Positions 1 to 53,022 of a stretch of 53,022 nt of DNA are shown in pieces. A program made the position numbers and the translations under genes. Position 1 is the stretch's first letter. Each line of letters begins with the position of its first letter. The notes beneath the pieces are model-generated. The model saw only the letters and a program-made list of their open reading frames with translations. It was not told where the DNA came from and made no database searches. This DNA comes from Paludibacteraceae bacterium (GTDB lineage: Bacteria; Bacteroidota; Bacteroidia; Bacteroidales; Paludibacteraceae): NCBI GenBank assembly GCA_017630395.1, contig JAGBVI010000029.1, forward strand, positions 1-53,022. The letters are read 5' to 3'.

Positions 1-404
1 TGACCAACGATTTTGACATGTCAGCGGATACGATCGTAGCGATATACCGTCGCAGATGGCAGGTAGAGTCCCTTTTCAAACAAATTAAGCAGAACTTTCC
101 CCTGAGATATTTCTACGGGAAAAGTGCCAGTGCGATAAAGATTCAAATTTGGGTCACCCTCATAGCAAATTTACTGCTTTCGGTGCTGCAAAGCTCGTTG
201 CAGAGGTCTTGGAGTTTCTCCGGCCTTGCTACAATTGTTAGAATCACGCTAATGTATTACATCAATATGGAGAAGTTATTCAACAATCCGTACAAGGATT
301 TGGAAAAAATGCTCGCAGAATCCTTGGAATCGCCTCCTGAAAACGTTGAAAACCTCCAAGGGGGGCTTATCCATGCTCAGGATAACGTAAAATATTATTT
401 ATGA
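1..404 (+). CDS. IS4-family transposase, C-terminal part (cut by window edge)
   Basis: The reading frame is open from the first full codon of the window, so the start and most of the DDE catalytic domain lie outside. What is visible is the end of an IS4-type transposase. The segment YRRRWQVESLFKQIKQNF fits the conserved Y-R-E-K signature around the last catalytic glutamate of this family. It is followed by a hydrophobic helical tail and ends at a TGA. The enzyme would cut and paste its own insertion sequence. No stop or frameshift interrupts the visible part, but integrity cannot be judged without the missing 5' portion. Family assignment is fairly sure; the exact element is unknown. Confidence 0.8.
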   Translation, partial: TNDFDMSADTIVAIYRRRWQVESLFKQIKQNFPLRYFYGKSASAIKIQIWVTLIANLLLSVLQSSLQRSWSFSGLATIVRITLMYYINMEKLFNNPYKDLEKMLAESLESPPENVENLQGGLIHAQDNVKYYL

Positions 405-579
405 GAGTGTTGCTGAACTGATTTATTGTTTAGCGGATAGTAATACATATAAATAGCATCATTGATGCTTACTAGTCAACATTGACAACTAATTTCTGTA
501 ACCTTTATCATTCTCAATATTGTAAAATATAAATTGAACATCACACTACGGAATTATTTGCACGAGTCAACCATTATCA
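405..579. other. right flank of the IS4 element, non-coding
   Basis: This stretch lies between the transposase stop and the converging hypothetical gene. It holds TTTAGCGGATAG at 429-440, which recurs exactly at 3398-3409 just before the AbiE promoter, and a small palindrome AGCATCATTGATGCT at 455-469. The repeated 12-mer may mark the right end of this IS type, which is an inference. No gene is seen. Confidence 0.4.
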
Positions 580-1065
580 TCATCTCAAAGTATTTTGTAA
601 ACTCATTAACCCTGGCATAAAATGTTTAGCTTTGAAGCTAAGTTGCATAATATTATACGATATCTGACTAAAACTAATACGATTCTTTATTGCATGTTTA
701 ATTTCATCTTTTTTGTAATACTCATTTATGAAACTTGCAATATTTTGCATCATATGATCATCTAACATAATCAAAGAAGAGCTATCTACCTGCATACTTA
801 ATAATACTGCCTTAATGATATTTTCTATGGCCGCACAAGTGTCATCTGCTATCGCAAAAATAATTTTATTCCTTTCATTATCAATTATCTGAGCTTTCGC
901 TTTTGCCATTTGCAATTCTATCCCATTTGGGTCCTTTAACTGCAGAATAAACATATTAGTTTGGATAGATGATAACTCACTATCTAATCGCAACAACTCT
1001 AATTTCTTACTTCGCGCAGCTGACAACTGATGCATAGCGGTACTGCTATAAAATAATCTATTCAT
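580..1065 (-). CDS. hypothetical helical protein (161 aa)
   Basis: I do not recognise this protein. It looks soluble and mostly helical, with charged and amphipathic stretches in its first half (for example ARSKKLELLRLDSELSS) and no signal peptide or membrane segment. Its ATG lies three bases after the stop of the upstream membrane/coiled-coil gene, so the two are surely co-transcribed. The HNH fragment further upstream ends only 20 bases before that gene, so all three probably formed one operon before an insertion sequence broke its front. Function is unknown; a role as partner of the membrane protein is only suggested by position. Confidence 0.6.
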   Translation of the reverse strand: MNRLFYSSTAMHQLSAARSKKLELLRLDSELSSIQTNMFILQLKDPNGIELQMAKAKAQIIDNERNKIIFAIADDTCAAIENIIKAVLLSMQVDSSSLIMLDDHMMQNIASFINEYYKKDEIKHAIKNRISFSQISYNIMQLSFKAKHFMPGLMSLQNTLR

Positions 1066-1068
1066 AAT

Positions 1069-1950
1069 TTACGACTTACGTTCTTCCTTAAAAGCGTCTA
1101 TAAGGTCTTGATATTGTTTTACCAAGCTTACTAACTCTGAACTATATGAATCTTTTTCACTTTGTAACATAGATAGATTCTGTTGATAAATATCACTCAT
1201 ATATTTAACAGAATTATCTAGCTCTCGTTGTCCTTTATTTCTTATTTCTTCAATTTCCTTCCTAGATTGTTCTATCTTAAAGAGAGAAAAGAAACTAAAA
1301 ATGAGAAAAACAATAGTGAGAATAGCTGCCCAAATCGTGATATTTGTGTATTCATGTTCAATTTTTCCTAAATGCAACTCTAACATTTTTTCAGACATAA
1401 TAGCTGAGGTTAATTCTCTATACTGGAGGGCTAATGAGTCAGATGTAATCTTTGTAATATATTCATTTTGTCTTCTCATATACTCTACATCTGCATATAA
1501 TTTAATGAATATATCTTCTCCATTTAGTGAATCTTTTTGTCCCAATGCATTACTTAAACAAATAATTTGCCTGTCAACGCATGATCGCAAGTTATTTCTA
1601 TGCTCAGCTGATTGATTGATGTAAGATATAACACTACTTGTTGTTTGTTGCTGCATATTTTTATAACTCTCTACGATCTTTTGCTGGGAGTCTCTAAGGT
1701 TCTCGTTAGATAGCCACAGATAAGATCCAAATAAAGTTACAATCAAAACTAAGACACAGCAAAAACAGAACGAATGATGAGTGTTTAGAAACGCATCAAT
1801 CCTAGCCCATATACCTTGATTAGCTGTTTTTGGAACCTCTCTCTTTGGATTTCGTGAATCTTGACAATGTGTAAATTGCTGCTCTTTCGCAGATTTATGA
1901 TCATGTGCCTTTGTGTTCATTTTAGCATTTGCTTTGTTTCTTCGTCTCAT
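1069..1950 (-). CDS. membrane protein with two TM segments and coiled coil (293 aa)
   Basis: The protein begins with a polar, basic N-terminal region. It has a first hydrophobic segment at about residues 60-80 (CVLVLIVTLFGSYLW), then a long polar, probably extracytoplasmic region of about 120 residues. A second hydrophobic segment lies at about 203-225 (AILTIVFLIFSFFSLF). It ends in a charged coiled-coil-like tail rich in Glu, Lys and Gln. The topology (two membrane spans, periplasmic loop, cytoplasmic coil) resembles sensors or effectors, but no known domain is recognised. It is sandwiched between the HNH nuclease remnant and the 161-aa hypothetical gene with very short spacing. The family is unknown to me. 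Confidence 0.6.
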   Translation of the reverse strand: MRRRNKANAKMNTKAHDHKSAKEQQFTHCQDSRNPKREVPKTANQGIWARIDAFLNTHHSFCFCCVLVLIVTLFGSYLWLSNENLRDSQQKIVESYKNMQQQTTSSVISYINQSAEHRNNLRSCVDRQIICLSNALGQKDSLNGEDIFIKLYADVEYMRRQNEYITKITSDSLALQYRELTSAIMSEKMLELHLGKIEHEYTNITIWAAILTIVFLIFSFFSLFKIEQSRKEIEEIRNKGQRELDNSVKYMSDIYQQNLSMLQSEKDSYSSELVSLVKQYQDLIDAFKEERKS

Positions 1951-1970
1951 ATTATCTTATCATTATAACA

Positions 1971-2280
1971 TTATTCTTTTGCCATATGAGAATGCTTCTC
2001 ATAAAATGCTTCATTGTGCCATTTGAGATAATGCCGTCTTTCACAATCAATGTAATCATATGGCACAGTACAATCGTGCAAATATTGTAAAGACTTTTCA
2101 TCTTCTATATTTGTGTCGTAAATCACATTACCAGTCTTGTAGTCTATAGTGATGTAATTAGCTTGCTCAAAGAGTTTATCACAAATAGGACACATGAGAA
2201 GACCGTTATTAGGATTCATAGCATCATATGTATCCTCACATTTGGAATATGGCTTAATGTGGCTTGCAATCAACAAATTT
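1971..2280 (-). pseudogene. HNH endonuclease (HNH_2-like), C-terminal remnant cut by IS
   Basis: The frame reads LLIASHIKPY, then DAMNPNNGLLMCPICDKLFE. This matches the core of HNH_2-type nucleases (ASHIKPW, then NNGLLL...D.LFD), with the metal-binding His in SHIKP. The usual 150-200 residues before this motif are absent. The IS5-type element sits six bases upstream of the first LL codon, and in the flanking DNA beyond the IS the frame closes within a few codons (TAA), so the N-terminal half is deleted rather than just displaced. There is no good ATG; only TTG could start the remnant. I judge it a dead gene that once headed the operon continuing at 1950. Confidence 0.7.
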
Positions 2281-2283
2281 TTA

Positions 2284-3207
2284 GAAGCTGTTTAAATTTA
2301 ATTAAAAACTAATTTGAGAGGTTGAAAAAACTCTCAAAATTACACTTAAATATTGATTATCAGTTTGATAAGTGGATAATTTTTCGTAACTTTAAGGGCA
2401 TCAAACAATAAAGAAATGAATCATTATTCAACAAATCTCACCGATAATCAGTGGCAAGTTATAGAAAAATTTTTAGATGTGCAAGTGCGAAAGCGCAAAT
2501 ATTTTCTCAGAAGCATAGTAAACGCAATCAATTACCTCCTAAAAACGGGTTGTCAGTGGAGGATGCTTCCCAAGGATTTCCCTCCTTACAACCTCGTTTA
2601 CTACTATTTCTCGAAATGGAAGAACGAAGGCGTTTTTGATGAGCTGTTTTTCAAATTGCACATCTGGTTACGCATCATGTTAGGATGCGCAAAATGTCCT
2701 AGTTTAGGCCTGATCGATTCCAGAAGCGTTAAAACATCACACCACGTTGACAGATGCAGAGGCATTGACGGAAACAAGAAAATAAAAGGGCGAAAACAAC
2801 ATTTGGTCGTTGATACGTTAGGCATTCCGCTTGCTATTGTGGTCCACGAAGCCAATATTCAGACAGAGTCGGAGCATTGTAAGTATTTGAAAATATGAGG
2901 TTTAAATTTTCTCGACTTGCTAAAATCATCGCCGATGGCGGTTACAGAGGCAAACTTTTGTCCGACACGCTAAAAGCCACACAGGGGTGCGAGTTGGAGG
3001 TGGTGCTTCGTCCTGACTAGTGCCCCTCAAAATTCCAAGTGATGCCCAAACGGTGGATTGTAGAAAGGTCTTTCGCTTGGCAGGAAAACTTTAGAAGGTT
3101 GACTATCGACTATGAGTTTCATACGGAAACTGCAGTGGCCATGATTCAATTAGCCTTCTGTTTTTCTAATGCTTAACAAAATATTTTAGATAAATTTAAA
3201 CAGCTTC
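2284..3207 (+). mobile_element. IS5-family (TNA-target) insertion sequence, decayed
   Basis: The element is 924 bp long. It is bounded by inverted ends GAAGCTGTTTAAATTTA and TAAATTTAAACAGCTTC, with the duplicated target TTA at 2281-2283 and 3208-3210. A 3-bp TNA duplication and a DUF4096-plus-DDE transposase fit the IS1031/ISL2-like groups of the IS5 family. The intact target duplication shows that the copy arrived by transposition. The same ends recur in the small non-autonomous elements at 17742, 37813 and 52863. The transposase is broken, so this copy cannot move itself. Confidence 0.85.
2416..3176 (+). pseudogene. IS5-family transposase, broken by frameshift and stop
   Basis: The N-terminal part (2416-2898) reads as a DUF4096-type transposase: LTDNQWQVIEKFL, then GCQWRMLPKDFPPY, then the first catalytic Asp in GLIDSRSVKTS. 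Near 2880 the homologous frame shifts. It resumes around 2893 with KIIADGGYRGKL, carrying the second catalytic Asp, and continues to [16 protein letters not shown] with the catalytic Glu, ending at TAA 3174-3176. In this second frame a TAG at 3018-3020 replaces the expected Glu codon in RPD-x-CPSKF. Two independent lesions mean no active enzyme. It lies wholly inside the insertion sequence. Confidence 0.85.
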
Positions 3208-3414
3208 TTATTATCTTATAGAGTGCAAAGATAGTCAAATATTAAACAAATAGAAAATTTCCACGAGTGCGACGGAATCATTTTTCAGAACTACGGTGCA
3301 AAAAAACTTACCGCTTTTTACGTAAAAGATATAGAATCTCAAAGCATGATTGTATCTTTGTAATAAACAAAGTGGCAAACAATGGCAAAACATAATATTT
3401 AGCGGATAGCAACA

Positions 3415-3466
3415 AGTAAAAATGTCCCGTTTTTTGCGTAATAAACGGGACATTTTACTATCTTTG
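3415..3466 (+). promoter_or_regulatory. abiE promoter with palindromic operator
   Basis: A near-perfect inverted repeat has arms AGTAAAAATGTCCCGTTT (3415-3432) and AAACGGGACATTTTACT (3443-3459). It overlaps a Bacteroidota promoter: TTTG at 3433-3436 as the -33 box and TATCTTTG at 3459-3466 as the -7 box. The antitoxin ATG follows at 3488. AbiEi antitoxins are known to bind inverted repeats in their own promoter and repress it, so this is the likely operator. The RNA would start close to 3473, leaving a leader of about 15 bases. Confidence 0.65.
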
Positions 3467-3487
3467 CATCGTGATAATGATACAATT

Positions 3488-4231
3488 ATGAATATAGCAA
3501 AAGAAATAAATAGAAGAATCTCAGGATTTCCAGAAGATTATGTTTTTACAGCATCTGACTTTAAGATTGAAACACGGAATCAATATGCTGTTGCAAAGGC
3601 GTTAAATCGTATGGTTAAGTCTGGAAAAATCTCTAAATTGGCAAAAGGAAGATTCTATAAACCCAGAAAGACCCAATTTGGAGATTTAAAACCTTCCGCT
3701 TATCAAATTGCTAAAGATTATATTGAACGTGATGGTAAACTCATAGGCTATATAACGGGGTATTCTGCATATAATGCGTTAGGGCTTACCTCACAAATAT
3801 CTTCTTATATTCAAATTGGCACAAACAAAAGTCGCCGTTCTATCAAACGTGAGAAATATACAATATCTTTTATCATGCAACAGAATCCGATAACCAAAAA
3901 GAATATTGAAATCTTACGAATTTTAGATGCCATAAGGTTTATCCGAGAAATCCCTTCAACAACTCCCAATGATGCTTGTATCAGATTAAAAGAGATTATT
4001 CGGGATTTGAATGATGAGCAAAAAGGACTACTTGTTAAATGTGCCATGAAATATACAAACTATGTTCGTGCATTGTGTGGCGCAGTACTAGAGGATATTG
4101 GTTGCAACGACAACTTTTTAGAGCCTATACGCAAAAGCTTAAATGGGGTGACAGATTACAAGTTACCAATATCCGAATCAGTTTTACCAACTAAAACAAA
4201 TTGGAGAATATATGAACCTTCACGAAAATAA
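3488..4231 (+). CDS. abiEi: AbiEi-type antitoxin (DUF6088-like), type IV toxin-antitoxin
   Basis: The 247-residue protein begins with a winged-helix region (about residues 8-65: ASDF, AVAKALNRMVKSGKI, KGRFYKP) followed by the AbiEi C-terminal domain. An earlier in-frame ATG at 3422 would lie upstream of the -7 promoter box, so ATG 3488 is chosen. In this family the antitoxin counters the toxin without stable binding and represses its own operon through inverted repeats; a palindrome does overlap this promoter. The toxin gene starts inside its last codons, a 20-base overlap typical of this operon. Family assignment is made with good confidence from the domain look and the neighbour. Confidence 0.82.
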   Translation: MNIAKEINRRISGFPEDYVFTASDFKIETRNQYAVAKALNRMVKSGKISKLAKGRFYKPRKTQFGDLKPSAYQIAKDYIERDGKLIGYITGYSAYNALGLTSQISSYIQIGTNKSRRSIKREKYTISFIMQQNPITKKNIEILRILDAIRFIREIPSTTPNDACIRLKEIIRDLNDEQKGLLVKCAMKYTNYVRALCGAVLEDIGCNDNFLEPIRKSLNGVTDYKLPISESVLPTKTNWRIYEPSRK

Positions 4232-5174
4232 GAAACTGTTTACGGATGCTGTTCTCGCAGCATCTGAATACTTGGATATACGTCCGGTATATATCGAGAA
4301 AGATTATTGGATAACTCGTTCCCTTAAATTGATGAAGCAGAATCACAATGCCGACAAGGCTATTTTTAAGGGTGGCACATCTTTATCCAAGGCACATAAA
4401 ATAGGGAACCGCTTTTCAGAAGACATTGACATTGCTATATCTGATGCGGACACTTTAACGGGCAACCAACTGAAAATGTTAATTAAAAAGATAGCAAAAG
4501 AAATGACATCTGGATTGGAGGAAGTGGAAATGCCCGGAGTTACAAGTAAAGGCTCACGTTATTATAAGGCAATGTATTCTTATCCAAATGTACTTGGAAA
4601 AGCCGTTAAAGAAACGGTCAATATCGGACAATTGCTCGTGGAGATAAATTCGTTTGCCAATCCCTATCCACACGTATCAAAAAGCATAGATTGTTTTATC
4701 TCTCAGTTTTTTCAACAGACAGGTAATGAAGCATTGGTCGATGAATACGGTCTACAAACCTTCGCTTTGAATGTGTTGGACAAAAGACAAACATTAACAG
4801 AGAAACTGGTGTCTCTTATTCGTTTTTCTTTGTCGGAAAACCATATATACGACGTGGCATCCAAGATACGACATTTCTACGATTTGCATTATCTATTGCA
4901 AGACGAAGAGTGTGCCGAGTATTTACAATCTGAGCGATTTAGGACAGATTTCAATACGTTATTGGCTCATGATAGAGCGACATTTGACAAGCCAGAAGGC
5001 TGGAATAGCATGAAAATAGAGCAATCACCTCTATTATCTGATTTTTCAGTTATGTGGTCTAAATTAAAAGAAACATATTTGAAGGAATTACCTGCCATTG
5101 CTTTTTCGGAAATCCCTAAAGAAGATTTGGTGGCGAAAAGCTTTGAAGTGATAATTAAAAGCATAAGGTTCTAA
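4212..5174 (+). CDS. abiEii: AbiEii/AbiGii-type nucleotidyltransferase toxin
   Basis: This 320-residue protein carries the signature of the AbiEii nucleotidyltransferase fold. It has EKDYWITR at residues 29-36, GGTSLSK at 54-60 as the nucleotide-binding loop, and the two metal-binding aspartates in EDIDIAI at 70-76. In characterised members the enzyme transfers nucleotides to RNA such as tRNA acceptor ends and stops growth, giving abortive protection against phage. The length is normal and all core motifs are present, so the toxin looks functional. It overlaps the antitoxin gene by 20 bases and is translated from the same message. The exact target of this member is not known. Confidence 0.88.
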   Translation: MNLHENKKLFTDAVLAASEYLDIRPVYIEKDYWITRSLKLMKQNHNADKAIFKGGTSLSKAHKIGNRFSEDIDIAISDADTLTGNQLKMLIKKIAKEMTSGLEEVEMPGVTSKGSRYYKAMYSYPNVLGKAVKETVNIGQLLVEINSFANPYPHVSKSIDCFISQFFQQTGNEALVDEYGLQTFALNVLDKRQTLTEKLVSLIRFSLSENHIYDVASKIRHFYDLHYLLQDEECAEYLQSERFRTDFNTLLAHDRATFDKPEGWNSMKIEQSPLLSDFSVMWSKLKETYLKELPAIAFSEIPKEDLVAKSFEVIIKSIRF

Positions 5175-5181
5175 AGTTTTG

Positions 5182-5189
5182 TATCTTTG
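5182..5189 (+). promoter_or_regulatory. TAnnTTTG -7 box upstream of the DUF1848 gene
   Basis: TATCTTTG lies 17 bases before the ATG at 5206. No clear TTTG -33 box stands at the usual distance. The surrounding 17-mer TGTATCTTTGTAATAAA (5180-5196) also occurs at 3351-3367, on the other side of the AbiE operon. Confidence 0.45.
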
Positions 5190-5205
5190 TAATAAATAAT
5201 TGACA

Positions 5206-6258
5206 ATGAGTAACACTAAAATAACCATAAAAACTCTGTCCGGCGAGACCGTTGAGGCTATGGCTCCCGTGATTATCTCGGCGAGCCGCTCGACGGATAT
5301 TCCGGCATTCTTTGCCAAGTGGTTTGTCAACCGCCTGAAGGCCGGGTATTGCGTTTGGAACAACCCGTTCAACCAGAAGCCTTCGTATGTTTCGTTCGCA
5401 CAGTGCAAAGTGGTGGTTTTCTGGACGAAGAACCCCAAACCGCTTATTCCGCTGCTGCACGAACTGGACGAGCGAGGTATCCGCTACTATTTTCAGTTCA
5501 CTCTGAACGATTACGAAAAAGAGGGATTCGAACCCAACGTGCCAAGTGTGGCGCAACGCATCGAAACATTCAAAGAACTTTCTAAAAAAATAGGCAAAGA
5601 GCGTGTCATCTGGCGTTTCGACCCATTGGTTCTGACGGAAAATCTTACGCCACGTCAACTGCTCACAAAGATTTATCACATCGGAAACGAACTGAAAGGT
5701 TATACAAACAAGCTGGTTTTCAGTTTTATAGACGTCAAGGCTTATCGTAAAGTGCAAAACAATCTGGTCAAGGAGAGTCGTTTATTTAATAAAGAAAATG
5801 TCGCAGCAGCTGAACCGGAAGGAGAGAAGAGGCAAGAACTGATAGATGGATTGGTCAAACTCCGTGACCATTGGAAAGAAGAGGGATGGAATCTACAACT
5901 TGCCACTTGTGCAGAAGATATAGATTTGGAACAATACGGAATCGAACACAACAGATGTATTGACGGCGAATTAATGGAACGTATTTTTGCAGATGACAAA
6001 GAGTTTGTTTACTATCTGAAAACCGGTAAGTTAGCTGAAAAAGATTTGTTTGGCAATCTTCCTGAAATACCCATGAAAGGGAGAGACCTAAAGGATAAAG
6101 GGCAACGTAAAATTTGCGGTTGTATGATAAGCAAAGACATCGGCATGTACAATACCTGCAGTCACTTTTGCGTCTATTGCTACGCCAACACAAGCAAAGA
6201 ACTTGTGATGAAGAACAGGGCAAAGCATTCTGATGATAGCGAAAGTATAATTGGGTAG
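5206..6258 (+). CDS. DUF1848 family protein, probable iron-sulfur/radical-SAM-like enzyme
   Basis: The 350-residue product shows the DUF1848 pattern. It opens with IISASRSTDIPAFFAKWF, continues with VVFWTKNPKP and VIWRFDPLVLTE, and ends in a cysteine cluster (CGCMISKDIG, then NTCSHFCVYCYAN). The C-x3-C-x2-C spacing resembles a radical-SAM cluster loop placed at the C terminus, so metal binding is likely, though its reaction is unknown. ATG 5206 is preferred to the in-frame TTG six bases earlier. G+C is clearly higher in the first 600 bases than in neighbouring genes, which hints at transfer. It has its own promoter and no evident partner; the AbiE pair lies upstream in the same direction. Confidence 0.85.
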   Translation: MSNTKITIKTLSGETVEAMAPVIISASRSTDIPAFFAKWFVNRLKAGYCVWNNPFNQKPSYVSFAQCKVVVFWTKNPKPLIPLLHELDERGIRYYFQFTLNDYEKEGFEPNVPSVAQRIETFKELSKKIGKERVIWRFDPLVLTENLTPRQLLTKIYHIGNELKGYTNKLVFSFIDVKAYRKVQNNLVKESRLFNKENVAAAEPEGEKRQELIDGLVKLRDHWKEEGWNLQLATCAEDIDLEQYGIEHNRCIDGELMERIFADDKEFVYYLKTGKLAEKDLFGNLPEIPMKGRDLKDKGQRKICGCMISKDIGMYNTCSHFCVYCYANTSKELVMKNRAKHSDDSESIIG

Positions 6259-6487
6259 CATTAAACAAGACTGTCATGAACTCATCCAACAAAAAAAAGT
6301 TCTTCTTCCAAATTCACTTTTATCATTGGGAAAACAATACATCTGCCGGTAAGGTACACAAATACAGTATAAAAAAGGGAAATACCCAAAATAACCAAAG
6401 TAAATATAATCATTTAACTCACATATACTATAATGCAAAAGGATAGTTTATTTTGAAACAAATTGTTCGATAATATTACTATAAAAG

Positions 6488-6609
6488 GTTATAAATACCA
6501 ATTATAACCTAAAACAGTTATAATTACACATTATAACCAAATTAAGTTATAAAGAAACAATATAACTAAAAATGGTTATAATAATAGATTATAACCAAAA
6601 ACAGTTGAA
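6488..6609. repeat. left iteron array: 21-bp palindromes every 29 bp
   Basis: Half-sites GTTATA start at 6488, 6517, 6546 and 6575, with a decayed one at 6604. Opposing half-sites TTATAACC start at 6502, 6531, 6560 (ATATAACT) and 6589. Each pair forms GTTATAA-7 bases-TTATAAC, and the period is exactly 29 bp. The array lies in the 466-bp gap between the DUF1848 stop and the DUF3307 stop, that is, downstream of the satD-DUF3307 operon. The rest of the gap (6259-6487, 6610-6724) is AT-rich and shows no gene. An array of the same design lies upstream of the operon at 8285-8407. Confidence 0.85.
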
Positions 6610-6724
6610 AAATTGGAAGAAATTGTTATTTACCTTGAATAAAGAGCAAAATCAATATAAGTTTGCATAAAACATCTTATACGCAACAATCAAAATAGCA
6701 TATACTTATGAAGCTTAAAATTGA

Positions 6725-7420
6725 TTATAAAGCGCAAACCATCAGACCGCAAAGTAAGGCAATTCCAAAACTTAAAAATGTACCGGCAAGAACATATTCC
6801 GTTTTTGCAGTATCAGTATCTTTAAATCTTAAGATTGACTTAGCAGCAATAACAAACCCGATAGCTTCAAACTGACCAATAATTACAAAAATCATGGTAA
6901 GCAATCGTTCCAAATTACCAATTAATCCACCTGCGTTCTTTATATTACTACATGATTTTGACTCTCCAACATCATATTTTTTGAGTAACAATTTAATGAA
7001 AATATTGGTAGGTTTTATACAGATAAGAGTTGCTATTAGTAAAATAGGGATAGAAAAATTGTCACATTGGTCTATTAGATGTATAGGTAATTCAATTTGA
7101 GTCTCATATACAATAGAGATGAGAAGTAATATACCTAAATGAAGTAGTTGATCTGCTAAAAAAACACCTAAACTATTGCTAAAATATAGTTTTATAGAAT
7201 CAATTATAAGATGAGTTAGAATTATTAAAATAGCATAAATTCCAAAATCAATAGATGGTATCAATAACCAGGCTATTAATCCCATAATAATAGAATGCAC
7301 ATAGAGAAACCAACATTTTAATTTTTTTGTCTCTTTTTGTTTGCAAAAGTAGTCGGTTTGTAAGTAGAAATCTCCAATAATATGTGTTAAAAGCAAACTA
7401 GACAGTAAATCGTTATTCAT
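6725..7420 (-). CDS. DUF3307 multi-pass membrane protein
   Basis: The 231-residue protein opens with LLLTHIIGDFYLQTDYFC, the hallmark start of DUF3307 proteins, and contains about six to seven hydrophobic helices along its length (for example IIMGLIAWLLIPSIDFGIYA and a final LSFGIALLCGLMVCAL). The histidine and aspartate residues of the first helix (H13, D16) and the later THLIIDS are typical of the family and could bind a ligand or metal. It starts four bases after the stop of the satD-like gene, so the two form one operon. The biochemical role is unknown. Pairing with a cyclase-like regulator suggests a membrane effector or transporter that it controls, which is an inference. Confidence 0.8.
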   Translation of the reverse strand: MNNDLLSSLLLTHIIGDFYLQTDYFCKQKETKKLKCWFLYVHSIIMGLIAWLLIPSIDFGIYAILIILTHLIIDSIKLYFSNSLGVFLADQLLHLGILLLISIVYETQIELPIHLIDQCDNFSIPILLIATLICIKPTNIFIKLLLKKYDVGESKSCSNIKNAGGLIGNLERLLTMIFVIIGQFEAIGFVIAAKSILRFKDTDTAKTEYVLAGTFLSFGIALLCGLMVCAL

Positions 7421-7424
7421 TAAA

Positions 7425-8072
7425 TCAAAATTTTATCCTTTCAAAATAGTTTAAAGCCTCTTCAATACAATACCACTGCGCTGAAGTAGTATGTTTGTTG
7501 ACCCCAGCTTGTGAAATTTTCATCTCCTTGGCTATTTCACACTCTTTTTTAGACAATAGTTTGTGAAATATAACTTCACTTTGCCTTTTTGTAGCATTGT
7601 TCATTATAGCATCGGTCAAAATAGCAATTGTATGCAAAGATGAACGATAAAAGGTGTTATTGGTATTTATTTTTAATGTTCCCTTTTTGGGCGTTCTCAT
7701 TTTCTCGACAGTCCGACCAGATAAGTAAATGGCTTCACCATCCATTATATTAGCCACCTTGTCTATAATCCTCATTTCGCCAATCCCAATTGCAATCCGA
7801 ATACCATAGGTTTGAAATTTTTTGTTTTCTAATGATTTTTTCAATTGGGTAGATTTTATAAATGATTTAATTATTAATGCAATACGAAATGAATCTACAG
7901 CATTAGGAATTATACACTCAATATAATCTCCTTTTATTTGTCTCCCCCAAAACCCTGGATATTTCGTCTCTAATAATTGAAACAAATCATCTATTTTTCG
8001 TTTCAATTCAATTGTTCCCTCCTTCGAAATTGAGGTTGATGATATAATATCAGCTGAAATCGTTGCTTGCAT
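7425..8072 (-). CDS. SatD-like protein: class III cyclase-like domain plus HTH
   Basis: The first two thirds resemble the class III nucleotidyl cyclase core. ISADIISST (D8) matches the first metal-binding motif, KGDYIECII (D49) the second, IRIAIGIGE (92-99) the G-I-x-x-G strand, and DGEAIYLSGRTVEKM (R120) the transition-state arginine helix. The usual catalytic Asn position holds Tyr116, so activity is uncertain. Residues about 160-200 (KRQSEVIFHKLLSKKECEIA, then MKISQAGVNKH) form a sigma-region-4-like helix-turn-helix. ATG 8072 is preferred to GTG 8093, which overlaps the -7 promoter box. It is followed at once by the DUF3307 gene. The SatD family label is from memory of similar pairs; the function is not established. 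Confidence 0.72.
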   Translation of the reverse strand: MQATISADIISSTSISKEGTIELKRKIDDLFQLLETKYPGFWGRQIKGDYIECIIPNAVDSFRIALIIKSFIKSTQLKKSLENKKFQTYGIRIAIGIGEMRIIDKVANIMDGEAIYLSGRTVEKMRTPKKGTLKINTNNTFYRSSLHTIAILTDAIMNNATKRQSEVIFHKLLSKKECEIAKEMKISQAGVNKHTTSAQWYCIEEALNYFERIKF

Positions 8073-8092
8073 TGTTTTTATTCTTTCAACCA

Positions 8093-8100
8093 CAAATATA
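8093..8100 (-). promoter_or_regulatory. TAnnTTTG -7 box of the satD-DUF3307 operon
   Basis: On the minus strand TATATTTG lies 20 bases upstream of ATG 8072, which predicts a leader of only about 15 bases. The surrounding 16 bases TTCAACCACAAATATA (plus strand, 8085-8100) recur exactly at 46185-46200 in front of the DUF4143 ATPase gene, at the same distance from its start codon. Confidence 0.5.
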
Positions 8101-8155
8101 GTATATTTATTCTTTCTTTTTAAGTTACTGTTGAATTTTTTCTTAGAAGTTGTTT

Positions 8156-8215
8156 AAATTTTATATCGAGCATATTTGAGAAAGCTTTTATAAATTTATT
8201 TGATTATCTAAAATC
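8156..8215. mobile_element. family 1 MITE, solitary end
   Basis: The sequence starts GAAGTTGTTTAAATTTTAT after a TTA target-like triplet. It continues TCGAGCATATTTGAGA, as in the full copy at 17742, and then diverges. No matching second end is found nearby, so this is a truncated or decayed copy. It lies between the satD promoter and the right iteron array. Confidence 0.6.
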
Positions 8216-8284
8216 TTCTCTCTCTATCGGAAATATACTAAAAATAATAGCTCTTTTAGTTGGTCAAAATAATTACCTTAAATA

Positions 8285-8407
8285 TGTATAGTTGCAATTT
8301 ATAACCATATATAGTTATAATTACTCATTATAACCGAAATAGGTTATATTTACACTTTATAACCTCATAGAGTTATAATTACTATTTATAACCCTTTTCA
8401 GTTAATT
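8285..8407. repeat. right iteron array: 21-bp palindromes every 29 bp
   Basis: Half-sites TTATAACC start at 8299, 8328, 8357 and 8386. Half-sites GTTATA start at 8314, 8343, 8372 and (as GTTAAT) 8401. Spacing within a pair (14 bases between half-site starts) and between pairs (29 bp) is identical to the array at 6488-6609. It occupies the divergent region between the satD-like gene and the histidine phosphatase gene, ending about 100 bases before the phosphatase ATG. The rest of the 430-bp gap holds the satD promoter and a MITE end. Confidence 0.85.
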
Positions 8408-8503
8408 AAAGTTTCGTAATATTTAGTTCTCTAAAAATTGTCTCTTGCATATCTTGAGAATTTTTACGAATATTGTAGTCCAAAATTTAATTGAGAGATT
8501 GAT

Positions 8504-9793
8504 ATGAAATTATTTTTAAAAGGGGGATTATTTTGTATTTGTTCCTTAATGGTTAGTTCCATGGGAGCGCAAACAACCAAAGAGGAAATGATGTTACACA
8601 TCGACCAAACAGCAAGTAATTATCTTGCTTATTCCACCAATTTTAAACCGCAATCAAAAGTACCTAAGGGGTATCAGGCTTTTTACGTTAGTCACTACGG
8701 CAGACATGGGTCTCGCTACCATTATTCGGCTACAGATTTTAAAAATATGTTGGAGATATTGCAAAAAGCAGATTCGGCCGAAGCATTGACAGAGCTGGGT
8801 GTCAGTGTTAAAAATCGCTTTGCTAAAATCTATGAAGATGGCAAAATGAAAGCTGGAGATCTTACACAGAAAGGGGTAGAGCAACATAAAGGGATAGCCC
8901 GTCGAATGGTAAAGAATTGTCCTAAGGTATTTAAAGGGGAGGCAAAAATTAGTGCAAAATCTTCCACATCCGTTCGCTGTGTACTGAGCATGGATGCTTT
9001 TTGTCAGGAGTTGAAAACGATTAATCCTAAACTTCAAATCACCAACGAAGCAAGCAAACGTCTTATGTCATACATTTGCTATGAAGAGAAAGAGGATCAA
9101 AACAAAAGAATGAATGATACCCTATGGACTAAACCTTTTGGAGAATTGCATTATCGGTTGATTCATCCTTCAAGAATGATGAGCGTTTTATTTAGAGACA
9201 AAGAGTATATGGATAAAAATATAGACTCTGTTGCCTTTATGCGCAAATTATATGATATTCACTCCAGTATGCAAGGAATGGATAGTTTAAATATTGATTT
9301 TAGTGATGTTTGGACAAAAGAGGAATTATACAACAATTGGCGAGTGCAAAATGCTTGGTGGTATGCCAATAGTGGTCCATGTCCTCTCACTTTGTCAAAA
9401 AATCCATTGTTAGCTCGAAACCTACTAAAGAATATTTTGGAGGAAGCCCAAAAGGCTGTCGAAGGGAAAGGAGATAATGCCTCACTTCGATTTGGACACG
9501 ATATGGGTATTCTTCCTTTGGCATCATTGATGGGAATGCAAGGTTGTGATGTTAAAACAACAGACCTTGAAAATCTACATACCGTATGGACCGATTTTAG
9601 AATCATTCCAATGGGTGCTAATATTCAATTGATTTTCTATCGTCACAAAAAGAATAAAAATGTTATTGTAAAGGCTTTATTAAACGAAAATGAGGTGACT
9701 TTACCTTTGAAAAGTGATACTGCACCTTACTATAATTGGGAAGATTTTTACCGATATTATTCAAATTTACTAAAAGCGACATCTATAAAGTAG
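8504..9793 (+). CDS. secreted histidine phosphatase (MINPP/phytase-like)
   Basis: The 429-residue protein begins with a signal peptide ending near SSMGAQ (residues 1-22), so it acts in the periplasm or on the surface. YVSHYGRHGSRYH near residue 65 carries the RHG motif with the nucleophilic histidine of branch 2 histidine phosphatases. LRFGHDMGILPLASL near 327 supplies the HD proton-donor motif. Bacteroidota homologues act as multiple inositol-polyphosphate phosphatases, and by resemblance this one probably removes phosphate from phytate-like substrates. It stands alone, with the 29-bp iteron array some 100 bases upstream, which could influence it. The substrate is inferred, not shown. Confidence 0.85.
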   Translation: MKLFLKGGLFCICSLMVSSMGAQTTKEEMMLHIDQTASNYLAYSTNFKPQSKVPKGYQAFYVSHYGRHGSRYHYSATDFKNMLEILQKADSAEALTELGVSVKNRFAKIYEDGKMKAGDLTQKGVEQHKGIARRMVKNCPKVFKGEAKISAKSSTSVRCVLSMDAFCQELKTINPKLQITNEASKRLMSYICYEEKEDQNKRMNDTLWTKPFGELHYRLIHPSRMMSVLFRDKEYMDKNIDSVAFMRKLYDIHSSMQGMDSLNIDFSDVWTKEELYNNWRVQNAWWYANSGPCPLTLSKNPLLARNLLKNILEEAQKAVEGKGDNASLRFGHDMGILPLASLMGMQGCDVKTTDLENLHTVWTDFRIIPMGANIQLIFYRHKKNKNVIVKALLNENEVTLPLKSDTAPYYNWEDFYRYYSNLLKATSIK

Positions 9794-9845
9794 GTAGGTT
9801 CTATAAATTCATTTAGTAGAATTTTTGAATTTATTTCGAGTATTT
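9792..9845. mobile_element. family 2 repeat, end fragment
   Basis: TTCTATAAATTCATTTAGTA (from 9799) followed by GAATTTTTGAATTTATTTCG matches, as reverse complement, the right end of the family 2 element at 23277-23472. Only about 50 bases remain, between the phosphatase stop and the gldF promoter region. Confidence 0.55.
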
Positions 9846-9891
9846 ACTACCTTTGAGGTCAAATTGTAATCAATCTTTACAAGTGTGAGTT

Positions 9892-10620
9892 ATGTTTACA
9901 TTGTTGAAAAAAGAGTTTAATAATTTTTTTGCTTCCCCCATGGGCTACATCGTGGTGGGTGTGTTTTTAGTGGTGACTGCTCTCTTTTTATGGGTTTTCC
10001 CGGGAGAATACAATATTTTGGATTCCGGCTATGCAAATATAGACGGACTTTTCTATTTTGCACCTTGGCTATATCTCTTCTTAGTGCCGGCTGTTACCAT
10101 GAGACTATTTGCAGAAGAGAAGAAAACAGGCACCATTGAGTTACTAATGACTCGCCCAATATCTTCTTGGAGTATCGTATTTTCTAAATATTTGGCAGGG
10201 GTATTATTAGTACTCTGTTCACTTCTCCCTACATTAATCTATTTTGCTTCTGTTTGGTGCTTGGGAGATCCAATGGGAAATATTGATACTGGAGGAACTT
10301 GGGGGTCATATATCGGTTTGTTTTTCTTGGCTATAATCTATGTGGCAATCGGCGTTTTTGCCTCTTCTTTGACAGATAATCAAATTATCTCTTTTATTGT
10401 TGCTGCTCTTTTGTGTTTCTTTTTTTATGCAGGTTTTGATATTATTTCCGGCATGGCTAATAGCGGAAACACAGAGACTTTTATCTCTTCTTTGGGAATC
10501 AATGCTCATTATGAATCAATGAGTAGAGGGGTTATCGATAGTAGAGATATTGTCTACTACTTAGTGGTGGTTGCTATCTTTATTTTCTTAACTCAAACTG
10601 TTATTGACAGAAAAAAATAA
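9892..10620 (+). CDS. gldF: GldF-type ABC transporter permease
   Basis: The 242-residue protein is an ABC-2 type permease with six hydrophobic helices. The start FTLLKKEFNNFFASPMGYIV and the segment RLFAEEKKTGTIELLMTRPI are characteristic of GldF, the membrane part of the gliding-motility GldFG transporter. Members work with the ATPase GldA and the auxiliary protein GldG in the inner membrane. Here gldG does not follow; the next gene, one base downstream, is a phosphopantetheinyl transferase. Either gldG lies elsewhere or this is a GldF-like transporter with another job. The length is normal and no damage is visible. Confidence 0.85.
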   Translation: MFTLLKKEFNNFFASPMGYIVVGVFLVVTALFLWVFPGEYNILDSGYANIDGLFYFAPWLYLFLVPAVTMRLFAEEKKTGTIELLMTRPISSWSIVFSKYLAGVLLVLCSLLPTLIYFASVWCLGDPMGNIDTGGTWGSYIGLFFLAIIYVAIGVFASSLTDNQIISFIVAALLCFFFYAGFDIISGMANSGNTETFISSLGINAHYESMSRGVIDSRDIVYYLVVVAIFIFLTQTVIDRKK

Positions 10621-10621
10621 G

Positions 10622-11248
10622 ATGCTATTTTATAACAAAAAGTTGATTAATGGTTATTCACTCGCTATTTGGAAAATTGAAGAGTCGGTGGAGCAACTTT
10701 TGTCTCATTTTTATACTTATAAAGAGGCAATGACAACTCAAATTACCTCTATGAATAGCGAAAAACGACAAAAAGAATTCCTTGCAGTCAGAGTTCTGAT
10801 TTCTAAACTATTAGGAGTTGAGAATGGTGTTATTTATAATAGTGACGGCAGACCTTCGCTATTAAATCGAGATGAGAAAATAAGTATCAGTCATACGCAA
10901 GGTTATGCATCCGTTATTATTCATCCCAATCGGACTGTTGGGGTAGATATAGAGCAATGTAGAGAGAAGATTTTCAGAATTAAACACAAGTTTTTGTCGG
11001 CTTTTGAATTGGCTCATGTAGATCTTCAAAATGAACTCAAATACCTAACTTTATTGTGGTCTGCCAAAGAAACCCTATATAAAATCTCAGATAATCATTT
11101 AGTTGAATTTGATGAAGATATGGAGGTAGCACCTTTAACACTCTCTTCTTGCGGTCAACTATACATCACCGATAAAAAAGTAGAAAAAAGATATGAACTT
11201 TCGTATCAATTTTTTGATGATTTTGTTATTGTTTATGGAGCTGAGTGA
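10622..11248 (+). CDS. 4'-phosphopantetheinyl transferase superfamily protein
   Basis: The 208-residue protein has the two blocks that bind coenzyme A and magnesium in this superfamily: VGVDIEQ (about residues 105-111) and LWSAKETLYK (about 143-152). It would move the phosphopantetheine arm from coenzyme A onto carrier proteins such as ACP. ATG 10622 is chosen over an in-frame TTG 18 bases earlier because it starts right after the gldF stop, with one base between. It is 12 bases ahead of the ATP-grasp-like gene, so gldF and the next three genes form one transcription unit. The Sfp-like shape is more likely than AcpS from the length. The target carrier protein is unknown. Confidence 0.85.
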   Translation: MLFYNKKLINGYSLAIWKIEESVEQLLSHFYTYKEAMTTQITSMNSEKRQKEFLAVRVLISKLLGVENGVIYNSDGRPSLLNRDEKISISHTQGYASVIIHPNRTVGVDIEQCREKIFRIKHKFLSAFELAHVDLQNELKYLTLLWSAKETLYKISDNHLVEFDEDMEVAPLTLSSCGQLYITDKKVEKRYELSYQFFDDFVIVYGAE

Positions 11249-11260
11249 AAATTTTAGTAT

Positions 11261-12454
11261 ATGAGACATTGCTACCTATTTAATCCTGAAAATGATTTGG
11301 CCTTAGCGAGCGATTCTTCGCATTACCATACTCCAAAAAAAATATTGGAATTTTCTTCCAATCTTTCTTTATTACCCGTTTGGTACGCTCCTAATAATAG
11401 TTTAATACTAACTCGAACTGAGGTTGACTCCGAATGGTATCAAGAACTCTTCTCGCAATTAGGAATTCAGCAACAATGGCTCACCATAGAACGCTATTCC
11501 TATCAACCGGAAGATTATCTTTCTCCATGGGGCTGGAATTCCGCTCTTCTTACGTGGTGGAAAAAGTTGAATCCGACTTTTTCGATTTGTTTGGAACAAA
11601 TAAGAAATTGGTCGTCAAGAGCAGTTACAATTAATTTGCTTTCCTATTTGAAACAACAAAATCTTCTTGAACCATCTCTTTCTATTCCACAAAAACTTAA
11701 CAGCTATTCTGATATACTGAGATTTCAAACAGAACATCCTTTGTTTATATTGAAATCACCTTGGTCAGGAAGTGGGAAAGGACTCTTTTGGAGTAATGGT
11801 TTATGGAGAGATAAATTAAGAGAATGGAGTAACAATATCTTAACTACGCAAGGCTTTGTAATAGGAGAGTTGGTGTATGAGAAAAAGCATGATTTCGCCA
11901 TGGAGTTCTTTTGCCAAGATGGCAATGTATCATTTATTGGATACTCTCATTTTTTGACAGATAAATTCGGGCATTACAAATACAATGTCATGGCAGCAGA
12001 TAAGGAGATAGAATCTTTCTTAATACAAAAACTTTACCATCCGGAAAGATTGTTGCGAACAAAAGAGAAAATTATTTTGTTTTTGAAAGAAAATTTAGCA
12101 CAATTTTACAATGGGTATTTAGGAATTGATATGATGTTATATGGCTATAAATCAACAGATTGTTATCTTCATCCTTGCGTTGAAATCAATTTAAGAATGA
12201 ATATGGGAATTGTTTCTCGAATGATTCATAATCGTTATTTTTCGGAAGAAACAAAAGGGATATACAAAGTGAAAACATTTTCTTCTCCTAAAGAATTATT
12301 GGATTATGACCTCTTTATGCGGAAGAAATTTCCTTTAATGATAGAGTCAAAGAAAATTATGAATGGCTATTTGGCTCTAACACAGATAACACCCCATTCT
12401 CGCTCTCTTGCTTATTTACAAAGTGGAATAGAAGAGGAGGTCTGCCATGTTTGA
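11261..12454 (+). CDS. conserved Bacteroidota protein, ATP-grasp-like
   Basis: The 397-residue protein starts MRHCYLFNPENDLALAS. A flexible glycine loop, LKSPWSGSGKGLFW (around residue 166), follows, and near residue 305 comes HPCVEINLRMNMG. A Gly-rich loop followed much later by an E-x-N-x-R block is the layout of ATP-grasp ligases, where these residues hold ATP and magnesium. I do not know a characterised homologue, and the amino-terminal substrate domain is unfamiliar. Its stop overlaps the start of the DUF2156-GNAT gene by eight bases, showing translational coupling. The two may act on the same cell-envelope or metabolite substrate, but this is inference. Confidence 0.6.
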   Translation: MRHCYLFNPENDLALASDSSHYHTPKKILEFSSNLSLLPVWYAPNNSLILTRTEVDSEWYQELFSQLGIQQQWLTIERYSYQPEDYLSPWGWNSALLTWWKKLNPTFSICLEQIRNWSSRAVTINLLSYLKQQNLLEPSLSIPQKLNSYSDILRFQTEHPLFILKSPWSGSGKGLFWSNGLWRDKLREWSNNILTTQGFVIGELVYEKKHDFAMEFFCQDGNVSFIGYSHFLTDKFGHYKYNVMAADKEIESFLIQKLYHPERLLRTKEKIILFLKENLAQFYNGYLGIDMMLYGYKSTDCYLHPCVEINLRMNMGIVSRMIHNRYFSEETKGIYKVKTFSSPKELLDYDLFMRKKFPLMIESKKIMNGYLALTQITPHSRSLAYLQSGIEEEVCHV

Positions 12455-14384
12455 AAAAATTCATTTTCGAGAAGTTTCTATTGAAGATAGGTGCTTGTGG
12501 AATAGTTATTTGTCTTTGTCTGGTATTCGCTTTTGCGATTTTTCTTTTCTCAATATTTGTGCTTGGAAATTTTATTATCAGACCGAGTTAGCAGAATGGA
12601 AAGGTTACTTGTTAATCAGACACTATTTTGATGATAATTTTCACTACTTTTTTCCGATAGGAGATGGGAATATCGCTGAGGTTTTAAATGATTTGAAAAC
12701 TTTTGCCTTTGAAAATCATCACTCATTTTTAATGGATTGCTTGACAATTAATCAATTAGAAGAAATAAAAACAATTTCCATACATCCTTTTTCGTTTAGT
12801 TTAGATAGAAATTTCAGTGATTACCTTTATCTACGAGAAGATTGGATCGCTCTGAAAGGAAAACGTTTACAATCAAAACGAAACCATTTGAAACGATTCT
12901 TGCAAAACTACGAGTATGAATACAAACCCTATACAGATGCTTACTTAAACGATTGTATTTCACTGACCAAACAATGGATGAAGGAAAATCCTGACCTGAA
13001 TTGGGACTCCATGAACAATGAACTACAAGTAATACAATTTGCCTTAAACAATCTAGAGCAATTAGGTGGCTGTGGAGGAACCTTATGGGTAGATGGTCAA
13101 TTAGTGGCATTTTCTTTGGGTTCTCCTATCAATGAAGACACTTTTGTTGTACATATCGAAAAGGCAAACACCTCATACGAAGGGATTTATGTTGCGATGG
13201 GAAACATATTTGCCCAAAATCTTCCCGACAACTATACCTTCTTAAATCGTGAAGATGACATGGGATTGAAAGGATTACGTCAATCTAAATTATCCTATTC
13301 TCCTCATAAATTGTTGGCAAAATTTTCCATCGATTTTTCTGCTGAAAATACAATAGAAGAATCAAAATTAAAGTTGCTGTGGGAAACTGTCTTTCATGAC
13401 AATCCAACCTACATAAATGATTTTTTCTCCGATTTAAGAGGAGAATATAATTCTGTTTTTAAGCAAGATAAGGAAAAAAATTTACTCTCTTCCATGTATC
13501 TGGTAAAGTACGAATTTCAGCTACTTAAACAATCATTGCCACTATATTATTTCTACGCAATAGCTACGGATAAATCTGTTAGAAATCAAGGACTTGCTAC
13601 AGGTATGATTTACGAGTCTATATGGCGAGGATTTATCGAAAAAATTGGAATGGCCTTCTTGGTTCCAGCCAATCATGAATTGATCGATTTTTACTCAAAT
13701 TTCGGCTTCGCACCATGGATGTATAGTAATGTCACAAATTATTCTTGCGAAAAATTAGAAAGGGGAGAGTCACGCATCCGATTGTCTGAGTGTCTGCTCA
13801 ATAAAAAAATACAAATTTCCTTGATAGAAGTAATAAAAAATTCAGAACTTGCTATCTTACCATCAGAAACGTTACTCGATTTTTGGATCCAAGATACAAG
13901 AAACGATGGAAAAGTTTTTTATTCCATCATTCAGAATGAAAAGATGGTTGCTTGGATAATTGTTGAAAATTGCGATTACGACAAACTCTTGAAAATTTCA
14001 ATCTTAGGTTCCATCACACCAATACCGCTCAACGACTTACTGCTCTCTCTTAAAGAATTGTTTCCAAAGGTTTCATCTATAGAAATCCAGCAACACTCAT
14101 TGATAGGAGAGACACCTCATTCTCTTTGTAGAATTATCCATCTACCAACATTCTTAGACCAATATGTAAAAATTTATCATGGAGACCCCTTTGCATTTTA
14201 TTACCATGATGAATTACTTCCACCCAATAGCGGATATTATAAAATATCAGTATCCGGATGGCAAAAAGTAGAAACACTTGGGAACGAGTGCAAAGTTGTT
14301 AATTCTTTAACAATAATCCCCTTCTTATTTCGAGAAAAAATAGGGTATATAGGCAATATTACATATTGTTCTATACTGCAATAA
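12447..14384 (+). CDS. fusion of DUF2156 (LPG-synthase-like) and GNAT domains
   Basis: Residues about 1-290 fit DUF2156, the catalytic fold of aminoacyl-phosphatidylglycerol synthases: KRNHLKRFL, GGTLWVDGQLVAFSLGS, then FLNREDDMGLKGLRQSKLSY. Residues about 300-430 fit a GNAT acetyltransferase: YYFYAIATDKSVRNQGLATG is the acetyl-CoA loop, followed by FYSNFGF. The last 200 residues are unassigned. The protein has 645 residues and no membrane helices, unlike full MprF. DUF2156 and GNAT enzymes both transfer acyl groups, so it may modify a lipid or amine, but the substrate is unknown. It overlaps the ATP-grasp-like gene by eight bases and ends the operon, facing murF-alr. Confidence 0.75.
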   Translation: MFEKIHFREVSIEDRCLWNSYLSLSGIRFCDFSFLNICAWKFYYQTELAEWKGYLLIRHYFDDNFHYFFPIGDGNIAEVLNDLKTFAFENHHSFLMDCLTINQLEEIKTISIHPFSFSLDRNFSDYLYLREDWIALKGKRLQSKRNHLKRFLQNYEYEYKPYTDAYLNDCISLTKQWMKENPDLNWDSMNNELQVIQFALNNLEQLGGCGGTLWVDGQLVAFSLGSPINEDTFVVHIEKANTSYEGIYVAMGNIFAQNLPDNYTFLNREDDMGLKGLRQSKLSYSPHKLLAKFSIDFSAENTIEESKLKLLWETVFHDNPTYINDFFSDLRGEYNSVFKQDKEKNLLSSMYLVKYEFQLLKQSLPLYYFYAIATDKSVRNQGLATGMIYESIWRGFIEKIGMAFLVPANHELIDFYSNFGFAPWMYSNVTNYSCEKLERGESRIRLSECLLNKKIQISLIEVIKNSELAILPSETLLDFWIQDTRNDGKVFYSIIQNEKMVAWIIVENCDYDKLLKISILGSITPIPLNDLLLSLKELFPKVSSIEIQQHSLIGETPHSLCRIIHLPTFLDQYVKIYHGDPFAFYYHDELLPPNSGYYKISVSGWQKVETLGNECKVVNSLTIIPFLFREKIGYIGNITYCSILQ

Positions 14385-14411
14385 ATCACTATATTTGACT
14401 ATCTACAAAGA

Positions 14412-16877
14412 TTACTCTTTAAAATAGACTCGTTTTACACGTTTAGAAATACCAGCCAACACTTCGTAAGGAATTGTTTCTAACAATTGAGCTACATCTT
14501 GAATAGAATTTCCCTTTCCAAAAATGACTACATCATCTCCCTCTTTCACTTGAGGTACATCTGTTAAGTCAATCATACAAACATCCATACATATATTTCC
14601 TACAAATGGCGCAAAGTGGTCATTAACAAGAACTTTACCATTGTAATTACCTAACTTTCTATTTAATCCATCTGCATATCCAATAGGAATAGCACCAATA
14701 ATTGAATCTCTTTTCAAAACACCTTTTCTACTATAACCCACAGTATCGGAAGCTGACACTTTACGAATTTGCAAAATCTTTGTTTTCAATGTACACACCT
14801 CTTCCAAAACATTATTTGCAACTGCACTCATACCATAGTGACCAATACCCAAACGAACCATATCAAACTGAAATGAATTGAACCGCTCTATTCCGGCAGA
14901 ATTTAGAATGTGAGCCAAGATTTTATGTCGGAAACTACCTTCAATTTGAGTTCTCATAGACTGAAATTTCTCAATTTGATTTAAAGTAAAAGTATCAAAA
15001 TCAGCGCTATCAGACCCAACAAGATGAGAAAATAGAGAACGAATTTTTACAGCATTTTGCGATTTTAATCGCCCAATCAAACGTTCAATATCCTTTTCTT
15101 CAAAACCTAATCGATGCATGCCTGTATCCAATTTCAAATGAATAGGATAATCTGTAATACCTTGTTTTTCAGCTTCGTGAATAATCTTTTCTAATAATTG
15201 GAAACTATACACCTCTGGTTCTAAATTATTCTCAAAAATTTTAGGAAAACTATTTAATTCCGGATTCATTACAACAATAGGAAGATGAATACCCTCTTTC
15301 CTAAGAATTGCTCCCTCATCGGCAACCGCAACAGCCAAATAGTCGCATCCATTATGTTGTAAAGTTTTAGCTACTTCAACATCACCACTTCCGTAAGCAT
15401 TAGCTTTCACCATACTCATGATTTTGGTATCCGGATTAAGAAAAGAACGAAAATAGTTGAAGTTTCTAATCAAAGCAGAAAGATTTACTTCTAAAATTGT
15501 TTCATGAACAATTGTTGCTAATTTATCAGTAATCTCTTCAAATTGGAATTTACGTGCACCTTTCAATAAAATAGCCTCTGAATGAAAATGTGACGCATCA
15601 AAATTTTTCAAAAAACTCTCTGTGTCAGGGTAGAACTGACTTTGAGCAACTTTGAATAAATCTTTGTGTTTAGGTAGCTCTGTTCCAATACCAATAAATC
15701 TATTTACTTCCTTCTCTTCCAACATCTTCGCAACCATCTCGTAAAGAGAATCATCATTAATCCCACTCTGGAAGATATCCGATAAAATAAGAGTCCGATT
15801 CAACTTTTTTGCTATTGCTTGCTCACGTAAAAAGTCCAATGCAATGCTTAATGAGTGAACATCCGAGTTGTAACTATCATTAATTAGCAGACAATTGTTT
15901 TCTCCCTCTTTAACCTCCATGCGCATAGCAATTGGATCCAACTCCATCATTTTCTCTGCAATACACTCAGCCGAATAGCCCAAATAAAGCATTAAAGCTA
16001 AACAAGGAAAAGAATTTTCTATAGAAACCTTATGGATAAAAGGAATTGAATAATTACATTCCACACCTTTATATTGATAAGTAATCGTAGTTTTGTCTAA
16101 CTCTTTTTTCTCAGAAGTAATTATAACATCCGCCTGAGAAGATCTTCCGTAGGTAAAAAAACGACTATTAGCATTCCATTGCTGAAAACAGATATCAACC
16201 AGTTTTTCATCTTTGTTGTACAAAATTACCGGACAATTCTTAAACAACTTAATCTTTTCACTGCATTTCTCTTTCAAAGAGATGAAATTTTCCTGATGAG
16301 CTTCTCCCAAATAAGTAAATATCCCAATTGACGGATTAATAACCGGAGCAATCTTCTGCATCTCGCACGGTTGAGAAATACCCGCTTCAAATACACCCAT
16401 TTGAGTATCAGAATCCAATCTCCAAACAGAAAAAGGAACTCCTATTTGAGAATTGTAACTACGAGGAGAACGAGTTATCTTATATTCATTTTGTAACAAC
16501 TGATAAATCCACTCTTTAACAATAGTTTTTCCGTTGCTCCCTGTGATTCCTATAACCGGAATATCAAATTTATTACGATGATGTATTGTCAATCGTTGTA
16601 GAGCTTCTACAGAATTATCGATACAGATGAAATTAGCTTCTGATAAATGAGAAAATCGTTGAAAATCAGTCTCAATAACAAAGTTTCTAACTTGGTTACG
16701 ATAGGCATCTTCAATATATTCATGTCCATCATTTCTCCCGGTTTTTATAGCAAAAAACAAAGTCTCTTCAGGAAAGGTGATGGCTCGACTATCTGTCTGT
16801 AATCTTGAAATAGTCGAATTAGAATTACCATGCAATTCACCTCCAATTATATGAGCAATTTCGGAAATCGTGTACAT
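14412..16877 (-). CDS. murF-alr: bifunctional MurF ligase / alanine racemase
   Basis: This 821-residue fusion is typical of Bacteroidota. The first half is MurF, which adds D-Ala-D-Ala to the UDP-MurNAc tripeptide in the cytoplasm; its ATP loop ITGSNGKT lies near residue 112. The second half, from about residue 455, is alanine racemase. MSMVKANAYGSG holds the PLP-binding lysine near residue 491, and GYADGL and the VGYSRKG segment lie in the C-terminal barrel. Joining the racemase to the ligase couples D-alanine supply to its use in peptidoglycan. The length is full and no motif is missing. It runs toward the DUF2156 gene and follows the VC0807 gene on the same strand with a 33-base gap. Confidence 0.95.
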   Translation of the reverse strand: MYTISEIAHIIGGELHGNSNSTISRLQTDSRAITFPEETLFFAIKTGRNDGHEYIEDAYRNQVRNFVIETDFQRFSHLSEANFICIDNSVEALQRLTIHHRNKFDIPVIGITGSNGKTIVKEWIYQLLQNEYKITRSPRSYNSQIGVPFSVWRLDSDTQMGVFEAGISQPCEMQKIAPVINPSIGIFTYLGEAHQENFISLKEKCSEKIKLFKNCPVILYNKDEKLVDICFQQWNANSRFFTYGRSSQADVIITSEKKELDKTTITYQYKGVECNYSIPFIHKVSIENSFPCLALMLYLGYSAECIAEKMMELDPIAMRMEVKEGENNCLLINDSYNSDVHSLSIALDFLREQAIAKKLNRTLILSDIFQSGINDDSLYEMVAKMLEEKEVNRFIGIGTELPKHKDLFKVAQSQFYPDTESFLKNFDASHFHSEAILLKGARKFQFEEITDKLATIVHETILEVNLSALIRNFNYFRSFLNPDTKIMSMVKANAYGSGDVEVAKTLQHNGCDYLAVAVADEGAILRKEGIHLPIVVMNPELNSFPKIFENNLEPEVYSFQLLEKIIHEAEKQGITDYPIHLKLDTGMHRLGFEEKDIERLIGRLKSQNAVKIRSLFSHLVGSDSADFDTFTLNQIEKFQSMRTQIEGSFRHKILAHILNSAGIERFNSFQFDMVRLGIGHYGMSAVANNVLEEVCTLKTKILQIRKVSASDTVGYSRKGVLKRDSIIGAIPIGYADGLNRKLGNYNGKVLVNDHFAPFVGNICMDVCMIDLTDVPQVKEGDDVVIFGKGNSIQDVAQLLETIPYEVLAGISKRVKRVYFKE

Positions 16878-16910
16878 CTCTTTTATCTTTTTCAGTTTAA
16901 AACTTTAATT

Positions 16911-17636
16911 CTATTGTTCCTTCATTTGCTCTTGCAAATGTTTAGCAAATAGTTTTTCGGTCTCTAATCCGGTCAACTTCTTTAGTTGTTTAAACAAATA
17001 CCACAAGGCAATCATCATAACACACGTAGAAGGTAACGCAATCACTACATAACTATACATAGTCATATCAGCCAATTCCTGAGCAAAAGCCTCTGTACCG
17101 GTAGGACTTTTAATCAAAATCTTGGCCAAAACAAAATTCAAAATTGCAGATAACAAAAACGAAGCCGCTAACATGTAAGTAGTATTTTTCAGTACATTTT
17201 CTAACTCAGGCTCCTTATTTTTTTCTTTTAATATTCCATTGATCTCTTCCACATCCAATATCTCCTCTTGGTAAAGTAATTTTTTCACAAGTGGGAAAGG
17301 TGTCTTTAGAGAGATTAAAACAGCAATTCCAATCAACAACGGTACTGCAGCTTCCTTGTAAGCCAACCACTCACTTGGAAATTCAAATATACCAATAACC
17401 CCTGTTAATAAGATACTTACAAATCCAATAATAGAAATAAAGTTGGTTTTCTTTTGTTTAAAATAATCATAAAAAAAGAAGGAAATAGGAAACAAGAGAG
17501 CTACCACCAACCCCCATATCGGACCTAATCTATCTTCAGTTGTAAACTTTGAGAGAATTAATACCGGTATGACGATATTAAATACAATACTTATTAATAA
17601 ATTCTCATTTTTTTTTGCTTGTTTATTAGTTTCCAT
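16911..17636 (-). CDS. VC0807 family membrane protein
   Basis: The 241-residue protein has about six hydrophobic helices. Its first half, NIVIPVLILSKFT then GPIWGLVVALLFPISFFFY, is the signature of the VC0807 family. The middle carries a charged loop rich in Glu and Lys (about residues 120-150). Function in this family is not known. The murF-alr gene lies 33 bases downstream, so the two may share a transcript. The upstream side has no gene for 628 bases, which holds an intact small transposable element and the divergent aspS promoter. Confidence 0.75.
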   Translation of the reverse strand: METNKQAKKNENLLISIVFNIVIPVLILSKFTTEDRLGPIWGLVVALLFPISFFFYDYFKQKKTNFISIIGFVSILLTGVIGIFEFPSEWLAYKEAAVPLLIGIAVLISLKTPFPLVKKLLYQEEILDVEEINGILKEKNKEPELENVLKNTTYMLAASFLLSAILNFVLAKILIKSPTGTEAFAQELADMTMYSYVVIALPSTCVMMIALWYLFKQLKKLTGLETEKLFAKHLQEQMKEQ

Positions 17637-17741
17637 ATCTTCTATTTTTATTTAAGCAAATTTCTGTAGAAATTTTGGATTATGCAATTAAGAAGCACTT
17701 TATTTTAGGCATTTTATAGTAATTTCTAAAATTTAGATTGA

Positions 17742-17933
17742 GAAGTTGTTTAAATTTTATTTCGAGCATATTTGAGAGAGATTTTTAAGGTTATTTTTAT
17801 TATTTTTTTGCCGTTAATAGTGGACTATTATCAAAAAAGAATAATAAAAATAGATTAAAAAGAATCTCAAAGATGTCGAAAATAAGAGAGTGAAACTCTA
17901 AAGTATTTTTTTCAATAAAATTTAAACAGCTTC
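17742..17933. mobile_element. family 1 MITE, intact copy (192 bp)
   Basis: The element begins GAAGTTGTTTAAATTTTAT and ends ATAAAATTTAAACAGCTTC. It is flanked by the 3-bp target duplication TGA at 17739-17741 and 17934-17936. It encodes nothing. Its centre contains AATAGTGGACTATTATC and long self-complementary arms, so the transcript would fold into one long hairpin. Ends and target type match the IS5-type element at 2284-3207. It lies between two divergent genes. Confidence 0.88.
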
Positions 17934-17936
17934 TGA

Positions 17937-18236
17937 GTTAGTTTTGAAGATATTTTACGCAGACAGAATTTATCAACAGCAATTGTAAAGAAAGACAAAG
18001 CAAACGCATTTATATTTTATATGGTTACAGAACAATATTGATATGTGCATTTAGGTAGGAGAGATAGAATAGATAAAAAAGGTTCTTGATTTAGGAATAC
18101 AATTATTACTATTTATTAACGTTAAATTGCCTACAAAAAATATTCTTCAACAAAAGCATACAATTATTTTTCTTTCAGGTAGGAAAAAGTAACCAAATTA
18201 GAATAAGAGATAGCATAAGCAAAACAAAAAAAACAC
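17937..18236. other. non-coding, nothing recognised
   Basis: This AT-rich stretch between the MITE and the aspS promoter shows no open frame, stem or repeat that I can support. Confidence 0.5.
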
Positions 18237-18244
18237 TATCTTTG
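18237..18244 (+). promoter_or_regulatory. aspS -7 promoter box
   Basis: TATCTTTG, a full match to the Bacteroidota TAnnTTTG box, lies 20 bases before the aspS ATG. No clear TTTG is seen at the -33 position. Confidence 0.55.
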
Positions 18245-18264
18245 CAGAAAAGATAGATAAAATT

Positions 18265-20019
18265 ATGTATAGAACAAAATCATGTGGAGAATTAAATCTC
18301 TCAAATAAAGGAGAAGTAGTAACTCTTGCCGGATGGGTTCAAAAAAACCGCAAATTAGGAGGTATGACCTTCGTTGATGTAAGAGATAGATATGGCATAA
18401 CTCAAATTGTATTTAACGAAGAAGTTAACAAAGAGTTATGCGAACAAGCTAACAAGTTGGGAAGAGAGTGGGTTATTCAAGTAACCGGAGTTGTTGAAGA
18501 ACGAAGCAGCAAAAACAAAAACATACCAACAGGAGAAATAGAAATTATTGTTCAAGAATTGAAAATCTTAAACGAATCTGAAGTTCCGCCATTTACAATT
18601 GAAGATAATTCAGATGGTGGGGATGACATTCGTATGCAATATAGATACTTAGATATCCGTAGAAATCCAGTTAGAAATAATTTGGAATTGCGACATAAAA
18701 TTGCTTTTGAGGTACGTCGATTCTTAGATAGCCAAAATTTCTTAGAGGTAGAAACTCCTGTGTTAATTAAATCGACTCCGGAAGGTGCCCGAGACTTTAT
18801 TGTTCCTTCTAGAATGAATCCGGGCGAATTCTATGCTTTGCCACAATCACCACAACAATTCAAACAACTACTGATGGTTGCCGGTATCGACAGATATTTC
18901 CAAATTGTAAAGTGTTTTAGAGATGAAGATCTTCGAGCAGATAGACAACCGGAGTTTACTCAAATTGATTGTGAAATGTCATTTGTTGAACAAGAGGATG
19001 TTTTAAATATTTTTGAAGATATGATTAAACATATTTTCAAATTTGTAAAAGGTATCGATTTTGAAGGAAATTTCCCACGCATGTCTTGGCATGATTGTAT
19101 GAAATTGTATGGTTCTGATAAGCCTGATATGAGATTTGGAATGACTTTTGTAGAACTCAAAGATTTAACAGAAGGGTATAACTTCCCTGTATTTGATGCT
19201 GCAAATTTTGTTGTTGGAATCTGTGCTGAAGGCTGCGCATCATACTCTAGAAAACAAATTGATGCTTTGACAGACTTTGTAAAACGACCTCAAATTGGAG
19301 CTAAAGGCTTAGTGTATGTAAAATATGAAAATGATGGCTCATTCAAATCCAGCGTTGATAAATTTTATGACCAAAAAGCTTTAGCAAAATGGGCAGAACG
19401 CTTTAATGCAAAGCCGGGAGACTTGATGCTAATCCTTTGTGGTGACGATGCAGACAAGACTAGAAAACAGATGAATGAACTTCGCTTGGAAATGGGTGAA
19501 CAACTTGGACTAAGAGATAAAAATAAATTTGCACCAGTTTGGGTGGTCGATTTTCCTTTGTTTGAATGGGTTGAAGAAGAAAAACGTTTCTATGCAATGC
19601 ACCATCCATTCACCTCTCCAAAACAAGAAGATATTCAATATTTGGATAGCGATCCGGGACGCGTAAGAGCAAATGCTTACGACTTGGCAATGAATGGCGT
19701 TGAATTAGGAGGTGGCTCTATTCGTATCTTTGACTCACAATTGCAAAATAAAATGTTTGAACTTCTTGGTTTTACTCAAGAAAAAGCCATGGATCAATTT
19801 GGATGTATTATCAATGCATTTAAATATGGTGCTCCTCCTCATGGCGGTTTAGCTTTTGGATTAGATAGATTGGTATCAATGTTGGCTGGTTTGGATTCTA
19901 TCAGAGATTGCATCGCTTTCCCTAAAAATAACTCTGGTAGAGATGTTATGATTGACTCTCCTTCTGCTGTTGATAAAGAACAATTAAAAGAGCTTTGCTT
20001 GGAGGTTAAACTTGGGTAG
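18265..20019 (+). CDS. aspS: aspartate-tRNA ligase
   Basis: The 584-residue protein charges tRNA with aspartate for translation. It opens with the OB-fold anticodon domain ([12 protein letters not shown], then [13 protein letters not shown]). The class II catalytic core follows: motif 2 in [18 protein letters not shown] and motif 3 in [13 protein letters not shown] near the C terminus. A GAD-type insertion lies between them. The length is that of bacterial-type AspRS with the insertion. It has its own promoter and a strong hairpin terminator, so it is a single-gene unit. No oddity was noticed. Whether it is discriminating or also charges tRNA-Asn cannot be decided here. Confidence 0.97.
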
Positions 20020-20040
20020 TTATTAATCCTAAATATAAAA

Positions 20041-20083
20041 AGAAGGAGTATCCTACGGTCAACATGGTACTCCTTCTTTTTTA
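20041..20083 (+). terminator. intrinsic terminator after aspS
   Basis: Arms AGAAGGAGTA (20041-20050) and TACTCCTTCT (20068-20077) pair perfectly and are followed by a run of T. It sits 21 bases after the aspS stop. Confidence 0.9.
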
Positions 20084-20112
20084 TTCCTATAAAATATATC
20101 TTTTATTTCAAC

Positions 20113-20877
20113 TTAATTGGTCTTAAATTTAATAACAGGGAACATCAAAGACATGGTTACATTAAATAATTGATTGTTTGAACGTTGGAAAACATCAGCC
20201 TTTTTATTGCTATATAAATCAGAAAAACCATACATATAACGACCTTCAAGCAGCAGATGCATTTTTCCAAGGATAAAATTAAAACCTAATCCTCCCGCAA
20301 TACCATAACCAACAGTTTGATAATCATCAGACAAGCGAGGATCATCAGACTTTAACACCAAAGAATATAACTCCTCTTCAACACCACTTTTTTGCAAATC
20401 GCCATAACCTAAAACAACGTTTAATATTGGACCTAAATTAACAAAAAAGCGAAACTTTCTTTTCCCAAAATAGATATGCGCTAACAACGGAACTTCAAGA
20501 TAAGAAATATCACGTGATAGCATCAAGCCTTGTACATCCTCTGATATATTATTCTCACTATCAAAGATAAACCAAGACCCCGAATCATCAATAAAACTCT
20601 CTTCCCAACCAGCTTTTACATAATTGGTTTCAATTTGTAAACCAAAATGATTTTGAGAAATATAACGACAAACAACACCCATTCGATAATTTGGCGTAAA
20701 AGATTGATTTCCCAACTGATTCATTCGGTTAGGCATATTATGCAAAAAACTAACTTTCGAAAAATCAGCTCCACCGGTTATTCCCAAGTCAACCTCTTGC
20801 TCAAAATCCCTTCTATACTGCGATAATAGGAGAGTGGGTAGTATAATCCCAAGAAGAGAAAAGATTATCTTTCGCAT
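20113..20877 (-). CDS. outer-membrane beta-barrel protein (PorT-like)
   Basis: The 254-residue protein has a short signal peptide (IIFSLLGIILPTLLLSQ). Alternating strand patterns follow, starting with DLGITGGADFSKVSF. The start, size and the segment LEVPLLAHIYFGKRKFRFFVNLGP fit the PorT/OMP_b-brl_2 group of Bacteroidota outer-membrane barrels. PorT itself is needed for type IX secretion, but whether this is the PorT orthologue or a paralogue cannot be told from here. It starts three bases after the stop of the LysM/periplasmic-binding gene, so both are made together and probably work in the envelope. Confidence 0.72.
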   Translation of the reverse strand: MRKIIFSLLGIILPTLLLSQYRRDFEQEVDLGITGGADFSKVSFLHNMPNRMNQLGNQSFTPNYRMGVVCRYISQNHFGLQIETNYVKAGWEESFIDDSGSWFIFDSENNISEDVQGLMLSRDISYLEVPLLAHIYFGKRKFRFFVNLGPILNVVLGYGDLQKSGVEEELYSLVLKSDDPRLSDDYQTVGYGIAGGLGFNFILGKMHLLLEGRYMYGFSDLYSNKKADVFQRSNNQLFNVTMSLMFPVIKFKTN

Positions 20878-20880
20878 AAA

Positions 20881-22962
20881 TTATTTCTTTTTGATATTAG
20901 ATTCCTCTTTTCTCTCTACCGGATATCTCTCCATAGTAATACCATTAACAGCTCTTAATCCGGTAACATCATTGTGATTGGTCATAAAAATGCAAGAGTT
21001 ATAGAATCCTCCGCTCTCTGATATTCTCTTAAAATGGAAGTCAGACTGCAATGTATTACATTTAATCGAATCAATTGAAATTTCAAAATCATGTCCGTAC
21101 TTTGAAATTGCAGTAGAAAAATACATAGCCAAATCATATCCAAACATTCCATATTGTGGCAATGTATTCATCGGCTCCGCATGATAAAAACGTCTAAAAT
21201 TCTTCAAATAACTACGAACATCATTCTTTTGAAAATCAACATAGAAAGGAGATGCAAAGTAGGTATTAACTACAAATAAATCCTTACTAATACTTTGATA
21301 ACCTTGCCACTCAGTAAAACCAAAAATTGCAACTTTTGTCTTCTCTGTAGGCAACATATTAATCATAGGTAGTACCTGACTTAGAGCTACCTGATTGGTT
21401 GTTATTGGTACGATGATATTCTCCTTACTAGAAACCAAAGCATTACGAAGAGTTGAAACATTACTCAAAACTAGACTTTTATATGCAATATTATTGGCTG
21501 TCAACATTTGGGATAATGTATCTGCAAAAGTCTTTTTATCATTGTAACTTTCATTGGAAAAACTTAATAGAACAATATTTTTATCTTTAAACTCCTTTAT
21601 AAACAATTCAGACATCAAAAAATTCAGTTGCTCTTCAGGAGTATTAATTTGAAATATATTCGGATTTACCAATGTTTCATCCGCTTTTGATGAAAAAGGA
21701 TTAATCAGTTTTACATTATTTTTCATTGCAAACTCACTCAATGGCTTAATCTGAGCCGTATAAGCAGGTCCAATCATAATATCCATATCCGTTAAATCTG
21801 AACTTTCCAACATAGCTCTCATATCCTCTTCACTTTTTCCAGAATCGAACACTGATAAATTGAATGACAACCCAGAACGTTTTAAACTATCTATAGCAAT
21901 CAAAAATCCTTGGTAAAACTCCAAAATTTTATTGGTATTACCATCAATCTTGCTCTTATCTGTTACTTTATTAAGTTGGAAAGGTAGAGCAATAGCAACG
22001 TTTATCTCTGTTTTTGGAGTTGTTGAACGAACAAATAAATCTTGTAAATTCAAAATAGAGTCGTTCTTCAACGAATCCTCCAACATAGCTAAAGAATCTT
22101 GTGGAGAAATCAAAGAATCAGAAGCTAATTGAGTATTTACAAATGTAGGAGGAATAATCACAACCACACCCTCTTTTAAACCATCTTTTACAGACGGATT
22201 CAAACGTATGATTTCTTCTTTTTTGATGGAATACTTCTTAGTAAGACTATATAATGTCTCTCTCTTCTTTACCGTATGATAAATATAATTAATAGCCGGC
22301 TTATTACGATCAGACTCTTTCATGGCTGTATGGGCATAAACCGGAGGAATAATTAGTTTCTTTCCAATCTTTAGTCCATCAGCTGCATCCGGATTCAACT
22401 TTAAAATCTCCTCTTGCAAAATACCATAATGACGACTAATGCTAAATAACGTTTCCCCCTTCTTTACATCATGAACAGTAAAAGTAGGTTTGTTCTCTTT
22501 CTTTATTTTTTTTACCGTATCACTAACGGTCATTGTTTGCACTGATATTGTTTTTTTCTCCGGAATTTTTACTTCCGTCCCATATTTCAACCCCTCTTCT
22601 TTTAAACTAGGGTTCAAAGCATACAAATCATCATAAGTAACATCGTATTTTTTTGATAATGAATACAATGTTTCTTTTTTATCCACTTTATGAGTTATAT
22701 AACTTCTCTCTTTAATAGGTATTAGAATAATAGAATTAAAAGTCAACCCTTTTTCTGTTCCTGGGTTTACAGCTTTTATCTCATCTTCAGTAACTCCGAA
22801 TCGCTTGGATATTGAATAAAAACCTTCACTCTTTTGAACAGGGTATTCGTAGTAACTCTTACCATTCACAACTTTTATAGGGTAGTTCATCCCTGAATTA
22901 ACCGATCCAAGAACAACATTCCCAACAAATAATAATAGACCTAATAAAAAATACTTTTTCAT
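20881..22962 (-). CDS. LysM-repeat protein with periplasmic-binding (type 1) domain
   Basis: After a signal peptide (FLLGLLLFVGNVVLGS) come four LysM modules, at about residues 35-82, 88-133, 158-202 and 228-273. Each has the pattern G-E-T-L-x-S-I/L-S and a closing L-x-x-G-x-x-x-x-IP. From about residue 305 a type 1 periplasmic-binding fold follows (AIALPFQLN, then FYQGFLIAIDSLKRSG and MIGPAYTAQIKPL). LysM binds peptidoglycan, so the protein is probably anchored to the wall with a ligand-binding or scaffold lobe. The combination is common in Bacteroidota, with no firm function. It is followed after three bases by the beta-barrel gene. Confidence 0.88.
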   Translation of the reverse strand: MKKYFLLGLLLFVGNVVLGSVNSGMNYPIKVVNGKSYYEYPVQKSEGFYSISKRFGVTEDEIKAVNPGTEKGLTFNSIILIPIKERSYITHKVDKKETLYSLSKKYDVTYDDLYALNPSLKEEGLKYGTEVKIPEKKTISVQTMTVSDTVKKIKKENKPTFTVHDVKKGETLFSISRHYGILQEEILKLNPDAADGLKIGKKLIIPPVYAHTAMKESDRNKPAINYIYHTVKKRETLYSLTKKYSIKKEEIIRLNPSVKDGLKEGVVVIIPPTFVNTQLASDSLISPQDSLAMLEDSLKNDSILNLQDLFVRSTTPKTEINVAIALPFQLNKVTDKSKIDGNTNKILEFYQGFLIAIDSLKRSGLSFNLSVFDSGKSEEDMRAMLESSDLTDMDIMIGPAYTAQIKPLSEFAMKNNVKLINPFSSKADETLVNPNIFQINTPEEQLNFLMSELFIKEFKDKNIVLLSFSNESYNDKKTFADTLSQMLTANNIAYKSLVLSNVSTLRNALVSSKENIIVPITTNQVALSQVLPMINMLPTEKTKVAIFGFTEWQGYQSISKDLFVVNTYFASPFYVDFQKNDVRSYLKNFRRFYHAEPMNTLPQYGMFGYDLAMYFSTAISKYGHDFEISIDSIKCNTLQSDFHFKRISESGGFYNSCIFMTNHNDVTGLRAVNGITMERYPVERKEESNIKKK

Positions 22963-23157
22963 ATCTTAGATTTCTACTTTATGGCGAAAATGTTCACTAA
23001 ATTATTTTCTCCATTTCTTTTGCAAATATAATCAAACTAAAATTCAAAATCACACTCTATTTTATCAAATTTTGACTTAAACTTAAATTATCTTAAAGAA
23101 TTTACTTTCTAACACTTCTGTAAATTTCGATTTAGAGTCATTTTACCTAATATTTAT

Positions 23158-23276
23158 ATGTTTTTTAAATTTTATTTCGATCCTATTTGAGAGTGATTTT
23201 TAAGTCTATTTTTATTCTTCTTTTGCAGAAAATAGTGGACTATTATCAAAAAAGGAGAATAAAAATAGGTCTGAAG
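23158..23276. mobile_element. family 1 MITE, truncated copy
   Basis: TTTTTTAAATTTTATTTCGA, then TTTGAGAGTGATTTTTAAG and AAAATAGTGGACTATTATC, follow the family 1 consensus in the orientation of the copy at 17742. The first bases are decayed. The copy stops after AAAAATAGGTCTGA, exactly where a family 2 element begins. Confidence 0.65.
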
Positions 23277-23472
23277 TGAGTTCTATAAATTCACCGTTTA
23301 AAATAAAAAAAGCATAAATCATTGGGAGATAAACTTTTCTGCACTTTATTTTTTTGGGGGCAACTTACTCTTTGTCTGTAGTTCACAACAATCTCGTACA
23401 GCTACTCACTTTCGCTAAGCTATTTTCTTGAAATAAATTCAAAAATTCCTCGAAATGAATTTATAGAACCCT
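23277..23472. mobile_element. family 2 MITE-like element (about 190 bp)
   Basis: The ends TTCTATAAATTCA (23281-23293) and TGAATTTATAGAA (23456-23468) are perfect inverted repeats around a non-coding core. Fragments of the same element occur at 9792, 28318, 32681 and 44631. It appears to have landed in the truncated family 1 copy. Target duplication and parent transposase were not identified. With the fragment before it and the terminator after it, it fills the gap between the LysM gene and the peptidase. Confidence 0.65.
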
Positions 23473-23492
23473 CCTCAATCAGAATAACAAAA

Positions 23493-23528
23493 AGAGACTA
23501 TGCCTCTATAAAGAATGACATAGCCTCT
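23493..23528 (-). terminator. intrinsic terminator after the C1 peptidase gene
   Basis: On the minus strand AGAGGCTATG pairs with CATAGTCTCT (one G-T pair), and TTTTTG follows. It lies 27 bases after the peptidase stop. Confidence 0.75.
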
Positions 23529-23554
23529 CTCAAAATTTATTCTTATACTTCTAA

Positions 23555-25000
23555 TCAAAAGTTAGATTTATTCTTTTTCATTCTAATCAAAGAAGTTTTT
23601 ATTTCGTCATTGCGATAAGCATTTTTGAATCTTTCACAAACCAAAGTTCTAACCTCTTGAATTGAACTCGGAACAGCAGACAGAATACCGTTTGACAAAT
23701 AGAATGGCTCCATATTATTTCCGGTCACAAAACTAAAATTATCTGCTTGATTATCATCTCCAACTTCGTTGTATGGATCAGCAATTAAAGCTAAATAATA
23801 TTTACCCTCCTTGGCATTTTGAGGAATTGAATAGGAGACCTCAAAAGTTGCATTCTGACCAGGAGCAATACTCTTTTCTTCCAAATTATCAATTAGTAAA
23901 TACTTATCTGTTAAATGCTTAGCTTTGAATAACAAATAAGCGATAGGGTAGTTAGCAGTAGAAATTGTACTACTACCATTGTTTGCAATAGAGAACTTAA
24001 GCAAACGTTTTCCATTCTCTACAAAATTATCAGAAATTACTGTAACCTTCACATCATTTCCGCTTGAAGATTTAGTAGATGCTGCAGAGGTAACAGAGTT
24101 AGAAGCTCTCCAAACACCAAAGCAGAATTGGTCGAAGAAGAAGTCATAATCAACCCAAATCGAACCATTATCTCCCCAATCATCAGCACCCCAACTATTT
24201 CTCAAACGAAAAGCACCTTTACTATCGTCAAAACCAACAAGAGCCATTGCATGATAAGCATGTTGTCCTTGATAAGTTTTAGTATCATACGAGATCACAT
24301 CACTACTGTTCCACGCCATAAATCGGTCTCCTAATTTTGCTCCAACAACCAATGGACCCATTTTAAGGTAGTTTTTAATATTGTTTTCATTCATACCATG
24401 AGAAGAACCATCTATTGTTAATTCTGAGCTGTAAGCAACAATACGATATTCTGCCAATTTGTTGGAAGAAGACCCTTTACCATTAACATAATCGCACACC
24501 ATCTTTGAATTTGTAAAAGGAACATCACTCATAGAAGCAACACCTTTGCTAATCATCACTTCAAAAGCAGGTTCAAAATTTGAACCACCACAGTTGGAAC
24601 TCTTGCTATCAGTAGGCATTAAATGCCATAAATCAACCGGGCTACATTGATACATAGCACTATTCTTATTAGCAACTTTCCACGTTCCATCAATCATGTT
24701 CAACGTTGTCTTAAGATTATAGGCTGTAGCCCAAGCTACACATGTTCCATAGCTTCCTTGATTACCAATAGGAGGGCAATATTGCTCCCAATCCACTTTA
24801 GTATCCGTAACAACATCTGTTATCTCATCCGAAGTATTTTGGTCTTCAACCACTTCGTCTTCCATGTTATATCCTAACATGTCAAGAAACTCTAAAGCAA
24901 CATCGATAATTGTATTAATCACATCCTCATCACAAGATGAAAAAAAAGGACAAAACGCAACCAATACAAAGAAGATGCCTTTCTTTAATTTGTTTACCAT
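23555..25000 (-). CDS. papain-like (C1) cysteine peptidase, lipoprotein
   Basis: The 481-residue protein begins with a lipoprotein signal (VLVAFCPFFSSC, lipidated Cys23). The peptidase domain has all catalytic parts: the oxyanion Gln and nucleophile in GNQGSYGTCVAW (Cys87), His250 in HAYHAMALVGFDD and Asn268 in LRNSWG. The last 150 residues form a CARDB-like or Ig-like region (VENGKRLLKFSIANNGSST). It would be a membrane-anchored protease facing the periplasm or outside, digesting host or dietary protein or acting on envelope proteins. There is no obvious inhibitory propeptide. It follows the pentapeptide-like lipoprotein gene by four bases, so they are one operon. Confidence 0.88.
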   Translation of the reverse strand: MVNKLKKGIFFVLVAFCPFFSSCDEDVINTIIDVALEFLDMLGYNMEDEVVEDQNTSDEITDVVTDTKVDWEQYCPPIGNQGSYGTCVAWATAYNLKTTLNMIDGTWKVANKNSAMYQCSPVDLWHLMPTDSKSSNCGGSNFEPAFEVMISKGVASMSDVPFTNSKMVCDYVNGKGSSSNKLAEYRIVAYSSELTIDGSSHGMNENNIKNYLKMGPLVVGAKLGDRFMAWNSSDVISYDTKTYQGQHAYHAMALVGFDDSKGAFRLRNSWGADDWGDNGSIWVDYDFFFDQFCFGVWRASNSVTSAASTKSSSGNDVKVTVISDNFVENGKRLLKFSIANNGSSTISTANYPIAYLLFKAKHLTDKYLLIDNLEEKSIAPGQNATFEVSYSIPQNAKEGKYYLALIADPYNEVGDDNQADNFSFVTGNNMEPFYLSNGILSAVPSSIQEVRTLVCERFKNAYRNDEIKTSLIRMKKNKSNF

Positions 25001-25004
25001 ATTA

Positions 25005-25994
25005 TTATTTTTTTTTAGGATTTATTTTTAATGTTTTTGATTCAATAGTTTCAATGCTAATCGGTTCATTTACAACAACTTCTTTCAATTCTGGTTCCAA
25101 GAAAAACCTACTATCCGTAAATTGTATAACGTTATCAAACTGAGAACGATTGAAACGAACCTTTCCATAAAAGTATGCTCTTTCAAATGTTACATCACCA
25201 TTAAACACACACTGCAACATATCCACACGACCCATATAACGAGAAAAAGCAAAAGAACTATTTCCCCCACACTTTACATAATTAAAATATAGATTACCAA
25301 GAAGAGATGCATTAGATAATTGAATACCTTGCGCAGCTTCTAAATTACTCATTTGCATGTCATACACACTAATTCCTTGAAAATTTGCCTCTTCAAAAAA
25401 TTTAGCACCCTTAAAATTTAAATTACCAATAAAAGTAGAAGAGATCATCTGAAAAGATTTCTCTGCAGTCAAATTTATAAACTGGTTCTGTTGTCCTAAT
25501 GTTGAAATATGATTGAAAGTGGTCTTTTCTCTAAAAGTAGCTTGATTAAAATCTATACCTCTCTCAAATGTTGCTTCATTAAAGTTGACCGTATCCCGAA
25601 AGTCACAATCAAAAAAGAGCACATTATTCCCAAAATGTACCTTCTCATACACATATTGCTTTTGTTTTTCATTTCCTTGCAAAGAGCGATCATGAGCAAT
25701 TACTTTTCCCAGGAATACACATCCTTGAAAATACAAAGTCTGCCGGATATGAGTTGTCAATTGAGTGGGAGAGGATAATTGTGTAAATCCCTCTAAATCA
25801 GTAAAATTCAAATCTCCTTTAATGATACTATTTATTAAAATTATATCTTCACCCTTAGCAATTTTTCTTAAAATCTTTGAGGCTTCTACCTCTTTTAATT
25901 CTCTTACATCATCATTAGATTGAGCAGAAGAACATGCTAAAAAAGAAAATAAACTCATCATAAAAGGTATAATCGTCCAAATAATTCGTTTCAT
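25005..25994 (-). CDS. lipoprotein with pentapeptide-like repeats
   Basis: The lipoprotein signal MKRIIWTIIPFMMSLFSFLA ends in ACSS, so the cysteine is lipidated. The body contains many blocks of the A/F-x-F-x-x-A-x-F type (VNFNEATFERGIDFNQATF, FTDSRFF), which resemble the right-handed beta-helix pentapeptide repeats but are looser. ATG 25994 is chosen because it starts the signal peptide; an in-frame ATG at 26027 adds 11 polar residues. Four bases separate it from the downstream C1 peptidase, and their shared lipoprotein character suggests that they work side by side at the same membrane. Its activity is unknown. Confidence 0.75.
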   Translation of the reverse strand: MKRIIWTIIPFMMSLFSFLACSSAQSNDDVRELKEVEASKILRKIAKGEDIILINSIIKGDLNFTDLEGFTQLSSPTQLTTHIRQTLYFQGCVFLGKVIAHDRSLQGNEKQKQYVYEKVHFGNNVLFFDCDFRDTVNFNEATFERGIDFNQATFREKTTFNHISTLGQQNQFINLTAEKSFQMISSTFIGNLNFKGAKFFEEANFQGISVYDMQMSNLEAAQGIQLSNASLLGNLYFNYVKCGGNSSFAFSRYMGRVDMLQCVFNGDVTFERAYFYGKVRFNRSQFDNVIQFTDSRFFLEPELKEVVVNEPISIETIESKTLKINPKKK

Positions 25995-26488
25995 CTTTTC
26001 ATAAATATTTTGATACACATAAAACAAACTTAAGAAATTGCTATTCTGAACGTTTCAACGTTGAGTTTACTGAAAATAGATTGAAAAAAAATTTAGCTTA
26101 CATCAACAACGTCCATCAAACCTTTAAACACACTTTCCAATCAATTCCTAAAAATCCTAAAGTTTGTCTAAAACAAAAGTAGGGTAAATTTTATTTATAT
26201 AAAAATTTTAAAATAAGAAATAGAGAAATAAAGAAGAATTATCGACCAAATAAGAACAATTTTAAGAATACTCACAATAACTTATATATTGTTAAAAATT
26301 TTTCATCTATTTTTAAAAAGGGATATAAACAAAATTTGTAATATTGCAGATTGAATTTCTTTCAAAGAGATATTTGAAAATTTTATGGCTTATTTTTAAC
26401 AAAATCGAGATAATTGCATAGTAAAATAGTGGCTAATGTATCGAATTTTAAGAATGAGACTTTTGTAGAATTTTTTAGAGATTTTAGG
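25995..26488. other. divergent non-coding region
   Basis: This very AT-rich stretch separates the minus-strand lipoprotein operon from the plus-strand CHU_C protein. No TAnnTTTG promoter with convincing spacing, stem or repeat was found. A few open frames here are too short and AT-driven to support. Confidence 0.5.
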
Positions 26489-27850
26489 ATGAAAAGAAAA
26501 ATTTTAAGCTTATTTTTTTTATTGTTATTTTCGTTTGAAATGTATGGTGCAACTTTCAGCGTTCCTGAAGAGTCTGGAATAGTATATAATTCCAAAGGGG
26601 AGTGTATACTATTTTTTGATATGGATAAAGCTTCTGTCAGTATTTTCGATGAAATCGCAGATTTTTCAAATGTAGAGTGTTATAGAATTTTATTTGGAGA
26701 AACAAAAATTGATACATTTGTAATAGAAAATGATTACATTTCTATATCAGCTGATAAACAAACAGTTACATTAAAATCTCCACTTGCGAATAGTGGATAT
26801 TTATTTAAATATAAGGTGTATTCTGATGGAGATAGCCTTGAAAAAAAAGCATTCACGTGGATAACAAAATTTGAACCCATAAATTCATTGACATGGAACA
26901 AAGATTCAATCTATTGTGAAAAATTGGAAATTGATTTTTCCCCTGCTTTAACCTATAAAACAGAATTCGGAGCGACAAAAAAAATCATAAGAGATATGAC
27001 CATTAGTTATAACACATTAACGGATGGAGAAAATGGTCCTTCAGAAAATTCTACTCAAGAACAAATTGAAGAGAGTAACACTATTACCATCTCACCTGTT
27101 CCTTACGTAAATACGATTTTTGAATTATCAGATTTTACCATTGAATCTCAAAAATATCAAATAAAATCAGACTCTTTTATTACCCACGCAGTTGTTGCAT
27201 TTCCAACTATGACTACAACAGCAAAATTTTTGCATGAAGGAGACGAAGGAATTGATAGCACTCTAAAATTTTCTACATCCTTTGATGAGGCTATTGCGTC
27301 ATCGGGGAATTTTCGCTCTTCCGGACCTCTGCTACTCAATCTAATCAGTAATTCAAGTGATTTGGCAAACCATTTTGAATGGGCAGTGACGCACGGAATC
27401 TCAGCCGAACAAGGTGATTTTTCAAATGCTTTTGTACTTTTCGAGAAAGATATAAATAGTTACGAGGTATCTGATCCTGGATTATATTGTTTTGAACTTA
27501 CCGTTAGTAACATTAGTAATGACAGTATTTGTGAAAATAAAAGTTATGCTTGTTTCTCTATCGCAGAATCTCAATTAAATATTCCTAACGCATTTTCTCC
27601 TAACGGAGATGGTAAAAATGATGAATTTCGCGTTGCTTATCGCTCCATAGCGACATTTAGTTGCCACATTTACGATCAATGGGGACGCAAAGTTTATGAA
27701 TCAACAGACATCTCTAAAGGTTGGGACGGATATGTTGGAAATAGAATTGGAGATATCGGTACATACTTTTATTATATTAAAGCAGTGGGTACTGATGGTG
27801 TCGAATACAAAAAGAAGGGGTCTGTTAACTTAATTAGAACAAAGGATTAA
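26489..27850 (+). CDS. secreted protein with type IX (type B, CHU_C) sorting domain
   Basis: ATG 26489 gives a good signal peptide (ILSLFFLLLFSFEMYG). An ATG 75 bases earlier would hide it. The last 90 residues, NIPNAFSPNGDGKNDEFRVA through DQWGRKVYES to GTYFYYIKA, are the gliding-motility-associated C-terminal domain that targets cargo to the type IX secretion system through the type B route. The middle 330 residues have Ig-like strand patterns and no recognised enzyme motif. The product is therefore probably an exported surface protein or adhesin. Together with gldF it indicates that this organism has, or had, gliding/type IX machinery. A clear terminator follows. Confidence 0.85.
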   Translation: MKRKILSLFFLLLFSFEMYGATFSVPEESGIVYNSKGECILFFDMDKASVSIFDEIADFSNVECYRILFGETKIDTFVIENDYISISADKQTVTLKSPLANSGYLFKYKVYSDGDSLEKKAFTWITKFEPINSLTWNKDSIYCEKLEIDFSPALTYKTEFGATKKIIRDMTISYNTLTDGENGPSENSTQEQIEESNTITISPVPYVNTIFELSDFTIESQKYQIKSDSFITHAVVAFPTMTTTAKFLHEGDEGIDSTLKFSTSFDEAIASSGNFRSSGPLLLNLISNSSDLANHFEWAVTHGISAEQGDFSNAFVLFEKDINSYEVSDPGLYCFELTVSNISNDSICENKSYACFSIAESQLNIPNAFSPNGDGKNDEFRVAYRSIATFSCHIYDQWGRKVYESTDISKGWDGYVGNRIGDIGTYFYYIKAVGTDGVEYKKKGSVNLIRTKD

Positions 27851-27880
27851 ACCTAAAAACAAAATTTATCACTATAAATA

Positions 27881-27915
27881 AAGCACATAAACTCCTAAGA
27901 TTATGTGCTTTTTAT
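27881..27915 (+). terminator. intrinsic terminator after the CHU_C gene
   Basis: Arms AAGCACATAA (27881-27890) and TTATGTGCTT (27901-27910) pair perfectly and are followed by TTTATTT. Confidence 0.85.
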
Positions 27916-28317
27916 TTCTTCAGACAAAGAACAATACTATATATAAAGTCAATTTATACATAGATCGGGTATTTAAAATCTTTATGTAAGTTAACATTAT
28001 AATAATTTTCAGCAGTCGGTAATTCCTATACTACCAACCCTCAAAACATATAAACTGCCGTTTTAGGGAATAAAAAGAGATTATAGAATCAGACTGCCAA
28101 ACTATTTTATCGTGAAATTTAGCCCTATTTGCAGCCCCTTACTAACTCACATAAATTGGGCATACCCGAAGCAAAACTAATATAGATAGACTCAATATCA
28201 ACTTACAAAGCTTACGTCTTCGTATGTCTCTTTTGTTGCAACATAAAATACGTAGGTTATGCAACAAACAGACATATTGGAAAACAAAATCTATTCTCTC
28301 TCTCAGTACGAAGCTAA

Positions 28318-28420
28318 GGTGATTTCTATAAATTCACCTTTTGTAATTATAAAAAAGCATAAATCGTGTAGGTATAACTTTTCGGTACTTTTTTATTTCA
28401 TTCTGCAACTTTAAAAGATG
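28318..28420. mobile_element. family 2 element, left-end fragment
   Basis: TTCTATAAATTCACC at 28324 followed by AAAAAAGCATAAATCGTG matches the left half of the element at 23277. The right end is missing. Just after it TTTTAATTTTATTTCGAGA looks like a decayed family 1 end. Confidence 0.55.
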
Positions 28421-28698
28421 TTTTAATTTTATTTCGAGAAGACATATTAATCATATAAAGCGAAAAATTATTTATTAAACATATAACGAGATTTCTATCC
28501 AATATTTAGCCCGTACATTTTATAAAAAATAAAATAACAGATTCTCAAGAGGTTATTTTCATCAAAAAAACATGCTATCATATTTATAATCAAATAAATT
28601 CATTAAAATCAACACTACTAATACAAAATTTCGAATAAACTCATATTGAATTAACATCCTAAAATCAGATATAATAAGATTACATTTCAACAAACAAG

Positions 28699-29601
28699 TA
28701 CAAATGTAAATTATTTAATAAATATTACATATTTAAGCACACTAATATAAGTACATTTCTAAAATATACATTTGTAATATGATTAATATAGATTATCTTG
28801 ATTTACTTTTATACTGTATTTAGTAGAATATAGAATTGTAATAGGGTAGAAGCATGAATACATTATACCCTGAAAAATACTCTTATTTTTCAATTTATAA
28901 CAATTTAAATACTAATCTTTTATACTAAAATAAATAAAGTAAAACTTTCAATTATTACATACTTAATATATACATTTGTAATAATCATTATAAATTTAAG
29001 ATGGTTTAAATAGATATATTTCTAAAAATTAGGTATTTATACGATATATTTAAAGTATTAGTTTAAATAATGGGGCTCAATATGATCTTTAAAGACCTTC
29101 TAGTACAAAAAATCTTAAAAAGAGGATAATTTCTTTTAAAATATAGAAATGTTACTATCTATATATTTAAATATCAGCAAATAATCAGATAAGTTACAAG
29201 TTAAATTTACGCTATTTAAAGTGAAATTTAAGCTTGATTAAAATAGGTACAGTTTCAATTAAAGACAAGCATTTGTTATATTTAACACGAAATTATCTCT
29301 ATTTATAGAGTAAATTTCGTCTATATTTACCCCTGTAAATTGATTAGCTCAATAGAAAGTCTAACGGATAAAAATATGACTGAATTTTTAATGGCTATCT
29401 CATCCTTAAGTGCGCATATTAATATCTATTTATGCACTAAATTTATTACAGAAGTAATGTATTACATTTATAAACAATAGTGATGCTGCTACAATTGACA
29501 ACAAATGTAAAATAACATTTCTATATTATAATCACATTTGTAATATAACAATTTTATAATTAATTTTACTTTCGTAAAAATATTTTTATTACATTTGTAA
29601 A
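28699..29601. promoter_or_regulatory. scattered TTAC-N4-GTAA motifs before the XRE gene
   Basis: The motif TACATTTGTAA occurs at 28767, 28971 and 29590, with a CACATTTGTAAT variant at 29533 and reverse copies TACAAATGTAA at 28699 and ACAAATGTAA at 29501. The arms TTAC and GTAA are palindromic, as expected for a dimeric repressor, and TACATTTG also fits the -7 box TAnnTTTG. The last copy (29590-29597) lies 19 bases before the XRE ATG and is its likely promoter. The rest of 27916-29615 is very AT-rich, with no gene seen. Confidence 0.5.
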
Positions 29602-29615
29602 AAATTATAATTAGT

Positions 29616-30194
29616 ATGAATCAAACAAGTAACAACCTAAGAAATAGAATTAAGGAGCTTATTAATAGTGAAAATTTAAGTTACACTCAATTTGCCCGTA
29701 AGATAGGGATACAAGGCACCATCATATCACACATTATGAATGGAAGAAATAAGCCAAGTCTAGACGTTGTTCAAAAGATATTGATTAATTTCAAGAATGT
29801 CAGCTACGAATGGCTAATTTCAGGAGTTGGTGATATGTATAAAAATGAGGTTAAATTCGTTGAAAATAAAGAAGTTAACCACAAAAACAATAATAATCAA
29901 CTCGATTTCCCTTCTTTATTTGATAACAATTCGTACAATCAGTCGGAATATAGCAAGGAAAACGAGTTAAAGAACAATATAGAAAATCATGAAAAAAATG
30001 AATCTCCTATTGAGTCAGAAAAAGTAATAACAACAGAAGAAAACAGAAAACCTACTTTGGAAGTTTCTCCAATGGATAACAGGACAAAAACAAAGGAGGA
30101 AAATCCTAAAAAGGAAATTCCTCCAAAAAAAATAAAAAAGATTGTTGTATTTTACTCCGATCAAACTTTCGAAGAATTCAAACAAGAGTTGTAG
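29616..30194 (+). CDS. XRE-family helix-turn-helix regulator
   Basis: Residues about 9-65 are a classic XRE/Cro DNA-binding domain: SYTQFARKIGIQGTIISHIM, then NGRNKPSLDVVQKIL and YEWLISG. The remaining 120 residues are polar and low in complexity (many Asn, Glu, Lys) and end in a short hydrophobic-charged block, KKIVVFYSDQTFEEFKQEL, which looks like a conserved C-terminal patch. It has no partner gene. The long AT-rich region upstream, with repeated TTAC-N4-GTAA motifs, suggests self-regulation. It faces dnaJ, whose stop lies 38 bases away. The target genes are unknown. Confidence 0.8.
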   Translation: MNQTSNNLRNRIKELINSENLSYTQFARKIGIQGTIISHIMNGRNKPSLDVVQKILINFKNVSYEWLISGVGDMYKNEVKFVENKEVNHKNNNNQLDFPSLFDNNSYNQSEYSKENELKNNIENHEKNESPIESEKVITTEENRKPTLEVSPMDNRTKTKEENPKKEIPPKKIKKIVVFYSDQTFEEFKQEL

Positions 30195-30232
30195 AATCTT
30201 AGAACTAAAAATTTCGAGATTAAATACTAAAT

Positions 30233-31375
30233 TTAGCTAAACATACTTCTGAATCGAGCAAAAAAGTTCTTTTTAGCTCCTTCAGAAGGTTGCATGTTAG
30301 CAGATTTTTCCAAGTCTTCGAAAATCTTATGCTCCTCTTTGGTTAAATTCTCCGGGATATAGACACCAATATTTACTAACAAGTCTCCAGTACCATAACT
30401 ATTTACGCTTGGCAACCCTTTACCTTTAAGACGTAAAACCTTGCCAGGTTGAGTTCCTGGATCGATTTTCACCTTCACTTTAGAATCAACAGTCGGAATC
30501 TCTATAGTACCACCATTTACAGCCATTGGAATGGTCAATAACGCATTATAAATCAAGTCGTTCTCATCTCGAATTAGGTCAGGATGATTTTCTTCTTCAA
30601 TAGCGATATACAAATCGCCGGAAACACCGCCATTACGAGCTGCATTACCCTTTCCGCGCATAGGAATCTGCATTCCCTCCATAACACCTGCAGGAATATT
30701 TACAGAGATAATTTCCTCCTCTTGAACAATTCCGGCACCACTACAATGAGAACACTTTTTAGAAATTATTTTACCATCTCCATTGCAATTAGGGCAAACA
30801 GACTGAGTTTGCATTTGTCCAAAAATTGTATTTTGAACACGATTCACCCGACCGGAACCTCCACAAGTAGAACAAGTGGTATAATTATTTCCTTCTGCAC
30901 CGGTACCTCCACATTCAGAGCACTTTACATACTTCTTAACCTTTAGTTTTTTCTCTGTTCCATGAGCTATTTCCTTAAGAGTTAATTTCACACGAACTCT
31001 CAAATCAGAACCTCTACGAACTTGCTGACGAGAACTTGAGCCACCACCAAAACCGCCAAAACCACCGAAGCCACCAAAGATATCTCCAAATTGAGAAAAA
31101 ATATCCTCCATAGACATACCTCCACCAAAGCCTCCTCCGGCTGCACTTCCACCAACTCCGGCATGACCAAACTGATCATAACGCTTACGCTTTTCTGGAT
31201 TACTCAAAACCTCATACGCCTCTGCTGCCTCTTTAAATTTTTCCTCAGCCTCTTTATCTCCAGGATTTTTATCCGGGTGATATTGAATTGCCTTTTTTCT
31301 ATAAGCCTTTTTTATTTCATCGTCTGAAGCCCCTTTGGAAACCCCTAAAACTTCATAATAATCTCTTTTTGCCAT
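30233..31375 (-). CDS. dnaJ: chaperone DnaJ
   Basis: The 380-residue co-chaperone stimulates the DnaK ATPase and delivers unfolded proteins. It has the J domain (residues 4-70) with the HPD motif in [13 protein letters not shown], then a Gly/Phe-rich linker. Four zinc-binding C-x-x-C-x-G-x-G repeats follow ([32 protein letters not shown]), and then the substrate-binding C-terminal domains. The length is standard. It lies nine bases downstream of grpE in one operon. dnaK is not in this window. Confidence 0.97.
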
Positions 31376-31384
31376 AGCTACTTT

Positions 31385-31960
31385 TTATTGACCTACAACT
31401 ACTTTCGCAAAACGAATGACTTTATCATTCATAACATAACCTTTTTGGGTACAATCAATTACCTTACCTTTCAAATCTTCTGACGGGGCGGGAATCGTTG
31501 TAATAGCCTCGTGAAAATCTAAATCAAATTCTTTTCCTTCTGTTTCAATTGCTTTTACACCATTTTGAGCTAAGAAGGAGATAAATTTTTCATATATCAA
31601 ATTAATACCTTCTTTCATTGATTCTACATCAGAAACATTTTCCAATGCTTTTTGTGCTCGTTCAAAATCATCTACCAATGGTAAAATATTTAGCAATACA
31701 CTTTCGCCGGCAGACTTTAGCAACTCAGATTTCTCTTTCAACGTACGTTTGCGATAATTATCAAACTCTGCACGCAAACGCAAATAATCATCTTGCAGCT
31801 TAGCATACTTTTCCTCTTGCAATGCCAAATTGTCAGCATCCGATGTCGTTTCCTCTGGAGTTGACTCTTGAGTTGCTTCTGACTCTGCTGTTGGAATTTG
31901 CTCTTCAACACCCTCATTTACAACTTCTTGAGGATTCTTTTCATCTAAATTTTCTTCCAT
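31385..31960 (-). CDS. grpE: nucleotide exchange factor GrpE
   Basis: GrpE releases ADP from DnaK. ATG 31960 (MEENLDEKNP) is chosen. A longer frame reaching 32089 adds 43 residues of an unlikely, partly hydrophobic kind and runs through the probable promoter region. The N-terminal 50 residues are acidic and disordered. Then comes the long dimer helix (KLQDDYLRLRAEFDNYRKRT), and the beta domain ends in VMNDKVIRFAKVVVG. It is followed by dnaJ after nine bases. A palindrome at 32051-32077 upstream may serve heat-shock control. Confidence 0.95.
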   Translation of the reverse strand: MEENLDEKNPQEVVNEGVEEQIPTAESEATQESTPEETTSDADNLALQEEKYAKLQDDYLRLRAEFDNYRKRTLKEKSELLKSAGESVLLNILPLVDDFERAQKALENVSDVESMKEGINLIYEKFISFLAQNGVKAIETEGKEFDLDFHEAITTIPAPSEDLKGKVIDCTQKGYVMNDKVIRFAKVVVGQ

Positions 31961-32050
31961 ATTATCAATTTTATTTATATTTTCTTTTCTAAAAAAATTA
32001 TACCTATTTATATTATACAAATCCTTTGCCAAGTTGCCAATTCGTACATT

Positions 32051-32077
32051 CTGACATATTATCAGAAAATATGTCAG
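32051..32077 (-). promoter_or_regulatory. inverted repeat upstream of grpE-dnaJ
   Basis: CTGACATAT (32051-32059) and ATATGTCAG (32069-32077) form a perfect 9-bp palindrome with a 9-base gap, about 90 bases before the grpE ATG. GACATTTTGAC beside it repeats the half-site. It is a candidate operator for stress control; it is not the CIRCE sequence. Confidence 0.45.
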
Positions 32078-32094
32078 ACATTTTGACAACTCTT

Positions 32095-32801
32095 TTTATA
32101 AATAACAAAATCAGAACCATTTTTGCGAATATAAAAGATTAATTATCACTACAAATTAAAGATGGTGGCAAAGATGCTGTTTAAAATTTTATTGAAAGTT
32201 TATATATGCAGATTCAAATCATTACTTTCGGCATCTTTGTGATTGTTTTTTGAATTTAAATGAATTCAAACGCTTCTCTAATATGCGCGAAATAACATTT
32301 AAAGAACTTCAAAAATTCATTTTTGGAATTTTTAAGCTATCTTCAAGTAAATTTCTGAGCGATAGGAATCAGCTGTGCGAGTAGTATAACCGATTGATAA
32401 ATAACAAGATGCCGAAATAATCAAAAAGTATCAAAAGTTTTCCCTATATGATTTATGCTTAATTTCTAGAACTCACATAAAGATAAGTTCAATAATTAAA
32501 TCTTAAAAATTTTAGAGCATTTTGTTTAAGTTGAACATATTCGCAAACCTTTTCGTTAACTCCAATGAGCAAAGTAAAAATTATCTATGCTTTGCCTTGG
32601 CGAGAAAAAGGAACACTCAAGAGAAAGAGCAATACGGGCATCGTTACTATGTGAATGCGAGCAAAATAAGTAAAGGTAAGTTTTATAAATTCACCGTTTA
32701 TTTTTTGTAGAAGATACCAAATAAAATATAAAAACAGAATAGATGAATCGCTCAATAAAATAAAATTCCAACAACAACTCTGAAATTCAGAAGAAATTTA
32801 C
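32095..32801. other. non-coding region with decayed repeats
   Basis: At about 32175-32250, GCTGTTTAAAATTTTATT followed by CTTTCGGCATCTTTGTGATT recalls the end and inner part of family 1. At 32681 TTTTATAAATTCACCGTTTA is a family 2 end. An open frame at 32522-32710 overlaps that repeat and is not credited. No RNA gene is seen. Confidence 0.45.
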
Positions 32802-32809
32802 TAAATTTG
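32802..32809 (+). promoter_or_regulatory. iorA -7 promoter box
   Basis: TAAATTTG matches TAnnTTTG and lies 26 bases before the iorA ATG. Confidence 0.5.
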
Positions 32810-32835
32810 CATTTTAGCATAAAAACATCAGAATA

Positions 32836-34422
32836 ATGAAAGAACTATTATTGGCAGATGAAGCCATAGCACAAGGTGCAATTGACGGAGGATTATCGGG
32901 TGTTTATGCATATCCTGGTACACCCTCCACAGAAATAACAGAATATATTCAAAGTTCAAAACAAGCGAAAGAACGTAAAATTCATAGCCATTGGTCATCA
33001 AATGAAAAGACGGCTATGGAAGCAGCTTTAGGTATGTCATACGCAGGCAAACGCTCTTTGGTTTGTATGAAGCACGTGGGAATGAACGTTGCTGCAGATT
33101 GTTTTATCAACACAGCAATAACAGGAACCAATGGAGGAATGGTAGTATTGGCAGCAGATGACCCATCTATGCACTCTTCTCAAAACGAACAAGATTCACG
33201 TTTTTACGGAAATTTTGCTATGATTCCGATGTTGGAACCATCTAATCAGCAAGAAGCTTATGATATGGCTTACAACGGTTTCGAATTATCAGAAAAATTT
33301 GGATATCCTATTTTGATGAGAGTTGTTACTCGTTTGGCACACTCTCGTTCAGGAGTAGAAAGACAACCGGTAAAAGCTGAAAATTCAATCAGTTTCCCAG
33401 AGGATCCACGCCAATTTGTACTTCTTCCGGCTATTGCAAAAAGAAGATACCAAATCCTCCTTGACAACCAAGATAAAATGGTAAAAGCTTCTGAAGAATC
33501 TGTTTATAATCAATACATTGATGGAAATAACAAGAAAATAGGTGTTATAGCTTGCGGTATAACCATCAACTATTTAAACGAAGTTTTCAATCAAAAATGT
33601 GACTATCCTGTTTTGAAAATTTCACAATACCCTTTGCCAAAAAAATGGATAGACAAGATGGCTGCTGAATGTGAGACTATTTTGGTTCTTGAAGATGGTT
33701 ATCCATTTGTTGAAAATCAATTGAAAGGATTTTTTGATAATAAAACCATCAAAGGACGCTTAGATGGAACACTACCAAGAACAGGAGAATTAGATCCGGA
33801 TTCTGTAGGAAAAGCATTTGGAAAGATGAACGAAATTACCTATAAAGTACCGAAAATCATAAAAATGCGTCCACCTCAAATGTGTCAAGGGTGTGGTCAC
33901 AGAGATATGTATGAAGCTCTAAACGAAGTACTTAGAGAATATGCGGATAGCAAAGTTTTTGGTGATATCGGTTGTTATACATTAGGAGCATTGCCTCCAT
34001 TCCAAGCAATCAATTCTTGTGTGGATATGGGAGCCTCAATCACCATGGCCAAAGGGGCAGCTGACGCAGGATTGTATCCATCTGTCGCTGTAATTGGTGA
34101 TTCCACCTTTACACACTCCGGTATGACAGGCTTGTTGGATGCTATCAATGAAAATTCAAACATTGTAGTAGTTATTTCTGATAATGAAACAACTGCTATG
34201 ACAGGCGGTCAGGACTCTCAAGGAACAGGAAAGATTGAGGCAATTTGCCTTGGATTAGGTGTTGATCCTAAACACTTAAGAGTATTTGTTCCTTTGAAGA
34301 AAAATTATGAAGAAATGAAACAAATTATTCGAGAAGAGGTTGAATATCAAGGTCTTTCAGTATTAGTTCCTCGTCGTGAATGTATTCAAACAATGAAGAG
34401 AAAGCATAAAGCCTCAAAATAG
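32836..34422 (+). CDS. iorA: indolepyruvate:ferredoxin oxidoreductase, alpha subunit
   Basis: The 528-residue subunit binds thiamine diphosphate and, with IorB, converts aryl pyruvates made by transamination of aromatic amino acids into aryl-acetyl-CoA, passing electrons to ferredoxin. The pyrimidine-binding domain starts ADEAIAQGAIDGGLSGVYAY. The second TPP domain begins MCQGCGHRDM, with GDIGCYTLG and the magnesium-binding GDSTFTHSG. The C-terminal 4Fe-4S domain of archaeal IorA (about 600 residues) is absent, as is common in Bacteroidota. Its beta subunit gene is normally next door but here lies at 43861 on the other strand. Confidence 0.92.
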   Translation: MKELLLADEAIAQGAIDGGLSGVYAYPGTPSTEITEYIQSSKQAKERKIHSHWSSNEKTAMEAALGMSYAGKRSLVCMKHVGMNVAADCFINTAITGTNGGMVVLAADDPSMHSSQNEQDSRFYGNFAMIPMLEPSNQQEAYDMAYNGFELSEKFGYPILMRVVTRLAHSRSGVERQPVKAENSISFPEDPRQFVLLPAIAKRRYQILLDNQDKMVKASEESVYNQYIDGNNKKIGVIACGITINYLNEVFNQKCDYPVLKISQYPLPKKWIDKMAAECETILVLEDGYPFVENQLKGFFDNKTIKGRLDGTLPRTGELDPDSVGKAFGKMNEITYKVPKIIKMRPPQMCQGCGHRDMYEALNEVLREYADSKVFGDIGCYTLGALPPFQAINSCVDMGASITMAKGAADAGLYPSVAVIGDSTFTHSGMTGLLDAINENSNIVVVISDNETTAMTGGQDSQGTGKIEAICLGLGVDPKHLRVFVPLKKNYEEMKQIIREEVEYQGLSVLVPRRECIQTMKRKHKASK

Positions 34423-34470
34423 TTTGAAGAGTGGGTATATATCGCATCAAATAAGCGATGACCTAAAAAA

Positions 34471-34567
34471 ATGAAGTATAAAGAATTAAGGTAATTTACC
34501 TATAAATTATAGTTCAGAACAATCTATTTTGAACAATCTTAGGAATTACCTTAATTCTGACACTTCA
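34471..34567. repeat. long inverted repeat downstream of iorA
   Basis: Arms AGAATTAAGGTAATT (34482-34496) and AATTACCTTAATTCT (34544-34558) are perfect, extended outward by TGAAGT and ACTTCA. The 97-base hairpin has no T-run on the plus strand, so it does not look like a simple terminator. It could be a small repeat element or leader structure ahead of the exonuclease gene. A second small stem, CCCATT-GAA-AATGGG, follows at 34580-34594. Confidence 0.55.
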
Positions 34568-34626
34568 ATAAAAAAAGAACCCATTGAAAATGGGGCAAAA
34601 CAATTATCTACCTGAAAAATAATAAA

Positions 34627-35370
34627 ATGAAACTTAAGAAAATCGTATTTATCGATATTGAAACTGCACCACAAACACCATCATACAACCTATTAAACGA
34701 AGAGATGGCAGGATTGTGGAATGAAAAGTATGAACAAATAAAAAAGAGAACTCCGGAAAAATTCACAGAAGAGAGCAATCCCATCAATTCTTATTCAAAC
34801 ACAGGGTTATTTGCTGAATTTGGGAAAATTATCTGCATTTCAGTTGGATTTGAATTTCTACGAAATCAAGAACGGCATTTTAAAGTGAAATCATTTTATC
34901 AAGATGATGAAAGAGAATTATTATTAACATTCCGAGAACTATTGCTAAACATTGAGAAAAAGGGCTATCAATTATGCGGTCATAACATCAAAGAATTCGA
35001 TGTACCCTATATAGCCAGACGTATGCTTATTCTGAATATTCCACTTCCTAACATCCTGAATTTGAGTAAATTCAAACCATGGGAAACACCCATCATAGAC
35101 ACAATGGATTTATGGAAATTTGGTGATTATAAACATTATACGCCACTAAAATTACTTTGTACAATTTTAGATGTAGAATCACCTAAAAATGACATTGATG
35201 GAAGCAAAGTTGCCTATGTATATTATGAAGAAAAGGATATAAAAAGGATAGCAACATATTGCCAAAATGATGTAATTGCCACAGCTCAAATCTACTTTAG
35301 AATCAATGGATTACCCCTATTAGAAAAAGATAAAATAGATTATATTGAGTCGGAAGTAGGGAAGGATTAA
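34627..35370 (+). CDS. predicted 3'-5' exonuclease (DNA polymerase B exonuclease-like)
   Basis: The 247-residue protein shows the three exonuclease motifs of the RNase H-like DnaQ/PolB group. FIDIETAP (residues 9-16) is motif I with the metal-binding D and E, GHNIKEFDVPYIARR (around 118-132) is motif II, and YCQNDVIAT (around 213-221) is motif III. It matches the stand-alone PolB-like exonuclease family (DNA_pol_B_exo2) and would trim DNA or RNA from the 3' end, probably in repair. It is not fused to a polymerase and has no clear operon partner. Its TAA stop doubles as the target triplet of a family 1 MITE end that abuts it. Confidence 0.85.
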   Translation: MKLKKIVFIDIETAPQTPSYNLLNEEMAGLWNEKYEQIKKRTPEKFTEESNPINSYSNTGLFAEFGKIICISVGFEFLRNQERHFKVKSFYQDDERELLLTFRELLLNIEKKGYQLCGHNIKEFDVPYIARRMLILNIPLPNILNLSKFKPWETPIIDTMDLWKFGDYKHYTPLKLLCTILDVESPKNDIDGSKVAYVYYEEKDIKRIATYCQNDVIATAQIYFRINGLPLLEKDKIDYIESEVGKD

Positions 35371-35430
35371 GAAGCTGTTTAAATTTTATTATTGAATTGA
35401 TTTTGAACTTATTTTCATCCATATTTTTTA
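35371..35430. mobile_element. family 1 MITE, solitary end
   Basis: GAAGCTGTTTAAATTTTATT begins right after the TAA stop of the exonuclease gene, which may itself be the TNA target. The sequence then departs from the family, and no second end follows before the next gene. Confidence 0.55.
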
Positions 35431-35458
35431 TTATTATATTGATTTCGCTAAATTTGCG

Positions 35459-35466
35459 TATTATAA
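35459..35466 (+). promoter_or_regulatory. -7 promoter box of the DIP1984-like gene
   Basis: TAAATTTG fits TAnnTTTG, 28 bases before the ATG at 35495. Confidence 0.45.
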
Positions 35467-35494
35467 AAGGAATAAATAAAAAAATTATAGTTAT

Positions 35495-35950
35495 ATGAAA
35501 TTGGCAGAAGCATTGCAAGAAAGAGCTGATTTGAATAAAAAAATAGCTCAATTACGTTCTCGATTAGTGATGAACGCCATCCAACAAGAGGGCGAAAAAA
35601 CAGTGGAGGACCCGCAAGAATTAATGAAAGAATTAAATCACTGCATAGAAAATTTACAGGCTCTTATCAGTAAAATCAACATAACCAATTGCAATACTAT
35701 TGTAAAAGGTAAAAGCTTAACCGAATGGATAGCTATAAAAGATTGCTTAATGCTTAAAATTCAAGCATATAGAGAAGTTTTAGATGCAGCAAGCAGAATC
35801 GCTCAAAGAGCAACCCGATCTGAAATTAGAATTCTTAGTGCTATTGACGTAAATAATCATCAAAAAGAGTTGGATGCTATGTCTAAGGAATTAAGAATCA
35901 TTGATAACACCATTCAAGAAATTAATTGGACAACTACATTAATTTCTTAA
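35495..35950 (+). CDS. DIP1984 family protein (septicolysin-like)
   Basis: The 151-residue protein is a helical bundle with the family start MKLAEALQERADLNKKIAQL and the ending RRIDNTIQ-like stretch ELRIIDNTIQEINWTT. NCNTIV and LTEWIAIKD in the middle also fit. DIP1984/septicolysin-like proteins are widespread and small, and of uncertain function. It lacks a signal peptide. It has its own promoter-like box and stands alone. The name septicolysin should not be taken as proof of toxin activity. Confidence 0.8.
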   Translation: MKLAEALQERADLNKKIAQLRSRLVMNAIQQEGEKTVEDPQELMKELNHCIENLQALISKINITNCNTIVKGKSLTEWIAIKDCLMLKIQAYREVLDAASRIAQRATRSEIRILSAIDVNNHQKELDAMSKELRIIDNTIQEINWTTTLIS

Positions 35951-36404
35951 GGTTAGTTTCTAATTATGTAGAAATGATTTTGCAGAGCATATTTGCACGA
36001 TAATATATTAGGTCAGTATTTCTTTGGGCGAATGTCAACTCTGTGGCTGAGATTGAGTCCACAACAATAGAGCGTAAAGGGCAACGCATTTATCTTATAA
36101 ATTATGCCCAGATAACTTATAAATGTATTGTTATCGGTTATTTTTACTACCACGACATTGACAAAGAGAGAGGGAGGGTTGCGGGAGTTTTTCATATTTC
36201 TTTTTTTATAGATTTAACATTATTATTTTCTCATTTGATATATTCTATTTAACATAATATTAATTATATAACAAAATGCCCAACTACCTTGTCAAGGTGA
36301 TACAAAGGTAATCGGACATTTGTTTTATAGTGAATTTTTTAATATATATATATATTTTAACGTTTGTTATACATTAATAATAAGTTATTTGATAGTATTA
36401 ATAA
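35951..36404. other. non-coding region with imperfect inverted repeat
   Basis: An imperfect stem (AAATGCCCAACTACCTT at 36274-36290 against AAAGGTAATCGGACATTT at 36304-36321) may be a terminator or remnant. A 69-codon open frame at 36043-36252 has higher G+C than its surroundings and could be the tail of a lost gene, but nothing in it is recognised. Confidence 0.4.
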
Positions 36405-36710
36405 TTAATAATTATAAACTGCAACGTAAACCTTACGTTCAGGATCTGTTAGATCTGTAAACTCTACAAAACAATCAATATCATTAGCATCTACATACTC
36501 ATTTTGAATCGAATCTCCTACAGAACATTCAAATTCATTCTCATATTCTTCAATAGTAATAACTCTTGATTTATATTTTTCAGGATTTGTTAATTTAATC
36601 CAAAAATCAAAATCTAAAAAACCCTCACACTTTTTATCATTATAGTAAACTGCATCGTTAATATAAAGATATTCATTGATAATCAATATTTCATTAGGTA
36701 TTTTATTCAT
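36405..36710 (-). CDS. hypothetical small acidic protein
   Basis: ATG 36710 gives a 101-residue acidic protein without a signal peptide. An ATG 60 bases earlier would add a hydrophobic stretch (VVLFISIISTLVL) that could be a membrane anchor, so the start is open. The sequence is rich in Asp, Glu, Tyr and Asn (for example ITIEEYENEFECSVGDSIQN), with FTDLTDPERKVYVAVYNY at the end. I do not recognise a family. It has no operon partner, and the 106-bp repeat array lies just upstream. Composition and codon order look more like a true gene than chance, but the evidence is thin. Confidence 0.45.
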   Translation of the reverse strand: MNKIPNEILIINEYLYINDAVYYNDKKCEGFLDFDFWIKLTNPEKYKSRVITIEEYENEFECSVGDSIQNEYVDANDIDCFVEFTDLTDPERKVYVAVYNY

Positions 36711-36854
36711 ATATATAAGTTTTTTCAATACTAAAGTAGAAATAATACTTATAAATAAAACAACATTCATATATATATTAAGTTTTATTCACATTTATTT
36801 ACTTCTTTTATATAATATATATATGATTAATATAATTATAATAAATAGCATCAT

Positions 36855-37475
36855 TCTACAGAATATTCAAAATATATAGACCATTAAAATATTGGAAGAT
36901 TAGTATAAATTAGAAATTCCAGACGCTGAGATTTTAATATTTTTCAGAGAGTCATAAACTTCTACAGAATATTCAAAATATCACAACCATTTGACAATTG
37001 AACATTAATAAGAATTAGAAATTCCTAACGCTGAGATTTTCATATTTTTAAGTGAATCGTAACAGCTTTCAAAATATTTAAAATTTCTAAGACTCTGGAA
37101 ATTAACTTCTTTGTGAGAATATTGAAATTCCAAACGCTGAGAACTCAATATTTTTAAGAGAATCGTAACTGCCTTCAAAATATTTAAAATTTCTAAGACT
37201 CTGGAAATTGACTTCTTTGTGAGAATATTGAAATTCCAAACGCTGAGAACTCAATATTTTTTAGTGAATCGTAACAGCATTCAAAATATTTAAAATTTCT
37301 AAGACTCAGGAAATTAACTTCTTTGTGAGAATATTGAAATTCCTAACGCTGAGATTTTCATATTTTTAAGTGAATCGTAACAGCTTTCAAAATATTTAAA
37401 ATTTCTAAGACTCAGGAAATTAACTTCTTTGTGAGAATATTGAAATTCCTAACGCTGAGAACTCAATATTTTTGG
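36855..37475. repeat. six-copy tandem repeat, 106-bp period
   Basis: The marker ACGCTGAGA recurs starting at 36923, 37028, 37134, 37240, 37346 and 37452, a period of 105-106 bp. The copies are diverged, with block differences (GAGATTTTCATATTT versus GAGAACTCAATATTT) that alternate between units. Each of the latter type holds AATATTG...CAATATT as an inverted pair. The period is not a multiple of three and no long frame crosses the array, so it is not coding. It lies 0.8 kb before the Z1 gene. The remaining gap, 37476-37812, has no recognised content. Confidence 0.9.
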
Positions 37476-37812
37476 ATACAGTAACTTCCACTACTCTAAA
37501 AAGAAAAATTTAGACGATCTATTTAACATAATACTATATTCTAACTTCCTATTTAACATAATATTCACACTTCTATCAGCAGGAATATATCATTTATTCA
37601 ATAATTTGAGTAAAAACAACTTCCAACGAAAATTTCATCACTATTTAGGGCCGCGTATTCGCTCTAAATTCACATTTACATAATAACCCCTCACTCTTAA
37701 AGAAAAAACGCTCAAAATAAGCATAAAAAAAGGGCAAAAAAGCATAATAACACCTACACTACTTTCAAATAAAAATTCTACACTAAAATTTGTAATAAGA
37801 GAATGAGTATTA

Positions 37813-37999
37813 GAAGCTGTTTAAATTTTATTAAAAAAAATACTTTAAAGTTTCACTCTCTTATTTTCGACATTTTTGAGATTCTTTTTAATCTATTTTA
37901 CCATTCTTTCTTGATAAAGTCTACTATTAAAAAAAAACAATAAAAATAAATCTTAAAAATCTCTCTCAAATATACTCGAAATAAAATTTAAACAACTTC
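37813..37999. mobile_element. family 1 MITE, intact copy (187 bp)
   Basis: It begins GAAGCTGTTTAAATTTTATT, ends AATAAAATTTAAACAACTTC and is flanked by TTA at 37810-37812 and 38000-38002. It is the reverse complement in orientation of the copy at 17742 and shares its core. It lies upstream of the Z1 gene and may supply or disturb signals there. Confidence 0.88.
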
Positions 38000-38278
38000 T
38001 TAATAGAAAAAAGATTTTTTAATACCGATATTTTATATATATTTGAAGTATATCAAAGTGAAGTTTAAAAAAAAAGCGGAATTGAACAGATAAATCACTA
38101 ATCAGAGTCAATTTTTTTAAGTCGTCACTTTGTAAAAGTTGGACATATTTATAAGATGCGATGTAGACATGGTAACTTGGTAAAGTTGAATAAATTAAGT
38201 AAAATATATTCAAAATTTCTGCGAAGTGAATATAGAATCCTTAAAATAATCAAAGAGAATAACACAAAAATTAATAGA

Positions 38279-41200
38279 ATGAAAAAATACAATACAAAAC
38301 AAGATTGTCTTATTGCCATTGAAGCTCTTGAAATGGCAGGAGTGAAACCTTTTCCTTGGATGCTTGAACAACTGAAAGCATTTGAAGCCTTAGAGAAAAA
38401 AATGGCTTCAGTAGATAATTCTGATACCCCTATATGGGATACTCTTCAAGCCAACTACCCATACGGAATTATGCCGAAAGAAAAGAAGGAGTGTGTAGAG
38501 AATACGGTCAAGCAACTTCTTGAAGAGGGTGAAAAAGCCACAAAGCCTGGATTATTGTTAGGAAAAATCCAATGTGGAAAGACAGATACTTTTGAAGATA
38601 TAATAGGATTGTCATTTGACAAGGGAGTTGATATTGCCATTGTAATTACCAAAGGTACCAAAGCGTTAGTAAACCAAACCATCATGAGAATGAAAAAAGA
38701 TTACAAATGGTTTAAAGCATCAGATGACAGAAACCAACGTTCCACTATCAATATCTATGACATCATGGACATAGGTAAAGCGGGGCTGAAACAGGCAAAA
38801 GTAGAAAGCGGAAAAACTGTAATTGTTTGCAAGAAGCAAGCAAAAAACATGGAGAGATTGATTGAATTATTTGAGAACAAATCTCCTTTTTTGAAAAAGA
38901 AAAAGGTTATTATTGTTGATGATGAAGCGGATTTTGCAAGTATAAATTATCGTTCTGTTAGAACAGAAGCAACGCTCGATGAAAACAAAAATACGATTAC
39001 GCAAACAACAGAGATTAATATGGCTAAAATTAGTCAGCAAATTGACGATTTTCGCAAAATACCTGATTTCTGCCGTTATCTGCAAGTTACAGCTACCCCC
39101 TATTGTTTATACCTACAACCGCAAGGTGAACTCAACTTAAATGGGACATACGTGCTTCCATTCAGACCTCGTTTTACATGCCTTGTGCCAACACATGAAA
39201 ACTATATCGGTGGGAAACAATATTTTGTAGATTCTACAAATTCAGAGTCAATGTATAGTCATCTTTTTCACCAACTTGACCCAAAGTGCATTGAGGTACT
39301 CGGACACGAGGACAAACGTTATCTAAAAGATGGAGAATCTTCCAAAAATATATACGATCTTACCTATGCACTTGTTGCTTACTTCATGGCTGCTGCTATT
39401 CGTCGTATTCAAGTACGCAAAGAAAAGAACCAAGATTACAAAACAAGTGCTATTATACATGTAGAAATAGATAAGAAAAACCATGATTGGCAAAAGCGCA
39501 TAGTTGAAAGACTCATCAATTCTATCAAATCTGCTATAATCAACAACGATCATTCCGACAAACGTATTTGGTTTGCACTAAAATCTAACTATGAAGACTT
39601 CTTGCAATCTAATGAAAAAGGAAGAAAAGAGGGACTTATAAAAGTAGAAGTTCCTTCAAAAGAGGATATTTTGAAGGAAATGCAAGAAATTTTTTCTCCA
39701 AAATATCAAAATTACCATATCCAAATGGTAAACTCAGACGAAGAGGTTGATAAACTGTTAGATGAAGAGTCGGGAGAACTTAGTCTTGACTGCGCTGCAA
39801 ATATATTTATAGGAGGAAACATTCTAGATCGAGGCGTAACTATCAAAAATATGCTATGTTTCTTCTATGGTAGAAACCCAAAGAATTTCCAGCAAGACAC
39901 GGTTTTACAGCATGCAAGAATGTATGGTGCTCGTTCTAAAGAGGATATGGCTGTCATGCGTTTGCATACCACAGATCATATCTATAAAATTCTTGTCAGA
40001 ATGAATGAATTAGACGATCAACTTCGAGAATGGTTTATCGAAGGGAAAGATAAGTCGGAACCAAACGCCGTATTTGTGGGATATGACAAAAACATCAAGC
40101 CATGTTCAACAAGTAAAATCAAGGTTTCCAATGCGCTAATGCTTAAACCTCAAAAAATTATACTACCCGTTGGTTTCTGGACAGGAGGAAAAACTGCGAC
40201 GGAAAAAACTATAAAAAAGATTCGCAATTTAATCACTACTGCTCCTAATTACAAAAATCAGGATGAAAATGGATTTTTCTTAATGGACAAAACAACTGTT
40301 GTGGAAATAATTAATTTAATTGAAACAACGTATGTTTATGAAGATAAACATTTTAACAAAGAGAGGAAGAACGATATTAAAGAGATGCTTTGTGCTATCG
40401 AGTATTGTACAAACAAGTCCAAAGAGAAGGTATGGGTATTACATAGAGAAAACCGTAATATGAATCGATTAAGAGAAAATGGGGGGTTCATAGACGCTCC
40501 TGCTGATGGTCGTACAGATTTGGCACCGGCTCGTAATAAGGCTGTTAATGCTCCTGTTGTCATGTTCATTCAACAAAATGGTGCCGTGTGCAAAAATGAA
40601 GATGGAGATAATATTGGTTGGAACGGAGTTCCATTCTATTGGCCGGTACTACTTACTCAATCAGACCTTACTCCGGCAATGTTTGCTTTAGACCAAAAGA
40701 ATAAAGAAAGCCAAACGATAGTTGATAATTCCGAATTTCTAAGCGGAATTGACAATGAGGAAATCCTTTCTCTAACATATCAAGGTGATTTAGAAGTTCA
40801 CTTTGGAAAAGAAGGTACTGTATATCAATATGATAAATGTCCTTGGGAAACTAGAGCTTTAAAAGATAGCACAGCTGCTAAATACATTCAAAAAGACAAA
40901 GGGAATTGGGCTTTGAATCCGGAAGTAGAGACCGATCATGAAAATTATCACGGAATATACTCTTTAAACAATGGAAAATTCCCGTTTATACTTCGTCCGT
41001 ACAAATATTTATGTCTATATAACGGATATAATGCAAATGCCGCCAATACAGATATGATCCTATTGGAATTATTTCCTATAGACCAATGGCAAATTTGCAC
41101 TATTGATGATAATATAGATGAAAATGGTGTTCTTAGAGACAGAGATACAGATAAAATTCTAATTCATACAAAAGATACGATTATTGACAAGAAGTTAAAT

Positions 41201-41296
41201 GAAAAAGAATTCATTGACAAAACTATAGTTCAATGGCAAATCAATTACCCTATAAAAAGAGTTCTTAAACTTAGAAAACATAGCAAAAAACGGTAA
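38279..41296 (+). CDS. Z1-domain ATPase/helicase-like protein, stand-alone
   Basis: The 1005-residue protein has a P-loop LLLGKIQCGKTDTF near residues 92-105 and a DEAD-type Walker B VIIVDDEADFAS near 211-222. The hallmark Z1 segment IFIGGNILDRGVTIKNML, then QQDTVLQHARMYGARS, comes near 510-560. Z1 proteins are superfamily 2-like ATPases found in restriction and anti-phage clusters, usually with a MutL-like ATPase, methylase or PD-(D/E)XK nuclease. None of these is next to it here. ATG 38279 (MKKYNTKQDC) is preferred; ATG 38156 adds 41 residues of weak character. The C-terminal 350 residues are unassigned. A defence role is inferred from the family only. Confidence 0.82.
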   Translation: MKKYNTKQDCLIAIEALEMAGVKPFPWMLEQLKAFEALEKKMASVDNSDTPIWDTLQANYPYGIMPKEKKECVENTVKQLLEEGEKATKPGLLLGKIQCGKTDTFEDIIGLSFDKGVDIAIVITKGTKALVNQTIMRMKKDYKWFKASDDRNQRSTINIYDIMDIGKAGLKQAKVESGKTVIVCKKQAKNMERLIELFENKSPFLKKKKVIIVDDEADFASINYRSVRTEATLDENKNTITQTTEINMAKISQQIDDFRKIPDFCRYLQVTATPYCLYLQPQGELNLNGTYVLPFRPRFTCLVPTHENYIGGKQYFVDSTNSESMYSHLFHQLDPKCIEVLGHEDKRYLKDGESSKNIYDLTYALVAYFMAAAIRRIQVRKEKNQDYKTSAIIHVEIDKKNHDWQKRIVERLINSIKSAIINNDHSDKRIWFALKSNYEDFLQSNEKGRKEGLIKVEVPSKEDILKEMQEIFSPKYQNYHIQMVNSDEEVDKLLDEESGELSLDCAANIFIGGNILDRGVTIKNMLCFFYGRNPKNFQQDTVLQHARMYGARSKEDMAVMRLHTTDHIYKILVRMNELDDQLREWFIEGKDKSEPNAVFVGYDKNIKPCSTSKIKVSNALMLKPQKIILPVGFWTGGKTATEKTIKKIRNLITTAPNYKNQDENGFFLMDKTTVVEIINLIETTYVYEDKHFNKERKNDIKEMLCAIEYCTNKSKEKVWVLHRENRNMNRLRENGGFIDAPADGRTDLAPARNKAVNAPVVMFIQQNGAVCKNEDGDNIGWNGVPFYWPVLLTQSDLTPAMFALDQKNKESQTIVDNSEFLSGIDNEEILSLTYQGDLEVHFGKEGTVYQYDKCPWETRALKDSTAAKYIQKDKGNWALNPEVETDHENYHGIYSLNNGKFPFILRPYKYLCLYNGYNANAANTDMILLELFPIDQWQICTIDDNIDENGVLRDRDTDKILIHTKDTIIDKKLNEKEFIDKTIVQWQINYPIKRVLKLRKHSKKR

Positions 41297-41461
41297 CTCA
41301 TTAAAAGAAGATTAAAAGGAAAGCTGATAGCATGATAATTCATGAATTAATGCAATAACGCTAATATGTCATATATAACAAATGACACACTTGCGTACAA
41401 TAGTTGCTTTTTGACTAATTTTCTAAGATACTAAAAAATAGATAGACTTGAATAAAGAAAG

Positions 41462-41510
41462 AGAGGCGTGATGGACTCAAAAAATTCTGTTGTCCCCTCG
41501 CCTCTTTTTA
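41462..41510. terminator. bidirectional terminator between Z1 and aminotransferase genes
   Basis: AGAGGCG (41462-41468) and CGCCTCT (41499-41505) pair, with TTTTTAAG after on the plus strand and a T-rich run on the minus strand. It separates two converging genes. Confidence 0.65.
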
Positions 41511-41540
41511 AGTTTTTATTTACTGTTTTTCAGATATTAA

Positions 41541-42848
41541 TTAATTTCCGGCTTGCATATCTTGATGGAAAGCTTTCAATCTTTCATCCAAAACATCATA
41601 TTGATTATCTTGAATGAAAGAGGTACAAACTCTCAATCCCTCTTGTAAACTACCTGTTGTATTTAAACAAATAGCACTCACCCCATAAAACAATAGTTTA
41701 TACATTAATTCGCCGCCGGATAAACCTTTGTATCCAACCGTGAAATAGAAACCATCTCCAATTTTTTGATCAATATCTTTGTCGTAAACGATATGGAATC
41801 CATTAGCCTCAAAAATCTTTTTCAAACGCACTGCTCTACGTCCATACTCTTGTACTCCTTCCAAGAAATTATATTTACCATCACTTGCAGCTTTTAACAT
41901 TGCGGCCAAAGCATATTGAGCCGAATGTGCTGTACCGGAAGATAGAACATAAAGAATACGATTAACAAAAATTGTTCCGAATTCTCCAATTGAATAACGA
42001 TTTAGCAATCCATCAAATTTACGATGAAATAACTTATCAGAAATGGCAGTTACTCCAATACGTTGACCGGCATAACTAAAAGCCTTAGAACCCGAAATCA
42101 ACAAAATATAATTATCTGTATATTTGGCGACTGATGGTTGGAATGGTGCTTCAAAAGGCTTGCTCAAATCTTGTCTGAAGTCCATGGCAAAATAGGCTAA
42201 ATCTTCCATCACAATAACATCATAACGAGTAGCCAATTCCCCTATCCCTTTCAACTCTTCGTCTGTCAAACAAAACCAAGAAGGGTTGTTAGGATTTGAA
42301 TAGATGATATTACAAATATTCCCTTTTTTGAGATAAGACTCCACCTTTTCTATCAATTTTTCACCCCTGAATTCAAACATATCAAAAGACTCATACTTCA
42401 ATCCTAAAACCAACAATTGAGTTTTCTGAACAGGAAATCCAGGATCTATAAACAAAACAGTATCTTTTTTAGGGTCACACTGTCCGGACACCAAAAAAGA
42501 GGCATAAGTACCTTGCATAGAACCGGAAACAGGCACACACCCTTCCGGAGAAACATCTACATCGATAAAAGCCTTAATGAAGCGGGAAGCCTCTTTCTTC
42601 AAATCAGGGTGACCATCCAACATAGGATATTTCGAAGCTACTCCACTCTTCAAAGCCGCAATCTCAGCCTCTGTTCCAATCGCATCCGGAGGAAGACCCG
42701 GAACACCCATCTCCATTCTTACATACTTCTCGCCGGTAAGACTCTCCACCTTATTGGCAATCGACACAATCTCTCGAATGGTCGCTTTTTTAAAATCAGG
42801 TAATGCAAATCCGTCTATTACCGATTTTACAATATTTTTGTCCAACAT
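41541..42848 (-). CDS. class I/II PLP-dependent aminotransferase
   Basis: The 435-residue enzyme has the fold type I pattern. IIYSNPNNPSWFCL holds the cofactor-contacting Asn, and VMEDLAYFAMDF the Asp that pairs with the pyridine nitrogen. ISGSKAFSYAGQRIG holds the Schiff-base lysine, and a C-terminal LRVCTSF has the substrate-carboxylate arginine. The amino acid used cannot be read from sequence. It ends a minus-strand operon that begins with iorB. Aryl pyruvates from aromatic aminotransferases are the substrates of IorAB, so an aromatic amino acid role is plausible but is inference. Confidence 0.88.
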   Translation of the reverse strand: MLDKNIVKSVIDGFALPDFKKATIREIVSIANKVESLTGEKYVRMEMGVPGLPPDAIGTEAEIAALKSGVASKYPMLDGHPDLKKEASRFIKAFIDVDVSPEGCVPVSGSMQGTYASFLVSGQCDPKKDTVLFIDPGFPVQKTQLLVLGLKYESFDMFEFRGEKLIEKVESYLKKGNICNIIYSNPNNPSWFCLTDEELKGIGELATRYDVIVMEDLAYFAMDFRQDLSKPFEAPFQPSVAKYTDNYILLISGSKAFSYAGQRIGVTAISDKLFHRKFDGLLNRYSIGEFGTIFVNRILYVLSSGTAHSAQYALAAMLKAASDGKYNFLEGVQEYGRRAVRLKKIFEANGFHIVYDKDIDQKIGDGFYFTVGYKGLSGGELMYKLLFYGVSAICLNTTGSLQEGLRVCTSFIQDNQYDVLDERLKAFHQDMQAGN

Positions 42849-42872
42849 ATATATTAAATTTTAGGCTACTCC

Positions 42873-43388
42873 TTAATTATTCAAACATTGTAAAATAAAA
42901 CAATCTTTCCACTCCTCCCCTCGCTTCAACCATTTTTCTAACCGCCCAACCTTTTTAAATCCACATTTTTCAAAAAGGTCTATACTGACTTTATTCTCTT
43001 CACAGATATGAGCATACAACTGCTTTACACCTAAAAACTTAAAAGCATACTCTTTTATCAAACGAATCGACTCTGTTGCGTAACCCTGTCGTCTATAGTT
43101 TTCTTGAAGAAAGACTCCCACTTCAACCCTCTGATTCATAGGGTCAAAATCAAATAAATCTATGGTTCCTATTGCCTCTTTCAATCGATTATCTTCAATA
43201 ATAAAACGATACTGTTTATCGCTAAAGATATCTTTTGCATTAACAATATATTGTTTCAACTCATAGTGAGAAAACGGAACCACCGTACAACCTTCAAACC
43301 ATAAAGAAAACTCATTTTCCCATTGAAATAATAGGGAAACATCTTCCGGTTCTAAGGCTCGCAACGTCAGTTTTGAGGAGGACAACAT
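42873..43388 (-). CDS. GNAT N-acetyltransferase (RimJ/RimL-like)
   Basis: The 171-residue protein begins LTLRALEPEDVSLLFQWEN and contains VGVFLQENYRRQGYATESI, which holds the acetyl-CoA loop. It ends with KVSIDLFEKCGFKKVGRLEK, the usual RimJ/RimL and diamine acetyltransferase ending. It would transfer an acetyl group to an amine on a protein or small molecule. It lies two bases after the DUF4293 stop and 24 bases before the aminotransferase in the iorB operon. The substrate is unknown. Confidence 0.88.
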   Translation of the reverse strand: MLSSSKLTLRALEPEDVSLLFQWENEFSLWFEGCTVVPFSHYELKQYIVNAKDIFSDKQYRFIIEDNRLKEAIGTIDLFDFDPMNQRVEVGVFLQENYRRQGYATESIRLIKEYAFKFLGVKQLYAHICEENKVSIDLFEKCGFKKVGRLEKWLKRGEEWKDCFILQCLNN

Positions 43389-43390
43389 AA

Positions 43391-43852
43391 CTATCGAATT
43401 CGATCCAACGAACGAACCAAGGCTTCATCCCGACCAATAGCTCGAATCGCCAAATAGGTTAAAACGATATTTATAATCGGGAATACCAAAGGTAATTTAT
43501 AAACAAATTCACCCTCTCCACCTAACTTCTCTTTACATAACCAAGCAAAAAAGAAGTAAAAAATATAAATAGCAACATTCAACAAAATATTGAACATATT
43601 AAATCTCATTTGAAAAATTCGATTTTTATACAATCCAATACCTATGATATTAACAACCAAAATGATGATAGACAACAACAACATACCCCAAGCATAAGAG
43701 GTTGTTCCATCCGGCATTTCCATACCAATGAGAGTTATATCATTCATTGCCGCCGTTGACTCAATAAAAACAGCTCCCATTGGGATAAAATACATCAACA
43801 CAGTCAACAAGAACGTTATCAACAGATAAACAGTCTGAATTCTTTGTAACAT
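43391..43852 (-). CDS. DUF4293 membrane protein
   Basis: The 153-residue protein has four hydrophobic helices. The start MLQRIQTVYLLITFLLTVLM is the signature of DUF4293, a Bacteroidota-only family of unknown role. ATG 43852 is chosen; the frame extends two codons up to a TTG, which is unlikely to be used. It lies eight bases downstream of iorB and two bases upstream of the GNAT gene, so it belongs to the same operon. Family members often sit between unrelated core genes, so the operon gives little hint of function. Confidence 0.85.
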   Translation of the reverse strand: MLQRIQTVYLLITFLLTVLMYFIPMGAVFIESTAAMNDITLIGMEMPDGTTSYAWGMLLLSIIILVVNIIGIGLYKNRIFQMRFNMFNILLNVAIYIFYFFFAWLCKEKLGGEGEFVYKLPLVFPIINIVLTYLAIRAIGRDEALVRSLDRIR

Positions 43853-43860
43853 AACCAAAA

Positions 43861-44436
43861 TTATTTATTAACAACGGAACGACCAGCCTCTAACGCCTTT
43901 AAATTCAAAGCAACAATCTCCTCTCCTTTTCTTCCAAAAATAGAACGAATTCCCTCTTCTATCATCTCATACGAAATACCCAAGAAAGGTGTTGCAGCCC
44001 CCAACATAACGATGTTTGCCACACGAGGAGAACCTACCTCTTTTGCAATGCTTTCAACGTCCAAAATGACATGATTCTTTATTTTTTTTACCTCTGCTAA
44101 TACATCTTCAACAGCTGGATAATCAGGAATATTTATCAATGGAACACTATTAGTAACAATCCATCCATCTGCTTTCAAATATGGCAAATATCTCAATGAT
44201 TCCATCGGTTCTAAAGAGAGAATCATATCTGCACTACCCTTTGCTATCAAGTCAGATGCAATTGGTGAATCTGAAATTCGAAGATTGGATTGAACATCCC
44301 CTCCTCGTTGACTCATTCCGTGCACCTCTGCTTGTTTCATGTATAAATTATTCTTAACAGCTGCTTCTCCAATTACTGCAGCAATGGACAAAATTCCTTG
44401 TCCTCCCACTCCTGATAAAATTATATCTGTATTCAT
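43861..44436 (-). CDS. iorB: indolepyruvate:ferredoxin oxidoreductase, beta subunit
   Basis: The 191-residue protein is the gamma-type domain of 2-oxoacid:ferredoxin oxidoreductases. LSGVGGQGILSIAAVIGEAA is the glycine motif, followed by AEVHGMSQRGGDVQSNLRIS. It pairs with IorA to oxidise indolepyruvate and related aryl pyruvates to aryl-acetyl-CoA. The length is normal for a stand-alone beta subunit. It heads an operon with DUF4293, GNAT and aminotransferase genes. The alpha subunit gene is 9.4 kb away at 32836, on the opposite strand, which is unusual and points to rearrangement. Confidence 0.93.
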   Translation of the reverse strand: MNTDIILSGVGGQGILSIAAVIGEAAVKNNLYMKQAEVHGMSQRGGDVQSNLRISDSPIASDLIAKGSADMILSLEPMESLRYLPYLKADGWIVTNSVPLINIPDYPAVEDVLAEVKKIKNHVILDVESIAKEVGSPRVANIVMLGAATPFLGISYEMIEEGIRSIFGRKGEEIVALNLKALEAGRSVVNK

Positions 44437-44795
44437 ATCTTTTTATTTTTGAAGTCTTTTCAACTTCCTCTTTTGTTATTTTCTATTTTCTATGTTGGCA
44501 ACTTCCCCTTAGTAGAAAGTTCCAAAACTGCAAATTTAGAAAATTTTCGGATTTAATACAATCGTCAGACAATTAATTATGAAACACCATCATATCATTC
44601 TTTTATTTAAGGTGGTTCATTTAAGGCTACTTCTATAAATTCTGATTTTATATTTCTGGCTAATAAATTCTATTTCGGATGATTTTAAATTCATTTAGGG
44701 CAAATTACATAACAAAAGAAGGAACAACAGAACTCTGTGATCAACAGACAAACAACAAGTTACTAAAAGTTTCTTTTACAGTCCTATCAATGCAT
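44437..44795. other. non-coding region with iorB promoter and family 2 trace
   Basis: On the minus strand TAAATTTG (44531-44538) is a -7 type box for iorB with a leader of about 85 bases. TTCTATAAATTC at 44631 is a family 2 end fragment. Nothing else is recognised between iorB and the ATPase gene. Confidence 0.45.
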
Positions 44796-46172
44796 TTATT
44801 TCCAAAAATCTTGCATCTTTGAAATAGCATAAATTGGGCAGATAACAACATTCCGGATTATTCCACTCTCCTTATCGCAATACTCTAACTTTCCAAAATT
44901 CTCTAAAGAACATCTAACTGCATCTGTTATTTTTTTCTCTTGCATAAACATCCACAAACTTTTCATGCCTCCTTGAGTGCCTGCCTTTACCTCTATCGGC
45001 AATATGCGTTGCCTATGTCCAACTACATAATCCACTTCTGCCTGAGAGTTTTTTGCCTGTCTAACCCAATAAAACAAATCATGCCTGATATTTGGAGTCT
45101 GATAACGCAAGTATTCAAGACCGACAATCATTTCTGCCACAACTCCTTTATTTACAAGCTCCGCCGCACCCATTGTCAGTATCTGAGATGTTATTTGCGT
45201 TATGTCCCCCATCGCCATATTGAGCAATCGCAACATAAGACCGGAGTCCAGTAGCAAATATTTTCTGTACGAATCATCAGCCTCACCGCCAAGAGGCAGC
45301 CCATTTGCGCTTGTATGTGTCACGGGGGTAAGAATTCCCGCCAAAGTCAACATTCCAAGAGCCTTTTTCACCTCTTCTGTCTTATATCCGCCTCCAACCT
45401 GAGAGCAGACAAACTTTTTTGTAGCCTGCACCGCCGCACTTCGCAACGTTTGACGAAGGAGCGTAGGGTCAACTCTTTTCCTATATTTAGAAAAATCATC
45501 TTCATAACTGACTATTATATCGTCTTGCACCTCTTGACATTGCAAAAAATCATGCGTCTCAACCCATTTTGCAACAGCCTCCGGCATTCCTCCCACAAGC
45601 ATATACACACGTAACAGACTCACCAATTTGTCATGCAATGGTTCAGAGAGCGGACAAGAGAACGTAGCTTGGTTTCGCACATCAATAAGCTGATGCTCTC
45701 CGTTCGCTTTTAAAAACTCATCGAATGTCATCGGATACATAAACATCGAGTGGATACGTCCAACACCAAAAGTTGGCAGTTCATCTAATGCAAATTCCAG
45801 CAACGACCCTGCTGCTATCACGTGCAGTTCAGGCATATCCTCCTTAAAGAAACGTAAGGACATAATCGCTTCCGGACACTCCTGTATTTCGTCCAAAAAC
45901 AACAGAGTTGCTCCAGCCTTTATCGGTTTGCCACACATTGCTGCCATTTGTGGCACTATTCGCGCAACGTCCAGATTATCTTTAAACAGCAACTTATATT
46001 CCGGTTGCTTTTCAAAGTTTATCTCCACGTAGTGTTCAAACGCATTGCCTAAGTGACGAACTGCTGTCGATTTCCCGACTTGACGCGCCCCTCTCAACAA
46101 CACAGGCTTGTGATTATCGCGCGAAGCCCATTCTGATAAATATGCATCTATTATTCTTTCGTAATACATCAT
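44796..46172 (-). CDS. ATP-binding protein, AAA_14 plus DUF4143
   Basis: The 458-residue protein starts with the AAA_14 domain: LLRGARQVGKSTAVRHLG (Walker A, residues 25-42), ATLLFLDEIQECPEAI (Walker B) and HVIAAGSLLEFAL (sensor 1). The DUF4143 part follows, with a conserved middle block (YMLVGGMPEAVAKWVE) and the nuclease-like patch FYWVRQAKNSQAEVDYVV, then ILPIEVKAG. These proteins are very common and duplicated in Bacteroidales, and their role is unsettled. It lies downstream of the res gene with a 33-bp repeat array between. The promoter shares 16 bases with the satD promoter. Confidence 0.88.
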   Translation of the reverse strand: MMYYERIIDAYLSEWASRDNHKPVLLRGARQVGKSTAVRHLGNAFEHYVEINFEKQPEYKLLFKDNLDVARIVPQMAAMCGKPIKAGATLLFLDEIQECPEAIMSLRFFKEDMPELHVIAAGSLLEFALDELPTFGVGRIHSMFMYPMTFDEFLKANGEHQLIDVRNQATFSCPLSEPLHDKLVSLLRVYMLVGGMPEAVAKWVETHDFLQCQEVQDDIIVSYEDDFSKYRKRVDPTLLRQTLRSAAVQATKKFVCSQVGGGYKTEEVKKALGMLTLAGILTPVTHTSANGLPLGGEADDSYRKYLLLDSGLMLRLLNMAMGDITQITSQILTMGAAELVNKGVVAEMIVGLEYLRYQTPNIRHDLFYWVRQAKNSQAEVDYVVGHRQRILPIEVKAGTQGGMKSLWMFMQEKKITDAVRCSLENFGKLEYCDKESGIIRNVVICPIYAISKMQDFWK

Positions 46173-46192
46173 AACTTACTATTATTCAACCA

Positions 46193-46200
46193 CAAATATA
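46193..46200 (-). promoter_or_regulatory. -7 box of the DUF4143 ATPase gene
   Basis: TATATTTG on the minus strand lies 20 bases upstream of ATG 46172. The 16-mer TTCAACCACAAATATA (plus strand, 46185-46200) is identical to 8085-8100 at the satD promoter. Confidence 0.5.
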
Positions 46201-46207
46201 CAAGATA

Positions 46208-46335
46208 GATTTTATCCAAACAAATAATTTGCCGATTTTCAGAAAAATCCAAAGAAATATTTTTACTATTTTCGGAAAAATCCAAACAAATAATTCGCCT
46301 TTTTTCGGAAAAATCCAAACAAATAAATTTTAACA
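46208..46335. repeat. four-copy 33-bp tandem repeat
   Basis: ATCCAAACAAATAAT and close variants start at 46214, 46247, 46280 and 46313, a period of exactly 33 bp, with TTTTCGGAAAA between. On the minus strand one frame is open through it and reads FFRKKANYLFG repeats, but it has no start of its own and is not credited as a gene. The array separates the res gene from the ATPase promoter. Confidence 0.85.
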
Positions 46336-46348
46336 CTCCCCGAAAAAC

Positions 46349-46384
46349 ACAGTTCGCCGAGCCTATAAAGTCCCGACGAACTGT
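46349..46384 (-). terminator. intrinsic terminator after the res gene
   Basis: On the minus strand ACAGTTCG pairs with CGAACTGT, strengthened by inner G/C pairs, and GTTTTTC follows. It lies 24 bases after the stop of res. Confidence 0.75.
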
Positions 46385-46407
46385 ATATTTGGTAACAGCA
46401 GACAGCC

Positions 46408-49400
46408 CTACTGCACCGTTGCAATCTTGTTGACCAAATCTTGATAGGTCGCCACTTTGTGGTACTTGACATTAGTTGTGGAAATTGTGTTAAACAACTT
46501 TTCCGCACAGTCTATCTTTGCCTTTTCTATGGCTGACAAATCCATAGAAGACATAGAGCCTTTGGTCTCTGCTATAAAAAAGATATGTTTCACATCGTTC
46601 TTCTTCATGGCGATAGCCCAATCGGGTGCATAATTGCCTACAGGTGTCGGGATTTGGAAAGTGCGTGGCAACTTGGCATATACCACCACTTCGCTTGCCT
46701 CATCAAGGTCGTGGGCAAATTGGCGTTCTCCCTTGCTGTCGCTGAAGACATAGTCCGTAATGTGTTTCTTCGCTTCATAGGCCCTGTCAAAATCTGTCTT
46801 ACTCTTTATCGTGAAGATGTCGCTATCATACTTTCCTTCTGTGATATTATAGTGAATATGTTCCACTATCATCGTTGATTTCTGCTCCTTGATGATGCTT
46901 ATCACCTTGCGGATAAATTCTTCGGGATTATTTTTGAAGAGATAGAGTTTGCTCTCCTTAATCCCTTGCAGAATCTTCACGACGGTACGACGAGTGAGAT
47001 TTGTCCCTTTGGCAATGTCGCCCACAAGGTCGTATTTGACAGTTGAAGTACATACATCAGTCAGGGGTTTTGATTCTGAACGTGTGTTACCAAACTCTGT
47101 AACCTGAGTCTCTTCCTGCGTTCCCTCCACCATCACATAACGGAGTTGTGTAACTTCTAATTCTGCATTGATATGCAGTATGGCATTCTTTATCAACTCT
47201 TCACTATCATAACTTACCTGATAGACATACTGATGATTTATCTCGTTCCAAAGTGCCTGAAACTCGGCTTTATTGAAATTGTCGTTCAGCTTATTGACTG
47301 AGGTTGCAACCTTTTCTTCAACAAACATGTCGTTCAGTGCATTTGGGTCGAAGATTGAATTTATCAGTTTAAAGACACCTTCGGAAATATGTTGCAACTT
47401 TTGCGGCAATGGTGCAACTGTACCATTGCCCACCGCCTCTCGATATTCTGGCGTGATATTCTTCTGCTCGTCAATATAACCGTTGTCCTCCAAATAGATA
47501 ATAATGCGGCTTGCTTCGGTTTCAGTAATAGTATGTATCTCTTCCCCCATCTTGATTTGCTTATCAGTGAAATAGGCAACGGTTGCTTTAACCGCACGCT
47601 CACGCAACACATCACGTGTTTCACGCTGCAAGGCAGTGGTGAAGTCGGCATAACTTTCATTGGCTATCACTGTCAGTTTGTTCACTTCATGCACATCCTC
47701 GCCCAATAGTTCGGCATCCATACGAGTTCCGTGTTTATCCACACAGATACGCAATCCGCGTCCCACCTCCTGACGTTTGGAAGTGGTTGAGTTTGAGTGC
47801 CTCAGTGTACAAATTTGAAAAACATTCGGGTTATCCCACCCTTCACGCAAAGCAGAGTGAGAGAATATGAAACGTGTAGGCTCTTCGAAACTTAACAAAC
47901 GCTCCTTGTTCTTCAATATAAGTTCGTATGCTGAAATATCATCAGAAAGACCGCTCTTCTTCTCTATCTTGCCATCTACCACTCTGTTTGTCTTCTTGTC
48001 AATAGAGAAATATCCATTATGAACGTCTTTGGGATAAAAACGTCGCAAATAGTCATTGTAAGGTTCTTCGAATATCGTAATTTCGTTATTTACCAATCTC
48101 AAATACTCCTCTTCAAATATCTTCTGGAAGATACCCTTCACTTCATTGCCCTCTTCGTCGTAACTTTTGTACTTTGCCACCTCGTCTATAAAGAAAAGCG
48201 ACAAACATTTGATACCGCGTTTGAAGAGTTGGCGTTCTTTCTCAAAGTGCGACATGATGGTTTCGCGAATTTGCACTCGCTGCATATTCAGTTCGTTGGT
48301 ATCACCAATAACCTCTCTTCTGCGTATGGTAGTTCCATTTAAGAATGTTACATAACCATTCCTATCAATTTCTGAAACAGTGAACCCTTCGTAGGCTGCC
48401 AAGCCGGACTCCTCCTGCAAATTGTCACCAACACTGAAGTTTTTTGTCTTGCGGACAATATTGCCTGATGCGTTTTTGACTTCAATTTCTAAGCGCGCCA
48501 TAGGCGGCTGATTGTTCGACAACACTATATCGTCCAGATATAAATAACTGCTCGTTCCTCTCAAATTTTTCACCTCGAAGCCTTTCACTTGAATACGCTT
48601 CACCAACTTCTGACGGTAGGCATCGAGTGCATCCAACGCATAGATAGTGTCGTGCTTGGTCTTGTGTGTGGCTGAATAGTTCAGCACAAACAATGGATTG
48701 AATCGCTTGATACCTTTCTGGGTAGCATCGCCCTCCATCTTCTGCGGCTCGTCCATAATAATAATGGGATGATTGGCTGCAATTACATCTATAGGACGGC
48801 GACTGCCAAACTCATCACGCTTGGAGTAGATTATCTTGCTCTCCTTGCTGTTTCCGTCCTCTTTCATAGAGGAGGCGAAGGCTTGCGTGTTGATAATCAA
48901 CACATTCAGACCGGAGTCCGACGAGTAACTGTCAAGTTGTTGCAAGTTTCCGCTGTTGTAAATGAATCGTCGCGCTTTCTTTCCGTAATGCTCCATAAAG
49001 TGTTCTTCGAGCATATCAAAACTTTTCGCAACGCCCTCACGAATTGCGATGCTCGGCACTACGATAATAAATTTGCTCCAACCGTACTGCTTGTTGAGTT
49101 CGAACATGGTTTTGATATAGACGTAGGTTTTACCTGTACCGGTCTCCATTTCAATGTCCAGATTTACATCACCCAAACCTTTGGAGAGCGAAGAAGAAGG
49201 CTCTATGTCGTTTCGGTTTTGTATCGAGTTGATGTTTTTGAGCAACGTTTCCCCGTCCAGTTCCAAACGGTGGTTGCAGTAACCAGTGTCGCTGTCAAAC
49301 ATATTCTGATGCAAAACCTTGCCTTTGTCCATACGGTACTCCGCCGCCACCTTGTGCGACGGCTGTCCGTTGAAGACCGCCACCGTATTTTCTACAGCGT

Positions 49401-49440
49401 CGGTCTGATATTGTTGAATTTTAAATTTGAATTTCATCAT
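46408..49440 (-). CDS. res: type III restriction enzyme, Res subunit
   Basis: The 1010-residue protein is the ATP-dependent cutting subunit of a type III system. Near the N terminus IEMETGTGKTYVYIKTMFEL is helicase motif I, and IIIMDEPQKM is motif II with the DEPQ variant typical of Res. FSHSALREGWDNPNV and QEVGRGLRICVD are motifs V and VI. At the C terminus YAPDWAIAM, then FFIAETKGS, is the PD-(D/E)XK nuclease site. The start is ATG 49440 or 49437; an upstream TTG is less likely. It works with Mod (49892-51865), separated by a small four-helix-bundle gene. No disruption was seen. Confidence 0.93.
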   Translation of the reverse strand: MMKFKFKIQQYQTDAVENTVAVFNGQPSHKVAAEYRMDKGKVLHQNMFDSDTGYCNHRLELDGETLLKNINSIQNRNDIEPSSSLSKGLGDVNLDIEMETGTGKTYVYIKTMFELNKQYGWSKFIIVVPSIAIREGVAKSFDMLEEHFMEHYGKKARRFIYNSGNLQQLDSYSSDSGLNVLIINTQAFASSMKEDGNSKESKIIYSKRDEFGSRRPIDVIAANHPIIIMDEPQKMEGDATQKGIKRFNPLFVLNYSATHKTKHDTIYALDALDAYRQKLVKRIQVKGFEVKNLRGTSSYLYLDDIVLSNNQPPMARLEIEVKNASGNIVRKTKNFSVGDNLQEESGLAAYEGFTVSEIDRNGYVTFLNGTTIRRREVIGDTNELNMQRVQIRETIMSHFEKERQLFKRGIKCLSLFFIDEVAKYKSYDEEGNEVKGIFQKIFEEEYLRLVNNEITIFEEPYNDYLRRFYPKDVHNGYFSIDKKTNRVVDGKIEKKSGLSDDISAYELILKNKERLLSFEEPTRFIFSHSALREGWDNPNVFQICTLRHSNSTTSKRQEVGRGLRICVDKHGTRMDAELLGEDVHEVNKLTVIANESYADFTTALQRETRDVLRERAVKATVAYFTDKQIKMGEEIHTITETEASRIIIYLEDNGYIDEQKNITPEYREAVGNGTVAPLPQKLQHISEGVFKLINSIFDPNALNDMFVEEKVATSVNKLNDNFNKAEFQALWNEINHQYVYQVSYDSEELIKNAILHINAELEVTQLRYVMVEGTQEETQVTEFGNTRSESKPLTDVCTSTVKYDLVGDIAKGTNLTRRTVVKILQGIKESKLYLFKNNPEEFIRKVISIIKEQKSTMIVEHIHYNITEGKYDSDIFTIKSKTDFDRAYEAKKHITDYVFSDSKGERQFAHDLDEASEVVVYAKLPRTFQIPTPVGNYAPDWAIAMKKNDVKHIFFIAETKGSMSSMDLSAIEKAKIDCAEKLFNTISTTNVKYHKVATYQDLVNKIATVQ

Positions 49441-49530
49441 ATTCAATTATGAATGATGAATTAGGAGTTAGGAATTAAGTGATTCCCGAGTTGTTTTTGT
49501 TATGCTACTTAAAAGCTTTTTTAATTCTTC

Positions 49531-49833
49531 TCAATCACTATTTATGGAATTATACTCCTTTTCGTTAATGTATTCGGTTGCAACTAATAAATCCAACCAA
49601 TACTTACTCTCTGCAGCTTCTTTATAAGCAATATACATTTTGGCAAGAAAATCCTTTTTGCTGATTCCGCACAATGCTTCATTTACGTTTGCTCCAATAC
49701 TTGTTCCCGAACGAAGAAGTTGTTTAGATAATACAAACTCCTTTTTCTCTTCACTAAGATATTGATATAACCGAACAATGCGTATAGCAAAATCTCTACT
49801 CTTATCCTTAATAATATTATTCTCTGCCGCCAT
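49531..49833 (-). CDS. four-helix-bundle protein, ended early by a TGA
   Basis: The first 100 residues match the 23S-rRNA-intervening-sequence/four-helix-bundle family: DFAIRIVRLYQYLSEEKKEF, then LLRSGTSIGANVNEA and FLAKMYIAYKEAAESKYWL. The family usually runs about 118-125 residues. Here TGA at 49531-49533 stops it after SINSD, yet the same frame continues for 20 more codons (EELKKLLSSITKTTRESLNS) to TAA at 49468. That tail is just what the family ends with. So the TGA is a recent nonsense change, a sequencing error or a read-through codon. The gene sits between mod and res, where this family often inserts. Confidence 0.8.
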   Translation of the reverse strand: MAAENNIIKDKSRDFAIRIVRLYQYLSEEKKEFVLSKQLLRSGTSIGANVNEALCGISKKDFLAKMYIAYKEAAESKYWLDLLVATEYINEKEYNSINSD

Positions 49834-49861
49834 AAAGTATCTTTATTTGCAAAGATAGCAT

Positions 49862-49891
49862 AATTCCTAATTCCTAACTCCTAATTCCTAA
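49862..49891. repeat. heptanucleotide repeat cluster, ATTCCTA type
   Basis: Units ATTCCTA, ATTCCTA, ACTCCTA and ATTCCTA stand in tandem right after the mod stop. The same 7-mer family, in three or four units, appears at 49455-49480 and inside mod at about 50095-50130, 50303-50335 and 51405-51437. Confidence 0.75.
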
Positions 49892-51865
49892 TTATATTAC
49901 TCTGCACGTAGTTTCCGGTGAATAATGCTTGAAAATCTGCTCAAAGTTATCTATCACATTGTCATTGGATGCCGAGGCATCACGCATGACAAAATAGACC
50001 GGCTTCCGCTTGGCAATCTCCGTAATGGTTTTCTCATCAACATCTTTATCGAAAATAGCCATAAGATAACCATCATCCACATTAAATACCGTAATATCAT
50101 TCCTAATTCCTAACTCCTCATTTCTAATTGAAACAGAGAGTTCTATTCCGAGGTCGAGCATCACTTGAAAGAGCAAATCTTCATTGGTACGGTCAGACTT
50201 TACATTTTCATTGAAGAGCGAACTCATGCTAAACTCTTGAGGTGTGTAATAGACATCTTCCATATTGGAGGAGTCAAGTTTTAATACTCTAAATCCGATA
50301 TCTAATTTCTCATTCCTAACTCCTAATTCCTCATTTATTTTAGCCCCTGCACGGCGGATACGCTCCTTGCCTATCTCGCAGATATTCTTGTAACCGGCTT
50401 TGTAGGCTTCGCTCTTCTCATCCGTCTTTTCGGGTAACTGCACCATAATGAACTTACGGTTTCCTCCATCTTCGGCGTTTAGTTTTATCACTGCGTGAGC
50501 GGTGGTAGCGGAGCCCGAGAAGAAGTCGAGAACAATATCTCCTTCATCGTGGTATAGCATAGAGGCAAGTTTATAGACGATATAAGTCGGTTTGGGGTAA
50601 TCAAACATTTCAGAATTACCAAACAATACTTTTATTTCATTTTTTGCATTTTGATAATTTGTTTCTTTCTCATCCCAAATCGTTCTAACCTTTGTGGTTT
50701 TCTCTACACCATCATCACTATCTATGTAATCTTTTCGGAATATGTCCCAAGAATCAAATTCATCTGCTCTATTTACTTTTTTTCCAATCAACACATTGCA
50801 TTCAGCCATAAACTTATCTTTACCCCAAGTCCATCTACTAAGTTCTCCTGTAGGTCTTTTAGGTATAACTTCAATTGTGTATTCATCAGTTTTCGATAGA
50901 GAACAGTTTCCATTGTCAGGGTTAATATAAATAGGATAAAACATATTAGGTCTATCCTCTTTCTTCCAAGCGCCACCTCTTTTTCTTAACCCCAATAATC
51001 TATATTTTCTTCCATTATTATCAACTTCTTTGTATTCACTTAAACTTGCTTCATCCTTTGATATCCCTTTTATTTCAAGTAAAGACATGTTCTTTGTGTA
51101 CATAAAAATATACTCATGTACATAGGATAGATGCTTGCCATTTTGAGAACCACGAGGATTACTCATAAGTGTCATTAAACCGACCTTGTTTCCTGCGCCA
51201 AAGATTTCATCACATATCTTTTGTAAATTCTCAACTTCATTATCATCAATCGAAATAAAGATTACCCCATCCTCTGAAAGTAAATCTCTCGCCACTTTCA
51301 AGCGAGGATAAATCATATTGAGCCAATCGGTATGGAAACGACCGTTGCTTTCTGTATTGCGTTGCATTGGGTCTGTAGTCTGGTTACCCTCTTCATCAAA
51401 GAAACCACTCCTAATTCCAAATTCCTCACTCCCAATTGAAAAATCGTCATTGTAAACAAAGTCATTACCCGTGTTGTAAGGTGGGTCGATGTAAATCATC
51501 TTCACCTTGCCCAAATAGGTTTCACGCAATACTTTGAGTACATCGAGATTATCGCCCTCGATGTAAAGATTTTGCGTATTATCAAAATCCACACTCTCCT
51601 CACGGCAAGGGCGGAGTGTCATAGTTGTAGGGGTGTTAGCCAAGCGGACAGATGCGCGCTTGTCCGGCCAAGTGAACTGATAACGTTCCTCTCCCTCTGC
51701 AATGATTTCGTTGGATAACTCTGCTTGCAACTTCTCAAAGTCGATAGCCAGTTCCGGCTTACCATCCTTGCCCAAACGTTCCGTCACGCAATTCGGAAAC
51801 AGCCGGGCAATCTTCTGTGTGTTAGAGCCTATCACATCTTGGCTCTGCATTTTCAGCTTCTCCAT
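49892..51865 (-). CDS. mod: type III DNA methyltransferase, Mod subunit
   Basis: The 657-residue protein methylates adenine and defines the target site of the type III system. MIYIDPPYNTGNDFVYND (DPPY at 127-130) is the catalytic motif IV. Near residue 465 VLDFFSGSATTAHAV is the SAM-binding motif I, so the order is that of beta-class enzymes. The middle region between them would recognise DNA. Three in-frame blocks of the type NEELGIRN are coded by imperfect heptanucleotide repeats (SEEFGIRSG, NEELGVRNEKL, RNEELGIRND) and look like insertions. It lies 58 bases upstream of the four-helix-bundle gene and is followed by res. A probable structured leader RNA lies before it. Confidence 0.93.
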   Translation of the reverse strand: MEKLKMQSQDVIGSNTQKIARLFPNCVTERLGKDGKPELAIDFEKLQAELSNEIIAEGEERYQFTWPDKRASVRLANTPTTMTLRPCREESVDFDNTQNLYIEGDNLDVLKVLRETYLGKVKMIYIDPPYNTGNDFVYNDDFSIGSEEFGIRSGFFDEEGNQTTDPMQRNTESNGRFHTDWLNMIYPRLKVARDLLSEDGVIFISIDDNEVENLQKICDEIFGAGNKVGLMTLMSNPRGSQNGKHLSYVHEYIFMYTKNMSLLEIKGISKDEASLSEYKEVDNNGRKYRLLGLRKRGGAWKKEDRPNMFYPIYINPDNGNCSLSKTDEYTIEVIPKRPTGELSRWTWGKDKFMAECNVLIGKKVNRADEFDSWDIFRKDYIDSDDGVEKTTKVRTIWDEKETNYQNAKNEIKVLFGNSEMFDYPKPTYIVYKLASMLYHDEGDIVLDFFSGSATTAHAVIKLNAEDGGNRKFIMVQLPEKTDEKSEAYKAGYKNICEIGKERIRRAGAKINEELGVRNEKLDIGFRVLKLDSSNMEDVYYTPQEFSMSSLFNENVKSDRTNEDLLFQVMLDLGIELSVSIRNEELGIRNDITVFNVDDGYLMAIFDKDVDEKTITEIAKRKPVYFVMRDASASNDNVIDNFEQIFKHYSPETTCRVI

Positions 51866-51949
51866 TATGAATTTGAAAACTTAATTTAGCGAAAGTCAAG
51901 TCATCGGACTTCTGATAACTTTTATTTGTTAGTTTAAGTTTTACAAAGA

Positions 51950-52260
51950 CACAAAAAAAAGCGTGAAGCCCCACTGTCGCTCGCTCCACGGTTTAAAGGC
52001 CTTCGCATTGCCCTATAAGTCAGAGACGAGCAACGAGAGCCCACGCTGATGCATATAACAAACTACACACGCCCTATGTTGCCATTGGCATACAAGTACA
52101 CCAATGGCTCTAAGGCATAGCGAGATATGTATATAACACACCCACGGGGCATTCACGTTGCTTAGTTTTTGACCTATAGTTACTGAATTTGCGAAGTTCT
52201 TAAACCGTCAAAACCAAAGCGTAGTAAACGCCTTTCAAATATGTCCTTGCCTCATGTATA
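51950..52260 (-). ncRNA. candidate structured RNA upstream of mod
   Basis: This roughly 310-base block has distinctly higher G+C than its surroundings and no coding frame. On the minus strand it contains a strong hairpin GCCATTGG...CCAATGGC (52081-52108) and further self-pairing parts. It ends in a stem AGCGTG...CACGCT followed by eight T (about 51953-52043), as in an intrinsic terminator. It therefore looks like a free small RNA or an attenuating leader for mod, which starts about 85 bases on. It does not show the expected core of RNase P RNA, tmRNA or SRP RNA. The class is unknown. Confidence 0.5.
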
Positions 52261-52368
52261 GTAACACAAAGCACCACAAATTTAAAGAAATCTATTTTTC
52301 TATACAAAAATTAGACGTTTTTTTAAGGCAAATTTTCAAAGCCCGGTTTGCAAAAGCCTCAAAAAAAA

Positions 52369-52401
52369 CTTTGCCCACAAATACGATGTTTGTGGGCAAA
52401 G
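52369..52401 (-). terminator. intrinsic terminator after the 52426-52851 gene
   Basis: CTTTGCCCACAAA (52369-52381) pairs perfectly with TTTGTGGGCAAAG (52389-52401). On the minus strand the stem is followed by eight T. Confidence 0.9.
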
Positions 52402-52425
52402 CTAAAAAATTGTCTCGAAGGGATT

Positions 52426-52851
52426 TTACTCTCCTTCCTGTTCTAAACCTTCTATCAATTCAGCATCTGGCTTTGCTAAAAAGAGCATGCCTAACATGTT
52501 TGCAATATAACAGAACCAAAATACATAATCGTCAAAACCAAAACATAAAATGAGTAACAATAACAAGACCCCTTCAAATGCCCCCATTCTGATTATAAAA
52601 TAGGTCTTATATAAAATCTTTGTCAGCACACCCTCCATATTAGCCTTTTCTATTTTTTTCTTGACAATAATAGACACCACAAAAGCCACAACCGTCAAAG
52701 CCATAATCAAAACACTGATGCCCTCCTGACTAATGAGATTCTCTTCTAATAACACTTTTCCAAAAGAGAAATTTGAGAAACCAATCACCGAAAAAAGCAC
52801 AGTTAACATCACAACGCCCATAATACACGCAAAATGAATAACTTTAAACAT
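52426..52851 (-). CDS. hypothetical membrane protein with four helices
   Basis: The 141-residue protein has four hydrophobic helices: at about 7-25 (ACIMGVVMLTVLFSVIG), 43-62 (GISVLIMALTVVAFVVSIIV), 85-103 (MGAFEGVLLLLLILCFGF) and 108-126 (FWFCYIANMLGMLFLA). A short acidic tail follows. I do not recognise a named family, but the length and pattern are those of small Bacteroidota inner-membrane proteins. It has a strong terminator just after its stop and a family 1 element in front of its start, so it stands alone. The role is unknown. Confidence 0.65.
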   Translation of the reverse strand: MFKVIHFACIMGVVMLTVLFSVIGFSNFSFGKVLLEENLISQEGISVLIMALTVVAFVVSIIVKKKIEKANMEGVLTKILYKTYFIIRMGAFEGVLLLLLILCFGFDDYVFWFCYIANMLGMLFLAKPDAELIEGLEQEGE

Positions 52852-52862
52852 TTTTAAATTAA

Positions 52863-53022
52863 GAAGCTGTTTAAATTTTATAAAAAAAAATTTAGAGTTT
52901 CACTCTCTTATTTTCGGCATCTTTGAGATTCTTTTTAACCTATTTTTATTCTCCTTTTTTGATAATAGTCCACTATTTTCTGCAAAAGAAGACTAAAAAT
53001 AGATTTAAAAATCTCTCTCAAA
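52863..53022. mobile_element. family 1 MITE, cut by window end
   Basis: GAAGCTGTTTAAATTTTAT starts after the triplet TAA (52860-52862). The core GTTTCACTCTCTTATTTTCG and GATAATAGTCCACTATTTTC is in the orientation of the copy at 37813. The right end lies beyond the window, about 30 bases further by comparison. Confidence 0.8.

Follow-up and report, generated by a model that had tools for sequence, protein, structure and literature searches.

Phased 29-bp arrays as the predicted operator of a SatD-like regulator encoded with a DUF3307 membrane protein in Bacteroidota

Two arrays of short inverted repeats with a 29-bp period, located on either side of a satD-like/DUF3307 operon in a genome of the Paludibacteraceae, most probably represent the operator of the adjacent SatD-like protein. 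We assign a probability of roughly 0.8 to this reading, in which the protein would bind the arrays and thereby control, probably repress, its own operon; we infer the binding from the covariation of protein and DNA described below. All coordinates refer to the window, i.e. the whole stretch of 53,022 nucleotides that was analysed (contig JAGBVI010000029.1). The satD-like gene (7425..8072, minus strand) is followed on the same strand, after a gap of 4 nt, by the gene for a DUF3307 membrane protein (6725..7420, minus strand). Array B (8270..8407) is located upstream of the satD-like gene, and both its place and its period are kept in relatives. Array A (6473..6610) lies downstream of the DUF3307 gene between convergent gene ends.

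The initial annotation had described each array as four 21-bp palindromes of the type GTTATAA-N7-TTATAAC at a spacing of 29 bp, both arrays sharing the same register. Such palindromes begin at 6488, 6517, 6546 (one mismatch) and 6575 in array A, and at 8314, 8343 (one mismatch) and 8372 in array B. Their position on either side of the operon was confirmed, and the step within both arrays is exactly 29 bp, but the remaining unit of array B, at 8285, is degenerate with three mismatches. The common register is likewise inexact, as the distance between 6488 and 8285 is 1797 bp instead of the 1798 bp of 62 full periods. Within the window, periodic pairs scoring at least 24 were exclusive to period 29 (periods 26-32 tried) and to these two arrays. 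A search of the own genome with up to one mismatch returned nine palindrome places, seven in the two arrays and two isolated one-mismatch singles, versus three places for the reversed control pattern. This search revealed no further arrays and no genome-wide regulon; instead of arrays spread through the genome away from the module, which the annotation had named as evidence against its proposal, it gave just those two singles. A CRISPR array, which the annotation had also dismissed, was rejected because the 21-bp palindromes are separated by gaps of 8 bp, whereas CRISPR repeats have unique spacers near 30 bp in length; among the open reading frames of positions 1-16000, no cas gene stood out by eye.

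The arrays are better read as alternating half-sites, TTATAAC-N8-GTTATAA, with the N7 palindrome being half a period off. Array A then comprises ten half-sites, or five N8 dyads: eight half-sites, which include a strong core at 6488-6595, match at 6-7 of 7 letters, and the outermost one on either side matches at 5 of 7. In array B seven half-sites match 6-7 of 7 letters (strong core 8299-8392) and those at 8270, 8285 and 8401 are weak, with 5, 4 and 4 matches, respectively; by the 5-of-7 half-site rule that we used for relatives, array B counts only seven half-sites. Because of these weak outer half-sites, the number of five dyads is firm for array A and requires decayed arms for array B. In a comparison with the closest relative (locus L006 of genome G006), 6 of 112 arm positions differ as against 32 of 120 spacer positions (Fisher p 1e-5). 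This difference indicates that the arms are under constraint.

To trace the arrays in other genomes, we retained the best 80 of 159 relatives (L055-L134, across Bacteroidota, a phylum with many gut and marine members) and searched their upstream regions for two 7-7-7 palindromes with similar arms without fixing any letters. The best period was 29 bp in 76 of the 80 regions and another one in four. The mean score amounted to 23.8 at period 29 compared with 15.3-16.3 at the other periods between 22 and 41, and in 73 loci none of 60 dinucleotide shuffles matched the period-29 score, which at least one shuffle equalled in the other seven. A few low-scoring period-29 matches, e.g. in L121, L125 and L126, may be due to chance. 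An upstream array thus accompanies homologous satD-DUF3307 loci widely, as the annotation would have it, whereas bracketing by two arrays is not a rule. A scan of up to 4 kb on each side of the 80 loci (less at contig ends) revealed a second array in L055 only (3 overlapping pairs versus a mean of 0.33 at control periods). This locus belongs to G006, the nearest relative, whose satD-like protein is 96% identical and which retains both arrays. An upstream array is therefore what such loci usually have, and the second, bracketing one was added locally in the lineage of the window and G006.

The downstream array of the window is not unique, since a distant genome (G764) carries seven exact units and a degenerate one downstream of its DUF3307 gene, before the next gene, and none was called upstream. 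In view of this case and of four more distant loci (L024, L031, L185 and L188) that have the array between the satD and DUF3307 genes, the position of the array is not fixed. These four loci belong to a held-out set of 53 distant loci, in 25 of which no array was called. We also searched 198 genomes of the order blindly at the DNA level, using 1.5 units of the window motif with up to two mismatches, and obtained matches in 12 genomes including the own one. The matches in G108, G124, G180 and G231 adjoin satD-DUF3307 genes, and the SatD-like proteins all have a lysine at residue 193, as in the window; the remaining seven genomes gave a single two-mismatch match each. G108 additionally contains, on another contig than its satD locus and near the end of that contig (L040, G108:C18), a second piece of a GTTATAA array next to genes that look phage-like by eye. 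A putative viral contig from IMG/VR (L054) carries a satD-like gene, by eye with K193, together with a 29-bp array of GGTATAT-type arms.

For counting dyads we considered 81 loci (the 80 and the window), 75 of which scored 20 or more and six of which were too low. As many as 58 of the 75 scored arrays open with a right arm and close with a left arm, for which reason the N7 unit was dropped in favour of N8, and 54 of the 75 comprise exactly six half-sites, i.e. three N8 dyads. The typical operator would therefore consist of three TTATAAG-N8-CTTATAA dyads. The likeness of gaps within a locus differs only slightly, 0.56 for N8 versus 0.52 for N7, with N8 being higher in 38 loci and lower in 26. 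Longer arrays occur as well, with 14-17 half-sites in four Paludibacteraceae loci; L093, L096 and L098 have 16-17. The array upstream of the satD-like gene in L179 has 26 half-sites with CTTATAA arms, which form 13 dyads spaced by 29 bp.

The proposed reader of the arrays, the product of the satD-like gene (215 aa from the ATG at 8072), has a predicted nucleotide-cyclase-fold domain and, probably, a C-terminal LuxR-type helix-turn-helix (HTH). In an AF2 model with a pLDDT of 95, structure matches assign the N-terminal domain to the nucleotide cyclase/GGDEF fold, with Foldseek E values of only about 1e-3 versus class III cyclases, GGDEF domains, the Cas10 palm and GTP cyclohydrolase III. The combination of this fold with two aspartates that characterizes class III cyclases is present as the predicted fold and the residues D8 and D49, neither of which varies among the 80 rows. 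We take these, equated by eye with the cyclase motifs, to be the metal-binding aspartates. The position that, by the same kind of comparison, presumably corresponds to the catalytic asparagine of cyclases is occupied by Tyr116.

Profile searches point to the SatD family (PF16264, "secretion and acid tolerance D" of streptococci). The window protein itself lies below detection, as no match to PF16264 was found up to E=10 or in a search of the own genome, and L024, an array-bearing homologue, is a member by score (47.4 bits, cut-off 29, profile positions 1-197 of 211). The window protein thus appears to be a divergent SatD relative and not a Pfam member by score. In architecture it resembles L024, being about 210 residues long and composed of an N-terminal domain followed by a C-terminal HTH (based on the fold and on HTH matches in homologues). 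Among six distant relatives one exceeded the cut-off and L018 and L035 matched below it, and 7 of the 80 closer rows matched at E<=1 (best 1.8e-5). A GerE-type HTH was matched by 62 of 80 members at E<=1, with a best value of 5.8e-7; the window protein gave E 0.09 and 12.9 bits versus a cut-off of 23.5. Regulators of the LuxR/GerE family bind dyad operators. The SatD-like proteins would differ from these by their N-terminus, according to the model a cyclase fold and neither a receiver nor an autoinducer domain, and by an operator in which several dyads follow one another at a rigid 29-bp step.

If the HTH reads the arms, its residues should vary with the arm letters. From 65 loci we selected 37 representatives below 80% identity and found that residue 190, in the recognition helix, stands out in its association with the first three letters of the arm (z 7.8), followed at a distance by residue 2, which is not in the HTH (z 3.9), and residue 193 (z 3.7). 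Recognition-helix columns rank above the rest (p 0.014), whereas the comparison of the whole HTH with the N-terminal columns is not significant (p 0.14). In the training loci K/R193 goes with G1 (5/5), Q193 with C1 (47/50) and N/T193 with T1 (6/6), while A/G190 goes with T2 (31/35) and V/T190 with C2 (23/24); the rules fail for letter 1 in 3 of 61 cases and for letter 2 in 5 of 59. The frozen rule does not cover S190, on which the training loci were divided (C in five cases, T in one). By eye, arm position 3 (G or T) seemed to track residue 187.

The frozen rules were applied to the held-out set, where arrays were called in 28 of the 53 loci; in eight of these, residue 193 is none of those that the rule covers, and eight have S190. 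Letter 1 was predicted correctly in 18 of 20 cases (permutation p <5e-5) and letter 2 in 19 of 20 (p about 2e-4); without the four loci that had been found by their DNA pattern the figures are 14/16 and 15/16. The misses fall on L183, L190 and L180, and S190 was paired with C2 in six of its eight held-out loci. Shared descent was taken into account with a tree of 93 rows, which was built without the HTH from the training, held-out and pattern-found loci together. Tree-independent pairs agree for G1 with K/R193 (7/7, p 0.016), for C2 with V/T/S190 (on average 7.9 agreeing and none opposing of 10, median p 0.008) and for T2 with A/G190 (5.5 to 0 of 8, median p 0.03), while those for T1 with N/T193 (2.5 to 0 of 5) and C1 with Q193 (4.7 to 0.1 of 8) are not significant. 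Two natural cases illustrate the pattern: the metagenome-assembled genome RUI231 encodes two paralogues with the differing words CTTATAA (L088) and CCGATAA (L099), and the 56% identical proteins of L185 and L188 combine Q193 with CTTGTAT and K193 with GTTGTAT, respectively. It therefore seems that two HTH residues, 193 and 190, largely predict arm letters 1 and 2, and the suggestion of the initial annotation that the HTH of the SatD-like protein perhaps reads the arrays is supported at the level of sequence.

The layout may extend beyond the phylum, as one case suggests. On a conjugative plasmid of Vibrio lentus three TTAGCC-N6-GGCTAA dyads, spaced by exactly 28 bp, precede satD-DUF3307, and the HTH of this SatD has T190 and K193. 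Read as N8 dyads, a phase that was chosen after the fact, the arms begin with GC, which is what the code predicts. No array was seen at a homologue on a Segatella plasmid (L220).

The direction of regulation was assessed from putative promoters, where we take TAnnTTTG to be the -7 box of Bacteroidota. In the window TATATTTG (8093..8100, minus strand) matches this consensus 20 nt before the ATG at 8072, and TATATTTC (8230..8237, minus strand), which 32 bp separate from array B on its gene side, is one letter off; G006 has an exact TATATTTG at 31 bp from its array. Because it would overlap a -7-like box, a longer GTG start of the satD-like gene at 8093 is unlikely. In 49 of 65 loci a TAnnTTTG box overlaps the array or comes after it, as opposed to 2.7 expected from mononucleotide shuffles, and the distances from array end to box group at about 7, 24-28, 37-39 and 96-166 bp. 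The box comes 7 bp after the last arm in L094, L095, L097, L102, L104, L106 and L107, and overlaps the last arm in L113, L131, L103 and L128. These overlapping boxes may not be real promoters because of their odd distances to the start codon (4-5 nt in L113 and L131, 95 and 116 nt in L103 and L128).

The 7-bp and overlapping boxes would favour repression, while the other distances fit either direction; provided that regulation as such is right, we lean towards repression. Simple blocking is unlikely in the window itself, because the roughly 170 bp between array B and the exact box are too far. This distance, together with the 96-166 bp in L088, L093, L096 and L098 and the frequent spacings of 24-28 or 37-39 bp, would suit a SatD-like protein that binds upstream of the promoter as an activator, or that switches to activation in one of its ligand states. 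We regard activation as possible, if clearly less probable, since a dimer bound 7 bp from a box, or on top of one in the four overlapping loci with their doubtful start-codon distances, should block the polymerase. Considerably less likely is a cis-acting assembly site comparable to a centromere or filament, on which dimers polymerise to tether the locus with the membrane protein and promoter control is secondary. The long arrays, with up to the 26 half-sites of L179, and their varying place, before, between or after the two genes, would suit such a site, but the prevalence of exactly three dyads and the promoter-like boxes at or after the arrays would not.

In principle the arrays might be read by a different DNA-binding protein, as the binding role of the SatD-like protein is deduced from sequence. 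Yet the letters of the arms vary together with residues 190 and 193 of the SatD-like neighbour, and the two paralogues of RUI231 own different words, which makes this reading very improbable. We attach next to no probability to the alternative offered by the annotation, that a recombinase recognises the arrays as the two ends of a mobile unit. The bracketing seen in the window and in G006 would agree with this idea, but in the up to 4 kb scanned on each side matching ends are absent from the homologues except L055 (1/80), no recombinase is found among the open reading frames between the arrays, and the arm letters track the satD HTH.

Returning to the operator of a SatD-like autoregulator, we propose the following mechanism. 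The C-terminal HTH would read each 7-bp arm, residue 193 picking letter 1 and residue 190 letter 2, and one dimer would occupy each dyad of right arm, N8 and left arm. Three or more dimers at 29-bp distance would then occupy the DNA at the satD-DUF3307 promoter or upstream of it, most likely repressing the operon. Since 29 bp correspond to about 2.8 helical turns, cooperative binding along the same face of the DNA is doubtful, and the dimers would probably wind round it. The cyclase-fold domain probably senses or makes a nucleotide that alters DNA binding, and DUF3307 would serve as the membrane output of the switch. The additional downstream array in this lineage may contribute looping or raise the local protein concentration.

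The putative output protein is a frequent partner. In 72 of the 80 loci the satD-like gene is followed, within 400 nt, by the start of an open reading frame of 180-330 residues, and all 50 partner proteins scanned (that of the window and 49 of those 72) match DUF3307 (PF11750), a family of distant YdjM-like membrane proteins; one of them also matches YdjM (2e-4). Hydrophobic stretches and conserved His/Asp residues suggest a membrane protein that perhaps binds metal, and a fold comparison with the PDB gave nothing useful (best Foldseek E 0.9). The module is patchily distributed, occurring in 14 of 61 relatives and, by profile, in 81 of 395 genomes of the phylum, and also on plasmids and one viral contig. 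The L024 protein matches two plasmid records and has no match in a phage collection.

In the neighbourhood of the operon, positions 3422-5174 encode an AbiEi-like (DUF6088) protein and an AbiEii nucleotidyltransferase, a pair of the abortive-infection/toxin-antitoxin type, and positions 5200-6258 a DUF1848 protein that matches RTasDUF1848 of PADLOC and is convergent with DUF3307. In G006 a two-gene insert, by eye an ATPase-like gene and a second reading frame, follows the DUF1848 gene (L167 1813-3622, G006:C73), and 3'-end fragments of DUF1848 precede array A (G006:C73:5256-5388); a further such fragment lies apart from the gene on contig C47 of G002. The 3' end of DUF1848 may thus be an insertion spot. 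Except in G006, the other genus members that carry both the DUF1848 and the histidine-phosphatase genes have them on different contigs.

Among the literature matches listed, in which subscription journals are thinly covered, no SatD operator and no DUF3307 function is described: the matched passages contain one phage annotation line for DUF3307 and, for SatD, an acid-tolerance annotation, a row of a transcriptome table and essentiality in Streptococcus pyogenes (PMC11323703). A wider proposal, which is tentative and on balance improbable, would see satD-DUF3307 as a widely distributed switch that responds to stress or phage, in which a nucleotide-sensing repressor silences a harmful DUF3307 until a nucleotide signal releases it. 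The gene pair and its operator would fit a toxin-antitoxin operon, with the toxicity of DUF3307 being hypothetical. A harmful partner would explain the patchy spread over 14/61 relatives, 81/395 genomes, plasmids and a viral contig. It would also explain why satD is accessory in S. pyogenes (178/249 genomes) and yet scores as essential where present (PMC11323703), a DUF3307 partner there being hypothetical.

Members of a family of undescribed function can thereby be viewed as candidate regulators, for which an operator and a two-residue code are predicted and the membrane partner is defined. With this code, the operators of relatives could be predicted from protein sequence alone, natural pairs such as L185/L188 lend themselves to mutational comparison, and the differing operator words may provide a set for insulated genetic switches. 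Moreover, there is now a concrete reason to ask what DUF3307 does when it is released.
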